This document shows, piece by piece, positions 1 to 64,000 of a DNA stretch of 64,000 nt; position 1 is the first letter of the stretch; every line of letters starts with the position of its first letter. The notes under the pieces were generated by a model. That model did not search any database. It saw nothing but the letters and a program-made list of their open reading frames with translations, and was not told the origin of the DNA. The DNA is taken from contig JACOEL010000001.1 of assembly GCA_024998625.1 (NCBI GenBank), forward strand, positions 372,001-436,000. The letters run 5' to 3'. Position numbers and translations under genes: made by a program. The DNA comes from Nitrospira sp. GTDB taxonomy: Bacteria; Nitrospirota; Nitrospiria; Nitrospirales; Nitrospiraceae.

Positions 1-158
1 CGATGCGTCTGCTGTTGCTCCGAAGGTCGCATGAGATCCTCTCTCACCCGCTCGGTGGGAACACCTACCCGGATGTCGGAACGATGGTGAGTGTTGTCAG
101 GCTTATAGCCACCGGCATCCCTCTTGTCAATTCGCCTGTCCCCTTGACGGCGCCCTCC

Positions 159-187
159 TTGACACGATCACGACGGGCGGCTATCCT
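159..187 (+). promoter_or_regulatory. Probable sigma70-type promoter for the OmpH-like gene
   Basis: TTGACA at 159-164 is an exact -35 hexamer. It is followed after 17 bases by TATCCT at 182-187, which matches four of six bases of a -10 box. The predicted start of transcription near 194 leaves a leader of about 40 nt before the ATG at 234. This is a sequence match only. Confidence 0.45.
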
Positions 188-233
188 CCCGAAGTTTGTA
201 GCGGACATTTTTTTCGGCGAAAGGAGTCCCGAG

Positions 234-791
234 ATGGGTGTGAAGTGGAAAGGAGCAGGACGGCGCGCGGCGGTGGTCGGAGTTCTCGTCGCAGCGACCC
301 TCGGCCTGTTCTCGACGAGTCCGGCGGCGGAATTCAAAATGGGGGTCATCGATCCTCAAGTGGTTCTGGAAAAGAGTAAAGCCGGTAAGCGGGCGCTGGA
401 CGGGTTGCGGGAGTATGTGGCGACACGCCAAAAGCTCCTGTCCCGGGATGAGGAAGAGTTACGCAATACTGAGAAGCAGATCAAGGAGCAGGCCTCCAAG
501 CTGACCGACAACGAAAAAAAAGAGAAGGAAACCTCCTTCCGCGCCAAAATTCAGGATTACCAGAAGCGCGCCCAGGAGTTTAATCAGGAACTGCAGGGCA
601 AGCAGAAGGAACTCGTCGACGAATATATGAAGAAGATTGCCGTCGCCACTCAGGCCGTCGCCGATAAGGGCGGGTATCAACTGGTGCTGGATAAGGGCAG
701 CGAGCAGACCGTGAAGATCGTGATCTTCAACAAGGACACCATCGATTTGACCGAGCAAGTCATCAAGGAATTCGACCGCACGAACAAGTAA
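234..791 (+). CDS. ompH: OmpH/Skp-family periplasmic chaperone
   Basis: A 185-residue protein of the OmpH/Skp family, periplasmic chaperones that hold unfolded outer-membrane proteins. The ATG at 234 is chosen because AAGGAG lies 7 nt upstream and the protein then starts with a basic and hydrophobic signal peptide ending near SPAA. The mature part begins with the family-typical FKMGVIDPQVVL strand and continues into a long, highly charged, Lys/Glu-rich helical region (about residues 55-140) expected to form the coiled-coil tentacles. The C-terminal strand contains the YQLVLDKG element. Reading upstream of 234 in the same frame has no family similarity and is probably leader. The neighbour on the right is convergent, with only 3 nt between stop codons. 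In many genomes this gene sits beside bamA or lpxD; their absence here may only reflect the window edge. Confidence 0.85.
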   Translation: MGVKWKGAGRRAAVVGVLVAATLGLFSTSPAAEFKMGVIDPQVVLEKSKAGKRALDGLREYVATRQKLLSRDEEELRNTEKQIKEQASKLTDNEKKEKETSFRAKIQDYQKRAQEFNQELQGKQKELVDEYMKKIAVATQAVADKGGYQLVLDKGSEQTVKIVIFNKDTIDLTEQVIKEFDRTNK

Positions 792-794
792 TAC

Positions 795-1865
795 TTACAC
801 GTTGAGCAGCTCCCGCCTGATATGCTCCACCAGCCGTTCAAACGCTGGTGGAGCCGGGTCCACCGCCTCCGTCACAAGTTCAATGTCCTCTCCTGATCCG
901 ACTCCAAGTCCCAACGCCGCCGCACGCTTGATCTGCCGCTGATCCCCGATTCGCTTGCCCTGTAGCTTTGGCCAGGTGCCGAAGGACCGCAACAGCGCGA
1001 TGGCCACCAGGTCCACCGCGACCCGGTCACCGCTGCAGATCACCAGATCCGTTTTCGACGGGGTGCCGGATGTCGGACCCCCTTCGATCATGGTCGTCGT
1101 CCCGTCGGCCACGGTCAGCACGGGGTGCACGGCCAGATTGATCTCGGCAATGCGCTCGTGCCAGTCACCGGTCCAGAACGTCACAGATGGGCGATACCGC
1201 GGATGAACCGCCCCGACAAAATTCTTGAGGCTACAGGAATACTCGGCAAACCGATGGGTCTTGATGACCGGCATATTGATCACCACATCGGACTCATAGA
1301 CCGGCCGGGAAAAATAAAACTGCCGGAGGGCCTGAGCCTCAGGGGCCTCGATCTTCACCCAGGGTTCATCCTCCAGCGCCAGGACGCGGGCCCCGGCCGC
1401 TTCCGCCGCGGCCCGCATCCCCGTGCTCGCGAGATTGGCGGACGTGGGAAGCCGGATGATTCCCGATCCATCGGCCACCACCACATCGGCGGCCCCGTTC
1501 GCTTTGGCCATGGCCGCCATGGCGGCGACGACCTGCGGATTGGTCGTGGAGGGCGGCGGCTGGTCATTCAATACATTCGGCTTCAGCAGCACGCGTTTTC
1601 CGCTCATCCCCATTAAATCAAGCCCTCCCAGCAAATCGATGGCGCGAGGAAGCATGCGGCGGGGATCCTTGCCGTACACGATCGCGACGATCGACCGGCC
1701 GTTACGCCGAAATGGGTTGTCGGGAACGGGTTTGAGCGGGACGAGAGGGCCGTCAGGATCGAACAGCAGATGGCCGAGTATCGTACGGGGAGAGCGCAGC
1801 AGGGCCGGAAACAACAAGAGACCGAACCCCGCGTTGTTGATCAGTTCGCGCCTGGAGAACGACAT
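795..1865 (-). CDS. DUF362 family protein with possible Tat signal
   Basis: A 356-residue DUF362-type protein, last gene of a minus-strand operon after the radical SAM and rhodanese genes (3 nt after the rhodanese stop). The N-terminus carries SRRELI followed by a hydrophobic stretch, which resembles a twin-arginine signal and suggests export, perhaps with a bound cofactor. Family-like segments are KRVLLKPNVL near residue 90, the VVADGSG element, and VINMPVIKTHRFAEYS followed by LKNFVGAVHPR. No CxxCxxC ferredoxin motif is present, unlike some DUF362 proteins that carry a 4Fe-4S domain. The biochemical role of the family is largely unknown, so no reaction is assigned. Confidence 0.75.
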   Translation of the reverse strand: MSFSRRELINNAGFGLLLFPALLRSPRTILGHLLFDPDGPLVPLKPVPDNPFRRNGRSIVAIVYGKDPRRMLPRAIDLLGGLDLMGMSGKRVLLKPNVLNDQPPPSTTNPQVVAAMAAMAKANGAADVVVADGSGIIRLPTSANLASTGMRAAAEAAGARVLALEDEPWVKIEAPEAQALRQFYFSRPVYESDVVINMPVIKTHRFAEYSCSLKNFVGAVHPRYRPSVTFWTGDWHERIAEINLAVHPVLTVADGTTTMIEGGPTSGTPSKTDLVICSGDRVAVDLVAIALLRSFGTWPKLQGKRIGDQRQIKRAAALGLGVGSGEDIELVTEAVDPAPPAFERLVEHIRRELLNV

Positions 1866-1868
1866 GTG

Positions 1869-2249
1869 CTACGGACGCCGGCCCTTCTCGATGGGATAGC
1901 CGGCTGCACGCCAAGCCTTGATCCCCCCGTCCATCGAGATGACATTGGTGTAACCCATGAGGCGAATGCTGTCCGCAGCCAGCACCGAGCGGTACCCGCC
2001 TCCGCAATACAACACGATCGGCTCCTGCTTATTCGGCAGCACCGTTTCAATGTCCCGCTCGATGACGCCCTTGCCGAGGTGAATCGCCCCGGTCGCGTGG
2101 TCCTGAGCAAATTCATCATCTTCGCGGACATCGACGAGATGAAATCGTTCCGCACGATCCAGCCTGGCCTTCACATCGGCGACGGTACATTCACGCACAC
2201 GCCCTCGTGCCTCCTCCACGACTTTCAAAAACCCCGGGTTATGACTCAC
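1869..2249 (-). CDS. Single-domain rhodanese-like sulfurtransferase
   Basis: A 126-residue protein made of one rhodanese domain, likely to carry sulfur as a persulfide on a cysteine. The active-site loop is YCGGGYRS near residue 90, a Cys-x4-Arg loop. Further rhodanese marks are HLVDVREDDEF and GHATGAIHL-like text (here DHATGAIHLGKG) and the terminal GGIKAWRAAGYP motif. Translation most likely starts at a GTG at 2249, because TAGGAGG lies 7 nt upstream; extending further gives sequence overlapping the radical SAM gene with no rhodanese similarity. It sits 10 nt downstream of the radical SAM gene and 3 nt before DUF362, so the three are probably co-transcribed. The substrate is unknown. Confidence 0.85.
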   Translation of the reverse strand: MSHNPGFLKVVEEARGRVRECTVADVKARLDRAERFHLVDVREDDEFAQDHATGAIHLGKGVIERDIETVLPNKQEPIVLYCGGGYRSVLAADSIRLMGYTNVISMDGGIKAWRAAGYPIEKGRRP

Positions 2250-2259
2250 CACTCTCCTC

Positions 2260-3306
2260 CTAATCGAACAACGACTGCTGTGCCTTCGGTCGGCGAAAGG
2301 TTCTGGGAACCGGACGGTCGTCCTCGACGAATCCGGCGCGACGGCGACCCACGTCAAATAACTGTTCGACGCACCGCCAGTAGGGCCCGTCGCCATGATG
2401 CCGGCTGAAAAACTCGCCATCACTCAGCTGCCCCCCACGCACCTCTTGAAGCCGGTGGGTGATCTTCGAAATCCGGTCGGGAAACGCTTCGCGCATGCGA
2501 TCCAGAAATACCGTTTCCACATGCCCAGGCAAACGCAACAAACTGCAGGTCGCCGAAGTCGCTCCGGCTGATTTGGCACGAGACAGCAGCTCAGGGATGG
2601 CCTCTTCATTCAAGCCTGGAATGATCGGCGCCACGGAGATCCCCGTGGGAATACCGGCCTCCGAGAGAATCCGCATCGTCTCAAAACGTTTGCTGACGGT
2701 CGGCGCCTGCGGTTCGACCAGGCGGGCCGTCTCGTCGTCGGCAAACGCGATGCTGAAATACACACGGATCCAGGCCTGTTCCTGCAGTTGTTTGAACAGA
2801 TCGAGATCGCGAACCGGAAGCGCGCCCTTGGTGGTAATCCCCACAGGATTCCGGTAGGCAGCACACACTTCGAGACAGGCCCTCGTCAGGCCGAGGGTGG
2901 ACTCGATCGGTTGATAACAATCGGTGTTGCCGGAAAACACAATCAACTCACCGTCCCAGGATCGCTTCTCAAACGCCTGCTTGAGAAGATCCGCGGCACG
3001 TCGCTTCAGTACAATCTTGGATTCGAAGTCAGAGCCTGCGCCGAACCCCCAGTATTCGTGCGATGGCCTGGCATAGCAGTAGGCGCAAGCATGGAAACAG
3101 CCACGATAGGGATTCACACTCCATCGAAACGGAAGGTCCGGGCTGTCATTCCGGCTCAGTATCTGGTGGGTGTCGTCTTCAAAGAGCTGAATCTCGACAC
3201 GCGACGACGGCTCAAGCGTCTCCCTCTGCGTGGATTCAAAGCGATTGGGTGGGTTGGAGACCAGCTTCACGGACGCTATGGTGCCGCCCTCTCGATCCGT
3301 TGTCAA
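2260..3306 (-). CDS. Radical SAM protein, PA0069/SplB-like family
   Basis: A 348-residue radical SAM enzyme. The cluster-binding motif is CFHACAYC near residue 70 (Cys-x3-Cys-x2-Cys), preceded by WSVNPYRG, which is typical of the PA0069-type family related to spore photoproduct lyase. Downstream are the SGNTDCYQPIE segment and VGITTKG, both family hallmarks. The function of the family is not established. The start is given as TTG at 3306, which has GGAAAGG a few bases upstream; no ATG is available before the conserved region, so the exact start is uncertain. It is the first gene of the operon with rhodanese and DUF362 and is divergent from serS, with about 100 nt between starts. Confidence 0.85.
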   Translation of the reverse strand: MTTDREGGTIASVKLVSNPPNRFESTQRETLEPSSRVEIQLFEDDTHQILSRNDSPDLPFRWSVNPYRGCFHACAYCYARPSHEYWGFGAGSDFESKIVLKRRAADLLKQAFEKRSWDGELIVFSGNTDCYQPIESTLGLTRACLEVCAAYRNPVGITTKGALPVRDLDLFKQLQEQAWIRVYFSIAFADDETARLVEPQAPTVSKRFETMRILSEAGIPTGISVAPIIPGLNEEAIPELLSRAKSAGATSATCSLLRLPGHVETVFLDRMREAFPDRISKITHRLQEVRGGQLSDGEFFSRHHGDGPYWRCVEQLFDVGRRRAGFVEDDRPVPRTFRRPKAQQSLFD

Positions 3307-3407
3307 TTGCCTTTCCAGGGCCCGATCAGCTTACGTCGGGCGACCGGTTTCATTGACTACGCGGGCCTCCGGTGTTAGATTTCTCGCCGCTTCAGAGGGG
3401 AGAATGT

Positions 3408-4694
3408 ATGTACGACCTTCGTGTATTGCGGGACAACCTGGACATACTCCGTGACCAATTGGGGTCACGCGGGAAGGATGTCGCGTGGGAAGATCTGAGA
3501 AAACTCACGGAAGATCGTCGAACCCGCACCATACAGGTCGAGGAACTAAGGCACCAGCTAAAAAAAGGATCGGACGACGTCGCCCGGCTAAAGCGAGCGA
3601 AGCAGCCGGCCGATGAGGCTATGGCGACCATGAAGGCCTTGGGAGAGACTATCAAAGGCCACGAGGAACAACTTCGAGTCGTGGAAGAGCAGTTGGCCCA
3701 TATCGCGCTGCGCATTCCGAACCTCCCCCACGCCTCTGTACCGGAGGGCCGGGATGAGGCCGACAATATTGAAGTGCGCCGATGGGGAACGCCGCCGCAG
3801 CTCTCGGCTCCGGCCCAGTCCCATTGGGATCTTGGCGAAGCGCTCGGCATTCTGGATTTCGACCGCGCCGTGCGCATGGCCAAAGCCCGTTTTGCCGTAC
3901 TGACCGGATCGGGAGCCCGCCTCGAACGGGCGCTCATCAATTACATGCTGGACACGCACACCACACAGCATGGCTACCGGGAAGTGTTGCCGCCGCTGCT
4001 GGTCAATCGCCCGGCCATGACCGGGACAGGGCAATTGCCCAAGTTTGAGGAAGATCTGTTTCAACTACGCGATGAAGAATTGTTCCTGATTCCGACCGCG
4101 GAAGTGCCGGTCACCAATCTACATCGGGAAGAGATCCTGGCGGAAGAATCGTTGCCGATCCGGTATACCGCCTATACCCCTTGCTTCCGACGGGAAGCGG
4201 GATCCTACGGGAAGGACACACGCGGCCTCATTCGACTCCACCAATTCAACAAGGTCGAACTCGTCGCGTTCGCAAGACCGGAACAATCCTATGATGAGCT
4301 GGAGAGATTGACTTCGCACGCCGAAGCCATTCTGCAGGGGTTGGGACTGCACTATCGAGTGATCACACTGTGCAAGGGAGACATGGGGTTTTCTGCCGCG
4401 AAGACCTACGACATTGAGGTATGGTTGCCGTCGCAGCAGACGTTTCGAGAAATTTCCTCCTGCAGCAATTTTGAAGCATTCCAAGCGCGGCGGGCGAACA
4501 TCCGCTGCCGGACAAAGGCAGGGAAGAAGGACAACAAGCCTGAATTCGTCCATACCCTGAATGGATCCGGATTGGCGGTGGGAAGAACCCTCGTCGCCAT
4601 TCTTGAAAACTACCAACAACCGGACGGGACGGTGACCGTCCCGACAGTGCTACAGCCCTACATGGGTGGAATTCAGACAATCGAACGATCCTGA
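3408..4694 (+). CDS. serS: Seryl-tRNA synthetase
   Basis: A 428-residue class II aminoacyl-tRNA synthetase that charges tRNA-Ser in the cytoplasm. The N-terminal about 110 residues form the charged, helical tRNA-binding arm ([10 protein letters not shown] onward, with [11 protein letters not shown]). The catalytic core shows motif 2 in [15 protein letters not shown], followed by RLHQFNKVE, and motif 3 in [18 protein letters not shown]. The serine-specific [10 protein letters not shown] element is also present. The length is typical of the family. ATG at 3408 is preceded by AGGGGAG; the 12 codons upstream are not conserved. It lies just upstream of a tRNA-Ser gene. Confidence 0.97.
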
Positions 4695-4719
4695 CGCTGA
4701 GTGTGCTACGGCCTTTTGT

Positions 4720-4809
4720 GGAGGGGTGACGGAGTGGCCGAACGTGCCGGTCTTGAAAACCGGAGATGGGGTAACCTATCCGCGAGTTCAAATCTCGCCC
4801 CCTCCGCCA
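4720..4809 (+). tRNA. tRNA-Ser (anticodon TGA), CCA encoded
   Basis: The acceptor arms GGAGGGG (4720-4726) and CCCCTCC pair, followed by discriminator G and an encoded CCA at 4807-4809. The anticodon stem CCGGT/ACCGG encloses a loop with TGA at 4754-4756. There is a long variable arm, as expected for tRNA-Ser, and the T-arm contains GTTCAAATC. It begins 25 nt after the serS stop. Confidence 0.96.
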
Positions 4810-5220
4810 TAATTTCAATCAAGGCTGCCACGCAAGCCGATTTCGGCCAAAGTCGGTCACGGATTATCTGGGTTTTTTTCGATAAGCGCCCTCTCTTCGG
4901 CACGGTTAGTAACCGCTGATCTTCATCGCATAGCACAATGGCCCCTGACTGCTAATTACGGGCTGCGAGCTGTTGAGCGTCACGGGGGGTTCATTCCCGC
5001 CCATCCCCGAGTCGGCCGGACCTTCCCTGCATCAGCCTCTGCGTCGCCATGGATCCGCAATAGACGAGTTGAATCTACCAACACCACGAATTGCTTCCGT
5101 GCAATGACGAGCGCCTCACTCGAACCTGCCTCTCACTCCCTCACACCTATCTTTTTCGCACCGAGCAGTTTCCGGATACTGAACATTCCAGACACGAGAA
5201 ATATTGGCTAAGATCGCTGC
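4810..5220. other. Intergenic region with no convincing gene
   Basis: About 410 bases between tRNA-Ser and the ZIP gene. ORFs here lack recognisable motifs and good ribosome binding sites. A 7-bp hairpin (4837-4843 with 4850-4856, one G-T pair) is followed 16 nt later by seven T (4873-4879). This could be a weak terminator for the tRNA but the spacing is poor. I see nothing else. Confidence 0.5.
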
Positions 5221-5973
5221 ATGCTCGACCTCGTCGGATTGGGTATCCTTGCAGGAGTCATTCCGGTTTACCTTGGCATCGCGGTGGCCTTGGTGCTTCG
5301 GCGTGCCCTTCCCCGCACGTGGGAAAGCGTCCTGATCGGGCTCTCTGCCGGAGTACTGACTTATCTCTTCTTCGACCTGATGCACGAAGCAGTGGAATTA
5401 ATGGGAGCCCGCGATCCCTTCTCGTGGCTGCTGTTTCTGAGCAGCCTATTCGTTAGCTTTGTCGGCCTTGTCCACCTCGAAAAACACCAATTCCTGAAAG
5501 GACGACACGCCGGCCAGGCACTGGCACTCCCGTTCGTCATCGCGGCGGGTATGGGCCTACATAACCTGGGTGAAGGACTGGCAATCGGAACCAGTTACGC
5601 CGGCGGAGAATGGGCATTGAGCGGACTCCTCATGGCTGGTTTCGCCCTCCACAATGGAACCGAAGGATTCGGCATCGTCGGGGCGGCCGGACAATCGCCA
5701 ATGACCCCACGCACGGCCCTGTTACTCGGCTTAACCGGTGGCGCACCGACATGTATCGGAACACTCCTGAGTGGGTTCACCGTGTCGACCCATCTCTCCC
5801 TCGTCTGGTATGCGTTAGCCGCCGGATCACTTTTGTATGTCGTGTTTGCCTTGGTGGCGATGACCTACACCAGTTCCCGCAAGATCCAGATGGCCTATGG
5901 CGTCTGGACGGGCATCGCACTCATGGCGATGACGGCCATGTTTCTTACATTCGTCGGCGGACATCGCTCCTGA
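5221..5973 (+). CDS. ZIP family divalent-metal transporter
   Basis: A 250-residue polytopic inner-membrane protein of the ZIP family, which imports zinc, iron or related divalent cations into the cytoplasm. About eight hydrophobic segments can be followed. The two metal-site helices carry the signature HNxxEG motifs: GLHNLGEGLAIG (about residues 107-118) and ALHNGTEGFGI (about 141-151). Early on, LFFDLMHEAVEL supplies further potential metal ligands. Substrate cannot be told from sequence. The gene stands alone; its ATG at 5221 lacks a clear Shine-Dalgarno sequence. It lies immediately before the Fur-type promoter region, so a link to iron homeostasis is possible but unproven. Confidence 0.88.
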   Translation: MLDLVGLGILAGVIPVYLGIAVALVLRRALPRTWESVLIGLSAGVLTYLFFDLMHEAVELMGARDPFSWLLFLSSLFVSFVGLVHLEKHQFLKGRHAGQALALPFVIAAGMGLHNLGEGLAIGTSYAGGEWALSGLLMAGFALHNGTEGFGIVGAAGQSPMTPRTALLLGLTGGAPTCIGTLLSGFTVSTHLSLVWYALAAGSLLYVVFALVAMTYTSSRKIQMAYGVWTGIALMAMTAMFLTFVGGHRS

Positions 5974-6043
5974 TCCTCCGCGCCGTTCCGGGAAACTTTA
6001 CGCGCGGTCACCCGGTGGCCTGATGCTTTGCTCCACAGCCCCC

Positions 6044-6073
6044 TTGACACGCCTTTCTTTATTATGATATTGA
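6044..6073 (+). promoter_or_regulatory. Promoter overlapped by the Fur box
   Basis: An exact TTGACA (6044-6049) is followed 18 nt later by TATTGA (6068-6073) as a possible -10 element. The -10 box lies inside the palindrome at 6068-6088, the classical geometry for Fur repression. The start of transcription would be near 6080. Confidence 0.5.
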
Positions 6074-6088
6074 GAATAATACTCAATA
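6068..6088. promoter_or_regulatory. Fur-box-like palindrome
   Basis: A 21-bp near-perfect inverted repeat whose core TGAGAATAATACTCA (6071-6085) fits the 7-1-7 Fur pattern TGAnAATnATTnTCA except for one position. It overlaps the predicted -10 box and transcription start. Downstream genes are an AraC regulator, TonB and a FecIR/receptor cassette, all expected targets of iron control. A Fur-family gene is in this window at 13804-14322. Confidence 0.65.
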
Positions 6089-6185
6089 CTGAAACAGTCT
6101 CTGCCAGGACTCTCCGCAGAGGCCCGAGGAATTTAATTCCCAGAGCCCACGGTCATACGATCGCGGGCTTTTTCTTTTTTTTTTT
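6080..6185 (+). ncRNA. Candidate Fur-controlled small RNA or attenuator leader
   Basis: From the predicted start near 6080, about 105 nt precede a strong intrinsic terminator. The segment holds a 6-bp hairpin CTCTGC (6099-6104)/GCAGAG (6116-6121), a short GGAATTTAATTCC palindrome, and the terminator hairpin at 6144-6169. There is no ORF with a ribosome binding site inside it. The arrangement of Fur box, short structured RNA and U-rich terminator resembles iron-responsive sRNAs such as RyhB or PrrF in layout, not in sequence. The alternative is a leader whose terminator is conditionally read through into the AraC gene at 6198. Confidence 0.4.
6144..6185 (+). terminator. Strong intrinsic terminator upstream of the AraC gene
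   Basis: AGCCC (6144-6148) pairs with GGGCT (6165-6169) and CGGTC (6150-6154) with GATCG (6159-6163), separated by one A-C mismatch and capped by a 4-nt loop. A run of T with a single C follows through 6185. It lies between the Fur-type promoter and the start codon at 6198, so it must be bypassed for that promoter to express the regulator. Confidence 0.8.
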
Positions 6186-6197
6186 GCGGGGGAACTT

Positions 6198-6704
6198 ATG
6201 CACCAAGACCGCCGGGCACGAATTATCGATACGTCCATCATCGGCATCGTCTCGTCCGGAAGCCCTTTGCCGTCAATCAACGCCTCACGACAACGGTCAG
6301 TGACCCACAGCCTGCGGACCAAACCACAACCTTTCTGGCCGACGCCGCAGATCGCGCCGCTCAATTCCGTTACCCCGGCGGCACGCTTGTCGGCCCAGTT
6401 ATCCAAGCGAAGCGGGGATCGCCTAACGTTGAAGGAACTTTCCACGCTTCTGGGGTACTCGGAGAAATACACCTCCGAGATCTTTCGCAAGTATATGGGA
6501 CTCTCCTTTTCCGAATACCTCAAACAACTGCATCTCGCCAAAGCGACGAAGCTCCTCAACGACCAGAATCTGACGATTGCCCAGATTGCGGAATCCGTGG
6601 GATTCAGCGACGCCTTCGCGTTCAGCCACTTCTTCAAACGAGCCATCGGATGTTCGCCGAGCGAATTTCGAAAACAACAGACTCCGGACGCAGGTTTGAG
6701 ATGA
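6198..6704 (+). CDS. Short AraC-type transcriptional regulator
   Basis: A 168-residue DNA-binding protein with only the AraC C-terminal module. Residues about 70-165 contain the two helix-turn-helix units: RLTLKELSTLLGYSEKYTSEIF, then LTIAQIAESVGFSDAFAFSHFFKRAIG with the family signature GCSPSEFRK. The N-terminal 65 residues have no recognisable ligand-binding domain, unlike PchR-type siderophore regulators. The ATG at 6198 has GGGGG five bases upstream, just after the terminator T-run. The stop overlaps the tonB start (ATGA), so the two are translationally coupled. Its position at the head of an iron-uptake operon suggests it activates siderophore uptake or synthesis genes. The signal it senses is unknown. 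Confidence 0.85.
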   Translation: MHQDRRARIIDTSIIGIVSSGSPLPSINASRQRSVTHSLRTKPQPFWPTPQIAPLNSVTPAARLSAQLSKRSGDRLTLKELSTLLGYSEKYTSEIFRKYMGLSFSEYLKQLHLAKATKLLNDQNLTIAQIAESVGFSDAFAFSHFFKRAIGCSPSEFRKQQTPDAGLR

Positions 6705-7624
6705 ACGATAAGGGCGAGTATCTGGCGCGAATGGGAGGATGGCTGGTTTCCCTGACCCTACATGGCCTGAGCCTCGGGACGGCGTTGGTCCTCGCGGCTG
6801 AATTCTCCGTTCTGCCAGAGCAGCGCCCCTTCCGCTGGGAAGTGGCAATGGTGAGCACGCCGACGTTGCAACCCGTCGCGGCGGACGTACCCGCCCCCCT
6901 TTCCGCATCGTCCGTCTCCCCTGCAGTCATGCCAAGGGACAAGGCTCCACGGCAGGTCCGTTCCCGTCCGAACGCCGCCAGTACCCAAGCGGCTCGTTCG
7001 CAGGAGGCTCGTTCCGGAATCGTCTCGCCTGCGCAAGATGGATTCGTCCGGCCACAAGCCACCGAGAACCCCTCCGTGGCCGTCGACAGTGCCCCGTCTG
7101 CCACTCATACCCCCTCAGCGGACCGGACATCCGACGAACCAGTGCACGAGGCGCCTCAAACCACACGTGTAGATCTTCCGGTCACCACGACGGAGCCGTC
7201 CGAAGTACCACCCCCTGCCGTTGAGACGACCGAACAATCCGCCACGACCTCCGTGCCTTCCATACCTGAATCGATCCGCCTCGTGAACCGCCCGACGCCT
7301 CGCGCCCGCGAGGCCACCGTCTCACGAGTACTCCATGCCGATTATGGATGGCTCGCCGAGATGTTGTTCAGAAAAGTCGAACAGAGCAAACGTTACCCGA
7401 CATTCGCCAAAAGCCGTCGCTGGCAGGGCAATGTCATCCTTCAAGCTGTCATCCATGAAGACGGCAGCATCAGCGACATTACGATCGTCACGCCATCGGG
7501 CCACTCGGTTCTCGATCTCGACGCCGTCGCTCTGCTCGAACAAGCGTCTCCGGTACAGCTGAAGTATCCACTCGGTCAATCCCATGTTGTCGTCCACATC
7601 CCCATCGGCTATCGCCTGGAATAG
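6701..7624 (+). CDS. tonB: TonB energy transducer (first locus)
   Basis: A 307-residue inner-membrane-anchored TonB protein that transmits proton-motive force to outer-membrane receptors. The start is the ATG at 6701 overlapping the AraC stop. One N-terminal membrane helix (about residues 12-32, in GWLVSLTLHGLSLGTALVL) is followed by a long Pro/Ala/Ser/Thr-rich periplasmic spacer (to about 220). The C-terminal TonB domain has KRYPTFAKSRRWQGNV and ends in a VVVHIPIGYRLE strand. The ECF sigma gene starts 8 nt later. No ExbB/ExbD lies next to it; it may share the pair encoded at 19.4-20.2 kb. Confidence 0.9.
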   Translation: MNDKGEYLARMGGWLVSLTLHGLSLGTALVLAAEFSVLPEQRPFRWEVAMVSTPTLQPVAADVPAPLSASSVSPAVMPRDKAPRQVRSRPNAASTQAARSQEARSGIVSPAQDGFVRPQATENPSVAVDSAPSATHTPSADRTSDEPVHEAPQTTRVDLPVTTTEPSEVPPPAVETTEQSATTSVPSIPESIRLVNRPTPRAREATVSRVLHADYGWLAEMLFRKVEQSKRYPTFAKSRRWQGNVILQAVIHEDGSISDITIVTPSGHSVLDLDAVALLEQASPVQLKYPLGQSHVVVHIPIGYRLE

Positions 7625-7632
7625 GATATATC

Positions 7633-8160
7633 ATGCAGAATGAACAGACACTTCCCTGCCTCACTGCCTTCGAAGAGCATCACAACGATCTGTTGAGGTT
7701 CTTCACCCACAAGCTCGGCTGCCGTGATCTCGCCGCCGATTGCACTCAGGACACCTACATGCACCTCGTACGCATGAGGTCTTCGATCGATGTGCAAAAC
7801 CCACGAGCCTTCCTCTTTCGTGTCGCCGCCAATCTCGCGGTCGACAATTTGCGAAAACTTCGTACCCGTCGAGGGGCGCTCAGCATCGAACCGCCCCCTG
7901 AGGAAACAGCCAGTCCGGCCCCGTCGGCCGAGGATACCCTGGACGCCAAGCAGCGGGTCGCCCAACTGGAAGTCGCCATGCGCGAACTGTCCCCCAAATG
8001 CCGGCGGGCCTTGTTGCTCAACAGGTTGGAAGGGAAGACACACCGAGAAATCGCCGACAGTCTGAAGGTGTCTGAGAGTATGGTCGCGAAATATATCGTC
8101 CAAGCCTTGCGGCACTGCCGCGCCCGCTTGCATTCGGAGGAATTCACCAGCAGATCCTAA
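7633..8160 (+). CDS. FecI-type ECF sigma factor (first locus)
   Basis: A 175-residue extracytoplasmic-function sigma factor of the iron-starvation FecI class. Region 2 spans roughly residues 10-75 with DLAADCTQDTYMHLVR and NPRAFLFRVAANLAVDNLRK. Region 4 lies at about 110-165 with LEVAMRELSPKCRRALLLNRLEG, THREIADSLKVSESMVAKYI and ALRHCRARL. It is 8 nt after tonB and about 90 nt before its probable regulator FecR. It probably directs RNA polymerase to the receptor gene at 9458 when the receptor signals ferric-siderophore binding. Confidence 0.92.
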   Translation: MQNEQTLPCLTAFEEHHNDLLRFFTHKLGCRDLAADCTQDTYMHLVRMRSSIDVQNPRAFLFRVAANLAVDNLRKLRTRRGALSIEPPPEETASPAPSAEDTLDAKQRVAQLEVAMRELSPKCRRALLLNRLEGKTHREIADSLKVSESMVAKYIVQALRHCRARLHSEEFTSRS

Positions 8161-8253
8161 CTGTTGAAAGCCGAGCGCCATCCGTCTTATAGAGTAAGCG
8201 TACATCGACCAGTATCCTGTTCAGGAGCAGTCGTGTGCGCAATGGTATGATGG

Positions 8254-9243
8254 ATGCCTGACTCGACACCTCCAGATTCCTCCTCTCCACTGGCCGACGA
8301 AGCCCTCGATTGGTTGGTCCGCATCCACTCCGGTCACGCCTCCGATGAAGACCGCCGGGCGTGCAATGCCTGGCGGACGAAAAGTTCCGCCCACCAACTC
8401 GCTTACGCAGAGGCGGAAATCCTATGGCGGGATATCGGCTTGCTGCCGAATGGCGATTGCGCCGGTTCGGCCGACCCGACGGCATCGATGCTGCACGGCA
8501 CGCTCCCGCATGCACGGCGCGCGATTAAGTGGGGACTAGCCGCTTGTGTTGTACTCGCCGCCGGTTGGCTCTCATGGGGAATCGTTCAAGAACAACTTGA
8601 CCTCGCATCAGCCGATTACCGCACCACAGTGGGGGAACAACGAAACGTCAGACTTGAGGACGGAAGTCGTATCCATCTTAACACCGATACCGCGGTCGCC
8701 GTCGCCTTCACCGCGCAGCAGCGAACGATCCGTCTGCTCACCGGAGAAGCCAGTTTCACCGTCACTCCCGAGACAGTACGACCGTTCACGGTACAGAGCG
8801 GAGATGTGAGCACCCGCGCGCTCGGAACGAGCTTTCTGGTTCAGCGTCATCAAGATGCCGTCACCGTGACCGTCACGGAGCATGCCGTTCAGGTATCCGC
8901 AGCAGAAGGCCGCCAGGTCTCCGCAGCGGTGGTCCGGCAAAGCGAGCAGATCTCCTACAGTGCCGAGGCCGGACTGGGCATGGCCCACGCCGTCGACTCC
9001 AATGCCATCGCAGCATGGCAACGTGGAAAAATGATCTTCGAAGCCCAGCCGCTGGCCGCAGTCGTCGAAGAGCTCAACCGGTACCGGGCCGGACGCATTA
9101 TGATTCTGAACTCGGCCCTTCGCTCACTGAACGTGACGGGTGTGTTTGACATTGGCGACCCGGATGCCGCGCTCCGAATGATTGAACAGACATTGCAAAT
9201 TCACGACACCACCCTGACGCCCTACCTCGTCCTCTTGCATTAA
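8254..9243 (+). CDS. FecR-type anti-sigma/sigma regulator (first locus)
   Basis: A 329-residue inner-membrane regulator of the adjacent ECF sigma factor. The cytoplasmic N-terminal domain (DEALDWLVRIHSG, RRACNAWRTKSSAHQLAYAEAE) binds sigma. A single membrane helix lies at about residues 92-110 (LAACVVLAAGWLSW). The periplasmic FecR domain has TVGEQRNVRLEDGSRIHLNTDTAV and VQSGDVSTRALGTSFLVQ. The C-terminal DUF4974-like part (AQPLAAVVEELNRYRAGRI, LNVTGVFDIGDPDAAL) should contact the receptor's STN domain. The start ATG at 8254 lacks a clear Shine-Dalgarno sequence, but an in-frame stop just upstream leaves no earlier start. Confidence 0.9.
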   Translation: MPDSTPPDSSSPLADEALDWLVRIHSGHASDEDRRACNAWRTKSSAHQLAYAEAEILWRDIGLLPNGDCAGSADPTASMLHGTLPHARRAIKWGLAACVVLAAGWLSWGIVQEQLDLASADYRTTVGEQRNVRLEDGSRIHLNTDTAVAVAFTAQQRTIRLLTGEASFTVTPETVRPFTVQSGDVSTRALGTSFLVQRHQDAVTVTVTEHAVQVSAAEGRQVSAAVVRQSEQISYSAEAGLGMAHAVDSNAIAAWQRGKMIFEAQPLAAVVEELNRYRAGRIMILNSALRSLNVTGVFDIGDPDAALRMIEQTLQIHDTTLTPYLVLLH

Positions 9244-9457
9244 CCTACACCTCAGCTTCCCTGAGACGTCATCCCTCCACTTCGCAAGTAATCCCTGTCT
9301 TCCGTCATCCCCTTCAAGTTTTTTTCCAACGCACACGATTTCGATTACAAGTTTTTCGGCCCGATCCGTCTTTACCTAATGAAACGCCGAGTGCGCATTG
9401 CTCGGCCCGTGCCCGAATACGTGCGCCTATTCATGCCGGACTAATAGAGGGGGAATG

Positions 9458-12001
9458 ATGCATCTCTCATGGCAAGTCGTCGTCACACTTTCCGTATCGG
9501 CCGTTCTGGTTCATACGGCCGGAAATCTGGCCGAGGCGTCGAACGAACGTCTCACCGCGCAGAGGACCGGCGCGCTGCTCCTCGCACAAGCACCGACAGC
9601 CGGCGAGCCGACGGAACCGATGGAGTTTAATATCCCTCCGCAACCGCTGGGCTCCGCCATCACCGCCTTTGCCGATCAAGCCAACTACCGCCTTCTCGTT
9701 CCCTCCGACATGGCTGAAGGCAGAACGACCAGTGGCGTCAGCGGCCGCCATACACCGGAGGAAGCCCTGACACTCATGCTGGCCGGAACGGGACTCGGTT
9801 ACCGGATGACCGAAGCCAGAACGATGACCTTGGAACCGGCGACGCTGACGTCGATGCCCCTTCCTCCGGCGCCCTTGAGCCAAGAACCGACGCCAACCAA
9901 TCTCAACCTGCAGACGCAGACTACGCCCAAATCGGTGAAGGTGCCTGAGATCGTCGTGAAGGACGTCGCGGAACGCGGGTATGTCGTCGATGAGTCTTCG
10001 TCAGCCACACGAATTCCTGTGCCCATTGAGGAAACGCCGCGAGCCGTCCAGGTCGTGACGAGACAGGTACTAGATGATCAAAAAGTCATACGTTTCAGTG
10101 AAGCGCTTCGAAATGTGAGCGGTGTCTCTCAGGCGACGACGCAAGGAGGACAGGGCGGCACCTTCATGATCCGCGGTTTTGCATCCGACCTCAATGTCTT
10201 CAAAAACGGTTTCCGAGATGACAGCACATTCGGATCACGCGCCCAACGCGACGTCATTAATATTGAAAGCATCGATGTCGTGAAAGGCCCCCCCTCCTAT
10301 CTGTATGGCCGATCTGATCCAGGCGGTGTCATCAACCAAATCACAAAGGCCCCACTTAAAGAACGATACTATTCCACAGAAATGATCATCGGCAGCTATG
10401 GCCTGTACCGACCGCAGTTCGACATCGGTGGGCCATTGAACGCCAGCAAGACACTGACCTATCGATTCAACGGCATGTATGAATCGGCTGGAAGTTATCG
10501 GGATGGAGTGTACACAAACCGAATTTTTCTCGCCCCGACGATCGGGTGGGAAGCCGGATCACGAACAACTTTTCGCTTCGAAGGCGAGTATTTCTTTGAC
10601 AAATCTCCCATTGACCGTGGGTTGGTTGCGATCAGTCGAGGGGTCGCGCCGATTCCGATCACCAGCTTTCTGGGCGACCCGACCAGAAAGTCGGAAGTTC
10701 AGCATGGCAAAGCCACATTGATCATGGAACATTGGTTCAACGACATGTTCAAGTGGCGAAGCGCATTTCGCGCAGCCGTAACGAAGAGCGGATATTCTTC
10801 GCTCGAAGGTATGGGCCTGCTAGATCCTAATGGCACGTTTCTTTTAGGCAGATTTGAGATCCCGACCACCGTTCAAAGCCATTACTTGCAAAACGAATTA
10901 CACGGTGTATTTTCGACCGGTTCCATCAAGCACAAGACCATTATCGGCATCGAGCTGGGCCGGGAAGTCTCCAGCGCAGTGCAGTTCGACGACGGCTTCG
11001 GTGGCTTGGGCAGTACTATTAACATCTTCAATACAAACATTCGATCCTTTATCAATGAGCCTCTCACAAAAACCTTCGATACCAAACAGGTCAATAATGT
11101 TCTCGGAGGATACTTCGGAGATCACATCAGTCTACTCGAGAATCTCCATGTCCATGCCGGAGGGCGATTGGACCTCTTCGAACAAAATCTCAATGATCGC
11201 TTCAACAGTACATCCGACAGTCAAACCAATCGTGCATTCAGCCCCTCCGTCGGAATTGCCTATCTGCCGTGGAAGCCGATCACACTCTACGCAAACTATA
11301 CCGAGTCCTTTGCCCCTCAGACGGCCGGGGCAAGAAGCGCGACCAATTCCATCTTTGACCCTGAACGAGGAAAAGCCCTTGAAGGAGGCGTGAAATTACA
11401 GGCTTTCGACAACCGGTTGCGCGCCAATATCGCCGTGTTTGATATCAGGAAGAAGAACGTGTTGACCCCCGATCCAAATGCCGGGTTCTTGTTCTCCGTT
11501 CAAACGGGCGCGCAACGCAGCAAGGGCATTGAATTCGACATTGCGGGAAAGATTCTCCCCGGTTGGGATATCATCGCCAACTATGCCTACATCGATGCCC
11601 GCATCACTCAAGACAATGTGTTTGCCCTAGGCAGCCGCGTGCCCAATAGCGCCCTGCATCAAGGAAGTTTGTGGACCACCTATTTCTTCCAAGAGGGTGT
11701 CGTGAAGGGGTTCGGTGCCGGCGTCGGTATGTATGCGCAGGGCAAGCGGAACGGCATCTTTCAATGTCAAGATCCCACAAGTTGTCAGGATCCATTTGAT
11801 CTGGAAGGTTATGTGCGCATGGATGCGGCCTTGTACTATCGCAAGCAGGAGATCTTTGACAAGACCAATGTGCTGGCCGCACTGAACTTCACCAATGTGC
11901 TGGGACAACGGTATTTCACCGGAGCACAAAACTTCCGTGAGATCATCTATACCGGAGCCCCGTTCACAGTGATCGGATCCCTCAAGTTCGAGTTTCACTG
12001 A
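9458..12001 (+). CDS. TonB-dependent siderophore receptor with STN signalling domain (first)
   Basis: About 847 residues: an outer-membrane beta-barrel receptor that imports a ferric siderophore and signals through FecR. A signal peptide is followed by an STN (secretin/TonB short N-terminal) domain at about residues 50-125 (FNIPPQPLGSAITAFADQA, GRHTPEEALTLMLAGTGL). A TonB-box-like VPEIVVKD lies near 165. The plug starts at TPRAVQVVTRQVLDD and includes IESIDVVKGPPSYLYGRSDPGGVINQITK. The barrel follows to a C-terminal LKFEFH strand. Siderophore-receptor text such as YANYTESFAPQ and FDPERGKALEGGVK is present. GAGGGGG precedes two adjacent ATGs (9455 and 9458); the second has better spacing. A strong hairpin follows the stop. 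Confidence 0.93.
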   Translation: MHLSWQVVVTLSVSAVLVHTAGNLAEASNERLTAQRTGALLLAQAPTAGEPTEPMEFNIPPQPLGSAITAFADQANYRLLVPSDMAEGRTTSGVSGRHTPEEALTLMLAGTGLGYRMTEARTMTLEPATLTSMPLPPAPLSQEPTPTNLNLQTQTTPKSVKVPEIVVKDVAERGYVVDESSSATRIPVPIEETPRAVQVVTRQVLDDQKVIRFSEALRNVSGVSQATTQGGQGGTFMIRGFASDLNVFKNGFRDDSTFGSRAQRDVINIESIDVVKGPPSYLYGRSDPGGVINQITKAPLKERYYSTEMIIGSYGLYRPQFDIGGPLNASKTLTYRFNGMYESAGSYRDGVYTNRIFLAPTIGWEAGSRTTFRFEGEYFFDKSPIDRGLVAISRGVAPIPITSFLGDPTRKSEVQHGKATLIMEHWFNDMFKWRSAFRAAVTKSGYSSLEGMGLLDPNGTFLLGRFEIPTTVQSHYLQNELHGVFSTGSIKHKTIIGIELGREVSSAVQFDDGFGGLGSTINIFNTNIRSFINEPLTKTFDTKQVNNVLGGYFGDHISLLENLHVHAGGRLDLFEQNLNDRFNSTSDSQTNRAFSPSVGIAYLPWKPITLYANYTESFAPQTAGARSATNSIFDPERGKALEGGVKLQAFDNRLRANIAVFDIRKKNVLTPDPNAGFLFSVQTGAQRSKGIEFDIAGKILPGWDIIANYAYIDARITQDNVFALGSRVPNSALHQGSLWTTYFFQEGVVKGFGAGVGMYAQGKRNGIFQCQDPTSCQDPFDLEGYVRMDAALYYRKQEIFDKTNVLAALNFTNVLGQRYFTGAQNFREIIYTGAPFTVIGSLKFEFH

Positions 12002-12030
12002 TCTCGCGCTCTAATCAGCTGCGGAACCGC

Positions 12031-12067
12031 AAGAGGGGGGCGTCCCGGTACGAGACGCCCCCCTCTT
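12031..12067. terminator. Hairpin terminator after the first receptor gene
   Basis: A perfect 14-bp GC-rich stem (12031-12044 with 12054-12067) with a 9-nt loop. There is only a short T stretch after it, so it may act with Rho or as a stable 3' end. It lies 30 nt after the receptor stop and faces the small minus-strand ORFs, so it could serve both directions. Confidence 0.65.
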
Positions 12068-12155
12068 CAGCCACTCACTCCCAGCAGTCCCCTCTCACGC
12101 AAGCGCAGAATGACCCCGCTGGCTTCCGACCCCGTCGACACCGTGAACAGGCTAG

Positions 12156-12350
12156 TCAGTCTTGGTATTCGATGGAATCAGGAGCAGCACACATGAGGTA
12201 ATTCTTGAACTTTGAAAGAGGAAGGACCACCAGCTCTCCGCAGCGATGGCACTTCACGACCACTCCGCGCTTCTCGAGCCGAGCCGTGAGCCTGCCACAG
12301 AGACACCGTATGTCTTTCCCCGTCTGAGAGACTGTCACTTTGTTCACCAT
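12156..12350 (-). CDS. Small Com-like zinc-ribbon protein
   Basis: A 64-residue protein with CLCGRL (about residues 16-21) and KCHRCGEL (about 33-40), together a four-cysteine zinc ribbon. The pattern IRCxCxxLxA...VxxKCxRCxE resembles Com, the Mu-phage translational activator, and its many small chromosomal relatives. No Mu prophage genes are present, so a phage role is not implied. The start codon is ATG at 12350 without a good Shine-Dalgarno sequence. It lies between the receptor and the PepSY gene on the opposite strand. The function is unknown; nucleic-acid binding is an inference from fold. Confidence 0.6.
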   Translation of the reverse strand: MVNKVTVSQTGKDIRCLCGRLTARLEKRGVVVKCHRCGELVVLPLSKFKNYLMCAAPDSIEYQD

Positions 12351-12359
12351 GGTTGGTTT

Positions 12360-12512
12360 CTACCCAGGCAGACGGTCACTGCCCCTTCTTAATAGGACGC
12401 ATGAGCGACACAAAACCTTACCCTCATGGCTCCAAGGTGTGGTTTCAGGCAGGTCACACGTCTTATTAAAAAGGGGCTCATGGTGTTCCTCACAGACGCG
12501 AATCTCCTGCAT
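12360..12512 (-). CDS. Possible small Cys/His-rich protein
   Basis: A 50-residue ORF (62 codons if started at 12542) directly upstream of the Com-like gene, 9 nt apart. It reads VCEEHHEPLFNKTC and later KVLCRSCVL, giving a possible Cys-His...Cys...CxxC metal site. No clear ribosome binding site is seen, and the ORF is overlain by an inverted repeat (12381-12477). It could therefore be a shadow of a structured intergenic region. It is listed because its cysteine spacing parallels the neighbour. Confidence 0.3.
   Translation of the reverse strand: MQEIRVCEEHHEPLFNKTCDLPETTPWSHEGKVLCRSCVLLRRGSDRLPG
12381..12477. repeat. Imperfect inverted repeat, 18-bp arms
   Basis: The arms at 12381-12398 and 12460-12477 are complementary at 16 of 18 positions with a 61-nt centre. 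Each arm has the related motif CAGGCAG(n)GTCAC just to its left (12365 and 12445 areas), forming a direct repeat. The element sits upstream of the PepSY gene and overlaps the possible small minus-strand ORF. There is no transposase and no clear target-site duplication, so its nature is open. Confidence 0.45.
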
Positions 12513-12541
12513 CGGCCGCCGAGGAAGATCGGAGACAGACA

Positions 12542-13768
12542 ATGATCGTCAGCCAGCTCCAACCCATGCGCGTGCCTTCGAAAACGTCCCGTCCGCATAC
12601 CTCCACGCCCCCAGTAGGCCAGGCCTCACCCCAACCTGCCCGTAAGGTCTGGCGAAAGGTGTGGCTAAATCTGCACCTCTATATCGGTCTGATTGGAGGC
12701 GCGCTGTTCGTCCTCACTAGCCTCACCGGCAGCCTCCTGGTGTTCTACAAGACCATCGATGAATGGCTGAATCCGGAGCAGTTGATCCGGACTGCCGGTA
12801 GCGATCAACCCCTGAGCGACATCGTAGCGGGCGCCCGGACCATGCATCCTGACTGGTCTCCCCCTGACACCCTCATCTTTCCGCTCCACGAGCGTGACAC
12901 GTTCCATGCTTGGTTCAAGGATCCTGCTGCCGCACCGCCCGAAGAGCGCTGGCACGTCGTCGCCGTCGACCCATCAACCGCCCGCCCCTTGAGTGATCGC
13001 CGGTGGGGTAGCTTTTTTGTCTCGTTCATATACGAATTGCATCAGGAACTCCTGCTCGGGAAACCGGGCGAGATGTTCGTCGGCATCATGGCCGTTTTTC
13101 TCCTCGTTTCGATCGGGAGCGGGCTGTATCTCTGGTGGCCTGCTCCGGGGAAACTGGGCCGGGCCCTGTCGCTGCAATCCGGCGGGAGTCCCATCAGAAG
13201 ACATTACGATGTCCACAAGCTCACTGGCCTGGCCGGGACCCTCTTGCTGACCCTCCTCGCCGTGACCGGGTTTTATTTGGAGTTCCCGGAGGCCGTCACC
13301 TCGGTCGTGCGCTGGTTCTCGCCCGTGCGGGACACCTCATCCGAACTGCAGCCAGGGTCCGAACTGCAGGCCGCAGTATCCAGAATCCAGCCCGAGCAGG
13401 CCGTCGCAATCGCCCGCACCGCCTTCCCTGACGCCAAGCCGATGTGGATCGGCTTACCGCAACATGAGCGGGACAGTTATTCCGTAGGGCTTCGTCAACC
13501 GGGAGAAATCCGACAGGCGGGGGGGCAAACCGAGGTGTGGATCGATCAATACAGCGGGGCGGTGCGGCGGGTCCAGGACTGGCAAGAGTTCACCCGCGGA
13601 GAAACCCTGTTGTCTTGGCTCTTTCCTCTGCACAACGGCGAGGCGTTCGGGTTGACCGGCCGCTGGATGATGTTCTTCGCCGGTTTCACGCCGCTGCTGC
13701 TCTATGTCACGGCCTTGCGGATGTGGTGGTTGAAACGAGCCGCACACCGACGCCGACGAGAAGCCTGA
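12542..13768 (+). CDS. PepSY-associated membrane protein, possible siderophore-iron reductase
   Basis: A 408-residue inner-membrane protein of the PepSY_TM family. After a short cytoplasmic start, the first membrane helix reads LHLYIGLIGGALFVLTSLTGSLLVFY. A PepSY-type periplasmic domain follows, then helices at about 178-198 (MFVGIMAVFLLVSIGSGLYLWW), 225-245 (LTGLAGTLLLTLLAVTGFYL) and near the C-terminus (MMFFAGFTPLLLYVTALRMWW). Histidines next to helices (NLHLY, ELHQE, RHYDVHK, LFPLHNG) could bind haem. Relatives, including FpvG of the pyoverdine system, are tied to periplasmic reduction of ferric siderophores. That role fits the neighbourhood but is inferred. GGAGA lies about 7 nt before the ATG. 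Confidence 0.85.
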   Translation: MIVSQLQPMRVPSKTSRPHTSTPPVGQASPQPARKVWRKVWLNLHLYIGLIGGALFVLTSLTGSLLVFYKTIDEWLNPEQLIRTAGSDQPLSDIVAGARTMHPDWSPPDTLIFPLHERDTFHAWFKDPAAAPPEERWHVVAVDPSTARPLSDRRWGSFFVSFIYELHQELLLGKPGEMFVGIMAVFLLVSIGSGLYLWWPAPGKLGRALSLQSGGSPIRRHYDVHKLTGLAGTLLLTLLAVTGFYLEFPEAVTSVVRWFSPVRDTSSELQPGSELQAAVSRIQPEQAVAIARTAFPDAKPMWIGLPQHERDSYSVGLRQPGEIRQAGGQTEVWIDQYSGAVRRVQDWQEFTRGETLLSWLFPLHNGEAFGLTGRWMMFFAGFTPLLLYVTALRMWWLKRAAHRRRREA

Positions 13769-13803
13769 ACGAACAGGCGGGGATTGAATCCATCCGGTTG
13801 TGC

Positions 13804-14322
13804 TCATGTTCGAACAACCGGACTTCCTGCGACGCGGCACACCGCACAGAGTCCATACAATTCGAGCGTGCGGCCGGTGAGATGGAAGCCGTTCGCCGAA
13901 GCGACCTGCTGCCGCAACCCTTCGATGGCTGGGTCTTCAAACTCCACGATATGACCGCACCCTGTGCAGATCAGATGATCGTGATCTCCCTTCGCTGAAA
14001 TGTTGTCGTACTGCGTTTCCTCGCCGAAGCGTCGCGCCTGCGCAAACCCGTTCTCACACAACACTCGCAGGGTCCGATAAATCGTATTCAGTGGGGCCCG
14101 ACGCCCGTTTCGGTTGAGGAAGCCATACAAGCTGCGGATAGTGATGTGATCCTGTTTGAGAAAGGCCATCACAATCTGTTCCCGCTGTGGGCTCCATCTC
14201 AAGCCGGAACGCCCCAGGCTCGATCGAACCCGGTCGATCGCTTCTTGCGTCGCGAGGGCGCGCTTCCCGGATACCGTTGCCGGAAGCTCCGATTTTCTGA
14301 CTGCGGCAGTTGCACGATTCAC
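13804..14322 (-). CDS. Fur-family metal-responsive repressor
   Basis: A 172-residue Fur-family regulator. The winged-helix domain has LRWSPQREQIVMAFLKQD, ITIRSLYGFLNRNG and the recognition helix in PLNTIYRTLRVLCENGFAQ. The metal and dimer domain has DHDHLICTGCGHIVEFED, with CTGC as structural zinc ligands, and ends with LYGLCAVC supplying a second Cys pair. The GTG at 14322 is taken as start because AAGGAGG lies 7 nt upstream. The N-terminal extension of about 35 residues is longer than in E. coli Fur. It is divergent from the ECF sigma gene at 14516. It is a good candidate for the factor binding 6068-6088, although Fur, Zur and PerR cannot be told apart by eye. Confidence 0.9.
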   Translation of the reverse strand: MNRATAAVRKSELPATVSGKRALATQEAIDRVRSSLGRSGLRWSPQREQIVMAFLKQDHITIRSLYGFLNRNGRRAPLNTIYRTLRVLCENGFAQARRFGEETQYDNISAKGDHDHLICTGCGHIVEFEDPAIEGLRQQVASANGFHLTGRTLELYGLCAVCRVAGSPVVRT

Positions 14323-14515
14323 CTGTCGCCCTCCTTCGCTCGTCCGGTCCTTGGTGAGTAAGACGTATGCGGGGGCTTAGACCACACCTCGATATTCGGC
14401 TCCGTCCAAATGCACCTGGAATCCGAACATTCCCTTTCGGGTCTGTCCGCCACTACTATCCAACCGGCACGGATCGGGACGGCACACCCCTGTTTTGTCG
14501 ACGGAACCATACAGA

Positions 14516-15034
14516 ATGGAAGCACAGACTCACCTCAAAATGTCGACGCTGATTCGAGAACACGGCCAGGACCTGCAGCAGTTCCTGACCCGCCGTTTGG
14601 GCTGCACGGAAACCGCCAAGGACCTGGTCCAGGATACGTTTCTTCGCCTGCTGCAGAACAGGTCCGGCGAGGTCCTCGCGAATCCGCGCGCCTTTCTCTT
14701 TCGCATCGCCACGAATCTCGTCATCGACCACCACCGTCGGCGACAATACCGCGAGACCGTGACGCTCGACGATCCTGAACGTCCGATCGACCAGGCAGAT
14801 CCCGCGCCCTCGATTGAAACCGTCGTCTGGTCGAAACAGCAGGTCGCGCTGCTGCAACAGGCCATCGAGGAACTGCCTCCCAAGTGTCGGCAGGTGTTTG
14901 TGCTCATCAAGTTTCACCACTTGAGTCATGCCCAGGTGGCCGTCAAGCTGGGCATTTCCCAGAGCACCGTCGTCAAGCACATGGTCAAGGCAATGGACTT
15001 TTGCAGAAGCCGACTCCAGAATCTCTCATCCTGA
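14516..15034 (+). CDS. FecI-type ECF sigma factor (second locus)
   Basis: A 172-residue ECF sigma factor of the FecI class, paralogous to the one at 7633. Region 2: AKDLVQDTFLRLLQ and NPRAFLFRIATNLVIDHHRRR. Region 4: LLQQAIEELPPKCRQVFVLIKFHHLSHAQVAVKLGISQSTVVKHM, ending AMDFCRSRL. The ATG at 14516 is preferred over an upstream TTG at 14495; a second ATG at 14540 is also possible. It heads the plus-strand run FecR, receptor, lipoprotein, ExbBD, TonB, RND pump. The spacer to the divergent fur gene is about 190 nt and shows no clear Fur box. Confidence 0.92.
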   Translation: MEAQTHLKMSTLIREHGQDLQQFLTRRLGCTETAKDLVQDTFLRLLQNRSGEVLANPRAFLFRIATNLVIDHHRRRQYRETVTLDDPERPIDQADPAPSIETVVWSKQQVALLQQAIEELPPKCRQVFVLIKFHHLSHAQVAVKLGISQSTVVKHMVKAMDFCRSRLQNLSS

Positions 15035-15133
15035 ATGTGCCGACCGAATAGACGTTCTCCCCGCCTCGCTCGTCTACTGCTAATGGGAACCTGTCGAACC
15101 GGGAGATGACAGGGCAACGACCGGCGCGCTACC

Positions 15134-16135
15134 ATGACCACCCCGATGAACACACCGGAACGCCACATGCTCGCCTCGACCGCATCCGAGTGGCTGGTAC
15201 GGATGGAGTCCGGCACGATTACGGCCGCCGAGCGGCGGCGCTTCGCTGAATGGCTCTCCTCCGATCCTTCCCATCGGGATGCCTATCGGGACGCCGAGCG
15301 GTTCTGGCACCAACTGGACCATCTGAATCACGACGACATCCGCGTGTTCGATCGGTACCTGACAGAGGACGTGCTCACGGGTCCGCAAGGAACATCCCGC
15401 TCTTGGCGGCACGTCGCGGCGATGGCGGCAAGCGTCGTGCTTGTCTCAGGCATCGGTCTCTGGATCATGACCGCCTGGTTGCCGCTCGGCGATTACCACA
15501 CGGCAGTGGGAGAACAGCGAACGGTCACCCTGGCCGATGGATCGATCGTACAACTGAATACGGATACGGTGCTGTCCGTGTCGATGACGGAACAGGGACG
15601 GCGGCTGACGCTCCACAGAGGAGAAGCGTTCTTCACCGTCGCGCCGGAGGCGGCTCGCCCTTTTGAAGTTGACGCCGGCAGCGGCACGATCCGCGCGTTG
15701 GGGACGGCGTTCAACGTGAGAACAGACCCCGATCACACCACCGTCACGGTCACCGAACACAGCATCCGGATCCGCTTGGGGGGAGAGGCATCCGCTGAAG
15801 TTCATGCGGGAGAACGCCTTCGGTACCAACCGGATGGGCGGCTCGATCGGGTCGTAGCGGCGGACATGGACCGAGCACTGGCCTGGCGGCACCATCGCCT
15901 GATCTTCGAAAACGAACCCTTGCCGGAAGTCCTCGCTGAATTGGCGCGATACCGATCAGGCCGGCTTGTGATCTTCCGAGATGAATCACTAAAAACCCTG
16001 CCCGTCACCGGCTCGTTCGACACCGAGCGATTAGACCATTTCCTGCCCGCCATCGAAGAAAGCCTTCCCGTCCGGATCGTCTCGTTGGCCGATCGCGTCA
16101 TCCTCCTGTATCGGGGCCTCCCCAAGAAATCCTGA
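15134..16135 (+). CDS. FecR-type anti-sigma/sigma regulator (second locus)
   Basis: A 333-residue FecR homologue. The N-terminal sigma-binding region has TASEWLVRMESGTITAAERRRFAEWL and SHRDAYRDAERFW. The membrane helix is at about residues 95-115 (VAAMAASVVLVSGIGLWIM). The FecR core has TAVGEQRTVTLADGSIVQLNTDT and LHRGEAFFTVAPEAARPFEVDAG followed by GTAFNVR. The C-terminal receptor-facing part is NEPLPEVLAELARYRSGRL with PVTGSFD. It lies about 100 nt after its sigma factor and before the second receptor. The two FecR proteins share the same architecture and many identical segments, which suggests duplication of the cassette. Confidence 0.92.
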   Translation: MTTPMNTPERHMLASTASEWLVRMESGTITAAERRRFAEWLSSDPSHRDAYRDAERFWHQLDHLNHDDIRVFDRYLTEDVLTGPQGTSRSWRHVAAMAASVVLVSGIGLWIMTAWLPLGDYHTAVGEQRTVTLADGSIVQLNTDTVLSVSMTEQGRRLTLHRGEAFFTVAPEAARPFEVDAGSGTIRALGTAFNVRTDPDHTTVTVTEHSIRIRLGGEASAEVHAGERLRYQPDGRLDRVVAADMDRALAWRHHRLIFENEPLPEVLAELARYRSGRLVIFRDESLKTLPVTGSFDTERLDHFLPAIEESLPVRIVSLADRVILLYRGLPKKS

Positions 16136-16238
16136 AATTTCCTTCGAGCACTAGACCTTTCTTCCATCCCGTCCGTCGTAGTGAGTGAGTCGTCAAGACG
16201 GCCGCACACCCTCGCACCACGACGGAAAGGACCAAGCA

Positions 16239-18803
16239 ATGTTCGGAACCATTACGACGCACCGCACTCGTCGGGAAGCCTCGGCCCGACCAGGCACCTG
16301 TACCGCCATTCACGTACTGCTCTGCAGTCTTCTCCTGATGCTTGCAAGTCATGGCGCCTTCGTCCACGCGCAAGAGCGGTCTTCGACGGCGTCGCGATCC
16401 TTTGCGATTGCCCCGCAGCCCCTGTCTTCCGCCCTGCTTCAGTTTTCGGACGCGACGCACATCGAAGTGTTGTTCGATGCGACCATCGCCCGCGATCGCC
16501 AGACGCAAGGCGTCTCCGGCGACTACGTCCCGGAGGACGCTTTACGCATGCTGTTACACGACACAGGCCTCTCCTATCGCACCACGAGCGTCGGGAGCGT
16601 CACGCTCGAGCAGGCCGCCGGCCTCCCGACCGTGCCGGCTCCGGCTGTTCAAAGTCCGCCGGCAGACCCCACGCCTCAGGCTGGGCCGCGTCCCGCCGCC
16701 CAGAAGTCGGTGAAGGTCCCGGAAATCGTGGTGAAGGACGTCCGTGAGCGCGACGACGATGCTCAGACCTATGTCGCCGAGGAATCCACCACGGCCACCA
16801 GGACCGATACGCCGATTCGCGACGTGCCGCAGTCGATTCAGGTCATCACACGCAAGGTCATCGAGGAACAGCGCACCTTCCGGCTCCAGAATACGCTGGA
16901 AAACATTTCAGGGATCAACGCGACGGACTCCGCGGCCTCGCTTTACGACAACCTCATCCTGCGAGGATTCGCAGCCACCGACCGGAGCTATTTCCGCAAC
17001 GGGCTGCTCGACCCCTTCGCTCAATTTACGGCGTCGGACACCTACAATGTACGCCGGCTCGAAGTGCTGAAGGGTCCGGCGGCCGTGCTCTATGGACAGG
17101 GGGATCCCGGCGGTGTGATCAACATCGTCACGAACAAGCCTCTGCCTAACGCCGCCTATTCCTCCAATGTGACGTTGGGGAATTTTCACTTCTACCGGTC
17201 CGAACTCGACGCCACCGGTCCTCTCAATGCCGATAAGACCGTGCTCTATCGTCTCAACGTGGCTGGGCAGAAAGCCGGCAGCTACATCGACTATGCCAAT
17301 CGCGATCTCGCGGCCATCGCGCCGAGCATCACCTGGCTCATGAGCTCCCGCACCACCCTGACCGTCGAAGCCGACTACCTGCGCCGCTGGAGCAACGACC
17401 CCTACGGATTGCCGGCTCAAGGAACTATTCTTCCCAACCTCAACGGGCCCATTCCGCGCAACCGTTCCGTCACCCTCGGCGACTTCAGTACGTTCAACCG
17501 CACCTCGTACCGCTTCGGGTATGACTTGACGCATCAATTCAACGACAAATGGTCCATTCGAAATGCGTTCAGGCATACGATCACGGAGGATGACAATAAT
17601 AATTTATACGCATCCCCCGCATTCCTGGAGCCCGATCAACGAACGCTTCAACGGTTACAGGTCCTGCAACCGGGAGTTGCCCGGCGGCATGCCAATTCCA
17701 TGGTCACGAATGTGGTGGGCCATCTGCGTCTCCTCGACATGGATCACACCCTATTGACCGGCGTCGAACTACGGCAGGAGAAAACTGATCAGTTTATCTT
17801 TACCTTTGCCGGAGCGCCTCCCCTGGATCTCTTTGCCCCGGACTTTTCCCTCAGTCCGCTGCCTTTTGACGGGAATAGGGCCGGCTTCAAAGCCGACAAC
17901 AAGACCGCCGCCGCGTATGTGCAAGATCAGGTGACCATTCTTCCCAATCTGAAATTCATGGGTGGCCTCCGGTTTGATTACGTCCATCAATTCCAACAAT
18001 CCTTGGGTGGAGCGCAACAGACTTCGGATAACCATGCGGTCAGCCCCCGGCTAGGCCTCGTCTATCAACCGATCGAACCCCTCTCGCTTTACACGTCATG
18101 GACCAAGGGCTTCCAGCCGAGTTCCGCCGCCTCCTTCAATCCCAACGGTGAGCTGTTCAAGCCGGAACGGTCCACGCAGTACGAAATCGGCATGAAAACG
18201 TTCCTGCTCGACAACCGCCTCTCGGCGACCCTCGCCTGGTTCCACCTGACCCGCGAAAATCTACTCACCCCGAATCCTGATCCAGCGCTGGCGTTCCAAG
18301 GATTCTCGGTGCAAACGGGTGAGCAACGCAGCCAAGGCATCGAATTAGACATCACCGCCCAACTGATGCCGGGGTGGAACGTCATCACCGGCTACGCCTA
18401 TACCGACGCGGAAGTCACGAAAGACAATGACCTGTCGTTGCTCGGCAAGAGACTGGCCAATGTGCCTTACAATAAGTTCACCCTCTGGTCTACCTACTAT
18501 GTGCAGGAAGGCGTTCTTCGGGGATTCGGATTCGGCGGCGGCCTCTTCGCCTATAGCAATCGCAGTTCGTCGATCTTCGGAGATCCGGTCGAAATCCCCG
18601 GTTACATTCGTGCCGACGGCGCGTTGTACTACAACCGAGAGCTGCAGAAGGACAATTGGGTGGGAGCGAAGAGCATGCATCTCGCCCTTAACGTGCGAAA
18701 CTTGCTGGATCAGCGCTACGTCGCGACATCCTATAACGGCTCGCCCCTCTTCTTCTTTGGCGAGCCTCGAACAGTGTTGGCGACGGTAGGGCTGCGGTTC
18801 TGA
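16239..18803 (+). CDS. TonB-dependent siderophore receptor with STN signalling domain (second)
   Basis: 854 residues. ATG at 16239 follows GGAAAGGA at 7 nt and begins a long signal region ending near FVHAQE. The STN domain (about 50-120) reads FAIAPQPLSSALLQFSDATHI and GDYVPEDALRMLLHDTGLSYR. The TonB-box region VPEIVVKDV matches the first receptor. The plug has DVPQSIQVITRKVIEEQ and VRRLEVLKGPAAVLYGQGDPGG. The barrel carries YTSWTKGFQPSSAASF and FKPERSTQYEIGMKTF, typical of siderophore receptors, and ends in the aromatic strand GLRF. It is directly downstream of FecI/FecR and upstream of its energising TonB-ExbBD genes. It probably takes up the siderophore made by the NRPS operon or a similar ligand. 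Confidence 0.94.
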   Translation: MFGTITTHRTRREASARPGTCTAIHVLLCSLLLMLASHGAFVHAQERSSTASRSFAIAPQPLSSALLQFSDATHIEVLFDATIARDRQTQGVSGDYVPEDALRMLLHDTGLSYRTTSVGSVTLEQAAGLPTVPAPAVQSPPADPTPQAGPRPAAQKSVKVPEIVVKDVRERDDDAQTYVAEESTTATRTDTPIRDVPQSIQVITRKVIEEQRTFRLQNTLENISGINATDSAASLYDNLILRGFAATDRSYFRNGLLDPFAQFTASDTYNVRRLEVLKGPAAVLYGQGDPGGVINIVTNKPLPNAAYSSNVTLGNFHFYRSELDATGPLNADKTVLYRLNVAGQKAGSYIDYANRDLAAIAPSITWLMSSRTTLTVEADYLRRWSNDPYGLPAQGTILPNLNGPIPRNRSVTLGDFSTFNRTSYRFGYDLTHQFNDKWSIRNAFRHTITEDDNNNLYASPAFLEPDQRTLQRLQVLQPGVARRHANSMVTNVVGHLRLLDMDHTLLTGVELRQEKTDQFIFTFAGAPPLDLFAPDFSLSPLPFDGNRAGFKADNKTAAAYVQDQVTILPNLKFMGGLRFDYVHQFQQSLGGAQQTSDNHAVSPRLGLVYQPIEPLSLYTSWTKGFQPSSAASFNPNGELFKPERSTQYEIGMKTFLLDNRLSATLAWFHLTRENLLTPNPDPALAFQGFSVQTGEQRSQGIELDITAQLMPGWNVITGYAYTDAEVTKDNDLSLLGKRLANVPYNKFTLWSTYYVQEGVLRGFGFGGGLFAYSNRSSSIFGDPVEIPGYIRADGALYYNRELQKDNWVGAKSMHLALNVRNLLDQRYVATSYNGSPLFFFGEPRTVLATVGLRF

Positions 18804-18909
18804 CCGCTTTCCGCCGCGAAGCAGCTAGGCGGAATACGGATAGTGATCTGTAATCCGCCTGGCCATTTCCTTGAAGATAGCCACGACTGAATCGCTCGAA
18901 AGGAATTCC

Positions 18910-19167
18910 ATGTATTACCTCGCGCCCCTTGTCCTTCTCCTCCTGTCCGGTTGCGTCGAAGGCCGGTGGGTTCATCCGGAGCACAACGCAGAGCAAACCT
19001 CGCAAGATTGGGAACACTGTAAGGCCGAAGTGCTCTCGGGGCAGGAACATAACAAAGAGACCCTGGCAGGCGGCATCAACCTGAGCGGCTGCATGCATGG
19101 CAAAGGGTACTCCTACGTCGAAGATCGCCGGCCGCAGGCCGGGACCGACACCTCGACGCAGCGCTGA
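18910..19167 (+). CDS. Small lipoprotein of unknown function
   Basis: 85 residues. The ATG at 18910 has GAAAGGA five bases upstream. The start MYYLAPLVLLLLSGC ends in a lipobox (LSGC), so the mature protein should be lipid-anchored at Cys16. The mature part has DWEHCKAEV and INLSGCMHGKGYSYVED, with two cysteines that could form a disulfide. I recognise no family function. It lies between the receptor and ExbB on the same strand, which suggests an accessory role in uptake or envelope assembly. Confidence 0.65.
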   Translation: MYYLAPLVLLLLSGCVEGRWVHPEHNAEQTSQDWEHCKAEVLSGQEHNKETLAGGINLSGCMHGKGYSYVEDRRPQAGTDTSTQR

Positions 19168-19415
19168 GGACAGACGCAAGGACACGCAGAGTCACCACCC
19201 ATCGCCTTAATCGCCCCCTTCAAAACCTAAAGTATCACAACAATATGTGACGCCAACTCCACTCCCCAACCAGGCAGAAAAATATTCTATAAAAAACTTT
19301 TGCTCATGGGTGCGGAATGAGCAGGCTCGTACGTCATATCTATACGGGTCTGTGCGTCCGTCATCCATGTGGCCTCACGGCCTTCACGCGTCGCCGAACA
19401 GAAAGGGATGGTTCC

Positions 19416-19841
19416 GTGGAGAGTCTCAAAGGTTTTGTCGATTACGGCATTATCGGTCTGCTCCTGGTCCTGAGCATGTGGGCCGTGGCGGTTGCCGTGG
19501 AACGGTGGGTCTTCTACCGTCGCATCGATCTCCGTCGATACCGCTCGGAGCAGGAATTCGAAGTCGCCCTCACGAAACGATTGGTCGTCATCGGCACGGT
19601 CGCGGCCAACGCCCCCTACATCGGCTTACTGGGAACCGTCCTCGGAATCATGTTGACGTTCCACACCATGGGCACGTCCGGGGCGATGGCGGTCCAGACC
19701 ATCATGGTGGGACTGAGTCTCGCACTCAAGGCGACGGCGGTCGGCCTCTTGGTGGCCATTCCCTGCGTCGTCCTGAACAATGTGCTTCGTCGGCGCGTCA
19801 CGGAACTCCTCACTCAGTTCAAGGTTCAACATGGGACGTGA
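19416..19841 (+). CDS. exbB: ExbB/TolQ-type proton channel subunit
   Basis: A 141-residue ExbB-family inner-membrane protein, part of the motor that energises TonB. The GTG at 19416 is chosen because AAGGGA lies about 8 nt upstream and the upstream frame is not conserved. Helices: YGIIGLLLVLSMWAVAVAVERW near the start, and the paired C-terminal helices with APYIGLLGTVLGIMLTFHTMG and LSLALKATAVGLLVAIPCVVLNN. It is shorter than E. coli ExbB, lacking the long N-terminal part, as in many MotA/TolQ/ExbB proteins. It overlaps exbD by 11 nt. Confidence 0.9.
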   Translation: MESLKGFVDYGIIGLLLVLSMWAVAVAVERWVFYRRIDLRRYRSEQEFEVALTKRLVVIGTVAANAPYIGLLGTVLGIMLTFHTMGTSGAMAVQTIMVGLSLALKATAVGLLVAIPCVVLNNVLRRRVTELLTQFKVQHGT

Positions 19842-20205
19842 CATCGACCAAATCAATGTGATCCCTCTGGTAGACGTCATGTTGGTCTTGCTGGTGATTG
19901 TCTTGACCACGGCGACTTTCATCACCACCGGCCAGGTGCCGGTTCAACTGGCCAAGGCCAAGGAATCGGGAGACCGAAAGGACGTACCACTCGTGATTAC
20001 CTTGACGGCGGAAGGCTCGCTTTTCATGAACGACCAGCCGGTCCCGCCGGACGGATTACGGATCGTGCTCAATTCTCATCCGCGCGAATCTTCCGTGCTG
20101 GTTCGAGCCGACCGGGTGACGGTCCTCGACCGGTTCGTCTCCGTCGTCGATGAAATCCGTGGGCTGGGATTCCAGCAGGTCAATCTGGAAGTGGTGCGCT
20201 CATGA
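19831..20205 (+). CDS. exbD: ExbD/TolR-type subunit
   Basis: A 124-residue ExbD-family protein. The start MGRDIDQINVIPLVDVMLVLL contains the membrane helix with the essential aspartate in PLVDVMLVLLVIVL. A periplasmic domain follows (VPLVITLTAEGSLFMND, VLVRADRVTVLDRFVSVVDEIRGLGF). The ATG at 19831 follows AAGG and overlaps the exbB end. Its stop overlaps the tonB start in ATGA, giving a coupled exbB-exbD-tonB unit. Confidence 0.93.
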   Translation: MGRDIDQINVIPLVDVMLVLLVIVLTTATFITTGQVPVQLAKAKESGDRKDVPLVITLTAEGSLFMNDQPVPPDGLRIVLNSHPRESSVLVRADRVTVLDRFVSVVDEIRGLGFQQVNLEVVRS

Positions 20206-21242
20206 CTCTGGCCGCACAGTGGGACGCGTCACCACGGCAACGTTCATCAGTCTGCTGGGCTTTCTCCATGACGATGCATGGTCTCTGCGTGGGTCTAGCC
20301 ATGATGCTCCTTACAGAACTGCCTCCGCCGCCCCCGCCCACCTTCAAGTGGGATGTCGCCGTGGTGCAGTCTCCGCCTCCTGCGGCCGAGCCGGCTCCTC
20401 CCCCTCCCGTGGAAACGCCGCCACCTCCCACACCGCAGCCGGTCACGCCGCCGACACCCAAGCAGGTTCGGCCGGTGAAGACCGAGCCCGTGGTTCGACC
20501 CGTCCAGCCCACCCGCGAGGTGCAGCCGGTTCAACATATCCGGCCGGTCCAGGAAAGCATGCCCGTGCAGACCGCTCAGGCCGTTCAACAGATCACCCAA
20601 CAGCAAGCGGAAACGGTCACGCGGACAATACAGAAGGCGGTCAGTCCTACGTCTGAAGTGGTGCAGACCGTCGTAGAAAGCACTGCGGCAATCGAAGAAT
20701 CGGCTCCGGTCGTACAGCAGTTCTCGGCGCCTCAAGCCGTGACTTCAGCCGAAGCGGTCAGCCGACAGACGGAGCCTGTCAGGCAGGTGGCTGCCGTGGT
20801 GAGCGACACCCCGACGGTCGAAGCGGCGCCAACACCGGTGGAGGCGCCACCGCAGATCGAACAGGCGATCGTTCAGCGGCAGGTCGAAGCCGTACAGCAC
20901 CGGATCGTCCACAAACGGGCCGTACAATCACGACCCGGAGAACGTCCTGATTACGGCTGGCTGTCGCAGGTTCTGTGGTCCTCAGTCGACCAACGCAAGC
21001 GTTACCCGGCGGAGGCGAAACGGAACCATTGGGAAGGACGCGTCATCCTGCGCTTGACTATCGAACAACGCGGCGCGGCGGTCCATTTGCTGGATCTGGT
21101 GCTGGAAGAAAGTTCCGGACACAGTATTCTGGATCGACACACAGTGGACATGGTGCGTAATGCCTTTCCCCTGCAGGTTACGCACCAACTCGCACAGTCG
21201 AAGGTGCAGCTTGATCTGCCCTTTTCATACCGTATGGAATAG
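20202..21242 (+). CDS. tonB: TonB energy transducer (second locus)
   Basis: 346 residues. The N-terminal membrane anchor lies at about 18-37 (SVCWAFSMTMHGLCVGLAMML). Next comes a proline-rich stretch (PPPPPTFKWDVAVV, then APPPPVETPPPPTPQP), and a long spacer rich in Val-Gln and Pro pairs (QPVQHIRPVQ, MPVQTAQAVQQI) that should span the periplasm. The C-terminal TonB domain has RPDYGWLSQVLWSSVDQRKRYPAEAKRNHWEG and ends DLPFSYRME. The shared DYGWL...KRYP core shows it is a paralogue of the TonB at 6701. It is coupled to exbD by ATGA. Confidence 0.93.
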   Translation: MTLAAQWDASPRQRSSVCWAFSMTMHGLCVGLAMMLLTELPPPPPPTFKWDVAVVQSPPPAAEPAPPPPVETPPPPTPQPVTPPTPKQVRPVKTEPVVRPVQPTREVQPVQHIRPVQESMPVQTAQAVQQITQQQAETVTRTIQKAVSPTSEVVQTVVESTAAIEESAPVVQQFSAPQAVTSAEAVSRQTEPVRQVAAVVSDTPTVEAAPTPVEAPPQIEQAIVQRQVEAVQHRIVHKRAVQSRPGERPDYGWLSQVLWSSVDQRKRYPAEAKRNHWEGRVILRLTIEQRGAAVHLLDLVLEESSGHSILDRHTVDMVRNAFPLQVTHQLAQSKVQLDLPFSYRME

Positions 21243-21274
21243 TTCCATGATGTGATCGAACAACCGGAGGAACC

Positions 21275-21730
21275 ATGTTACACCGATGTCATCATCTCTC
21301 ATCACGCTTCGCCCTGCTCGCTGCCGTCGGCACGCTCTTCTGCCTGTCTTCCATGCCCGCCTCCGCGCAACAGAACGGCGATAAGCCGTTTCATGCGCTC
21401 GTGACCGATGCGAAAGACATGCAAACCGACCTGAAGAATGTGCTGTTCTACTGGGAAGAAAAGGTCAGCGAGACCTCGTTCATCCCCCATGAGTTGAAAC
21501 ACCTCCCGGTGAAACGCGGCACCGCCACGGTCAACATCAAGTTCGACGGCGTCAAACAGGTTGAAGTCACTCCTGGAGCGGACAAGGCGCTGCCGACGCT
21601 CCACATCACCTTGACCAACGGCAAAACGGGGGACTTTCCGCTGGCGATCGACGGCAGCTTCAAAGGGGACTCGGATTTCGGACAGGTTGAACTGCCGGTC
21701 CACGGTCTCAAGAAACTCGAGTTTAAGTAA
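21275..21730 (+). CDS. Periplasmic protein of unknown function
   Basis: 151 residues with a signal peptide (FALLAAVGTLFCLSSMPASAQ). The ATG at 21275 has GGAGG four bases upstream. The mature part contains DLKNVLFYWEEKVSETSFIPHEL and a beta-rich C-terminal half (TVNIKFDGVKQVEV, LPTLHITLTNGKTGDFPLAIDG, FGQVELPVHGLKKLEF). I do not recognise the family. It follows tonB by 32 nt in the uptake operon and could be a periplasmic partner, but nothing in the sequence fixes a role. Confidence 0.65.
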   Translation: MLHRCHHLSSRFALLAAVGTLFCLSSMPASAQQNGDKPFHALVTDAKDMQTDLKNVLFYWEEKVSETSFIPHELKHLPVKRGTATVNIKFDGVKQVEVTPGADKALPTLHITLTNGKTGDFPLAIDGSFKGDSDFGQVELPVHGLKKLEFK

Positions 21731-21896
21731 ACAGCACCGGAGCTCCCTCACGATCGATAGTTCGTGAAACGTCGTTCCTCTCTCGTCCGCAGAAAAGAGC
21801 GTATGCCATGGAGCGCCAAGTTTCTCGTTTGTGACGATTCTCGTTTGACGATTCTCTCGTTTCACGCTGTAGGAGCCAGGACCAGCAACACCGCTC

Positions 21897-22976
21897 ATGA
21901 CGCTCCGTCGTACCACCTACCTCGTCATCTTCACGCTGCTCGCGCTCTCCGCGATACTCGCCGTGAAATGGACCCTACTGACCCCGGTCCCTGCCTCCGA
22001 AGTGACCGGAAGCGTGCCGGCAGGGACGGCCGTCGTACTGGCCCCGGTCACCACCGAGGCGATCCGGCACACGATCAAAGCCGTCGGCACCCTGCGCGCC
22101 AATGAAAGCATCATGATCCGTCCTGAAATCGCGGGACGAATCCGCCAGATCTGGTTTCAAGAGGGTCAGGCGGTGGAGAAAGACCAGCTGCTCATAGAAA
22201 TGGACGATTCTGAACTCCAGGCGGAACTGGCTCAAGCCGCGGCGCAACTCAAAGTCAGTCGTCTCACCTACGAACGGCTCAAACGACTCGACCTGGATGG
22301 AAAGCGGTACGTGACGAAACAGCAACTCGATGAAGTGGCCGGTGCGCTGCAAGTCTCCCAGGCCAACCACGCGCTCTATGCGACCAGGCTGGCCAAAACA
22401 AAAATACGGGTCCCCTTCACCGGCGTCACCGGCATCCGCCGCGTCTCCCCCGGCGACTTCGTCGGTGTGGGCCGGGATCTCGTGAACCTGGAGGACCTCG
22501 ACACCTTGAAGATCGATTTCAAGGTTCCCGAGACCATGCTGCGCCACCTGGCGCCGGGTCAGTCCCTCGAGCTGACCACGGACGCCTATCCGGGGGAGAC
22601 ATTCCATGGCACGGTCTACGTGATCGATCCTCAGGTCGACCCGAGCACAAGGTCCGTTCAGGTGCGTGCAAGAATTCCGAATCCACAGCAGCGGCTCAGA
22701 CCCGGCATGTTCGCGCAAGTGTTGCTTACGTTCGGGCAGGAAGAGCGGGCGCTGCTGATTCCGGAAGAGGCCGTCATGCCGAAACAGGACAGGACTTACG
22801 TCTACCTCGCGCAGGACGGAACGGCCCAACAACGAGAAGTTACACTGGGCACCCGCACCAGGGGCTTTGTGCAAGTGCTGGACGGACTCACGGAACAGGA
22901 TACGGTGGTCCGGGTCGGCCAGCACAAGCTGCAGAACGGCGATTCCATTCTGGCCCTGTCCTCGTCGCGTCACTAA
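21897..22976 (+). CDS. RND-type efflux membrane fusion protein
   Basis: A 359-residue periplasmic adaptor. The N-terminal anchor is TTYLVIFTLLALSAILAV. The barrel-sandwich (lipoyl-like) half reads IRPEIAGRIRQIWFQEGQAVEKDQLL. A short helical hairpin (residues about 105-155, QAELAQAAAQLKVSRLTYERL) is followed by KTKIRVPFTGVTGIRRVSPGDFV, and the beta-barrel by DPQVDPSTRSVQVRARIPNP. The family joins an RND pump to an outer-membrane channel. The permease gene starts 22 nt downstream. No TolC-like channel gene is in the window. Its place in the siderophore-uptake operon suggests a role in secreting or recycling siderophore, comparable to PvdRT-OpmQ or MdtABC, but this is inferred. Confidence 0.9.
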   Translation: MTLRRTTYLVIFTLLALSAILAVKWTLLTPVPASEVTGSVPAGTAVVLAPVTTEAIRHTIKAVGTLRANESIMIRPEIAGRIRQIWFQEGQAVEKDQLLIEMDDSELQAELAQAAAQLKVSRLTYERLKRLDLDGKRYVTKQQLDEVAGALQVSQANHALYATRLAKTKIRVPFTGVTGIRRVSPGDFVGVGRDLVNLEDLDTLKIDFKVPETMLRHLAPGQSLELTTDAYPGETFHGTVYVIDPQVDPSTRSVQVRARIPNPQQRLRPGMFAQVLLTFGQEERALLIPEEAVMPKQDRTYVYLAQDGTAQQREVTLGTRTRGFVQVLDGLTEQDTVVRVGQHKLQNGDSILALSSSRH

Positions 22977-22998
22977 CGACAACCCATCGGACCTCCCC

Positions 22999-25900
22999 AT
23001 GAGACTCTCCACCCTGTCCATTGAGCGACCCGTCCTCGCCGCCGTCGCGACGCTCCTGCTGATGCTTTTCGGACTGCTCTCCTATTCACGCTTGCCGGTT
23101 CGCGAATACCCCGACACTACCTTCCCCATTGTCTCAGTCATGACCGTGTATCCGAGCGCGGACGCCCAACTAGTGGAAACGGATATCACCTCGATCCTGG
23201 AAGATGCGCTCAGCGGCGTGGAGGGCCTCCGCACGTTGCGCTCGACCAGTCGTGAAGGTTTGTCGACGATCGGTCTCGAATTCGCGTTGACGCGTAATCT
23301 GGATGCGGCGGCCAACGATGTGCGCGACCGTGTGACGAGAGTGCAATACCTGCTCCCACAAGGCATCGAAGCGCCCTTGGTCATGAAGGAGGACAGCGAC
23401 GCCGACGGCATCATGTGGCTGGCGCTGACCAGCGACCGCCATACCGAACTGGAAATGACCGACTTTGCCGAGCGGCAGCTGAAGGATCGGCTTGCGCCCC
23501 TCCCCGGCGTCTCCAGCGTCATGCTGGACGGAGGACGCCGGTATGCGATGCGGATCTGGCTGGATCCCGACCGACTCGCTTCGCGGCTCCTCACCGTGCA
23601 GGACGTCGAAGACGCGCTCCGGACTCAAAACGTCTCCATGCCCACCGGCCGGATCGAAAGCACCCAGCGGGAGTTCAGTGTACGCATGGGCGGAGGCCTG
23701 GAGAAAGCGGCGCAGTTCAATCAACTGATTCTGGCCTATCGGGATGGCTATCCGGTCCGGCTGCAGGACGTAGGTGCCGCAGAGATCGGCCCGGAAGACG
23801 ATCGGAAACTCGTGCGCGTGAACGGCAAACCTGCGATCGGCCTCGGCATCATGAAACAGTCGAAGGCGAATACGCTCGAAGCGGCACGCGCCGTCAAGCG
23901 CACCATCCCGGCCATGGAGGCGTTGCTTCCGGAAGGGATGCAGCTCGTCACGGCATTCGATAGCTCCATCTATATCGACCGGTCGTTGCACGAGGTCTAC
24001 ACCTCGGTCGGGCTGTCGTTGATCCTGGTCGTGTTGGTGGTGTTCCTGTTCCTGCGAAGCGCACGGGCCACGCTCATCCCCGCTGTTGCCATTCCAGGCT
24101 CGATCCTGGGCACCTTCGTGATCATGCAGATGACCGGCAGCTCGATCAATACGATCACCCTGTTGGGATTTGTCCTGGCCATCGGACTGGTGGTAGACGA
24201 CGCCATCGTCGTGGTGGAAAACGTCTATCGCCGCATTGAACAGGGCCTAAGCCCGACGGAAGCCGCGATCGAGGGCAGTCGGGAAATCGGGTTTGCGGTC
24301 ATCTCAACCACCCTCACGCTTGCAGCGGTCTTCTTTCCGATCATATTTCTGCCCGGTATCGTCGGTCGCCTGTTTGCCGAACTTGGCATCGCCGTCGCCG
24401 GCTCGGTGCTCCTCTCCGGCTTTATCGCGCTCACCCTCACCCCGGCCATGTGCGCGCGGTTGCTGGGCAAGACCGTGGGAACCGCGTCGCCGGCCCGAGG
24501 CTCCTCGCTGGACGCCTCCGCCGGGCTCCGCTGGCTCACCCATCGATATCGGCTCACCTTGGAAGTCGCGTTGGAACGGCCCTCGACCATCTTCTGCGGA
24601 GCCGTTCTGTCCCTGATCGTCAGCGTGGCCCTCATGGTGGGACTCCCGAGCGAACTGGCGCCCCTTGAAGATACCGGTTGGTTTGTCGTCCACGTCAGCG
24701 CGCCGGAAGGATCCACGCTCGACTACACGGACCGGTACGCCAGGGACACAGAGGAAACCGCCGCACGGATCCCCGAAATGGATTCCTACTATACCGTGGT
24801 CGCGCGAGGCTGGAGGCCGACCCTGGTGAACCGGGCCGTAACCTGGGTGACGCTCAAGGATTGGTCCGATCGCAACCGCGTACAGCAGGAGATCGTCGAT
24901 GACGTGCAACCTGCCCTCTCCTCCATCCCCGGCGCCACGGTCTTTGCTCTCAATCCACCCCCGTTCAATCAGGAAGACAGCAAAACGCCGGTGCAGTTGG
25001 TTATTCGCGGCCCCTCCTACGATGTGCTGGACAAGATCGTGACACAGATCCGCCACGACCTCACCGGAAACCAGCAGGTAGTTAATGTCGAGAGCGATCT
25101 GGACTTGAACAAACCGGAACTCCGGGTGGAGATCAACCGCGATAAAGCCGCGGACCTGGGCATTCCGATCGAGACAATCGGCAGAACATTGGAAGTGTTC
25201 CTGGGCGGAAGAAAGGCCTCCATGTTCATGCGCGAAGGCAAAGAGTATCCCGTCATCATGCAAACGCGGCCCCATCAACGCGGCACTCGATCGGATATTG
25301 ACCGACTACACGTCCGTGGGACTCAGGGGGATTTGATTCCCCTGAGCAATCTCGTCACGCTGCGGGAAACCGTGGCCCCGAAACAACTGAACCATTACGA
25401 GAAACTGAGGGCCGTCACGATCAGCGCGGGAGTGGGGGTCGATTCGACGCTCAGCCGGTCCACCGAGTCGCTGGAACAGACGATCCGCAAGCACCTACCT
25501 CCCGGTGCAACCATCAGTTATGCGGGAGAGACAAAAGAGTTCAAGGAGTCGTCGGGCAATCTGCATGTCACGTTTCTCCTGGCCCTGCTCGTCGTCTACC
25601 TCATCCTGGCCGCGCAGTTCGAAAGCTTCCGCCACCCGATCACCGTGCTCGTTTCGGTGCCCCCGGCGCTGGCCGGCGCGCTGTTGGCGCTGCTGCTGTT
25701 TCGCGGCACCTTGAACATCTATAGTGAGATCGGGTTGATGATCCTGATCGGGCTCGTGACCAAAAACGCCATTCTCATCGTCGAATTTGCCAACCAGCTG
25801 TGCCAGGAGGGAAAAGCTCCGCGCGCCGCCATCGTCGAGGCCGCCGTGTTGCGCCTGCGGCCCATCGTCATGACGACACTGTCCACGATTCTGGCCGCGC

Positions 25901-26115
25901 TGCCCCTAGCACTGGCGACGGGCGCCGGCGCAGTCGGGCGCTGGCACATCGGCCTGGTCGTGATCAACGGGCTGCTCCTCTCGACTGTCCTTACGCTCTT
26001 CCTGGTTCCCGTGGTCTACCTGCTGTTCGCCACGCAGGCTCAGGCCAGACAGTCCGTGGACCTGCCTGGGCGGTTCCCGGACGCACTGCCTCGCCACTCT
26101 CATTCTCAAGGTTGA
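22999..26115 (+). CDS. RND efflux transporter, AcrB/HAE family
   Basis: A 1038-residue inner-membrane proton-driven pump, full family length. The start MRLSTLSIERPVLAAVATLLLML is a typical first helix. The two proton-relay helices are visible: GFVLAIGLVVDDAIVVVENVYRR (the Asp pair near residue 400) and GLMILIGLVTKNAILIVEFANQ (the Lys near residue 920). The periplasmic porter domains begin with REYPDTTFPIVSVMTVYPSAD. ATG at 22999 follows the adaptor gene; the reading frame overlaps it upstream, but that part has no similarity. It is the last gene of the plus-strand run and converges with the NRPS operon. Substrate is unknown; a peptide siderophore is possible from context. Confidence 0.93.
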   Translation: MRLSTLSIERPVLAAVATLLLMLFGLLSYSRLPVREYPDTTFPIVSVMTVYPSADAQLVETDITSILEDALSGVEGLRTLRSTSREGLSTIGLEFALTRNLDAAANDVRDRVTRVQYLLPQGIEAPLVMKEDSDADGIMWLALTSDRHTELEMTDFAERQLKDRLAPLPGVSSVMLDGGRRYAMRIWLDPDRLASRLLTVQDVEDALRTQNVSMPTGRIESTQREFSVRMGGGLEKAAQFNQLILAYRDGYPVRLQDVGAAEIGPEDDRKLVRVNGKPAIGLGIMKQSKANTLEAARAVKRTIPAMEALLPEGMQLVTAFDSSIYIDRSLHEVYTSVGLSLILVVLVVFLFLRSARATLIPAVAIPGSILGTFVIMQMTGSSINTITLLGFVLAIGLVVDDAIVVVENVYRRIEQGLSPTEAAIEGSREIGFAVISTTLTLAAVFFPIIFLPGIVGRLFAELGIAVAGSVLLSGFIALTLTPAMCARLLGKTVGTASPARGSSLDASAGLRWLTHRYRLTLEVALERPSTIFCGAVLSLIVSVALMVGLPSELAPLEDTGWFVVHVSAPEGSTLDYTDRYARDTEETAARIPEMDSYYTVVARGWRPTLVNRAVTWVTLKDWSDRNRVQQEIVDDVQPALSSIPGATVFALNPPPFNQEDSKTPVQLVIRGPSYDVLDKIVTQIRHDLTGNQQVVNVESDLDLNKPELRVEINRDKAADLGIPIETIGRTLEVFLGGRKASMFMREGKEYPVIMQTRPHQRGTRSDIDRLHVRGTQGDLIPLSNLVTLRETVAPKQLNHYEKLRAVTISAGVGVDSTLSRSTESLEQTIRKHLPPGATISYAGETKEFKESSGNLHVTFLLALLVVYLILAAQFESFRHPITVLVSVPPALAGALLALLLFRGTLNIYSEIGLMILIGLVTKNAILIVEFANQLCQEGKAPRAAIVEAAVLRLRPIVMTTLSTILAALPLALATGAGAVGRWHIGLVVINGLLLSTVLTLFLVPVVYLLFATQAQARQSVDLPGRFPDALPRHSHSQG

Positions 26116-26122
26116 GACAAGA

Positions 26123-26207
26123 CGGTCCCTATCGCGCGGGACCGGTAGTATCCGGTGAGGATCGTGCCGGGCCGGAGGGACGCGTGGACGACGAATCCTC
26201 CGGCACG
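26123..26207. terminator. Convergent intergenic hairpins
   Basis: The 145-nt gap between the RND and NRPS stop codons contains CGGTCCC (26123-26129)/GGGACCG (26138-26144). It also holds two mutually exclusive 8-bp pairings, 26163-26170 with 26200-26207 and 26171-26178 with 26197-26204. None is followed by a long T-run, so factor-dependent or bidirectional termination is more likely. Confidence 0.5.
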
Positions 26208-26260
26208 GCAACCTGAACACAGGAGGGAAGGATGATTCTAGGCGATCTTGCCGGGCGTGA

Positions 26261-29200
26261 TCAGTTCGGCAACTCGGACAGTCCAGCGAGGCGATCAGCA
26301 ATTTGCTGATGGACATGGATGCTCTGCACGGCATCCACATGGTCTCCGACCACCGTGTCCACCGACACCTGGCTGGTCGTATGGGCCGACCAGTCGACCG
26401 GGCCTCGACCGTGTCTCTCCAGGGTCCTCGTCGTCCACCAGGCGTGGATCGGCGCCTGGATCGGATGGGATCGCGTGAGGCTGAGAAACCGTGCAGCCTC
26501 TCTAGCCAACGCGTACCCAATTTTCAGCGATTCAATCGAGGCCCCCGCTTCCTCCTCGGACAGAAGTTTCCGTTGCCGGGCCCATTGAATCGCACACTCC
26601 AAGCGATCGTCTCCGATCAACGAGGCCAGACGCTGCTGAAGCGCCTCTCGCTCCTCCTGAGGAATCGAATCGAACGCGTCTCTCCGATCCCATCGTAAGT
26701 ATGTCACGAGTTCCGCAACAGGCGTCTGTTCATGCGCCACGGAAAGCGCCTGATTCGGTTGTGTATCCAACAGCCCAAGAAACGCCACGGATTCACCGGC
26801 CTGCTCCAAGGCTCGGGCCACCGCCAGCGCCAGCACACCGCCGTTGGACCAGCCCAGGAGATGATAAGGGCCGTGCGGCTGACGTTCGCGAATCAGCCTA
26901 GCCTGTTGATCGGCAAGTCGCGGAAGAGATACGTCCTGCCAACGCATGGAAAAGAGATAGCTTAATGACAGCCCAAAGACCAGTCGGTCATGCTCCATCG
27001 AAAGGGCAAGAGGACGGTACGCATGGACGTGAGCTCCATCTGGATCAAAGCAGAAGAGAGGCGGCAGCAGTCCGCCTCGCTTCTGCAACTCAACCACGTT
27101 GGGAGCAAGCACGGAAGGGTCCTCCAATCGTCTCGCTAACTCGCGCACAGTGGGGGCCTGAAAAATCTCAATCATGGATAGCCTTCTCCCGACCGCGTTC
27201 TCAATGTTGGCGATCAGTTGGACCGCTAACAGGGAGTGACCTCCCGAATCGAAGAAGTTATCGTCTCGGCCGACACGAGACAGACCAAGCACCTCACCCC
27301 AGATAGCAGCCAGCCGCTGCTCCATCTCAGTGGCTGGAGCCTCATAGGCCACCGTGCGCTGCGTCTCTGTATCCGGAACGGGCAAGGCCCGCCGATCCAC
27401 CTTTCCGTTCGGGCTCAGTGGCAAGTGGTCGAGCACAAGGATCATCGACGGCACCATGTAGTCCGGTAAAGTCAGACTCAGGGCCTGCCGCACCGCTCCC
27501 ACCTCGAATGTGTGATTCGGCAGAGTCGTCACATAGGCCACCAGATGCGCGCTCACACTCTCGCTCGACCGCGCCAACACGATCGCTTCCCGGATTCCCG
27601 ACTGCTGACGCAGGGCCTGTTCGATCTCTCCCAGCTCAATTCGGAATCCGCGGATCTTCACCTGATGGTCCAAACGCCCCAGATAGTCGATGGCTCCGTC
27701 AGCTCGATACCGCACGAGGTCGCCCGTTCGGTAGAGACGCTGACCGGGCTGCGCGGTGAATGGATCCGGCACGAATCGCTCGGCCGTAAGGGCCGGCCGA
27801 CGATGATACCCTCTCCCGACCCCGATGCCACCGATATAGAGCTCGCCCGGCACGCCGACCGGAACCGGCTGGCCTGATGGATCGAGCACGTAGATCTGAG
27901 TGTTGGCAATGGGGCATCCGATCGGTACGGTGGGGGCCGGAGGGACCGGACAGGTCCAGGCCGTCACGTCGATAGCCGCTTCGGTGGGCCCATAAAGGTT
28001 GTGCAGCGCCACGCCGGGCAACTGTGCCTGAACGCGCGGAGGGAGCGTGGCTGGCAAGGCTTCGCCGCTACAGACGATGTGTCGAAGGGATCGGCAGGTT
28101 TCAACACCAGGGCAGTTGAGAAACGCCTGCAGCATGGGCGGAACAAAATGCAGCGTCGTGACGTCATGCTCGACGATGTGCTGAATCAGGCGGGCCGGTT
28201 CCTTGTGGGCGCCAGGCGAAGCCATCACCAATTCCGCCCCGATCATTAACGGCCAGAACAATTCCCACACGGACACGTCGAAGCTGATCGGGGTTTTTTG
28301 CAGCACGCGGTCGGCAGCGGTCAGGCCATAGGCCTCCTGCATCCACTGCAATCGATTCCGTAGACCGTCATGAGTGTTGCCGGCGCCCTTAGGCTGTCCC
28401 GTTGACCCGGAGGTGTAGATGACATACGCCAATTGTTGCCCAGTGAGAGCCGCCGGCGGCGGGGTCGTCGCCTGCGCGACAAGGGTCGGCCCATCCCGAT
28501 CGAGACACACCGTGGGGCCGATATGCGCCAACCGGAGAGCTTGGGCAGCATCGGTTACGAGCATAGCCGCTTGACTATCAGTCAACATGTAGCGAAGGCG
28601 TTCGACCGGATAACTTGGATCAAGCGGCACATAGGCTGCCCCTGCTTGCCACGTGCCGAGCAAGGCGACGGCCAAGTCAAGGGACCGTTCCAACGCCACT
28701 GCAACGAGTTGCTCGGGTCCGATTCCTCCCTTACGCAACACGTGGGCCAATTGGTTCGCGCGAATCAACAGTTCGCCATACGTGAGGGTAGCCTCACCGG
28801 CTCGCACCGCGATGGTGTGTGGGTTCTTCGCTGCCTGTGCCGCAATCAACGCCGGCACGGTCCGTTCCACAGGATAGGCCCGCGCCGTCCTATTCCATTC
28901 CTCCACAACCTGTGTTAGCTCGAATTCCCCCAGTAACGGCAGGTCAGCCAGCTTCTGCTGCGGATGCGAGACGATGCCCCCGAACAACGTGACAAAATGA
29001 GCGAGCATGCGCTCCGCAGATCTCCTCTCGAAGAGGTCGCTGTTGTACGCCATGGACACATCTAGACGTCCTTCCGTCTCTTGCACCGTCATCGACAGAT
29101 CGAATTTCGCCGTTGCGGGTTCAATCTCAATCGGCTGAAACTCCAAGCCGCTGACGGCTACCTCTGGCAGAGGCGCATTCTGGAGGTCAAACATGACTTG

Positions 29201-32200
29201 GAAAATCGGGGAGCGACTCACATCGCGCTTCGGTTTCAGCGCGTCCACCAGCTTTTCGAAGGGCAAGTCTTGATGGGCATACGCATCTAAACAGGCATCA
29301 CGAACGTTACTGATCACCTCGGCCGACGTGGCGTGAGCAGACACTTGAATCCGTATTGCCAGGGTATTGACAAAGAAGCCGATCAGGTCTTCCGTCTCTC
29401 TCCGCGTCCGGTTGGCGATCGGCGTGCCGACGATGAGATCCCCCTGACCTGTCATCCGATACAAGAGGATGAAGAATCCCGCCAACAGCGTCATATAGAG
29501 TGTGGCGCCCATCCTGTGGCTCAGGGCAACGATCTCCGACGAGAGCGCCGCGGTCATGCTCGACGTGACCATGGCTCCTCGGGAAGTGTGTACCGCAGGT
29601 CGAGGCCGGTCGGTCGGCAATTCCATCACCGGCAATTCGCCTCCCAACGATGCTTTCCAGTATTCCAATTCCCGCTCCAGGACGGAACCGGTCACCCAAG
29701 CCCGCTGCCACTGGGAAAAATCTCCATACTGCAGAGGCAGGTCGGACAGTGACGAGGCGCGCCCAGCCCCAAAGGCATCGTAGAGTGCCGTCACTTCCTT
29801 CACCAGGATATGAGCCGACCAGGCGTCCGACACGATATGATGCAGCGTCAGCAGCAAGACATGTTCGGTCTCTTTGAGTCGGAGGAGGCTCACCCGCAAC
29901 AGGGGACCATACCGAAGGTCAAACGGCCGTTGTGCTTCGACCGTGGCCAGCCGAATCACAGCGTGGTCGCGCTCCCCTGCTGGGAGGTGCTGTAGCTCGA
30001 TGAGTTGAACCGGCAGCCGCAGTACAGGCGTGATCACCTGCGATGGAATTCCATCAAGGCGCTGAAAAGTCGTACGCAAGGCCTCATGGCGCCGAACGAC
30101 TTCGTTGAAACTTCGCTCCAGGGCAGCCACGTCGAGCGCTCCGATGACCCGCAGGGCGATCGGAATGTTGTACGCCACGCTGTCCGGTTCCAACTGTGCC
30201 AACATCCACAGTCGCTCTTGGGCAAAGGAGAGCGGAATGGGACCGCTTCTGGAAAGTCGCCGCATGGGAGGAGGTTGTTCAGAGCCTCCGAGCCCCTTTG
30301 CGCCGTCGATCGCATCGGCTAATTGCGCGATGCTGGGAGACTCGAAGATCGTCCGTAAGGGCAAGTCCACACGAAACGCCTGTCGCAAACGAGACATGAC
30401 TTGCGTGGCCAGCAGGGAGTGGCCGCCCAGGTCGAAGAAGCTGTCATGGATGCCGATCCCCTCGCGCTTCAACACTTCGATCCAGATAGTGGCTAGGATC
30501 TCTTCCGTGGCCGTCCGAGGCGCGACGAATCGTCTCTCGCCGGCCCCCTCGGAGGCCGGCTCCGGCAGAGCGCGCCGATCCACCTTGCCGTTCGCTGTCA
30601 GCGGCAGCGCGGGCAGCGCGGTCACGGTCGTTGGAATCATATAGTCCGGCACTCGCGAGCGGAGAACGTCCAGCACTTCCCGAACCTCCGGCTCCTGCCC
30701 TCGCGCGACGATATAGGCCGCCAGAAATGTCTCCCCCCTCGCATCCTCTCTGGCGGTCACCACGGCATCCTGGATCCCGGGATGTTGTCTCAGTCCGGCT
30801 TCGATCTCTCCCAGTTCGACCCGGAAGCCGCGCATTTTCACTTGATGGTCGACCCGTCCCAGGAACTCGATCGACCCGTCAGGTAAGCGACGCGTCCTGT
30901 CGCCGGTTCTATAGAAACGGCTACCAGGCTGCGTTGCATAGGGATTGGGAACGAACCGCTCGGCGGTTCGATCCGGCTGGCCCAGGTAGCCTCGCGCGAC
31001 GCCGGCACCACCCAGATAGAGCTCTCCCGCCACACCAACCGGCACCAGCTCGTGCCGCTCGTCGAGGATGTAGGCTTGCAGATTGTCGATGGGCTGTCCG
31101 ATGGGCACCGTGCTGCTGAGGCGCATCCCATGCGGGTCATCCACTACACCGGTCAGGGCACCGACGGTCGTCTCGGTCGGCCCATAATGGTTGAGGAGGG
31201 TGCAGGGGGCTGCTTGTCGGCGCACCTGATCGACCAATTCCCACGAAAGAGGCTCGCCGCCGAAAATGAGATAGGTGCGCGGGTACAGGGCTTGACCATC
31301 TCCGGTCGCCAGCAGAGCCTTGAAGTGGGACGGCACGATTTTCAACACATCGATCGGTCGTTCCGCTAGGTACGCGCCGAACAGCCGCCCATCCGTCGCG
31401 GTCTCATAACTGATGACATGAAGACAACCGCCGGATATCAAGGCAGGAAAGATCGCGGTGTTGCCCAAGTCGGCGCTCAAAGTCGAGACCGTCGCAAACT
31501 GCAAAGGCTCAGGTCCTTCCAACTTCCTGGCCAGCGCAAGGGAGTAATTCGCCAGGTTTCGATGCGAAACCGCGACCCCCTTGGGCACACCGGTGGACCC
31601 GGATGTGTAGATTACATAGGCCAACTCATCGGGCGACAGACTGATCTGCAGATCGGTGTCGCTCTCCTCTACGAACGCGGATGCGAGATCGAGCGTCATG
31701 CCCTCGAAGCTGATCCAGGCCTGCGCTGCTGATTCCTGCGTCAGCAGGATCGAGGCGTCGCTCTGCGTCATCTGCGACGCGAGTCGCACGGCAGCTTGAG
31801 CGGGATCGACCGGCACATAGGCCGCGCCCGCCTTGAGCACACCCAGCAATCCCACGACCATCTCAGCGGAGCGGTCCAAACAAAGACCGACCCGGTCGCC
31901 CGGTCTCACCCCGCGCCGCCTGAGCCCATGAGCGACCCGGTTGGCCTGCCGGTTGAGTTCCGCATAAGACAGGCATCGATCTCCGGCAACAAGAGCCGGC
32001 GCGTCAGGCCGACGCCTCGCCTGCGTTTCAAACACCTGATGCATCAAGAGGGGGGTATCAACCCGTCGGGCCGTTTGATTCAGCTCACGAATAAGCCGGA
32101 CCCGCTCCTTCGGCCCCAGAATCGTGAGGCCGTCGACGACAGCAGCGGGGTTATCAGATACCGAACACAGCATCTCCATGAACAGATCGGCGATGGAGGG

Positions 32201-33418
32201 AAGAACGTCAGCCGGAAATCGTCGTGGGTCGTAGTGCCAAGTCAAGCGGAGGCTCGCCTCCTCACGCAGACAACTGAGCCGAAGCTTGAATGGCTCCGCA
32301 CAACAATCTGTTTCGATGAGGGTGAGGGTTCCTGCTGCCGACTCGAATGGACCGTTCCCGTCGGCATAGTCGAGTCCGATCGCATCCGGCATGAACGACT
32401 CGGCGTCTCCCCCAAGCTCCGCAGGGAGATAGTGCTGCCATTCCTCCGCCTGACGTTGTTCCTGGAGGACCATGGAGAGGAGATCGCGGAAGGGCTGTTT
32501 GCCTTCAATTTGAAGGTGCAGCGGCACCCAACGCTCGAACAGGCCGATCCCTCCCTGCAGCTCCTCATAAGGGCGCCCGTCCGACCGCCACCAGCACACG
32601 ACGTCACGCCGCCCGGTCACTCGAAAGAGCAGGATCGACCAACACGCATGCAGCAACCACGCTACCGGAATCTCCATAGCGGAGGCCAGACGATCCAGTC
32701 GTCCGAACTCGGTGGCCGAGAGGTCACGACGAAGCCGGGAGAACGGACGCGCTCTTCCCTCTCCCAGGCCTGGCCGTTCGAACGGCAAGATCAACGTGTC
32801 AGCTCGACCCGGCAATCGCTCAGCCCACCAGGCGCGTCCCTGACGAGCGTCGTCGCCGTCAAGCAATTCATGCAGCCACTCGGAGAATTGCCCGTATTGT
32901 ACCAGCCTCTCATCCTCCTGTCCGCCGACCCTCCCTTCGTAGAAACGGCTGAGTTCAGCCGCGAGGATGGTCAGCGACCAGGCATCTGCGCAGAGACCAG
33001 GCAGGTCAAGAATCAACCGCGACCGTGACTCCGTCAGACGGCAGAATGTGGCATACACCAACGGGCCCCGTTCCCAATCCAGACCGGCGGTCTGCCGAGC
33101 GGCCTCCGCCACACCCTGTTCCTGTTCGCGTTCGTCGGAGAGGTGACGGAGATCGATGCTTCGCCAGGCGGGGTGGATCTGCTCTCGAACGACTTGAAAG
33201 GGCACCTTCATCCCGGGCTCCTGGTAGAAAGTGGTGCGAAGGCTCTCATGCCTGGCCAGCACCCGACAGAGAGCCTCCCGCATCATGTCGCTTTCGAATG
33301 CCCCATCCAGACGGAACGAGACCCGGGCATTCCCAGTATAACCACGTTGCTGCAGCGCCCACAGTCGCTTTTGTTGAGGCGACAGCCTGAGGCCCTGCAC
33401 TTCAATCTCTTGTTGCAT
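26261..33418 (-). CDS. NRPS (fourth in line): C*-A(Asp)-PCP-C-A(Ser)-PCP-TE
   Basis: 2385 residues; final synthetase of the line. An N-terminal condensation-superfamily domain (about 10-440) has lost the HHxxxDG motif (LPGLCADAW at about 140) and has [12 protein letters not shown] where IGLFVNTLP is usual. It is a candidate interface domain for a beta-hydroxylase. A1 (about 465-960) gives the by-eye code DLTKIGHVGK, aspartate-like. PCP1 has LGGHSLL near 996. C2 (about 1060-1490) has HHIVSDAW. A2 (about 1520-2010) gives DVWHVSLIDK, serine-like, with [10 protein letters not shown] at 1672. PCP2 has SGGHSLL near 2059. The TE (about 2130-2370) has GWSNGG and GDHVDAV as Ser and His of the triad, for hydrolysis or cyclisation. 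It starts 8 nt after the third NRPS. Confidence 0.93.
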
Positions 33419-33426
33419 CCCTCCCC

Positions 33427-36400
33427 CTATCGCCTCACGACATGGACGGCCGATTGAGCCACCATGTCGCCCATTGCCACGACGATTTTTCGAGGCCCGA
33501 CGAACGGATCGCGGGCGTGCGCCACCAGCATATTGTCCAGCATCACGAGATCGCTCTCCTGCCAGGGAAACCGAACCGCCGTGCGTTCGTACAATTCGCC
33601 GATTTCATCGACCACCTCGTCTTCGATTGCAGTGCCGTCTCCGTAGTAGACGTTTCGCGGCAGAGAATCGATACCGAGCATCGACAAGAGCGATTCACGT
33701 ACCGCCGGCTCCAAACAGGAGACATGGTGGAGTTGGATCTGGTTGAAAAAGACCGACTCGCCGGTGTCGGGATGTTCGATGACGGCCGGACAGACCTGCC
33801 TGGTGCGCAGACCATCCTTCTCCAACCATTGGCAGACCATGCCGTTCTTCGCGCAGAGCTCTTCCACGACCGCCTTGTCGGTCGTCCGGAAAAAATCCTG
33901 CCAGCTGACATCCACACCCGGGACGAAGTGACGAACATACATGAGCTGCCTGGTCCGCAAGCGTTCACGCAGCGCCGGCCGAAGCCCTTGCAGCATGAGA
34001 CGGCCGTCCACGATCGGCGTCTGCCCCCCTTCCTGCGCGGCCTGCAGGCAAAAGAAGAACTGCTTCTGCGGCCAGCGATGCATATGGGAGCTTTCGTTGT
34101 GGAAGAGAATCGGTTTGTCAGACGGATAGGGTGTGGAGCCGTAGACATGGCGCCCGCTCTGTTCCCTCGGCAGGTCGCCGTACTCCCCGAACAACTCCTG
34201 GCATACCGCTTGTGCAACCGCTTCGAATTCCGGCACCGTCTTGAGCGGGAAGCCGCGAAACAGCACGGCACCGTGTTTCAGCAACTGTCCTTGCAGCAGT
34301 GAGCGATGTTCCCGGACCCATCCAGCCAGATCGACATCGTCGACGGCCGGAGTATACAGCCACGGAAGCGACTGGGCCTCGCTCAGGGGACGACCGATCA
34401 CCAACGTACGTTGTGACAGGGTCACGGCTTTCGGCTTGATGTTCTTGAATCGTTGCAGGCGTTGCTCGTTCCGTTGTTTGATTTCCATGCTGCGCGCCTC
34501 CTTTGCATCCATACCTTCCAGGTCGAGCCGGTCGATCCTGAGTTCAGGCGACTGCCCGATCTCTTTCAATAAGAGGAGGAACCGCTGCGTCCATCCGGCA
34601 ACCGTTTCACACTCAAACAGGTCCCGGCTGAACTTCCACAACCCGGAACATCCGTCCTCTGCCTCTTCCATGAAGAGTCCCATGTCAAACCGCGACACCT
34701 CATGCTCGAACTCCAATGCCTCGACGCTTACGCCGGTCAATTGCAACGACGGAGGAGGCACGTTTTGCAACACGAACAAGACCTGCACCAGCGGATTCCG
34801 TCCGGGGTCGCGAGCTAATTTCAGAGATTCCACGATCTTCTCGAACGGCACATCCTGATGTGCGTAGCCGCCCAAGGCCGTCTCGCGCACCCGCCCCAAC
34901 AACTCCACGAAAGACGGACTGCCGCTCAGATCCGTGCGCAACGGAAGAAGGTTGACAAAAAACCCCACCAGATGCTCTGTTTCGGCACGGTTGCGGTTGG
35001 CGACATCGGTGCCCACGAGGATGTCGGTTTGCCCGCTGCAGCGAGAAAGGAGCACCTTGAACGCCGCCAGCAAGGTCATGAACAAGGTTACGCCGTGGCG
35101 GCGACTCAAGAGCTTGAGCGGCTCCAGGATCTCCAACGGCACATGAAACGTGGCGCGGCCGCCTCGATACCGCTGAACATCCGGACGCGCATGGTCCGTC
35201 GGAAGCGCCAACTGAGGCGGTGCGGACCCGAGCCGCTGTTTCCAGTACCCGATTTCCCGCTCCAACAGGGCACCTTGCAACCACTGTCGCTGCCAGGCGG
35301 CGAAATCGCGGTACTGAACGGGCAAGTCTGGCAGCATCGTATCCAGCGCCTGCTCCAACACCTCCTCCGATCCCTCCGGCAGCGCGGCAAGCGCGTTGTA
35401 GATCGTCGCGATTTCATGCGTCACCAACGCCAGAGACCAGGCGTCGGCCGCGATGTGATGCACCGTCACGAGCAACAGATGCTCCTCAGTGGTCAACGCC
35501 ACCAGCGTCGCGCGGATCGGCAAATCGCGCTCCAAGAAGAACGGTTGGTACGCCTGCGAGTCCTCAATCTGACGGACCGCCGCCGTGCGCTCCTCGTCGG
35601 ACAGCCGAGTCAGGTCCTCGATCGGCATCGAGAAACGGTCTGCCCCCACGACAACTTGCCGCGGTTCTCCGTCGGAAGCTGGGAAGATGGTACGCAACGC
35701 TTCATGTCGGCGAAGGAGTTCGAGGAAACTGCGCTCCAGAATCCGTCCGTGCAGCGCCCCCCTGAGCCGTAGTGCAAACGGAAGATTGTACGCTCCACTC
35801 TCCGGATCCATCTGTGCCAGGAACCAGAGGCGTTGCTGTGCAAAAGACAACGGCATGTGATCAGTCCGCGGCGCGGCGATAAGCGGCGGCGCCGCCCCAC
35901 CCTCCCCTTTCATCAGGGTCTGGTCGACTGCCGTGGCAAAGTCTTTGACGGTCGGACGATCGAACAACGTCCGCAAGGGAAGCTCAACGCGAAACGCCGC
36001 GCGCACCCTGGACAGGACCTGTGTGGCGAGCAACGAATGGCCGCCGAGTTCGAAGAAATTGTCGAGAGTCCCGACGTGCGGTATGGCCAGGACATCGGCC
36101 CATAACCCGGCGATCAATTCTTCGGTCGGCGTATGAGGACCTATCTGGCGATCGTTCGCCGGGCTGTATGCAGGAGAGGGGAGCGCCTTGCGATCCACCT
36201 TGCCGTTCGGGGTGAGCGGAAAGGTGTCGAGCATGACGAATGTCGTTGGAATCATATAGTCAGGAAGTTGCTCGAGCAGGAAGCGTTTCAGCTCATCCGG
36301 CGACACTGGCGAACCCGCTTCGGGAACGCAATAGGCCACAATTCGCTTGTCACCCTGTGCGTCGCGAACGGTGACAATACTGCGACCAATCTTCGGGTGC

Positions 36401-39400
36401 CGACTCAGGCAGGTCTCAATCTCGCCCAACTCGATCCGATAGCCGCGCACCTTCACCTGATGATCGATCCGTCCGAGAAACTCCAGGGTACCGTCTGCCT
36501 GATAGCGAGCCTGGTCGCCCGTCCGATACAACCGAGCGCCGGGCAGTCGACTGAAGGGATCGGGAACAAATCGCTCAGCGGTCAGGTCCGGCCTCTGCCA
36601 GTAGCCGCGCGCCACCCCCTCACCGCCGATGTAGAGTTCCCCCGGGACACCAATAGGGGTAGGCATGACGTTCGCATCGAGCACATAGATCTGTGTATTC
36701 GCGAGGGGATGGCCCAGTGGAACGATTCCGTCGACGTGGTCCACGCGGGTGAGCATGGACCACACCGTGGTTTCGGTCGGGCCGTAGAGATTCCACATCT
36801 CACACCCGCGCGCCTGAAATGCCTGCGCCAATTCAGGCGGACAGGCCTCGCCGCCGCAGAGCGCCCGCAGCCGAGGAATCTCCGCCGCATCGAGTAACAA
36901 CCGCCACCCTGAGGGCGTCGCCTGCATGATCGTCGCCCCAACCTGTTCCAACTTCTGCGCCAATCGTTCCCCGTCGACGACCATGTCACGACTGATGACG
37001 ACCGTCCGCCCCCCCACGATCAGCGGAAGGAAAAGTTCCAACAGGGCGATGTCGAAAGAGATCGATGTGGTGCTGGCCATGACTTCACCATCAGCCGGCT
37101 GCAGCGCCTCTTGCATGGCCAAGAGAAAATTCACCGCGCTCCGGTGGCGAACCATCACGCCCTTGGGTCTGCCGGTCGACCCCGACGTGTAGATCACGTA
37201 GGCCAGATGCTCGGACATGTGGTTCACGAGCGGCTTGTCCGTGGATTCCTGAGCGATCAGCGTCCAATTCTCCAGGTCGATCCTGTGGAGCGCCGTTCCG
37301 CCGAGGTCCTCCAGGAGCCGTCCCTGCGTCAGCGTCACGGCGATACGAGCATCCTGGAACATGTAGGCCAGGCGATCTTTGGGATAGGTCGGATCGAGCG
37401 GAACATAGGCAGCGCCGGCTTTCAAGACCCCCAGCATCGCCACCAACAGGTTCGCCGATCGTTCCACACAAATACCGACCGGGACGGCCGGTCCCACAGC
37501 GCGCTTCAGCAACGCATGGGCCAGTTGATTGGCACGCGCATCCAGTTCCCGATACGTGAGATGCACGTCTTCGAACGAGACCGCGATCCGATCGGGTGTC
37601 CGGTGAACCTGTGCTTCGAATAACTCATGGAGGCATTGATCTGAAGGAAAGGACCGTTCGGTGTCGTTCCAATCAACCAGCAGATGTTGCCGTTCCTCCT
37701 GCGACAGGGCGGACAATTCTGACAACCGGGCATCAGACCTCTCGATCATGCCGTCGATCATCGCCGCCCAATGGCGTACGATCCGGCCCACCATCTCATC
37801 GCTCATACGCTGCCTGTCATAGGAGAAGATCAGCGTAAGTCGGTCTTCCGGAACCACAGTGATCGTGAGCGGATAGTTCGTCCATCCCTCCACATCAACG
37901 GCTTCGATGCCGAATGTCTTGCCGTACTCTTGAACGGCCTCGTCGAGCAGATAATTTTGAAAGACGAGTACGCTGTCAAACAGCGACGTGCCTCGTCGGA
38001 TCTCGCTCCACCCTTGAACCTGCACCAAGGGACTGTACTCATACCGACGCAGATCGACATTGCGTGTCTGGATCTCTCGAAGCCACTCTGGCAATGAGGT
38101 CGTCGGCGCGACCAGCAATCGCAGAGGCACCGTGTTGATGAACAGACCCAGGATGGCATCCCCGGCCGGCACCTCTTCCGGACGGCCGGACACGGTCACA
38201 CCGAACAACACGTCGCGCTCGCCGCTGTAGCGTGAAAGCAACAGCGCCCAGGCTGCTTGTACGACCGTATTCAGCGTCACGCGACACGATTGAGCCAACC
38301 GTTGAAGGGCGCGCAACGTGTCAAGGGACACATCCAGGCGTTGCTCGCCGTAGCGTACGCCGTCGGATGCGCGCTGCTCAGTCCGTTCCGGCAGCCGCGT
38401 CGGCTCATGGAATCCTTGCAGATAGTTTCGCCAGAAGGTCTCTGTCCCCGCGATATCTTGTCGCAGGAACCATTGGATATAGTCGCGATACGAAGGACCC
38501 GGCTTCGGTGTCGAGACCTCGGCACGTTGAAGGGCCTCATAGGCGGTCATAACTTCCTGAACCAGCAGCCCCTGGCAGGAACCATCAAGAATGGCGTGAT
38601 GGAGACTCCACACCATCCACCAGGAATGCTCCCCGCGACGGATCAGGGCTAGCCGCATCAACGGAGCTTGATCGAATGCAAAACCGCGGGCACGATCAGC
38701 AGCCAGATAGTCCTGCAAAGCCGCTTGTCTGCTTGTATCATCGGCAAGGTTTCGCCAATCGAGCCGCTCCACCGGCAGGCGCACGTGACGAAAGACGGCT
38801 TGCAGTGGTTCAGACGCAGCCTCGGACAGAAATCCCGTTCGCAGCACGGCATGTCGATCGACGGCCTGCTGCCACGCCTGCTCTAATGCGTCAGGATCAA
38901 GGCCTTGGGTAAACGCATAGACCACGTGGTTGTGATAGGCCCCGTCCTGTTCACCATGCAGACTGTGAAACAGCATGCCTTGTTGCATCGGAGAAGCCGG
39001 ATAGAGGTCCTCGATGGCCCCCTCGTATGTGGCGAGCAAGGACTGCAACCGTCCGGGCTCAAGCCTGGCCAGAGAAAACGGCGCTGCAGGCACCGTCTCC
39101 TGCGTGGATTCCTGCCCGCTCTGCACCGGAGCAGGCTCCTCAAGGAGGGCTGCGATTGCCGCCACCGTCTGGTGTTGAAAGACCAGTTTCGGCGTCAGTT
39201 TGACGCCGGCTCGATGGGCCTTCCCCACGATCTTCAGACACAGAATCGAATCTCCGCCAAGATCGAAAAAATTATCGTGCACGCCGACCTCTTCGACATG
39301 CAGCACTTCTCCCCAGATGGTGGCAAGCGCCGACTCGATCGCCGTACGAGGCGCCGCATACGAGAGTGCCGCGCCCGCCGCCTGTTGCGTCGGATTCGGC

Positions 39401-42315
39401 AATGCGGCTCGATCCAACTTCCCGTTCGCCGTCAGGGGGAAGGATTCCAGCGCCACGATCGTGTGGGGCATCATGTAATCGGGTAGTTGCCGTGCGAGGG
39501 CAGCGCGTATCGCGGCAACATCGAGCGTCGAAGGTCCCGTGACATAGGACACCACTTGCTGCGCTCCGTCGTCGGCTGTACGGACGACCGTAACGGCATC
39601 CATCACGCCCGATTCACGACGAAGGCTCGCATCGATCTCCCCGAGCTCGACTCGAAATCCTCGTAATTTGACCTGATTATCCACGCGACCAAGAAACTCG
39701 ATCGTGCCGTCGGTTCCATACCGAGCCCTGTCGCCGGTACGATACAGACGCCCGCCTGGGCGAAGTCCGTAGGGATCGGGGATAAATCGTTCGGCCGTCA
39801 ATTCGGGACGTTGAAGATACCCACGAGCCAGACCCTGTCCGCCGAGATACAATTCCCCAGGCAACCCTGCCGGCATCGGCTGAAGATCCCGATCAAGAAT
39901 ATAGGCCTGACTGTTCGCCAAAGGCCTGCCGATGGGCATCGCCGCACTGGTGTGGGCCTGTTCCTCCAATCGATGCACGAGCACACCGACCGTCGTTTCG
40001 GTCGGCCCGTAATGGTTGACGATCGCACAATCCGGCGCCAGCGCTCGGATTCTTCCGATCAGGCCTTCGCGCGCGCTTTCGCCACCGAGCATCACACAAT
40101 GCCGCGGCAAGACCCATGACGGGTGTTCCGCTTCCAAGAGGCCGGCCAGGTGACTCGGAGCAATTTTCAGTACCTCCACTCGATGCTCATGCATGTACTC
40201 GGCCATCGCGTCGGGATCGAAACCCCGGTCTGTCGAGAGCACATGCAGCGGGCGACCGGAACAGAGCGCGCCGAAAATGGCGGTATTGCCCAGATCGGCG
40301 CCGACGGTGGAGACCATGGCGAAACTCGCCGCTTCCGGCAACGCCAATCGATCCAAGAGACCCTGCACGTAGTTGACCAACTGACGATGCTCCACCACGA
40401 CCCCCTTGGGACGACCGGTCGAGCCGCTGGTATAAATCACGTAGGCGGCATGATCGGGACGAACCCAGCCGCCAATAGGGGCGTCCGAACAGGCTTCGAT
40501 CGCGGGCCGGTCGCGATCCACATACACTCGAGGGATTCCCGTGTCAGGAAGGGCTTCGCTCCATTTGCTGCCCGTCAAGACGATGTGGACACCGCTGTCA
40601 TCCAGCATGTACCCCACGCGCTCCGCCGGCAGTTTCGGATCGAGCGGAACGTATCCCCCTCCGGCCTTCAGGATCGCCAGCAGACCCACGATCAAATCCA
40701 ACGAACGCTCCATACACAGGCCGACCAACACTTCCGGTCCGACGCCTTTCGTTTTTAGATAGGCGGCCAGACGATTGGCCCTGCCGTCCAATTCGCGCCC
40801 GCTGAGCACCTCTCCCTCGTACACTAGGGCAACCCTGTCGGGATGTTCACGTACAGACCGTTCAAAGAGGTCATGGACGCATGTAGGCGCCGGCGGTTCG
40901 GGCGATTCGACCGCAATGCCCCGCCCCTGCGCCAACACCAGTCGCCGTTCATCTTCGCTCAACGGCGAGAGGTCGGCCAGACGGAGATTCCCATCCGACG
41001 CGAGCCGTCCCAACAACGTCACGTAATGACGGAGCATGCGCGATATCGCGGCATGGCTGAAACGGCTTCTGGCATAACAGAGGATGAGGCGGACCTCTGC
41101 GCCCGGTTCCGCCATCAGCGACAAGGGATAGTTATTACGCCCGGCGGTAAGCGTATAGGCGCCTTTTTCTTCGAGAGACAGGGGACTGATTTTCAGCCCT
41201 TCTTGCTCTCCGGTCGATTCATCCTCGGGAAAACTCTCGAAGACGACGATTGTGTCGAACAGGGAACGGCCCGCCGGAATCTCGCTCCAACGTTGAATGC
41301 TCGGCAAGGGCGTCCATTCGTACTGTCGGATGGCGCTGTTCTGTTCCTGCAGCGCTTGCAGCCAGGTCGCCACCGTCGCGTCGCCCGGCAACGAGACTCG
41401 GACCGGCATCGTATTGATGAACAACCCAACCATGCTGTCCGACTCCGGCAATTCTGCAGGGCGACCGGACACCGTGGATCCGAACAGGACTTCAGCCTCT
41501 CCGCTGTACCGGCTCAACAGCAATGCCCACGCCCCCTGCACGACCGTGTTGATCGTGAGTCGATGCCGCTGCGCGAAGCCTTTCAGTGCATCCCGTTGCT
41601 CATCGGACAACTGAATGTCCTGCTCCGCATACGGCAAATGGTCGTGCGACTCCGCCTCCTGATGTTCCTCCAGCGATAGAACAGTGGGCGTTCGAATGCC
41701 GGCCAATGAGGCCCGCCAAAACGCCTCGGCCGCGCCAAGATCCTGTTTACTCAACCAGGTGATGTAATTGCGGTACGGAGGCGGCGACGCGATCTTCACT
41801 GGACGCCCTTGCCGCAAGGACTCGTACGCGGTCACTACGTCTTTGAGCAGCAAGGCGACGCTCCACCCGTCTAACAGGATATGGTGGTGGCTGTTCACGA
41901 GGTACCAGGTGCGATCGTCGACCGCGATCAAATGCAGGCGCATGAGCGGCGGCCGGAGAAAGTCGAATCCTTCCTGGCGGTCGCGCTGCAACAACGATTC
42001 AAGGGCCTGTCGGCGCTCCGCCGGCGCCAATGTCCGCCAATCATGGCGCTGGATCGGAAGCGACAGGGTTCGACACACGATCTGCAGGGGGTTGTCCACA
42101 CCTTCCCATACGAAGGCGGTGCGCAAGATCGGATGCCTCTGGACCATCTGCTGCCACGCCTGCTCGAAGGCGTCGTACTCCAACGCGCCTTCCATCAGAA
42201 AGGTGTAGTGGCAAAAATACGGATCCGTCTCTCCTTCGGCCACCCGATGGAACAGCAGCCCTTCCTGAAGCGGGGATAGGTAATACATCGATTCGATATT
42301 TTTCTTATCCTGCAT
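33427..42315 (-). CDS. NRPS (third in line): C-A(Asp)-PCP-C-A(Gly)-PCP-C-TauD fusion
   Basis: About 2960 residues. C1 (HHHILLDGW at about 146) follows an epimerase-ending synthetase and should act as a DCL domain. A1 ([10 protein letters not shown] at 629) gives DLTKMGHVGK, aspartate-like; PCP1 LGGDSI near 1022. C2 has HHAILDG near 1252; A2 (TSGSTG near 1716) gives DILQLGLVWK, glycine-like; PCP2 LGGHSLL near 2096. A third C domain (HHIAADAW near 2292) is followed not by A-PCP but by a basic linker and a TauD/SyrP-type Fe(II)/2-oxoglutarate dioxygenase (about 2630-2963). Its HNES (His-x-Glu) and MLDNMLVAH (distal His) should bind iron, and RKIVVAM supplies the 2-oxoglutarate Arg. The missing A-PCP lies at the start of the fourth NRPS. 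ATG at 42315 is preferred over the overlapping GTG at 42318. Confidence 0.93.
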
Positions 42316-45300
42316 CACTTCCCCCCCATTCGCTCAACAATGGCATCCAACGCCTGCTGCTCGATCTCCACGTCCGGGAAGTCCGATGGCGTGTATCCTC
42401 CCGCGTCCGGCGACACACAATGCGCGATCAGTTCTTGCAACAGGCGCAAGCAGGTGTGGCTGACACTCTCGACCGTGGCCTGCCGATAACGGTGCCTGCT
42501 GTAGATCCATGTCATGTTCAAACGCCCCTCCAACACCTCGGCGCTGACGTACAATTCATACGGAAGCCGATTGTGCGGAGCATGTTCCATTCCCGGCGAT
42601 TCGGTCGCCAGCGCAAGGAATGAGTCTTCGGACAGGGCTTGATCCAATTGTCCGAGATAATTGAAACTGATTGGCGCATCCGGATAGGTCCTGAGACGTT
42701 CGCTCGCCGGGCCGGCGTGAAGATACCGCAGCAGACCGTACCCAACTCCCCGGTTCGGAATCCCGCGAAGTTGTTCTTTCACCGCCTTCAACGTCTCGCC
42801 GACCGGCGCCTCGGAACGGACCTCCAGCAACACGGGAGCGACGGCGGTAAACCATCCTACCGTGCGGGAGACGTCGAGCTCGGGAAAGAGATCTTCCCGT
42901 CCGTGGCCTTCCAGATCCACGAGCACAAGCGTACGCTCCGTCCATCGCGCAATCGCCTGTGAGAGCGCGGTCAGCAACACATCATTGATCTGGGTCTGAT
43001 AGGCGGCCGGAACCTCTCGGAGAAGGGCTCGCGTTTCCTCTTCGCTCAACGAGGCCGTCACGCTAGTACTGGAAGCTTCCGTTCGATCACCGGCCGGATC
43101 ATCAACCGGCAACTCCGCCGCCATCGCCCGGCGAGGATCGATCCAATAGGCCGCTTCCTGTCGCACCTCTTCCGACTGCGCATGCTGATGAAGGCGTTCC
43201 GACCATTGTTGAAACGAGGTGCTTTTGGGGGGAAGCCTGATCGCCTCCCCTCGACGACGCTGGGCATAGGCCTGTTCCAAATCTTCCAACAGAATCCGCC
43301 ATGACACCCCATCGATGACGAGGTGATGAATGATGAGCAACAACCGGCCGGCTCGTAGCGGCCCCATGTCGAACCAGACCGCGCGGAGCAGCGGCCCATC
43401 GACAAGCTGCAGGCTCGCCTGCCACTCGGTAGCCAGCGTCTCAAACCGTTCCTGCTGCTGAGTCTCTGAGAACGTGGAGAGATCAACCCGATGCGCGACG
43501 GCAGTCTCGGCCTCCATGCCGATCTGCTGATGCCACTCACTCTCGTCCTGGGTGAAGCGCGTTCGCAGCACATCATGCTGCTGCAAAAGTTGGTGTGCGG
43601 CCGCTTCAAATGAAGGCCAGTCGAGCGGTTCTCGCACCTCGAACAACAGCGATTGATTCCAATGAGTCGGATCGGGCAACTGCCGCTCGAAAAACCAGTG
43701 CTGGATGGGCGTCAACAGGACCGGGCCCGTCACCAATCCCTGTTCAGCGTTCAGGAGGCTCCCCCCGCCGTTCATTGCTGCGTGATCCAGTTCCGCCACG
43801 GCGGCCAATTCGGCCGGAGTCTGATGCTGGAACATCTGCCGCGGCGTCAGCACCACTCCTGCCTGTTTCGCGCGAGCCACGATCTGGAGCGCAACGATGG
43901 AGTCGCCACCCAACTCAAAGAAATTGTCATGAATACCGACTCGCTCGACTCCCAATACGTCGGCCCAGACGCTCGTCACTGTCTCCTCGACCGCCGTACG
44001 AGGCGCCACCCACTGCCGTTGGTGATCTGCCGAATCGGGAACCGGTAACGCCGCACGATCGACCTTCCCATTCGGAGTACGCGGCATCATGTCCAACGAG
44101 ATCACCGCGGACGGCACCATCGATTCGGGCAATTGTTCACGCACTCTTCGGCATAATCCGTCTCCATCGCGGATCGCGCCTTCGTACCACGTGACATAGG
44201 CAACCAACCGCTTCTGTCCCGGCTTGTCTTCACGCACGACCGCCGCGGCTTCGCGAATGCCTGCGTACTCGTGAAGCCGGGCTTCGATTTCACCCAGTTC
44301 GATCCGCACCCCCCGCAACTTGATCTGGTGATCCAGTCGCCCCAGAAATTCGATGGTGCCATCCGACCGATACCGGGCCACATCACCGGTCTGGTAGAGG
44401 CGCGATCCCGGTTCGTCGCTGAAGGGGTCCGGGACGAAGACCGCGGCCGTTCTTGCCGGATCGTTGAGATACCCGCGACCGACTCCAGGCCCCGCCACAC
44501 ACAACTCTCCGGCGGCGCCGACCGGAACCGGGGACAACCAGCGGTCCACAAGATAGACCCGCATATTGTCGATGGGTCGACCGATCGGCATGTGTAACGC
44601 CTCCACCGTCGGAGGGTCTGCGATCTCCGCCATCGTGACATCGTCCGCACATTCAGCCGGACCGTACGCGTTCAGCAACGGCACGGAGGGATACCGCTCC
44701 AACCAGCGTCGGCTCAGGGTCGGCGAGAGTGCTTCACCGGTCGGCAGGAGCCATCGGAGGGTCGACAACCACACCGGTTCGACGACCGCGTCCAACATCG
44801 CCTGCAGCAACGTGGGGACCGTTTCCAACACGGTCGCTCCCTGCTCGTAAAGATAGCGCGGCAAGGCATGCGGATGATGGGCGATCTCGTCGGGAACGAT
44901 GAGAGTCCGGCCTCCGCACAGCAGGGCCGTGAGACATTGCCAGACAGAAATATCGAAACAGAGCGAGGCCGTCTGTGCGATCACATCGTCGGCGCCCAAC
45001 CGAAGCATGCCGAGTTTGCTCGTGAGGTGGTTGAGCAAACCACGTTGTGTGACCATAGCGCCTTTCGGCACACCCGTCGAGCCACTCGTATACATCACAT
45101 AGGCGAGCTGAGAAGGGTTGTGCGTCCGAGATTGCACCTGCGCGTCCCCGTGTTCACGAGCAGCGTTCGGAAGGCTATCGATCCTCACCACCTGCGGCCT
45201 CAGAAACGGCGGAACCAATTCGATCGCCTCAGCCAGTCTGGTCTGCCACGCACTCGACGTGAGGACCACTGCGGCTCCGCTCAACATCAAGATATCCGCC

Positions 45301-48300
45301 CACCGCTGCGCGGGATGACCGAGGTCAAGCGGGAGATACGCACCACCGGCCTTGAAGATTCCCACCAGCATCGCGATCAGGTCGGCATCGCGCTCCTGCA
45401 ATACCGCGACGACGGCATCCGGTCCCACACCCTCTTCACGCAAAGCACGGGCAATGCGAATGCCGCGCTCATCCAGTGCTCGATAGGTCAGGTGCTGTGT
45501 TCGACCGACCACGGCGACGGCATCAGGCGTCTTGCCGACTTGCTCCTCGAACCGTTCGGCAAAAGAAGCCTCCACCGGCGCCGACCTCCCGGTATCGTTC
45601 CACTCGACCACCACACGGTGACGTTCCGACTCCGTCAGCAACGGCAACTCGCTCAGGCGAGCCGTCGGATCCGCGACGATCCCTCGCAAGAGCTGTTGCA
45701 GGTGCAGGGCCATTCGTTCGATGGTCGAGGCATCGAACAGATCCGCATTGTATTCGAACACCGCGTCCACGCCTGCCGGTCCGTCGAGCATGTCCAGCGA
45801 CAAGTCAAACTGCGCGCTGCCTGGGTCCACCTCGAGCACGTCGATGTCGAATCCCGGCATTTTCAACAGGCCGGAAGACAGGGTTTGCAACGCAAACATC
45901 ACCTGGAACAGCGGCGTATGGCTGAGTGCCCGCATGGGTTGCAGCTCATCGACCAACTTTTCAAACGGTAGATCTTGATGGGTTTGAGCCCCCAGCACCA
46001 CTTCCTGCACCAGCCCCAACAGGTCGGCAAAGGTGGGATTTTTTGAAAGGTCGGTCCGCAAGACCAAGGTGTTCACGAACAGACCGATCAGCGGCTCGAC
46101 CTCCATTCTGGTGCGACTGGCGATGGGTGTTCCAATGCAGAGGTCGGTCTGGTTGCTGTACCGAAGGAGCAACACTTGGAATGCTCCCAGTAACGTCATA
46201 TACAGCGTCACACCATACCGGCGACTCAGCAGCCGCAACTGCGCGACCACCTCTGCCGGAATCGTGAATTCATATTGCGCGCCGTGATGTCGCTCGACTG
46301 CTGGCCGTGGCCGGTCCGTCGGCAGCGCGAGCACGACCGGCGCACCATCCAAATTCTTCTTCCAATAGGCCAGCTGCGACTCCAACACCTCTCCCTGCAG
46401 CCACTCGCGTTGCCACTGCGCATAATCCGCATACTGGATGGGTAGGGGCGGAAGCAGCGCAGGCCGCTCGGCAGCGAAGGCCGTATAGAACGACATGATT
46501 TCATGAGCCAACACATTCAACGACCAGCCGTCGGCGATCACGTGATGCAGCGTCAGCAACAGGACATGCTGCCGGTCCTCAACTTTCAACACGACGACGC
46601 GCCAGAGGGGTCCTCGACTCAGGTCGAACAGCCGTTGGGCCTCGGCCGCCGCCAGTCGCCGCACTTCCGCCTCTCGCTCGGCTTCGGGGAGTGATCGCAA
46701 ATCTACAACCGTGGCCGACAGGGCCGTCTCGGGCGCGATGATCTGTACCGGTTGATCGACATCGACGGTGAGCGTCGTACGGAGCACATCATGTCGGCGA
46801 GCCACGGCGTTGAGGGCGCGGTCCAGAATCGGCAGATCCAGCGGCCCCTTGATGCGCAGCCCGAACGGCAGGTTGTAGAACCAGCTGTCCGGTTCCAATT
46901 GCGCCAGAAACCACAACCGTTGTTGTGCGAACGACAGCGGAGCCGGCCCCGCTCGCCGCCCGGCCGTCAAGGCGGGAACCAGTCTGCCGTTTCCTTCCGC
47001 GCGAACCCGATCCACCGTCGCGGCCAAGTCGGCGACGGTCGGGCATTCGAAGGCGGCCCGCAACGGGAGCTCGATCTGAAACGCACTCCGGATGCGGGAG
47101 ACCACCTGGGTGGCCAAGAGGGAATGCCCGCCAAGCTCGAAGAAATGGTCCCGCATTCCCACGCGCTCCAGACCGAGGATGTCCGCCCAGATGCCGGCCA
47201 ACAACTCTTCCGTGACGCTCCGAGGCGGCACGTAGGTTGATCCGCCGGCGCCATCCAGGTCGGGAGCGGGCAAGGCCTTCCGGTCCACCTTGCCGTTCGG
47301 TGTCCGCGGCAACGCATCGAGCATGAGAAAGATCGACGGCACCATGTACTCGGGGAGCTGCGTCTGAAGCGCCGTTCGCAAGCGTTGGCTGTCGATCGAC
47401 TTGCCGGCCTGCGGCACGACATAGGCGGCCAACCGCCTCTCTCCCGGACGATCTTCGCGGACGATGACCGCCGCTTCGCGGACCTCGTCTTGATCGGTGA
47501 GGCAGGATTCGATCTCGCCGAGTTCGATGCGGAATCCGCGCACTTTGACCTGATGGTCCATCCGTCCCACGTATTCGATCGTGCCGTCAGGACGGTAGCG
47601 GGCCAAGTCGCCGGTACGGTAGAGCCTCGCCCCCGGCTCGGTTGAGAAGGGATCCGGCACGAACGCCTGCGCCGTGCGGACCCGATCCTCCACATATCCA
47701 CGACCGACGCCGACGCCGCCGATGCAGAGTTCGCCCGAGACCCCGACCGGCACCGGCGCAAAAAACCGATTGAGAATATAGAGCCGCAGGCGCTGAATGG
47801 CCCGCCCGATCGGCACCCGGACGGCATCCTCGGACGGCGCGGTCATGATGGGATGGACGGCCACATCGTCGGCGCATTCCGCCGGGCCGTAGGCGTTCAT
47901 CAAGGGAATGTCAGGGTGGCGCTCGAACCAGCGTCGGCAGAGGGCGGGCGGCAGGGCCTCGCCCGTCGGCAGGACCCAGCGCAGGTGCGAGAACCGGCGC
48001 GGGGATGCCGATGGGTCGCCTGCATCCAGCAAGGCCCGCAAGACCGCGGGTACGGCTTCATAGATGGTGACGCCGGCCTCGTCCAGGTGCGCGAGCAATC
48101 GTGACGGCTCTCGAACCAATTCGTCGGGCACGATGTGGGTCCGCGCCCCGCATTGCAGAGCGGTCAGGAATTGCCATACGGAAATGTCGAAACATTGGGA
48201 TGCGGTCTGCGCGATCACGTCGGTCGGTCCGATCGACAGGGAGGTCAGCTTGCTGTCGATGTTGTTGAGCATGCCGCCCAACGTAACCATCGCCCCCTTC

Positions 48301-50237
48301 GGCACGCCGGTCGACCCGGACGTGTAGATGACATAGGCCAACTGGTCCGCCCGTGAGGGCATCGGGTGATCGTCGTCGCACCCCTGCTCCGACCACAGGT
48401 CGTCCAACGTCAGCACGAGCGGGCGGGACGCTGCCGGCATCGCCGACAGCGCTTGGTCGAGGTGGGCCTTCAGCCGATGCGACGTCACGACGACAGCCAC
48501 TCGGCTCAACTCCAGCAGCCGCGCGATGCGCGCGACCGGATGGTGCGGATCGAGGGGCAGATAGGCGGCGCCGGCCTTGAAACAACCCACGATCATGGTC
48601 AGGAAGTTCGGACCCCGCTCATCCAGCAAGGCCACGATCAAGTCCGGACCGATCCCAGCCTTCCTCAGATGCTTCGCCAGTCGATTGGCCCGGCAGTTCA
48701 ACACCGCATACGTCAACGACCCGTCGCCGCAGGTCACCGCCACAGCTTGCGGGGTCCGTCGCGCCTGCGCTTCGAAACGCGCCGCGAAACTACGCTCGTC
48801 TTGAGGGCCTGCCGTCGGACCGGTGCCATGCGCCAACAGCGTTGCCCGTTCCTCATGATCCAAGAGCGGCAGGTCGCCGATGCGGGCGTCCGGCCGCAGG
48901 ATGAGACCTTCCAAGATGCGCTTGAGGTGCCCGATCATCCGGAGGACCGCCTCCGAATCAAACAACCGGCGGTCGTAGGAGAGTTTGAGTCCCAGCTCCT
49001 TGCCCGGCCAGCCCATGACGGTCATGGGATAGTTCGTATGGACGCGATACTGCTCTTCCTCGGCCCGGAACATGATCCGTCCTTCACAGAGCGCCGGATC
49101 GACCGGCGCGTTCTCGAAGACGAACAGGCTGTGAAAGAGGGCTTCTCCGCGCGGGACCTCGCTGCAGCGTTGAATCTGAATGAGCGGCGTATATTCGTAC
49201 TCGCGAAGCCGGATGTTCTCCGCGAGCAAATCCTTGAGCCAGGCCAGCACCGGCCGCTCCGGCGATACTGAGACCCGCAGGGGCAAAGTATTGATGAACA
49301 GCCCCAACACCGATTCGACCCCCACGAGCTGCGTCGGACGACCGGCCACCGTGACCCCGAACAATACGTCCCGCTCCCCGCTGTAATGCGCCAGGAGAAT
49401 CGCCCAGGCCCCTTGCACGAAGGTGTTCGGGGTCACGCGCTGTTGTTGCGCCAGGGCTGTGAGTCGCGCTGTCAGGTCGGGGCTCAAGTGGACGCAATGG
49501 TCCGCCGCATCGTCGTTTTGATCGGCCAATCCCTGCGGCGGCCGATCGTAGGCTAGAGGTGTGGGTGTGGAGAAGTCCCGCAGGTAGTCGCGCCAAAACC
49601 GGTTCGCTTCATCCAGATTCTGTTTTTGCAGCCAGGCAATATAGTCCCGATAGGGCCGGGGCTTTTCCGCCCGGCAGACGAGGCCCTGGGCAGAGGCCTC
49701 ATAGTGGGCCAGGAAATCCATCAGCAACGGCGAAATGCACCACTCGTCAAGCAGGATGTGGTGGAAACTATGCACGAACTGGTAGGTGTGATCGGTCAGG
49801 CGGATCAACCGCAGGCGCATGAGCGGCGCCTTGCCGAAGTCGAACCCCTGTTCCAATTCCTGCTGCAGCAGAGCGTCAAGGTCGGCCATCTGTTCCGCGC
49901 GGTCCTTCCCACGCCAGTCCATGACATCGAGTGGGACATCGATCTCCTGGTGTACGGCTTGCAAGGGACGCTTCTGACTTTTCCAGACAAAGGAGGTGCG
50001 CAGAATCGAATGACGCGCGATGACCTGTTCCCAGGCCTTCCGAAACAGCGCGGCATCCATCTCCCCTTCCACGTAGTAGCGGTTCTGCATCAGGTAGATG
50101 CCGGTGCCGGGATTCATCAGCGTATGGAACAGCATGCCCTCCTGCATGGGAGAGAGGGGATAAATCGCCTCGATATTCTTGAGCCCTCCGCTCGCCGTGC
50201 GTTCGGTCGTTCCCTGCTCCATCCTGTTCGCCTGCAT
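42315..50237 (-). CDS. NRPS (second in line): C-A(Dab)-PCP-C-A(Dab)-PCP-E
   Basis: 2640 residues. C1 has an altered motif HHILLDEW near 162 (Gly to Glu). A1 ([10 protein letters not shown] near 639, FDISVWQ near 680) and A2 ([10 protein letters not shown] near 1717, FDISVWQ near 1760) both give the by-eye code DIWELTADDK, which I recall for L-2,4-diaminobutyrate. PCP1 has LGGHSLL near 1036. C2 has HHVIADGW near 1232. PCP2 has LGGDSI near 2111, the form usual before epimerases. The C-terminal epimerisation domain (about 2165-2620) has IIHHLVIDGVSWRILLEDL, DLEGHGRE, RTVGWFTAVAPVLL and SFNYLGQ, so the second residue should be D. It begins 2 nt after the first NRPS stop; its own stop overlaps the next start. 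Confidence 0.93.
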   Translation of the reverse strand: MQANRMEQGTTERTASGGLKNIEAIYPLSPMQEGMLFHTLMNPGTGIYLMQNRYYVEGEMDAALFRKAWEQVIARHSILRTSFVWKSQKRPLQAVHQEIDVPLDVMDWRGKDRAEQMADLDALLQQELEQGFDFGKAPLMRLRLIRLTDHTYQFVHSFHHILLDEWCISPLLMDFLAHYEASAQGLVCRAEKPRPYRDYIAWLQKQNLDEANRFWRDYLRDFSTPTPLAYDRPPQGLADQNDDAADHCVHLSPDLTARLTALAQQQRVTPNTFVQGAWAILLAHYSGERDVLFGVTVAGRPTQLVGVESVLGLFINTLPLRVSVSPERPVLAWLKDLLAENIRLREYEYTPLIQIQRCSEVPRGEALFHSLFVFENAPVDPALCEGRIMFRAEEEQYRVHTNYPMTVMGWPGKELGLKLSYDRRLFDSEAVLRMIGHLKRILEGLILRPDARIGDLPLLDHEERATLLAHGTGPTAGPQDERSFAARFEAQARRTPQAVAVTCGDGSLTYAVLNCRANRLAKHLRKAGIGPDLIVALLDERGPNFLTMIVGCFKAGAAYLPLDPHHPVARIARLLELSRVAVVVTSHRLKAHLDQALSAMPAASRPLVLTLDDLWSEQGCDDDHPMPSRADQLAYVIYTSGSTGVPKGAMVTLGGMLNNIDSKLTSLSIGPTDVIAQTASQCFDISVWQFLTALQCGARTHIVPDELVREPSRLLAHLDEAGVTIYEAVPAVLRALLDAGDPSASPRRFSHLRWVLPTGEALPPALCRRWFERHPDIPLMNAYGPAECADDVAVHPIMTAPSEDAVRVPIGRAIQRLRLYILNRFFAPVPVGVSGELCIGGVGVGRGYVEDRVRTAQAFVPDPFSTEPGARLYRTGDLARYRPDGTIEYVGRMDHQVKVRGFRIELGEIESCLTDQDEVREAAVIVREDRPGERRLAAYVVPQAGKSIDSQRLRTALQTQLPEYMVPSIFLMLDALPRTPNGKVDRKALPAPDLDGAGGSTYVPPRSVTEELLAGIWADILGLERVGMRDHFFELGGHSLLATQVVSRIRSAFQIELPLRAAFECPTVADLAATVDRVRAEGNGRLVPALTAGRRAGPAPLSFAQQRLWFLAQLEPDSWFYNLPFGLRIKGPLDLPILDRALNAVARRHDVLRTTLTVDVDQPVQIIAPETALSATVVDLRSLPEAEREAEVRRLAAAEAQRLFDLSRGPLWRVVVLKVEDRQHVLLLTLHHVIADGWSLNVLAHEIMSFYTAFAAERPALLPPLPIQYADYAQWQREWLQGEVLESQLAYWKKNLDGAPVVLALPTDRPRPAVERHHGAQYEFTIPAEVVAQLRLLSRRYGVTLYMTLLGAFQVLLLRYSNQTDLCIGTPIASRTRMEVEPLIGLFVNTLVLRTDLSKNPTFADLLGLVQEVVLGAQTHQDLPFEKLVDELQPMRALSHTPLFQVMFALQTLSSGLLKMPGFDIDVLEVDPGSAQFDLSLDMLDGPAGVDAVFEYNADLFDASTIERMALHLQQLLRGIVADPTARLSELPLLTESERHRVVVEWNDTGRSAPVEASFAERFEEQVGKTPDAVAVVGRTQHLTYRALDERGIRIARALREEGVGPDAVVAVLQERDADLIAMLVGIFKAGGAYLPLDLGHPAQRWADILMLSGAAVVLTSSAWQTRLAEAIELVPPFLRPQVVRIDSLPNAAREHGDAQVQSRTHNPSQLAYVMYTSGSTGVPKGAMVTQRGLLNHLTSKLGMLRLGADDVIAQTASLCFDISVWQCLTALLCGGRTLIVPDEIAHHPHALPRYLYEQGATVLETVPTLLQAMLDAVVEPVWLSTLRWLLPTGEALSPTLSRRWLERYPSVPLLNAYGPAECADDVTMAEIADPPTVEALHMPIGRPIDNMRVYLVDRWLSPVPVGAAGELCVAGPGVGRGYLNDPARTAAVFVPDPFSDEPGSRLYQTGDVARYRSDGTIEFLGRLDHQIKLRGVRIELGEIEARLHEYAGIREAAAVVREDKPGQKRLVAYVTWYEGAIRDGDGLCRRVREQLPESMVPSAVISLDMMPRTPNGKVDRAALPVPDSADHQRQWVAPRTAVEETVTSVWADVLGVERVGIHDNFFELGGDSIVALQIVARAKQAGVVLTPRQMFQHQTPAELAAVAELDHAAMNGGGSLLNAEQGLVTGPVLLTPIQHWFFERQLPDPTHWNQSLLFEVREPLDWPSFEAAAHQLLQQHDVLRTRFTQDESEWHQQIGMEAETAVAHRVDLSTFSETQQQERFETLATEWQASLQLVDGPLLRAVWFDMGPLRAGRLLLIIHHLVIDGVSWRILLEDLEQAYAQRRRGEAIRLPPKSTSFQQWSERLHQHAQSEEVRQEAAYWIDPRRAMAAELPVDDPAGDRTEASSTSVTASLSEEETRALLREVPAAYQTQINDVLLTALSQAIARWTERTLVLVDLEGHGREDLFPELDVSRTVGWFTAVAPVLLEVRSEAPVGETLKAVKEQLRGIPNRGVGYGLLRYLHAGPASERLRTYPDAPISFNYLGQLDQALSEDSFLALATESPGMEHAPHNRLPYELYVSAEVLEGRLNMTWIYSRHRYRQATVESVSHTCLRLLQELIAHCVSPDAGGYTPSDFPDVEIEQQALDAIVERMGGK

Positions 50238-50239
50238 GC

Positions 50240-53200
50240 CTATCCAATCTCCTTCAAGAGGTTCTCCATCTCCTCGTCGCTCAATTCCACGTCCACAATC
50301 CGCTCCGCCTGCTTCTCATCCGGCAACGGGGTCATGGCCTCGACGGCTCCGATCACCGCGACGGCGGCGGCTGAGGCAATGGTCGGGTGCTCGAAGAGTT
50401 GCTTCGGGGTGAGCGTGATGCCCTCACGATAAGCCTTCGCCAGGACCTGCAGACTCGTGATCGAATCTCCGCCGAGTGCGAAGAAGTTGTCGTGGCGGCC
50501 GACCCGGGCAAGCCCGAGCGCCTGGGCCCAGATGGCGGCCAACTGCTGTTCCACCTCCGTGGCAGGAGGCACATAGGCCTCTGTGCGCTGCCCCTCCATC
50601 TCCGGTACAGGCAAGGCTTTGCGGTCCACCTTCCCGTTCGGGCTCAGGGGCAGCCGCTCCAGCCGTACGATCACTGCCGGCACCAGATACTCCGGCAGCG
50701 TTTGGGCCAGCGCCTGCCGCAGGACAGCCGCGTCGAAGGGCGGCTCTGGCGGGGTCGTCACATAACCGACAAGCCGGGCCCCGCCGGGGCCATCCCGGCG
50801 CGCCAGCACCACCGCCTCCCGGATCCCCGGCTGCTCTCGCAGGGCCACCTCCACTTCGCCCAACTCGATGCGCACACCCCGGATCTTGACTTGATGGTCC
50901 AACCGCCCCAAGTACTCAATGGCGCCGTCCGGCCGGTACCGCACGAGATCTCCCGTCCGATAGAGTCGCTGCCCTGGCTGGTCACTGAAGGGGTCCGGCA
51001 CAAACCGCGCGGCCGTCAGGTCCGGCCGCCGGTGGTAGCCCCGCCCCACGCCGATCCCGCCGATGTAGCACTCCCCCGGCACGCCGATCGGCACCGGCTC
51101 GCCCTGCCGATCCAGCACGTAGATCTGCAGATTGGCAATGGGCCGCCCGATGGGCACGGTGGCGGCGGGCGGAGTCGGACAGGTCCAGGCGGTCACGTCG
51201 ATGGCGGCTTCGGTGGGACCATAGAGGTTGTGCAGGGCCACCCCCGGCAGGAGTTGCTGCACCCGCGGCGGCAGCGTGGCCGGCAGGGCTTCGCCGCTAC
51301 AGACGATCTGCCGGAGGCTCCGACAGATCTCGACCTCAGGGTGGTCGAGAAACGCCTGCAGCATGGGCGGGACAAAGTGCAGGATGGTGACGCCTTGGTC
51401 CACGATGTGCCGGATCAGCCTGGCCGGGTCCTTGTGGGCGCCGGGTTCGGCCATGACCAGTTCGGCGCCGACGCTCAGTGGCCAGAAGAATTCCCACAGG
51501 GAGACGTCGAAGCTGATCGGAGTCTTTTGCAGCACGCGGTCCGCCGGCGTCAGCCCATAGGCCGCTTGCATCCACTGGAGCCGGTTGCGGAGCCCCGCGT
51601 GGCTGTTGCACGCCCCTTTCGGCTGGCCGGTGGAGCCGGAGGTGTAGAGGACGTAGGCCAATTGCGTCTCGGTGGTCGGGAGCGCCGGTGGGATCGGGGG
51701 ATATCCGGCTAAGGTGGCGCGGTCTCGATCCAGGCAGAGAGTCGAGCCGGCGTGCGCCAGGCGTGCGGCCTGCGTGGCATCGGTCAACAGCAGGGCAGCC
51801 TGGCTATCCTGAAGCATGTACCGCAGCCGTTCGGTGGGATAGGTCGGATCGAGGGGCACAAAGGCGGCGCCCGCGTACCAGCTGCCGAGCAGCGCCACGA
51901 CCAAATCCACCGACCGTTCCAGCGCCACGGCCACCAGGCCTTCCGGCCCGATCTGGCGGGCCTGGAGCGCCTGAGCCAGCTGAGAGGCCTGCGCGAGCAA
52001 GCCCGCATAGGTCAGCGTCTTCTGCCCGGCCCGCACGGCGACGGCCTCCGGCGTCCGCGCCGCCTGCGCCGCGATCAGCGCGGGCACCGCCACGGGCGGA
52101 TAGGCCCGCCCCGTCCGGTTCCACGCCCCCACTACCTGTGCCCGCTCCGCCGGCGCCAGCAGGGGAAGGAGGCCCAGGCGCGCGTGAGGGTTCTGTATCA
52201 TGGCCGTGAGCAGCGTCTCGACCTGCCGCACCATGCGGGAGGCGGTCTCGTCACGGAACCGGTTCCGGTGATACCAGAGTGAGAGTGTCAGTTCCTTTCC
52301 TGGCAGCACGTTGAGTGTCAGGGGATAATTCGTCTGTCCCTGGAGCGTAACCCCTCGAACGGTGAGCCCGGTTGCTTGCTCCAACGACTCATCCAGCGGG
52401 TGGTTGTCGAAGACGATCAGGCTCTCGAAGAGGGCTTGCCCGCGAGGTACATCGCTCCAGCCCTGGATCTGCACCAACGGCGTCTGCTCGAATTGCCGTA
52501 GTTCGCTATTGCGCTCCAGCAAAGCTCGCAACCATTCGGAGAGGACGGCGTCTGGAGCCACCCGTACCCGCAGCGGGAGGGTGTTAATGAACAGACCGAT
52601 CATCCGTTCGATCCCGGGCATGTCGGCGGACCGGCCGGACACGGTCGTACCGAAGAGTACCTCAGACTCTCGGCTATACCGGCTTAACAACAGCGCCCAC
52701 GCGCCCTGTACGAGGGTATTGAGCGTCACTTGATGCCTGTGCGCGAACGCGCGCAACTGCGCACTGGCCTCGGGTGACAACGTGATGGCGGCCGTGCCGC
52801 TCGAGCGGTTCTGGCCGCTCTCCTCGGGCGCGACCTCTTCGCTCAGGATCGTCGGCGTTGTCACTCCCTTCAGGGCCGTGTGCCAAAACCGCTCGGCTTC
52901 GGATTGATCCTGTCCGAGAAGCCGAACGAGGTGATGGCGATAGGGCACGACCGTTTCAAATAGCGGAGCTTCCCGGCGCCGCAGGGCTTGGTATGCGGTC
53001 AGGACTTCCTGCAACAGAATCGGCAGACACCAGCCATCCATGAGGATGTGGTGGTGTGTCCAGAGCACGTCGTAGGTGTCCCGGGCGACACGGAACAACA
53101 GGATCCGCATCAAGGGCGGCCGTTCGAAGTCGAAATCCGTCAGCCGATCTTCCTCCACCAATCGGCTGAACCGGGCCGCCTGTTCGCTTGCTGAACCGTC

Positions 53201-56200
53201 TCGTCCATCCACCTCGCGCCAGGGCAATGCCGCAGCAGGCAACACGATCTGAATCGGCGACGACACTTCCCGCCACAGGAACCTCGTCCGCAACAGGGGG
53301 TGACGATCGACGATCTGCTGCCACGCTTCGCGGAACAGCGGCAGGTCCACTTCGCCCGCCATCCGCCAACTCATCTGCTCGATATAGACGCCGGAGGCCG
53401 GGGCATACAGACTGTGAAAGAGCAGGCCCTGCTGCAGAGGGCTCAGTGGATAGACGTCCGCAAGGTTCGGGCAGGCGGCCTTCGCCGCCGCGCCTGTCGC
53501 TGCATCGACTAGCTCAGCCGAGAGCGCCTGTTCAGTGATCGCCAACGAGACCTCGCTCGGCTGCGCCAACAGAGCCGCGAGTTCCGCCACGGTCTGATGT
53601 TGGAAGACCTGCCGCGGCGTCAGGCTGAAACCGGCTTGCCGGATCCGGCTCACCATCTGGAGACTGAGAATGGAATCGCCGCCGAGCTCGAAAAAGTTGT
53701 CGTGGATTCCGACCCGCTCCCGCTGCAACACCTCTGCCCAAATCAGCGCCACCTGCGCTTCGACTGAGTCACGGGGCGTCGCGTAGCCCTCGTCGCCCGG
53801 GTCGTCGGGAACCGGCAACGAGGCTCGATCCACCTTGCCGTTCGGCGTACGGGGCAGGGCAGCCAGTCGGACGAACCGCGACGGGGTCATCACTTCGGGC
53901 AATTGTGACCGGAGTGCGGCGCGCCAGGTCTCGACCGATGGCGCCGCCTCCGCGCTTGTCACGACATAAGCTACCAAGCGTTTCTGACCCGGCCGATCTT
54001 CTCGCACCACCGTGACGGCGTCCCGAATTCCCACTAGCTCCCGAAGACGCGCGTCGATTTCTCCCGGTTCGATTCGCACCCCGCGCAATTTGATTTGATG
54101 GTCCACCCGGCCCAGAAATTCAAGGCTGCCGTCTTTTCGGCGACGCACCAGGTCTCCGGTTCGGTAGAGGCGAGCACCAGGCTCCGTTTCAAAGGGGTCA
54201 GGCACGAAGGCGGCAGCCGTGCGACCAGGGTCCTGCAGGTAGCCCCGCCCGACCCCGACGCCGCCGATGCAGAGTTCACCGGGCACCCCGACCGGCACCG
54301 GCGCCAGCCAGCGGTCCACCACGATGAGTCGCGTCCGTTGGATGGGCCGCCCGATCGGCATGCAAACCTCGTCGGCAGCCGGAGGCGAGGCGATCGTCGC
54401 CGTCGCGACGTCATCGGCACATTCCGCCGGACCATAGGCATTCATCAGCGGCACATGGGGGTACCGTCCCAGCCACTCGCGGCAGAGCTGCGGCGGCAAC
54501 GCTTCGCCCGTGGGCAACAGCCACCGTAACGATCGCAAGGGAACGGCGGCGGCTTGTGGGCCATCCACCATGCCCTTGAGCAGCGCCGGCACAGTTTCGG
54601 CGACGGTGACTGCATCGCGTTCGAGACAGGTCAAGAGCTGCACCGGATCACGGGCCTCGTCATCCGGCACGATCAGGGTCCGCCCGCCGCAGATGAGCGC
54701 GGCCAGGTGCTGCCAGACGGAAATGTCGAAACAGGCCGAGGCCGTCTGGGCCACCACGTCATTCCGGCCCAATCCCAAGGAGTCGCGCTTGCTCCACAGG
54801 TGGTTCATCAAGCCCCGCTGCGTCACCATGGCACCCTTGGGAATCCCGGTCGAGCCGGACGTATAGATGACGTAGGCCAATTGGTCCGGCGAGCAGACAC
54901 GAGGATGAGGCGGCGCGTTGTCCGGCCCTCCGACGACGTCCTCCAGGGCGAGGAGAATCGCGTCGCCGGATGCGAACCGTGGAGAGGCCTCCGCCACACG
55001 AGCACGATAGGTCTCACTCGTCAGGACAACGGACGCCGCGCTCGATTGAATCAATTCGCGCCAACGGGCCGGAGGGTGAGAGGGATCCAGCGGCAGGTAC
55101 GCTCCGCCCGCCTTCAACACCCCCACGATGGCGGTGAGGAGCGCGATGCCACGATCGAACAACAAGGCGACGATCTTGTCGGGACCGACACCGGAGGCGG
55201 TCAGTGCGCGTACGATCCGGTCGGCCTCCCGGTTCAACTCGGCATAGGTCCTGGTCTCCCCCCGGCATTCGACGGCGACCGCGTTGGGACTCCGTGCGAC
55301 CTGATCCTCGAAAGCGGCGGCAAAGTCGAAGCGTTCGTCTGTAACGGGGTTCCCAGGCCCGACCAGCAAAGCCTCATGCCGCTCTTCGAGCGACAGAAGC
55401 GGCAACTCATACAGTCTGCAGTCCGGCCTCTCGACGATGCCGGCCAACAGGGTCTTGAAATGTCCGGCCATGCGGGCAACCGTCGTCGCATCGAACAGGT
55501 CAGTGTTGTATTCGAAGGCTCCATCCAGGCCGGCTTCCGTCTCGGCCATGTCCAGCGAGAGATCGAACTTCGAGGCTGCCGCATCAACCTCGGTGATCTC
55601 GACGTGCAACCCGGGCAAACGAACGGCTTGGGCTAGTGTGGCCTGCAGCGCAAACAGCACCTGAAAGAGCGGCGAGTGGCTCAGGGCCCGCGCGGGTTTC
55701 AGCGCGTCGACGAGTTCCTCGAACGGCAACTCTTGATGCTCCTGCCCGCCGATCACGACTTCACGAACCCGTTCGAGCAACTGCGGGAAGGTGGGATTCT
55801 GGGAAAGGTCCGTACGCAGAACGAGGGTATTCGCGAAAAAGCCGATGAGATCTTCCGTCTCGCGTTTGGTCCGGCAGGCAATGGGGGTGCCGACGCAGAC
55901 ATCTTCGATGCCCGTATTGCGCATGAGCCAGGTCTGGAACGCGGCCAACAGGGTCATGAAGAGGGTCACGTTGTGGCGCCGGCTGAGTTCCCGCAACCCC
56001 TCGACCACGGCCTGCGGCAGAGTAAAGACATACCGACTGCCCGACGACGTTTGGACGGCCCCGCGCGGGCGGTCGGTTGGCAGTTCGATCACCGGGAGGT
56101 CTCCGGCCAGTTGCCGCCTCCAATAGGTCAGGTGCCGATCGAGGACGTCGCCCTGCAGCCACCCGCGTTGCCATTCCGCATAGTCGGCATATTGGATCGG

Positions 56201-56767
56201 CAGCGCCGGCAAGGCTGCCTCAATCCCCTCGACGTACAATTGCGCAAATTCCCGCGCCAGAATCTTCGCCGACCATCCGTCACAGACGATATGGTGCAGG
56301 GTGACGACCAACAGATGGTCGTCGTCTGCAATGTCGAACAGGCGTAACCGGAGCAGCGGCCCCCGCTGAAGATCGAACGGACGTTGCGCTTCGTCACGCG
56401 CCGCGGCCAGGATGGCCTCCGGCTGATTCGGCACCGCATCGGTCTCCAGTGTGACCCGACCAACGGCCGCGATGATCTGAACCGTTTCCCCCTGTTCGGT
56501 GGCGAAGGTCGTGCGCAGGACTTCGTGCCGTTCCACGATCCGGTTGAAAGAATCCCCCAGGAGCCGGCGATCCAGCCTCCCCTTCATCCGCACGGCGATG
56601 GCCGTGTTGTAGGAGGCGCTCTCCGGTTCCAACTGCGAAAGAAACCAGAGCCGCCGTTGCCCGAAACTCATGGGAAAGAGATACTGCTCCGGCTCCGACC
56701 CATGAACATCGGCCGGCGGGTCTTGCGTCCGATCGTGAGGCATCAGCATGGATGACCGGCTCTGCAC
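50240..56767 (-). CDS. NRPS (first in line): C-A(Dab)-PCP-C-A(Ser)-PCP
   Basis: 2175 residues. C1 (FPMSFGQRRLWFL at about 32, HHIVCDGW near 159) looks like an ordinary LCL domain and not a starter domain. A1 (TSGSTGIPKG near 636, FDISVWQ near 679) gives DIWELTADDK, diaminobutyrate-like. PCP1 has LGGDSI near 1029. C2 (YPLSPLQQGLLFHSL, HHHILMDGW near 1239) leads to A2 ([10 protein letters not shown] near 1712) with code DVWHVSLIDK, serine-like. PCP2 has LGGDSI near 2097. There is no TE, E or acyl-ligase. The GTG at 56767 gives 25 nt overlap with the upstream dioxygenase gene; ATGs at 56749 and 56743 are alternatives. A first synthetase beginning with an LCL-like domain suggests an earlier module or acyl starter lies beyond the window. 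Confidence 0.93.
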   Translation of the reverse strand: MQSRSSMLMPHDRTQDPPADVHGSEPEQYLFPMSFGQRRLWFLSQLEPESASYNTAIAVRMKGRLDRRLLGDSFNRIVERHEVLRTTFATEQGETVQIIAAVGRVTLETDAVPNQPEAILAAARDEAQRPFDLQRGPLLRLRLFDIADDDHLLVVTLHHIVCDGWSAKILAREFAQLYVEGIEAALPALPIQYADYAEWQRGWLQGDVLDRHLTYWRRQLAGDLPVIELPTDRPRGAVQTSSGSRYVFTLPQAVVEGLRELSRRHNVTLFMTLLAAFQTWLMRNTGIEDVCVGTPIACRTKRETEDLIGFFANTLVLRTDLSQNPTFPQLLERVREVVIGGQEHQELPFEELVDALKPARALSHSPLFQVLFALQATLAQAVRLPGLHVEITEVDAAASKFDLSLDMAETEAGLDGAFEYNTDLFDATTVARMAGHFKTLLAGIVERPDCRLYELPLLSLEERHEALLVGPGNPVTDERFDFAAAFEDQVARSPNAVAVECRGETRTYAELNREADRIVRALTASGVGPDKIVALLFDRGIALLTAIVGVLKAGGAYLPLDPSHPPARWRELIQSSAASVVLTSETYRARVAEASPRFASGDAILLALEDVVGGPDNAPPHPRVCSPDQLAYVIYTSGSTGIPKGAMVTQRGLMNHLWSKRDSLGLGRNDVVAQTASACFDISVWQHLAALICGGRTLIVPDDEARDPVQLLTCLERDAVTVAETVPALLKGMVDGPQAAAVPLRSLRWLLPTGEALPPQLCREWLGRYPHVPLMNAYGPAECADDVATATIASPPAADEVCMPIGRPIQRTRLIVVDRWLAPVPVGVPGELCIGGVGVGRGYLQDPGRTAAAFVPDPFETEPGARLYRTGDLVRRRKDGSLEFLGRVDHQIKLRGVRIEPGEIDARLRELVGIRDAVTVVREDRPGQKRLVAYVVTSAEAAPSVETWRAALRSQLPEVMTPSRFVRLAALPRTPNGKVDRASLPVPDDPGDEGYATPRDSVEAQVALIWAEVLQRERVGIHDNFFELGGDSILSLQMVSRIRQAGFSLTPRQVFQHQTVAELAALLAQPSEVSLAITEQALSAELVDAATGAAAKAACPNLADVYPLSPLQQGLLFHSLYAPASGVYIEQMSWRMAGEVDLPLFREAWQQIVDRHPLLRTRFLWREVSSPIQIVLPAAALPWREVDGRDGSASEQAARFSRLVEEDRLTDFDFERPPLMRILLFRVARDTYDVLWTHHHILMDGWCLPILLQEVLTAYQALRRREAPLFETVVPYRHHLVRLLGQDQSEAERFWHTALKGVTTPTILSEEVAPEESGQNRSSGTAAITLSPEASAQLRAFAHRHQVTLNTLVQGAWALLLSRYSRESEVLFGTTVSGRSADMPGIERMIGLFINTLPLRVRVAPDAVLSEWLRALLERNSELRQFEQTPLVQIQGWSDVPRGQALFESLIVFDNHPLDESLEQATGLTVRGVTLQGQTNYPLTLNVLPGKELTLSLWYHRNRFRDETASRMVRQVETLLTAMIQNPHARLGLLPLLAPAERAQVVGAWNRTGRAYPPVAVPALIAAQAARTPEAVAVRAGQKTLTYAGLLAQASQLAQALQARQIGPEGLVAVALERSVDLVVALLGSWYAGAAFVPLDPTYPTERLRYMLQDSQAALLLTDATQAARLAHAGSTLCLDRDRATLAGYPPIPPALPTTETQLAYVLYTSGSTGQPKGACNSHAGLRNRLQWMQAAYGLTPADRVLQKTPISFDVSLWEFFWPLSVGAELVMAEPGAHKDPARLIRHIVDQGVTILHFVPPMLQAFLDHPEVEICRSLRQIVCSGEALPATLPPRVQQLLPGVALHNLYGPTEAAIDVTAWTCPTPPAATVPIGRPIANLQIYVLDRQGEPVPIGVPGECYIGGIGVGRGYHRRPDLTAARFVPDPFSDQPGQRLYRTGDLVRYRPDGAIEYLGRLDHQVKIRGVRIELGEVEVALREQPGIREAVVLARRDGPGGARLVGYVTTPPEPPFDAAVLRQALAQTLPEYLVPAVIVRLERLPLSPNGKVDRKALPVPEMEGQRTEAYVPPATEVEQQLAAIWAQALGLARVGRHDNFFALGGDSITSLQVLAKAYREGITLTPKQLFEHPTIASAAAVAVIGAVEAMTPLPDEKQAERIVDVELSDEEMENLLKEIG

Positions 56768-57777
56768 GGTTCCGCCATGGCCACCAGGATCTGCCGCCGG
56801 CCCTTGAAAGGCGTGCGGCCATGTGCAGCCAGCATGTTGTCGAGCATCATCACATCGCCCTCCCGCCAGGAGAATTGCACGGCCACGCTCCGGTAGACGT
56901 CGCGAATTTCATCCAGCAGATCGGACTCGATCGGGCTGCCGTCTCCGTAACAGGCATTTCGAGGCAGGTCTTCCTCCGCCACGACGGCCAGCAGGTCCTC
57001 ACGCACCCCCGGCTCCAAATTCGAGACATGAAACAAATGCGCCTGGTTGAACCAGACCGTCTCTCCTGTCCCGGGATGAACCGCGATCGCCTGCGCCACC
57101 TGCCTGGTGCGCAGTTCACCGTCCGCCTTCCACTCATAGAGAATTCCATTGCTGCGACAGAATCGCTCCACCACCGCAGGGTCTTCCGTGTTGAACACCT
57201 TTTGCCAGGGCACATCCAGACCGTTGCCGTAATTGCGCACATACATGATCTGCTTTCGGTTGAAGTGTTCCCGGATGCGGGCCGGAATCCGCCGATAGAC
57301 CTCACGGCTGTCCGCGATCGGGGTGTAGCCTCCCTCCTCGGGTGCCTGCCCGCAATAAAACCAGATCTTCATCGGCCATTCCCTCGTGTAGGCCTGTTCA
57401 TTGTGGAGCGGGATATGTTGATGCGGCGGGTATTCGGTCGACGTGTAGACCTGTCGCTGTACGCGCGATCGGGGGGTCGAGCCGAATTCGTAGGACACCA
57501 ACGACGGCGTGAACCCACCGATGAACGCCTCGAAGTCCGCAACGGATCGGATCGGCAGGCCGCGGAAAAGCAGGCCGCCGCTGACCGGCAGAAATGCCTC
57601 CGCATAATGACGCGCGGCGGCGAGGTAGCCGTCCAGAGCTCTGCCCTCTACCGGTGTCACCGCTAGGGGAAGGCTGCCGTCGGACGAAAGAGGCTCGATC
57701 ATGAGGCCCCCATTCCTCGTCACCATGCCGTTCACTCCGAGACGCGTTCCGCAGGGCGCTCCTGACTCATGGTTCAT
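56743..57777 (-). CDS. Stand-alone TauD/SyrP-type dioxygenase, probable Asp beta-hydroxylase
   Basis: 344 residues. The start at 57777 (MNHESG) has GGGAGG 7 nt upstream; a further ATG at 57702 is possible. It is an Fe(II)/2-oxoglutarate-dependent oxygenase of the SyrP group that hydroxylates amino acids while they are bound to an NRPS carrier protein. Iron ligands are His and Glu in PLHNEQAY (about residue 125) and a distal His in MLDNMLAAHGRTPF; Arg in RRQILVAM should bind 2-oxoglutarate. SyrP-like segments include GGLLFRGLP, YEFGSTPRS and EEGGYTPIADSREVYRRI. It is clearly similar to the domain fused to the third NRPS. With two Asp modules in the line, beta-hydroxyaspartate is the expected product. 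It overlaps the first NRPS start. Confidence 0.9.
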   Translation of the reverse strand: MNHESGAPCGTRLGVNGMVTRNGGLMIEPLSSDGSLPLAVTPVEGRALDGYLAAARHYAEAFLPVSGGLLFRGLPIRSVADFEAFIGGFTPSLVSYEFGSTPRSRVQRQVYTSTEYPPHQHIPLHNEQAYTREWPMKIWFYCGQAPEEGGYTPIADSREVYRRIPARIREHFNRKQIMYVRNYGNGLDVPWQKVFNTEDPAVVERFCRSNGILYEWKADGELRTRQVAQAIAVHPGTGETVWFNQAHLFHVSNLEPGVREDLLAVVAEEDLPRNACYGDGSPIESDLLDEIRDVYRSVAVQFSWREGDVMMLDNMLAAHGRTPFKGRRQILVAMAEPCRAGHPC

Positions 57778-57827
57778 CGAATACCTCCCACTCATGGTTG
57801 ACTACATCATGCTATCGACCGCCTGCA

Positions 57828-58589
57828 TCACAGCCGTGGCGACATGTGCGGTTGCAGGAGCAACATCACGGCCTCCACCACCGCTGCCTGAGCGGTGCGG
57901 ACAAAAAAATGATCGCCTTGAAACAGCCACAGTTGAAATCCCTCGGCCGTATGCACGCTCCAGGGATTCAGCTTATCGACACCGACAGCCTGGTCCGCCA
58001 TGCCGCCGAATGCCGAGATCGCGCAGCCCAACGGCGATTCCGTTCGATGGCGGTAGGTATCGCGCAAAGAGAAATCTGCGCGGAGCGTCGGCAGGACCAA
58101 GTCCATCATTTCGGCATGCTCCAGGATTTCACGCGGCGTGCCATTGAACCGTCGCATCCGCTCGAGAAATTCCCCGTCCGGCAACTCACTGAGACGGTCG
58201 TCGTCGGTCAACTGCGGCGCAGGGCATCCGGAGACGAAAAGGTGCACGGGTTCGATGCCATAGCGTCGACGCAGTTCACGCGCGAACTCGAAGGCAACCA
58301 GTGCCCCGACACTATGACCGAACAGGGCGATCGGCCGGTCGAGTGACGGTTCGATCGCATCGGCCAACTCTGCCACCAGCCGGCGAAGATCGCCGATCGG
58401 CGGCTCCTTCATCCGCGCCTCCCTGCCCGGCAGCTGCACGGCAGAGACCTCGATCTGCTGAGACGGCTCCATTGGCCACCCGCGGAACAGCGACGGCCCG
58501 CCCCCCGCATAGGGAAAGCAGATCAGCCGCAGACCATCGCCGCGACGACAGGTGACGATCCATGGCCGCCGATCCGGGGTCGTCAGCAT
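57828..58589 (-). CDS. Type II thioesterase (GrsT-like)
   Basis: 253 residues of the alpha/beta-hydrolase fold. External thioesterases of this type remove wrong acyl groups from carrier proteins of NRPS lines. Marks are [10 protein letters not shown] near the start, the nucleophile motif LFGHSVGA near residue 90, VSGCPAP, and the catalytic His in FQGDHFFV near 225. The start ATG at 58589 overlaps the MbtH stop by 7 nt, which fixes it; upstream codons in the same frame belong to the MbtH region. The 50-nt gap to the dioxygenase carries that gene's ribosome binding site. It is distinct from the TE domain inside the fourth NRPS. Confidence 0.92.
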
Positions 58590-58828
58590 GGGGCCGCCGT
58601 CTTGTCCGCCTGTTCGGCCTGCTCCGCCATCCACTTGCGCAAACTCAGCGGGCGCATGTCCGTCCAGACTTCCTTGATGTACGACAGACACTCCTCCTTC
58701 AGGCCGGTCTTGCCGGCGTCCTGCCATCCCAATGGATTCTCACGGTAGGAGGGCCAGATTGAATACTGTTCCTCGTGGTTCACCACGACCTTGTACACCG
58801 TCGTATCTTCCTGTTCGTCCTGTCCCAT
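58583..58828 (-). CDS. MbtH-family NRPS accessory protein
   Basis: 81 residues. MbtH proteins bind A domains and aid their folding or activity. The family signature is present: [12 protein letters not shown] (Asn-x-Glu...Ser-x-Trp-Pro), then NPLGWQDAG and [12 protein letters not shown]. The ATG at 58828 has AAGGAGG four bases upstream; the upstream frame into the acylase gene is not used. It starts 34 nt after the acylase stop. One copy probably serves all eight A domains. Confidence 0.96.
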
Positions 58829-58862
58829 GATGCCTCCTTGTTGGTGAGAATGAACTGCGACG

Positions 58863-61250
58863 TTATAACGGCCCTCCACGCTCCGCCGGCTGCAACGTCA
58901 GATTGTGGGTCGGCCTTCCTGCGAGCAGCGGCGTGGGAACTCCCTCGCTCCAATTGCGCTGTTGATCCCGATAATGTGCCGACATGGGATGCCCGGATTG
59001 GCCTCCCGGCATATGAAAGATGGCATCCGAATGGTGCGAGGGCGACACCACCATCCGCTGACTGGCTGCAAGGCTTCCGCTGAGCACCCGCACGCATTGC
59101 CCGCAACCAGGCGCTTCTTCATCCCTCATATCCAGCCAGCGCCCCAGTCCGGGAATCGCCTCGCTCAAGGGATGGGTCATACGCACGCGATTCATCATTC
59201 CCCACGTCAGGTCATCCGGGCTGAGCAGGTCGTAGTCGCGCTTGAGCGTTTCCACAGTCTGCGTCAGTTGGTGAAGGAGGAACGTGTTCCAGTCCGCAAA
59301 CCGAACCGGGTCAGGCAAAACCGCGGGGTCCTGTTCCGTCAGCAACGTTCTCAGGGGGGTGTCGAGGTCGCCGTCATAGACGAACCCCGCGTCCTGTTCC
59401 CGGCACCTCTGTAAGAACGGTGCGAAGACGGATGCCGCCAACGTTCGACGGAAGGCCACCAGCAGGCCGAACCCTTTGCTATCGCTATCGGCCTTCCCCT
59501 CCCAGGCCTCCACGACCTGGCGTACGTTGTCCAGATCGGGGTTCCCCTCGACGGCAGACTCGCTCAGCAGACGTTCCACAAGGTCTCGATAAAATTCGTA
59601 CAACTGAGCCGTCGTATCCAATTGCAGCGCCAGCAAATCCGTCTCATGGAAGCGGTCCTTGCCGCGCAATCGTTCCGTGATGCGATAGGCTCGGTAGCCG
59701 TTCGCAAAGGCATGACCGATGACATGGGGATATTCTTCTCCCACCATACGGTGGTTGGCACTTACGAGGTAGCCGGAAGGCGGGTCGATGATCCGCGGCA
59801 GTTCGTCAGGCGGGATGAATCCATTCCAGCCCGTCCGTCCATCGGCCCAGGACACACTGATGGATCCGTCGAATCCGCGCCTGACCGGAATTTTTCCCAT
59901 GAACGTCCAGGCAATGTGCCCATCGGCGTCCGCGAGCACCACATTGTTCGGAGGCCCGCCGGCGCGATTGGCGATCGCGATCGCATCCCTCACCGTGCGA
60001 GCCTGATCCATCTGCAGCAGGCCGAGGTCCACGGCATCAGGATCGAGGGCGATCCAGCGCAGCGCGACCGCATGTCCCATCAACGGTTTTTCGTCCACGG
60101 GCCCCCAGAGCGTCTCTTTGACCTCCACTACCCGGTCTCGATTGCCCTTCACGGCAATGGTTTCTTTGCGGATCGTGAACCGGCGCCAGCCGTCGGGGGT
60201 CGCATACTCCTCCGCATTATTCGGATTGAGATCGAGGCGCACGAGGTCGAGAAAATCGCCCTCGACATTCGTCATGCCCCAGGAGACCAGGCCATTGGAC
60301 CCGGCGATCACCACGGGAATCCCCGGCACAATCACGCCGGCCACTTCGACCCGGCCATATCTCAACTGAACCCGATACCAGATGTTCGGCACCCCGACGT
60401 CGAGATGCATATCGTTAGCCAGGATGGCGCGGCCGTCTTCGGTTTTCTCGCCGGCCACAGCCCAGGCATTCGAGCCCAGCTCTCGTTTCCGACCGCGTAC
60501 CACTGAGGTCTGAACGGCACGGCTGTGTCCGCCCGCTTGCCGCAATGAGGCCAACGCTTCCACCGGCACCGAAACCGGCGACCGTTGAGTCCTATTCCCC
60601 GTGAACAGCCGGGCGGTGTAAGAATCGAACGGCGGCAGGAGGAAGGCCGTGACTTCCTCGGGAAGCGAGGCCTTCATCACCGTGCGCATCCGTTCGTCGT
60701 CCTCATATCCGTTCAACATCTGAAACATGGCCAGCACGACCAGGAGGCTGTCGGCCGGACTCCATCGAGCCGGCCGATATCCCAGCAACAGAAATTCAAA
60801 AGAGGGAACCGTCATCTGCTCCAGAAACGCATTCACGCCTTCCGCGTAGGCCTCCAGGACGGCCCGCTGCTCGTCCGGCAACCGGCGGAGCACCGCCTCT
60901 GCGACCGGCGACAAGCCCAAATTCCGCTGCCTGAGATCGACCTGCAACGCCGACTCCCCGAACACTTCAGCCAGTCGTCCCGCGCTGTTTCGCCGGAGCA
61001 GGTCCATTTGAAAGAGCCGGTCCTGAGCCGTCACATACCCGAGCGCTCGCATGGCATCGAGCCGATCCTCGGCCGTCACGACCGGGATTCCATACGCATC
61101 GAAGGCGACGGTTACCGACGCCTGTAACCCCCGCAAGCTCAGGACGCCGTCTCTGATCGGCAGGGACGCAGAGCCTGCAAGCAGGAGAGCGGCAATCCCG
61201 AACCCCAGAATGACCCCGAGGGCTGCGAGGACACGTCCTCCGCTGATCAT
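58863..61250 (-). CDS. Penicillin-acylase family Ntn-hydrolase (PvdQ-like)
   Basis: 795 residues. The N-terminus has one hydrophobic segment ([22 protein letters not shown]), a signal peptide or membrane anchor, so the enzyme should act in the periplasm. The alpha-chain region contains [38 protein letters not shown]. The autoproteolysis site is GSNAWAVAG near residue 260, where Ser becomes the N-terminal nucleophile of the beta chain. [17 protein letters not shown] and [13 protein letters not shown] are family hallmarks. In pyoverdine biosynthesis PvdQ removes the fatty acid from the exported precursor. The same role is likely here, which implies an acylated precursor. Its ATG overlaps the aminotransferase stop in ATGA. 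Confidence 0.9.
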
Positions 61251-62653
61251 GCGACGCCCTGCTCCTCCGCTGCTTTGACCGCTTCCGAAAAAATGGTGGC
61301 GATCGTATCGATCTGTTCCGCCGTGACGATCAGCGGCGGCAGAAAACGTACGACGCTATGGTGCCGCCCGCCGAGTTCGAGGATCAGACCGCGACGCAGG
61401 GCTTCGTGCTGAATTCTGGACGCGAGTCGCGGCGCCGAGGGATGGCAGCCCGGCAGATCAATCGGCGCATCCCGATCCACGATCTCGACGCCGATCATGA
61501 GGCCCCGTCCCCGAACATCCCCCAGACTTCGGGCTTCCGCCTGGATCTGCCGGAGACAAGCGAGCAACCGCTCACCCATTCGGGCCGCATGTTCGTCGAG
61601 GCGCTCTGCGGTGATGAACTCCATGGTGGCCAGGCCCGTCGCCATGGCCAACTGGTTGCCCCTGAATGTTCCGGCATGCGCTCCCGCGGTCCACTGATCC
61701 CATTCAGGACGGTAGACCACCACGCTGAGCGGCAGCCCTCCGCCGATGGCTTTCGACAACACCACGACGTCCGGCACGATGTCCGCATGTTCGAACGCAA
61801 ACAGCTTTCCGGTCCGGCCAAGTCCGGTCTGGACCTCATCGACGATCAGCGGAATGCCGCGCTCGTCGGTCATTCGCCGGATCTCCTGCAGCCAGGACTT
61901 GGCCGCCGGTATCACGCCTCCTTCTCCCTGCACCACCTCGAGAATCATGGCCGCCGGTTCCACCACACCGCTGTTGGGATCATCGAGCAACCGTTCAATG
62001 TAGGTGGCGGACAGACGACTGCCCTTCTCTCCCCCGACGCCGAAGGGGCAGCGATACTCATAGGGAAACGGCAGGAAGTGTACGTCGGGCATGAGCCCGC
62101 TCAGAGCCTGCTTCGGCGCGAGATGGCCGGTGAGTCCCAGCGTCCCGTGCGTCATGCCGTGGTAGGCGCCGTGAAAGGCCAGGACGGTGCGGCGTTCGCG
62201 GGCGATTTTCACCAGCTTGATCGCCGCCTCCACCGCATCCGCCCCGGAGGGTCCGCAAAATTGAATCTTCGCCCCCTCGGCAAAGGTGGGCGGCAGACAG
62301 TCGAACAGCATGCCCACGAATCCGTCTTTAACCGGTGTCGTCAAATCCAGGGTTTGAAACGGAAGGCCGTCTCGCAACATCTGATTGATCGCCTCGACGA
62401 CGACCGGATGGTTATGCCCGAGCGCCAATGCGCCGGCGCAGGCCAGACAATCGATATAGGCACGCCCGTCGGTATCCTGAACGTAGATGCCCTTGCCCTT
62501 GCTCAGGGCTAATGGCAACCGGCGCGGGTAGCTGCGCGCATTCGACTCACGAGCGGCCTGTCGCTCCAGATAGGGGTTCGCCAGCGCCAGTTCTCTCGGG
62601 GGAACACATCCGGTGGGAATGGCTTGCCACATTTCATCGACATGAACCGTCAT
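61247..62653 (-). CDS. Class III PLP aminotransferase, probable diaminobutyrate synthase
   Basis: 468 residues, subclass III aminotransferase. The ATG at 62653 has GAGGAGG five bases upstream. Features: GKGIYVQDTDGRAYIDCLACAGALALGHNHP, the phosphate-binding CGPSGADAVEAAIKL, IVDEVQTGLGRTG (Asp to the pyridine ring) and VVLSKAIGGGLP with the PLP lysine. The closest role I can name is L-2,4-diaminobutyrate:2-oxoglutarate aminotransferase (PvdH/Dat), making Dab from aspartate semialdehyde. Three A domains downstream read as Dab, so the gene would supply its own pathway. GABA or ornithine aminotransferase activity cannot be ruled out by eye. No decarboxylase partner is next to it, consistent with Dab being the end product. 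Confidence 0.85.
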   Translation of the reverse strand: MTVHVDEMWQAIPTGCVPPRELALANPYLERQAARESNARSYPRRLPLALSKGKGIYVQDTDGRAYIDCLACAGALALGHNHPVVVEAINQMLRDGLPFQTLDLTTPVKDGFVGMLFDCLPPTFAEGAKIQFCGPSGADAVEAAIKLVKIARERRTVLAFHGAYHGMTHGTLGLTGHLAPKQALSGLMPDVHFLPFPYEYRCPFGVGGEKGSRLSATYIERLLDDPNSGVVEPAAMILEVVQGEGGVIPAAKSWLQEIRRMTDERGIPLIVDEVQTGLGRTGKLFAFEHADIVPDVVVLSKAIGGGLPLSVVVYRPEWDQWTAGAHAGTFRGNQLAMATGLATMEFITAERLDEHAARMGERLLACLRQIQAEARSLGDVRGRGLMIGVEIVDRDAPIDLPGCHPSAPRLASRIQHEALRRGLILELGGRHHSVVRFLPPLIVTAEQIDTIATIFSEAVKAAEEQGVA

Positions 62654-62684
62654 CACATCCTCCTCGTGACAGACACAGGTCCTC

Positions 62685-64000
62685 TCACTTGCCCGCTCCT
62701 GCAACTCGCGACGGCGCGGACAAGCCGCCGTTCGCTCCCGCCGCCCCGTCCCGTTCGTGACACTCGATCAGCCGACCGAAATCCATGCGGAGACAGCGAT
62801 CGGCCACCGAAAAATACCGGTCGTCATGCGTAATCACCAACACCGCTTTTCCCCGCGCTTTCAAATCGGATAACAACTCCGTGTAAAACACCTTGCGGAA
62901 GAGAGGATCCTGATCGGCTGCCCACTCGTCGAACAGATAGAATGGACGATCTTCCACGTAGGCCGTCAGGAGGGCGAGCCGCTTACGCTGTCCCTGCGAG
63001 AGGGCCTGCGTCGACAACAGTCCTCCTTCGATCCGGACTTTGGACTCGAGCTGCAATCGCTCCAGATAGACGCGCGCCACCCCGTCCAGATTCTCCTGTT
63101 CCAAGCCGAGCAACGAATCGAAGAGATGAAAATCGCAGAAGACCGTGGAGAAGAGTTGCCGGTAGGCATCACGATTGGAGTCGTCGATCGGCACACCGTC
63201 CAGGAGAATGCTGCCGGATTCCTGCTGATAGAGCCCCAGCAGCAAGAGCGCCAATGTGGTCTTGCCGCTCCCGTTGCCGCCGACCAGAAAGGTCACCTCG
63301 CCGGGCCGGAAAGTCAGATCGATGGGACCGATTCGGAACGGCATCTCGCCTCCTTCCGGCGCATGGCGATGCGTAATGCCGATCAGGTCGAGCCGGCTCC
63401 ACCGGCGGATATCCAGCTCAGTCCCAACCTGTCGTCCATCTGCTTCGAGACCCTGCGACGATGCCGCGAGAGACAAACCCAGCGCATTGATTTTATTCAA
63501 CGCCACATTGGCGCGACCGAGACCGGGCAGCAGTTCGACGATCTGAGAAAAAGGCCCCATCATGTACAGCAGCACCAGTGTGGCGCCGACCACCGTATCG
63601 ATGGACACCGGCCGCCACAACGGCCACAGGAACAACAGCGCCCCGATGGCGGCGTAAAACAGAAACAGCCCCCAGCTGGAAGCGATGGAGTACACCGTCA
63701 TGCCGCCGACGAAATCCCGTTCGTAGGCCTTCACCGTCCGGTGGAGCAGCGTGCTGAGGAACGCATGCCGCCGCTCGCGGTGCAGCTTGAGCTCCTTGAT
63801 CCCCGCCATGATCGAACGGAAATGCCGAAACAGCGCGTCACTAGTCTCCCGGGATCGTGTAAAGAGCCGGATGGCCTTCCGCTCCTGCAACTGAAAGGTG
63901 ATGGCACCGACCGCCATGAATCCCAGCACGAGCAGCAGCATCGGCCAGGATAACCAGCCCAGGTAAGTCAGGCACCCGATCGTGGTCGCGACATTGATAC
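62685..64000 (-). CDS. Cyclic-peptide/siderophore ABC exporter, PvdE/SyrD type (partial)
   Basis: Partial: the gene enters from beyond the right edge and the frame is open to 64000. Visible are the last membrane helices (LTYLGWLSWPMLLLVLGFMAV, SWGLFLFYAAIGALLFLW, ATLVLLYMMGPFSQIV) and the ATPase domain. Walker A is VGGNGSGKTTLALLL, the Q-loop region is the unusual FCDFHLFDSLLG typical of PvdE, the signature is LSQGQRKRL, Walker B is FYLFDEWAADQDP and the switch His is in ITHDD. PvdE-type transporters move peptide siderophore precursors from cytoplasm to periplasm. It lies 31 nt before the aminotransferase and belongs to the same operon. Confidence 0.93.
   Translation of the reverse strand, partial: INVATTIGCLTYLGWLSWPMLLLVLGFMAVGAITFQLQERKAIRLFTRSRETSDALFRHFRSIMAGIKELKLHRERRHAFLSTLLHRTVKAYERDFVGGMTVYSIASSWGLFLFYAAIGALLFLWPLWRPVSIDTVVGATLVLLYMMGPFSQIVELLPGLGRANVALNKINALGLSLAASSQGLEADGRQVGTELDIRRWSRLDLIGITHRHAPEGGEMPFRIGPIDLTFRPGEVTFLVGGNGSGKTTLALLLLGLYQQESGSILLDGVPIDDSNRDAYRQLFSTVFCDFHLFDSLLGLEQENLDGVARVYLERLQLESKVRIEGGLLSTQALSQGQRKRLALLTAYVEDRPFYLFDEWAADQDPLFRKVFYTELLSDLKARGKAVLVITHDDRYFSVADRCLRMDFGRLIECHERDGAAGANGGLSAPSRVAGAGK

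Follow-up and report, generated by a model that had tools for sequence, protein, structure and literature searches.

A candidate Com-linked conditional terminator behind Fur-type promoters of iron-acquisition operons in Nitrospira

The AraC-TonB operon and its leader

The window analysed here, the whole stretch of 64,000 nt from a Nitrospira sp. contig, contains an operon for an AraC-family regulator, TonB, a FecI-type sigma factor, FecR and a TonB-dependent receptor, which is preceded by a promoter, Fur-box-like sites and a structured leader RNA. The features of the locus are as follows.

6044-6071, plus strand: sigma-70-like promoter, TTGACA (6044-6049), 16-nt spacer and GATATT (6066-6071), 10 of 12 consensus matches
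6065-6088, no strand assigned: two overlapping Fur-box-like 7-1-7 sites (TGATATTGAGAATAATACTCAATA) over the -10 and the probable transcription start
6078-6185, plus strand: predicted leader RNA, terminated product of ~108 nt, fold z -4.2, kept in 17 of 29 genus genomes
6097-6123, plus strand: hairpin H1 (GUCUCUGC/GCAGAGGC), one compensatory G-C to A-U change
6121-6147, plus strand: family core GGCCCGA - H2 (6128-6140) - C-N-GA - GCC, invariant in the family alignment, with H2 covarying; proposed binding hairpin of the Com-like protein, or antiterminator
6121-6123 with 6145-6147: predicted P1 pairing, enclosing H2
6142-6185, plus strand: intrinsic terminator H3, stem 6142-6171 and U run to 6185, compensatory changes in the inner stem
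6198-6704, plus strand: AraC-family regulator (HTH_18), first gene after the terminator
6701-7624, plus strand: TonB
7633-8160, plus strand: FecI-type ECF sigma factor
8254-9243, plus strand: FecR
9398-12001, plus strand: TonB-dependent receptor with STN domain, start codon uncertain
12156-12350, minus strand: Com-like four-cysteine zinc protein, proposed trans-acting RNA-binding factor, from the family alignment and a profile match to phage Com
13804-14322, minus strand: Fur-family regulator beside the operon

A ZIP-type gene is found upstream of the operon, and a PepSY protein is encoded further downstream along with the Fur-family regulator. A small Cys/His-rich ORF (CEEHHEPL..LCRSC; 12360-12542, minus strand) lies immediately upstream of the Com-like gene. 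Elsewhere in the window, a tRNA gene (4720-4806) directly follows the seryl-tRNA synthetase gene, which is an ordinary arrangement.

An earlier sequence-only reading of this DNA had described a TTGACA promoter, a palindromic Fur-like site over its -10 box, two hairpins and a strong terminator just before an AraC regulator, and all of these parts were found again in our analysis. The GATATT that follows TTGACA is a weak -10. In the Fur-like site TGAGAATAATACTCA (6071-6085) 11 of 14 positions agree with the 7-1-7 Fur consensus, a score that no other site within the 64 kb reaches. A second match of 10/14 begins 6 bp upstream of it, at 6065, and overlaps it, overlapping Fur boxes being the usual layout. 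Transcription probably starts at about 6078, and the leader from there to 6185 has a predicted folding energy of -35 kcal/mol compared with -21.5 ± 3.2 for 200 shuffled sequences, with three hairpins, the terminator among them, at 6097-6123, 6128-6140 and 6142-6171. The U run of the terminator is separated by only ~12 nt from the AraC start codon (ATG 6198), for which GGGGGA is the Shine-Dalgarno (SD) sequence. The 3' arm of H1 contains the GGC at 6121-6123, so that H1 competes with P1. Attenuation by a leader peptide and ribosome stalling was rejected, since the leader has no ATG, GTG or TTG between ~6078 and the terminator.

Conserved copies upstream of AraC/tonB genes in relatives, which the sequence-only reading had proposed to look for, were indeed detected; among the 29 genus genomes searched, the matches run from at or near the promoter/Fur box to the terminator, and in the 17 genomes that keep the block from TTGACA through the terminator it always heads the AraC-TonB operon. 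The order TTGACA, 15-16 nt, TGATAYTGAGAA Fur box, RNA, terminator, AraC and TonB is the same in 17 of 17, with TTGACA spaced 15 nt from TGATA in 16 of them and 16 nt in one, and TGATAYTGAGAA..TCAA is kept at the Fur box throughout. FecI follows TonB wherever the compared stretch extends that far, and the distance from the terminator end to the AraC start codon is mostly ~20 nt or less, which leaves no room for another promoter. In the leader RNA of these homologues GAGGCCCGAGGAAU and AUUCCC-N-GAGCCCACGGUC are invariant and the loop of H1 is variable. The genus-only alignment was uninformative for covariation, its sequences being too conserved, with the single compensatory change noted in H1.

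The RNA element family in Nitrospiria

Further copies in the family were uncovered with a first covariance model, R1, built from 10 sequences of the genus. A second model (R2) of 32 diverse members, found starting from the R1 hits, matched 127 of the 395 phylum genomes at E ≤ 1e-4, with 1-7 copies in each. The core shared by the family is GGCC(A/C)GAG-[hairpin]-CNGAGCCC-terminator, the 3' half of which reads C-N-GAGCCC. As R2 was trained on R1 hits, membership of the weak copies is partly circular; independent support for the family is given by covariation in H2 and in the inner terminator stem, by the Fur boxes and by linkage to the Com-like protein. Weak R2 matches in distant families (E 0.002-0.01) were treated as chance and ignored. 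Two elements are present in the genome from which the window comes, the window leader and, on contig C7, a copy that precedes an HD-domain gene. A loose core pattern gave 45 matches in this genome and 46 in the reversed control; the pattern is therefore unspecific and only the two strong covariance-model matches count. The matches listed for a loose DNA pattern across the genome contigs were likewise chance matches. Searches with the Rfam 15 covariance models, at the gathering cut-offs and at E ≤ 1-5, gave no credible match and none to RyhB or PrrF, the lowest-E match in the window being L10_leader, with 20 bits against a cut-off of 44. No earlier description of the element or its regulon was found in the open-access literature searched.

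The genes found 3' of the element are exbB, tonB, fecI, TonB-receptor, bfd-like, araC and HD-domain genes, as well as genes for multicopper oxidase and small zinc-ribbon proteins. Many elements of iron genes have a Fur box 20-90 nt upstream, and a Fur match of at least 11/14 was found within 110 nt upstream of 24 of 124 distinct elements, compared with 0.6% in shuffled sequence. After nearly all copies of this Fur type a co-directional gene starts within ~12-90 nt, without room for a promoter of its own. A group of copies lacking a Fur box is situated between operon genes; the gene on their 5' side encodes a conserved membrane protein of 172 aa, and the one on their 3' side is of the HD-domain, AraC, haem-peroxidase-like or porin type. 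This multi-operon regulon, the HD-domain copies without Fur box and the linked Com-like zinc protein extend beyond what the earlier reading had described. We also observed that the small zinc-ribbon genes (CxxCGG..CVNCGW) of other genera are located after a Fur box and an element. In order-level relatives (family f2, L240-L248) the element is followed after 20-110 nt by another conserved hairpin, whose loop is UCUCCUCCUG-like (anti-SD-like) and which precedes a haem-peroxidase-like or AraC gene.

The sequence-only reading had offered two interpretations, an iron-responsive sRNA of the RyhB/PrrF kind or an attenuator controlling the AraC regulator and the tonB/fecIR operon. The attenuator is the one that our data support, whereas an sRNA as the main function is not supported, given the leader position, the 1-7 copies per genome, and the lack of an Hfq match in this genome and of an Rfam match. 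Promoter, Fur box and terminator do make up a complete small transcription unit and, as in RyhB/PrrF, a Fur box over the promoter is combined with a structured RNA of ~100 nt and a U-rich terminator; the several copies per genome, as for PrrF1/2, and the strong conservation of sequence blocks could also be expected of Fur-repressed, trans-acting sRNAs, independent genes whose products pair with iron-protein mRNAs and for which the downstream gene is incidental. Unlike RyhB/PrrF, however, the element is the leader of the gene that follows it, co-directional and ~12-90 nt away with no space for its own promoter, and it is present in many copies over different operons and needs no trans target. 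Copies without Fur box between operon genes, and terminator-less copies at start codons, also speak against independent sRNA genes. Moreover, a search for Hfq gave no match in the own genome while control genomes were positive, and the conserved core is better explained by the linked gene for an RNA-binding-type protein. We consider a family of such sRNAs unlikely; the terminated RNA may have an additional role in trans.

Core structure and the linked Com-like protein

The outer arm of the terminator, GAGCC, can alternatively pair as P1 with the invariant GGC located 5' of H2. P1 consists of 3 bp and a GA-rich internal loop that separates it from H2 and shows G-A/A-G oppositions, and an A to C change at core position 11 in five elements creates a C-G pair opposite G27. 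H2 has 60 distinct sequences among 81 parsed elements, and at least three consecutive pairs are formed in 88%; when the 5' half of one element was combined with the 3' half of another, this share was 48% on average and 64% at most. Its second pair occurs as G-C, A-U, U-A and C-G, and its third as U-A, A-U, C-G and U-G. The inner stem of the terminator covaries as well, double-change cells numbering 36 where shuffles give 10.4, and in the outer stem, which is shared with P1, five of the six pairs never vary and the sixth changes only between G-U and G-C. The predicted probability of P1 has a median of 0.41 in truncated leaders and is low in most leaders of genus g1, where H1 competes for the GGC. 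With P1 only moderately stable in these predictions and H1 competing with it, a P1-H2 antiterminator that excludes the terminator is no more than plausible. A kink-turn was rejected for the GA/GA internal loop, as the bulge has 2 nt and the C-stem does not fit, and a CsrA site (ANGGA) was rejected as well, since this motif is not general in the family core.

A protein of 54-65 aa with the pattern RCxCGxLxARx6EIKCxRCxRLVxIP recurs upstream of the elements. In families f7, f8, f9, f19 and f32 too, which otherwise have little in common, its gene is 13-83 nt upstream of the element. Three of its CxC..CxxC cysteines are invariant among 21 members and the second is present in at least 90%. The Pfam family of phage Com, PF10122 (Zn_ribbon_Com), matched 11 of the 21 at E ≤ 1, with 1.2e-5 as the best value, and the only match at E ≤ 1 of one member to phage proteins was an annotated gpCom (E 0.3). 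In the reverse search seven phage Com proteins scored 36.6-16.4 bits against the family profile, and hhalign gave 96.6%; a PDB fold search with the predicted model (mean pLDDT 72) gave no significant match. By these comparisons the protein resembles Com of phage Mu, and we refer to it as Com-like rather than class it as Com because the window copy, at 13.4 bits, is under the curated PF10122 cut-off of 22.9 and because the first knuckle is constantly C-x-C, compared with C-x2-C in phage Com.

The distribution of the Com-like protein follows that of the element. Both are present in 121 phylum genomes, the element only in 3, the Com-like protein only in 15 and neither in ~251 (Fisher 2.6e-79, kinship ignored), and outside the order 9 of 9 element-bearing genomes have the protein. 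Among the matches listed, 101 of 127 Com-like genes are within 8 kb of an element, 98 of them on the same strand, where a rough estimate of the chance expectation is about 1%; 90 are within 4 kb, all on the same strand, and 27 within 300 nt. This count was made on the best listed matches of both searches plus further element copies, and neither co-occurrence nor linkage had been used for discovery of the element. The window-type Com-like protein is found in all 17 leader-bearing genus genomes and otherwise only in one (G015), whose contig breaks off some 1.2 kb past the gene. In the own genome, the second element, on C7, is preceded at a distance of 3.4 kb by the other Com-like gene, and the order at this locus (L344, C7:112500-117234), which is Com-like, a 531-aa porin-like, a 153-aa, a 228-aa and a 172-aa membrane protein, element and HD-domain gene, recurs in relatives.

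SELEX with Com from Haemophilus sputorum selected two GAG-NN-CC cores in loops that flank a variable-sequence stem of 3-4 nt (PMC6483171); Com protects GA dinucleotides, binds CC-N2-3-GAG in a loop but the duplexed motif weakly, and acts by keeping a blocking hairpin open (PMC6483171). The core of our element, which had been defined beforehand and independently of this motif, has a similar layout, CC-N-GAG, variable stem and CC-N-GAG-CC, with spacing shorter by 1-2 nt. GCC-N1-3-GAG was also present at all seven of the phage com/target junctions examined. In these phages (L350-L356), com, in several cases unannotated, is followed directly by a gene of DNA-modification type, with GCC-N-GAG motifs just before the start codon of the latter. 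The Nitrospiria system is like Com/mom of phage Mu in having a small four-cysteine zinc protein, with a gene often immediately upstream of its proposed target, and a candidate target RNA with GAG and CC cores that flank a short variable stem. It differs in that the Com-like gene is chromosomal, with up to several paralogues and the C-x-C first knuckle, and its targets would mostly be intrinsic terminators, and so act in transcription, of many iron and other operons instead of a single DNA-modification gene.

The same data bear on a riboswitch, in which P1-H2 with its GA-rich loop would be an aptamer for iron, haem or another metabolite or metal, in competition with the terminator, and the Com-like protein would be only a member of the regulon. 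The invariant internal loop is aptamer-like and mutually exclusive with the terminator, the regulon is iron-related and, as in terminator-type riboswitches, a compact conserved domain overlaps the 5' arm of a terminator before the SD. Such an aptamer would, however, measure only ~27 nt, and in contrast to riboswitches the element matches no Rfam class and is linked to a protein factor, with near one-to-one co-occurrence and tight linkage to one protein family even in f7, f8, f9, f19 and f32; its core, moreover, matches the published architecture of the Com target (PMC6483171). We judge a riboswitch to be improbable, on a par with the sRNA family.

A proposed antiterminator behind Fur-controlled promoters

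An intrinsic terminator between the promoter and the first gene, a feature of protein-dependent attenuators, is present at the locus, and we consider it probable that a Fur-controlled promoter is followed here by a conditional terminator, beyond which transcription continues if the leader is bound by the Com-like protein. Iron-bound Fur would block the promoter, and low iron would open it. By default, the leader of ~108 nt would terminate before the AraC start, releasing the short RNA and leaving the AraC-TonB-FecI-FecR-receptor operon off, and H1 of the window leader would favour this terminated state by competing for the same GGC. The Com-like protein is proposed to bind the nascent leader at the bipartite core GGCC(A/C)GAG-[H2]-C-N-GAGCCC. 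Since the outer 5' arm of the terminator coincides with the 3' half of this core, protein bound there would prevent closure and allow read-through into the operon. As the 3' GAGCC is both presumed half-site and terminator arm, and Com binds a duplexed motif poorly, binding should hold the terminator open, from which we infer antitermination behind the Fur-controlled promoter. Across Nitrospiria, the same element and protein would serve numerous iron-acquisition operons as well as loci without Fur control. The proposal has its counterparts in the LicT/SacY, PyrR, TRAP, HutP and ANTAR attenuators, in which a protein-bound leader hairpin and an intrinsic terminator are mutually exclusive, but protein and RNA are unrelated to these, the promoters are Fur-controlled, and terminator-less copies at start codons exist too.

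These terminator-less copies keep the core including GCC. Tandem elements precede a porin gene at L249 (about 3742, minus strand) and L250 (3646-3674), where the first has a terminator and the second, just before the porin SD, is without a U-run terminator. At L301 (6963), L348 (5910) and L349 (8392), each on the strand of the Com-like gene, a terminator-less core comes right after the Com-like stop codon; it folds as P1-H2, and its H2 loop contains the AUG of an AraC gene. The position of the AUG suggests that the Com-like protein may also act on translation, and binding at such start-codon sites might bring about repression instead of activation. At these loci the Com-like gene itself has an element with a terminator in front of it, a possible case of autoregulation.

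An unregulated, constitutive partial terminator whose only effect is on the proportion of short RNA to operon mRNA would agree with the strength of the terminator, but many sequences would terminate equally well, and yet the outer stem and the sequence 5' of it are nearly invariant while the inner stem varies freely, and the terminator-less copies retain the core; we regard this explanation as very doubtful. A DNA operator formed by the CCAGAG direct repeats for linked AraC-type regulators, which do bind direct repeats and follow several elements, is hardly credible, as many copies have no adjacent AraC gene, the core is oriented 5' to 3' before the terminator, and the repeat spacing varies with H2 length while H2 pairing is kept despite sequence change, which fits an RNA and not a DNA operator.

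Beyond the locus, the antitermination proposal can be extended to a chromosomal regulon of Com-family RNA-binding proteins in Nitrospiria, paralogous antiterminators, translational at some genes, that act on the one RNA element behind the Fur promoters of most iron-uptake operons, a generalisation for which we see the case as evenly balanced. The nitrite- and ammonia-oxidising enzymes of Nitrospira have a high demand for iron, the acquisition of which would be controlled by an RNA family that is so far undescribed and has a candidate protein partner. If the proposal is true, the Fur regulon is under a second, RNA-level control, and Com, a protein studied only in phages, has a cellular counterpart; Com, studied as the translational activator of one gene, would gain a chromosomal regulon and a transcriptional role. 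The signal that the Com-like protein would sense, added on top of Fur, then becomes testable.

Follow-up and report, generated by a model that had tools for sequence, protein, structure and literature searches.

Two neighboring NRPS genes in a Nitrospira sp. genome raise the question of whether the end of one and the start of the next together form a single aspartate module, and whether such a division is out of the ordinary. They are among four closely spaced NRPS genes on the minus strand of the window, the whole 64,000-nucleotide stretch of DNA that was analyzed (Table 1). A preliminary description had proposed that the third NRPS ends in C(HHIAADAW)-TauD with no A or PCP, that the fourth begins with a C-like domain lacking HHxxxDG (LPGLCADAW) followed by A(Asp)-PCP, that the gene boundary is 8 nt wide, and that having hydroxylase and interface domain on two proteins is unusual. 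Pfam analysis bore out the domain order, with three Condensation domains and a C-terminal TauD domain (residues 2661-2948) in the third NRPS, nothing of the A or PCP type following its third C, and two Condensation, two AMP-binding and two PCP domains plus a thioesterase in the fourth. The core of the third C reads HHIAADA, in which DG has become DA and both histidines are intact (HHIAADAW at 35437-35460). The LPGLCADAW motif lies at 32978-33004, and the boundary has the width and place described.

Table 1. Features of the NRPS locus in the window.
Feature	Position	Strand	Basis or remark
Third NRPS, C-A(Asp)-PCP-C-A(Gly)-PCP-C-TauD (2963 aa)	33427..42318	(-)	ORF and Pfam; A signatures read by eye
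Third C domain of third NRPS, condensing C of the split module	34519..35862	(-)	Pfam, residues 2153-2600
Fused TauD-family Fe(II)/2-oxoglutarate Asp beta-hydroxylase, putative	33475..34338	(-)	PF02668, 163 bits for the protein
Intergenic gap, 8 nt	33419..33426	(-)	Shine-Dalgarno-like GGGGAGGG immediately 5' of ATG
Fourth NRPS, interface-A(Asp)-PCP-C-A(Ser)-PCP-TE (2385 aa)	26261..33418	(-)	ORF and Pfam; A signatures read by eye
Interface domain, condensation fold, core LPGLCADA replacing HHxxxDG	32069..33418	(-)	Tree, motif counts, model
A domain, signature DLTKIGHVGK (Asp)	30560..32041	(-)	Pfam; read by eye against GrsA positions
PCP carrying the Asp to be hydroxylated, predicted	30308..30499	(-)	PF00550, residues 974-1037
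Second NRPS, two A domains DIWELTADDK (probably Dab), terminal E domain	42315..50237	(-)	A signatures by eye; C-domain tree
First NRPS of the window, Dab-type and Ser A domains	50240..56767	(-)	A signatures by eye
Stand-alone TauD hydroxylase, predicted	56743..57795	(-)	TauD tree
Type II thioesterase	57828..58727	(-)	PF00975
Penicillin-amidase-type acylase	58863..61250	(-)	PF01804
Diaminobutyrate--2-oxoglutarate transaminase (Dab supply)	61247..62704	(-)	NF005393, 768 bits (cut-off 671)
Cyclic peptide export ABC transporter	62685..63941	(-)	TIGR01194, 373 bits (cut-off 286)
TonB-dependent receptor	16185..18803	(+)	Adjoins FecR-type regulator, 15134-16135

Both NRPS reading frames are intact. 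At the junction, the TauD frame stops in ...CGATAG ahead of the gap, which is followed by ATGCAACAAG..., and because the gap reads GGGGAGGG, the fourth NRPS gene has its own plausible RBS-like sequence. A frameshift or assembly error that broke one gene in two could be suspected here, given that the domains make up one functional module and the genes are just 8 nt apart. When 296 genomes from the phylum to which the window belongs were searched at protein level with the domain that opens the fourth NRPS, 18 close relatives emerged, counting that of the window itself; the converse search with the fused TauD domain returned the same 18 genomes, a pairing of 18/18 in both directions. In the 17 other genomes the TauD-ending frame also stops ahead of the interface gene and a new start follows at the same place, mostly ~8 nt away and in a few cases after some tens to a few hundred nt. 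As the same junction, usually with a gap of ~8 nt, recurs in these 17 genomes, an assembly error was excluded; the same break in all 79 readable loci of the wider survey below, together with the fourth gene's own Shine-Dalgarno-like sequence, leaves next to no probability for a single broken gene. In two further genomes (L021 and L022) the hydroxylase has a gene to itself, placed after the C end and before the interface-A-PCP gene, as was also seen in one cyanochelin B unit, in one in Leptolyngbya boryana and on a Methylocystis plasmid.

For the wider survey, an alignment of ten TauD domains was used to scan GTDB species genomes, and we read the best 80 named loci of 398 relatives; their genera were Janthinobacterium, Duganella, Nitrococcus, Cupriavidus, Variovorax, Pseudomonas, Halomonas, Herbaspirillum and others, V. 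boronicumulans and P. lactucae being included. TauD ended the reading frame 5-28 residues past the match in 80/80. The next ORF, readable at 79/80 loci, started -8 to +25 nt from the TauD stop (with a 4-nt overlap in 28) and was typically ~1050 aa long, the size of interface-A-PCP. The preliminary description had suggested surveying C-TauD termini, and an interface-type, degenerate domain opened the following gene in 79/79 of these readable loci, with HHxxxDG in the core of the first domain in 0/79, counts that come from a biased sample, as these are the best-scoring loci and nearly all are from Proteobacteria. The sole HH match among the next genes (L077) was outside the core. In 5/80 loci (L050, L055, L066, L072 and L116) the 520 in-frame aa that precede TauD contained no plain HHxxxD, possibly reflecting draft-assembly breaks or variant motifs. 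No natural TauD-interface fusion was found among the best 80 named loci of the 398 relatives or the 18 loci of the phylum. The suggestion that the arrangement is unusual was therefore not upheld, with the split present at 80/80 of the best named loci and 18/18 in the phylum, and with published precedents in cyanochelin B CcsFGH/CcsI (PMC12628792) and potashchelin (PMC7100376).

To classify the degenerate domain, as had also been suggested, a maximum-likelihood tree was built from 67 condensation-superfamily domains, 31 of which were interface rows. All interface rows (31/31), the window's domain among them, fell on one side of a single branch (one change, SH-aLRT 97), whilst C domains preceding TauD, other C domains and E domains lay outside. 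Within this clade the window's domain sits among relatives from its phylum, adjoining cyanobacterial domains including CcsI of cyanochelin B; the other limb is made up of proteobacterial domains, and V. boronicumulans, with its variochelin-type cluster, is within the clade. The domain thus belongs to the partner type of fused siderophore Asp beta-hydroxylases, and it did not group with catalytic C domains, in the tree or by motif counts. In the motif alignment, interface domains kept the Asp in 105/105 and the second, catalytic His in 0/105 (mostly A, P, R or G), as against HHxxxD in 36/36 other C and E domains. An AlphaFold model of the window's domain (pLDDT 88) had the full condensation fold (Foldseek E 3e-33) and matched PDB C domains at VIA Z up to 38, so that, with the motif counts, the fold is retained and the catalytic residue lost.

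Some papers draw this domain simply as C (PMC7100376), and its match to PF00668 and its C-fold model would also suit an ordinary or decayed C domain that still forms peptide bonds, giving a tandem C-C. Against this, the 105 relatives all lack the catalytic His, with fold and motif Asp conserved, the domains form one clade separate from catalytic C domains, and an intact C, which clusters with catalytic C domains in the tree, is already present before TauD; we regard a peptide-bond-forming domain at this position as very improbable. The identification as an interface domain is preferred. Reitz et al. reportedly gave the interface domain its name in 2019, and their abstract is said to place the fused enzymes at the NRPS carboxyl terminus and to propose that hydroxylase and bound residue are brought into position by the interface domain. 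antiSMASH 8 includes profiles both for siderophore beta-hydroxylases and for interface domains and, with reference to Reitz et al. 2019, permits them in modules (PMC12230676). A literature search did not find a structure of an interface domain-hydroxylase pair.

In the fused TauD domain, HNE, the distal H and R are intact and were invariant in two alignments. The TauD tree placed it inside the fused-hydroxylase clade (support 100/100), with CcsFGH and the V. boronicumulans enzyme, and cyanobacterial fused enzymes at the base of that clade. Its best matches in plasmid records are cyanobacterial, so the label CyanoBH_Asp is possible; a PHROGs search with the TauD domain gave no match. The stand-alone TauD protein grouped with stand-alone hydroxylases of Azospirillum and Janthinobacterium clusters (100/99). 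By these placements the cluster has both hydroxylase types.

The interface domain adjoins the A domain for the residue predicted to be hydroxylated, Asp, whose signature is one letter off DLTKVGHVGK, the signature responsible for OH-Asp in tistrellabactin (PMC10391617, Table 1). The third NRPS has an Asp module of its own, its first (signature DLTKMGHVGK, read by eye), and the fused TauD might act there, or on some other residue than the Asp of the fourth NRPS. However, the interface domain is located in the fourth-NRPS module, in cyanochelin B as in potashchelin the Asp module that follows TauD is on the next protein, and the other Asp has the stand-alone hydroxylase, which probably serves it. 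Action on a different residue is accordingly a very unlikely reading.

The domain order, interface tree and motif counts support treating C-TauD and interface-A(Asp)-PCP as one functional module spread over two gene ends, as the preliminary description had read it. From the sequence, we take this to be a siderophore module of the standard kind for Asp beta-hydroxylation, fused (IbetaH_Asp) in type and arranged C-TauD / interface-A-PCP, with the genes parting between hydroxylase and interface domain (probability roughly 0.93). In such a module, the A domain of the fourth NRPS would load L-Asp onto the PCP of the same protein, and the catalytically dead interface domain would present Asp-S-PCP to the TauD domain ending the third NRPS. 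TauD would then make beta-hydroxy-Asp, expected by class to be L-threo, and the C domain before TauD would catalyze its condensation with the peptidyl-Gly that the third NRPS donates. A second beta-hydroxy-Asp would be made by the stand-alone hydroxylase. The stereochemistry of beta-hydroxy-Asp here is uncertain: the residue in cyanochelin B, whose fused hydroxylase CcsFGH precedes CcsI, is L-threo-beta-OH-Asp by Marfey analysis and NMR (PMC12628792), and the assignment of threo to fused enzymes in that paper conflicts with erythro for the embedded hydroxylase type of variochelin (PMC10999976).

The module lies in a probable Nitrospira lipopeptide siderophore cluster. Its surrounding genes are listed in Table 1, and those past the right end of the window encode FAAL-ACP-C-A, a PCP piece and a KS-AT-KR-ACP PKS. 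The A signatures, read by eye, suggest the peptide order Dab-Ser-Dab-Dab-Asp-Gly-Asp-Ser after a lipid/PKS start, with Dab, Ser and Gly assigned from signature codes. The product is most likely a lipopeptide siderophore of the photoreactive type with two beta-hydroxy-Asp ligands.

The eye-catching split architecture is routine for fused-hydroxylase siderophore NRPSs. With this locus, a set of probable Nitrospira clusters joins a class known chiefly from Proteobacteria and Cyanobacteria; nor is the taxon itself new, as 15/307 Nitrospirota genomes were already counted as having NRP-metallophore regions in a 2026 survey (PMC12971057). For annotation, the constant split provides a rule, namely that a C-TauD terminus and the interface-A-PCP of the next gene are to be read as one module and the N-terminal domain named interface, not C. 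Only one point may reward further work, namely why the genes almost without exception break between hydroxylase and interface domain. Conceivably the break is under selection, the hydroxylase having to act across a protein-protein joint where, for example, the Asp-loaded PCP leaves and returns; such selection would explain the absence of a TauD-interface fusion in ~100 loci of three phyla, though other NRPS domains fuse freely. We consider this rather unlikely. In the trees, interface domains all group together, as do fused hydroxylases apart from one Trichormus sequence, and common descent from one split ancestor therefore explains the constant break as well as selection does.

Among known systems, one likeness is to the X domain of glycopeptide antibiotic NRPSs such as that of teicoplanin, also a C-fold domain that recruits an oxygenase to a PCP-bound substrate. 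X domains recruit P450s. The interface model matched the teicoplanin X domain (4tx2) at Z 32.1, and the parallel, drawn by analogy, is one of working principle only. The class of potashchelin (Halomonas), variochelin (Variovorax), cupriachelin and taiwachelin, with the IbetaH_Asp type of Reitz et al. 2019, shares the layout: a fused hydroxylase ends one NRPS and the next starts with a partner domain and A(Asp). These clusters are proteobacterial, unlike the window's, and proteobacterial interface domains are only 19-27% identical to that of the window. Potashchelin has FAAL-ACP-C-TauD-C-A(Asp)-PCP, TauD forming the C-terminal end of PtcB, and like the window combines one fused and one stand-alone hydroxylase (PMC7100376). 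An uncharacterized cluster on plasmid pLBX of Leptolyngbya boryana shares the C-TauD / interface-A-PCP split as well as an adjoining type II thioesterase, acylase and TonB receptor; its TauD is 55.7% identical to the window's and its NRPS order differs. In the cyanochelin B cluster (Leptolyngbya sp. NIES-3755, plasmid 2) the second hydroxylase is stand-alone yet has an interface-A gene next to it, whereas the window's stand-alone enzyme is without such a neighbor, and the peptide is different and cyanobacterial. Otherwise it matches the window in its FAAL and PKS steps and in a C-TauD end followed by a gene for degenerate domain-A(Asp)-PCP: LEP3755_65800 (CcsFGH) and LEP3755_65790 (CcsI, core LPALCAD), where position and order served to link Ccs names to locus tags, are 17 nt apart.

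The signature DIWELTADDK, which we take to be a code for diaminobutyrate (Dab), was found in three A domains of the first and second NRPS genes of the window. A diaminobutyrate transaminase is encoded in the same cluster, which fits with these three Dab-type domains.

To the right of the window, a 1908-aa ORF encodes FAAL-ACP-C-A (locus L121). Approximately 400 aa extend beyond its A core, where the sole match was a weak one to a methyltransferase (PF13649, E = 0.05). The A C-terminal subdomain and PCP missing from this ORF are held by a separate 214-aa ORF of the same locus, and perhaps the A domain is methyltransferase-interrupted and then split or frameshifted.

Coordinates of the features discussed
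Feature	Position	Strand
Fused TauD Asp beta-hydroxylase	window 33475-34338	-
Second NRPS	window 42315-50237	-
First NRPS	window 50240-56767	-
Diaminobutyrate--2-oxoglutarate transaminase	window 61247-62704	-
FAAL-ACP-C-A ORF and separate 214-aa ORF	L121:5969-12341 (contig C9, about 440968-447340)	

A variant gene order, in which a C-ending NRPS is followed by a separate hydroxylase gene and then an interface-A-PCP gene, was observed at five loci (L021, L022, L034, L038, and L125). In the TauD tree, those of their hydroxylases that were tested fell outside the fused clade. For NRPS-embedded Asp hydroxylases the literature gives opposite stereochemistry, with an erythro product in variochelin (PMC10999976) and a threo product in cyanochelin B (PMC12628792).

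Among plasmid records, the top matches to the fused hydroxylase of the window were cyanobacterial fused hydroxylases (identity up to 56%). Like the window's cluster, that of Leptolyngbya boryana contains an acylase, a thioesterase and a TonB receptor; together with the cyanobacterial top matches, these common genes suggest that there may have been transfer between the two phyla.
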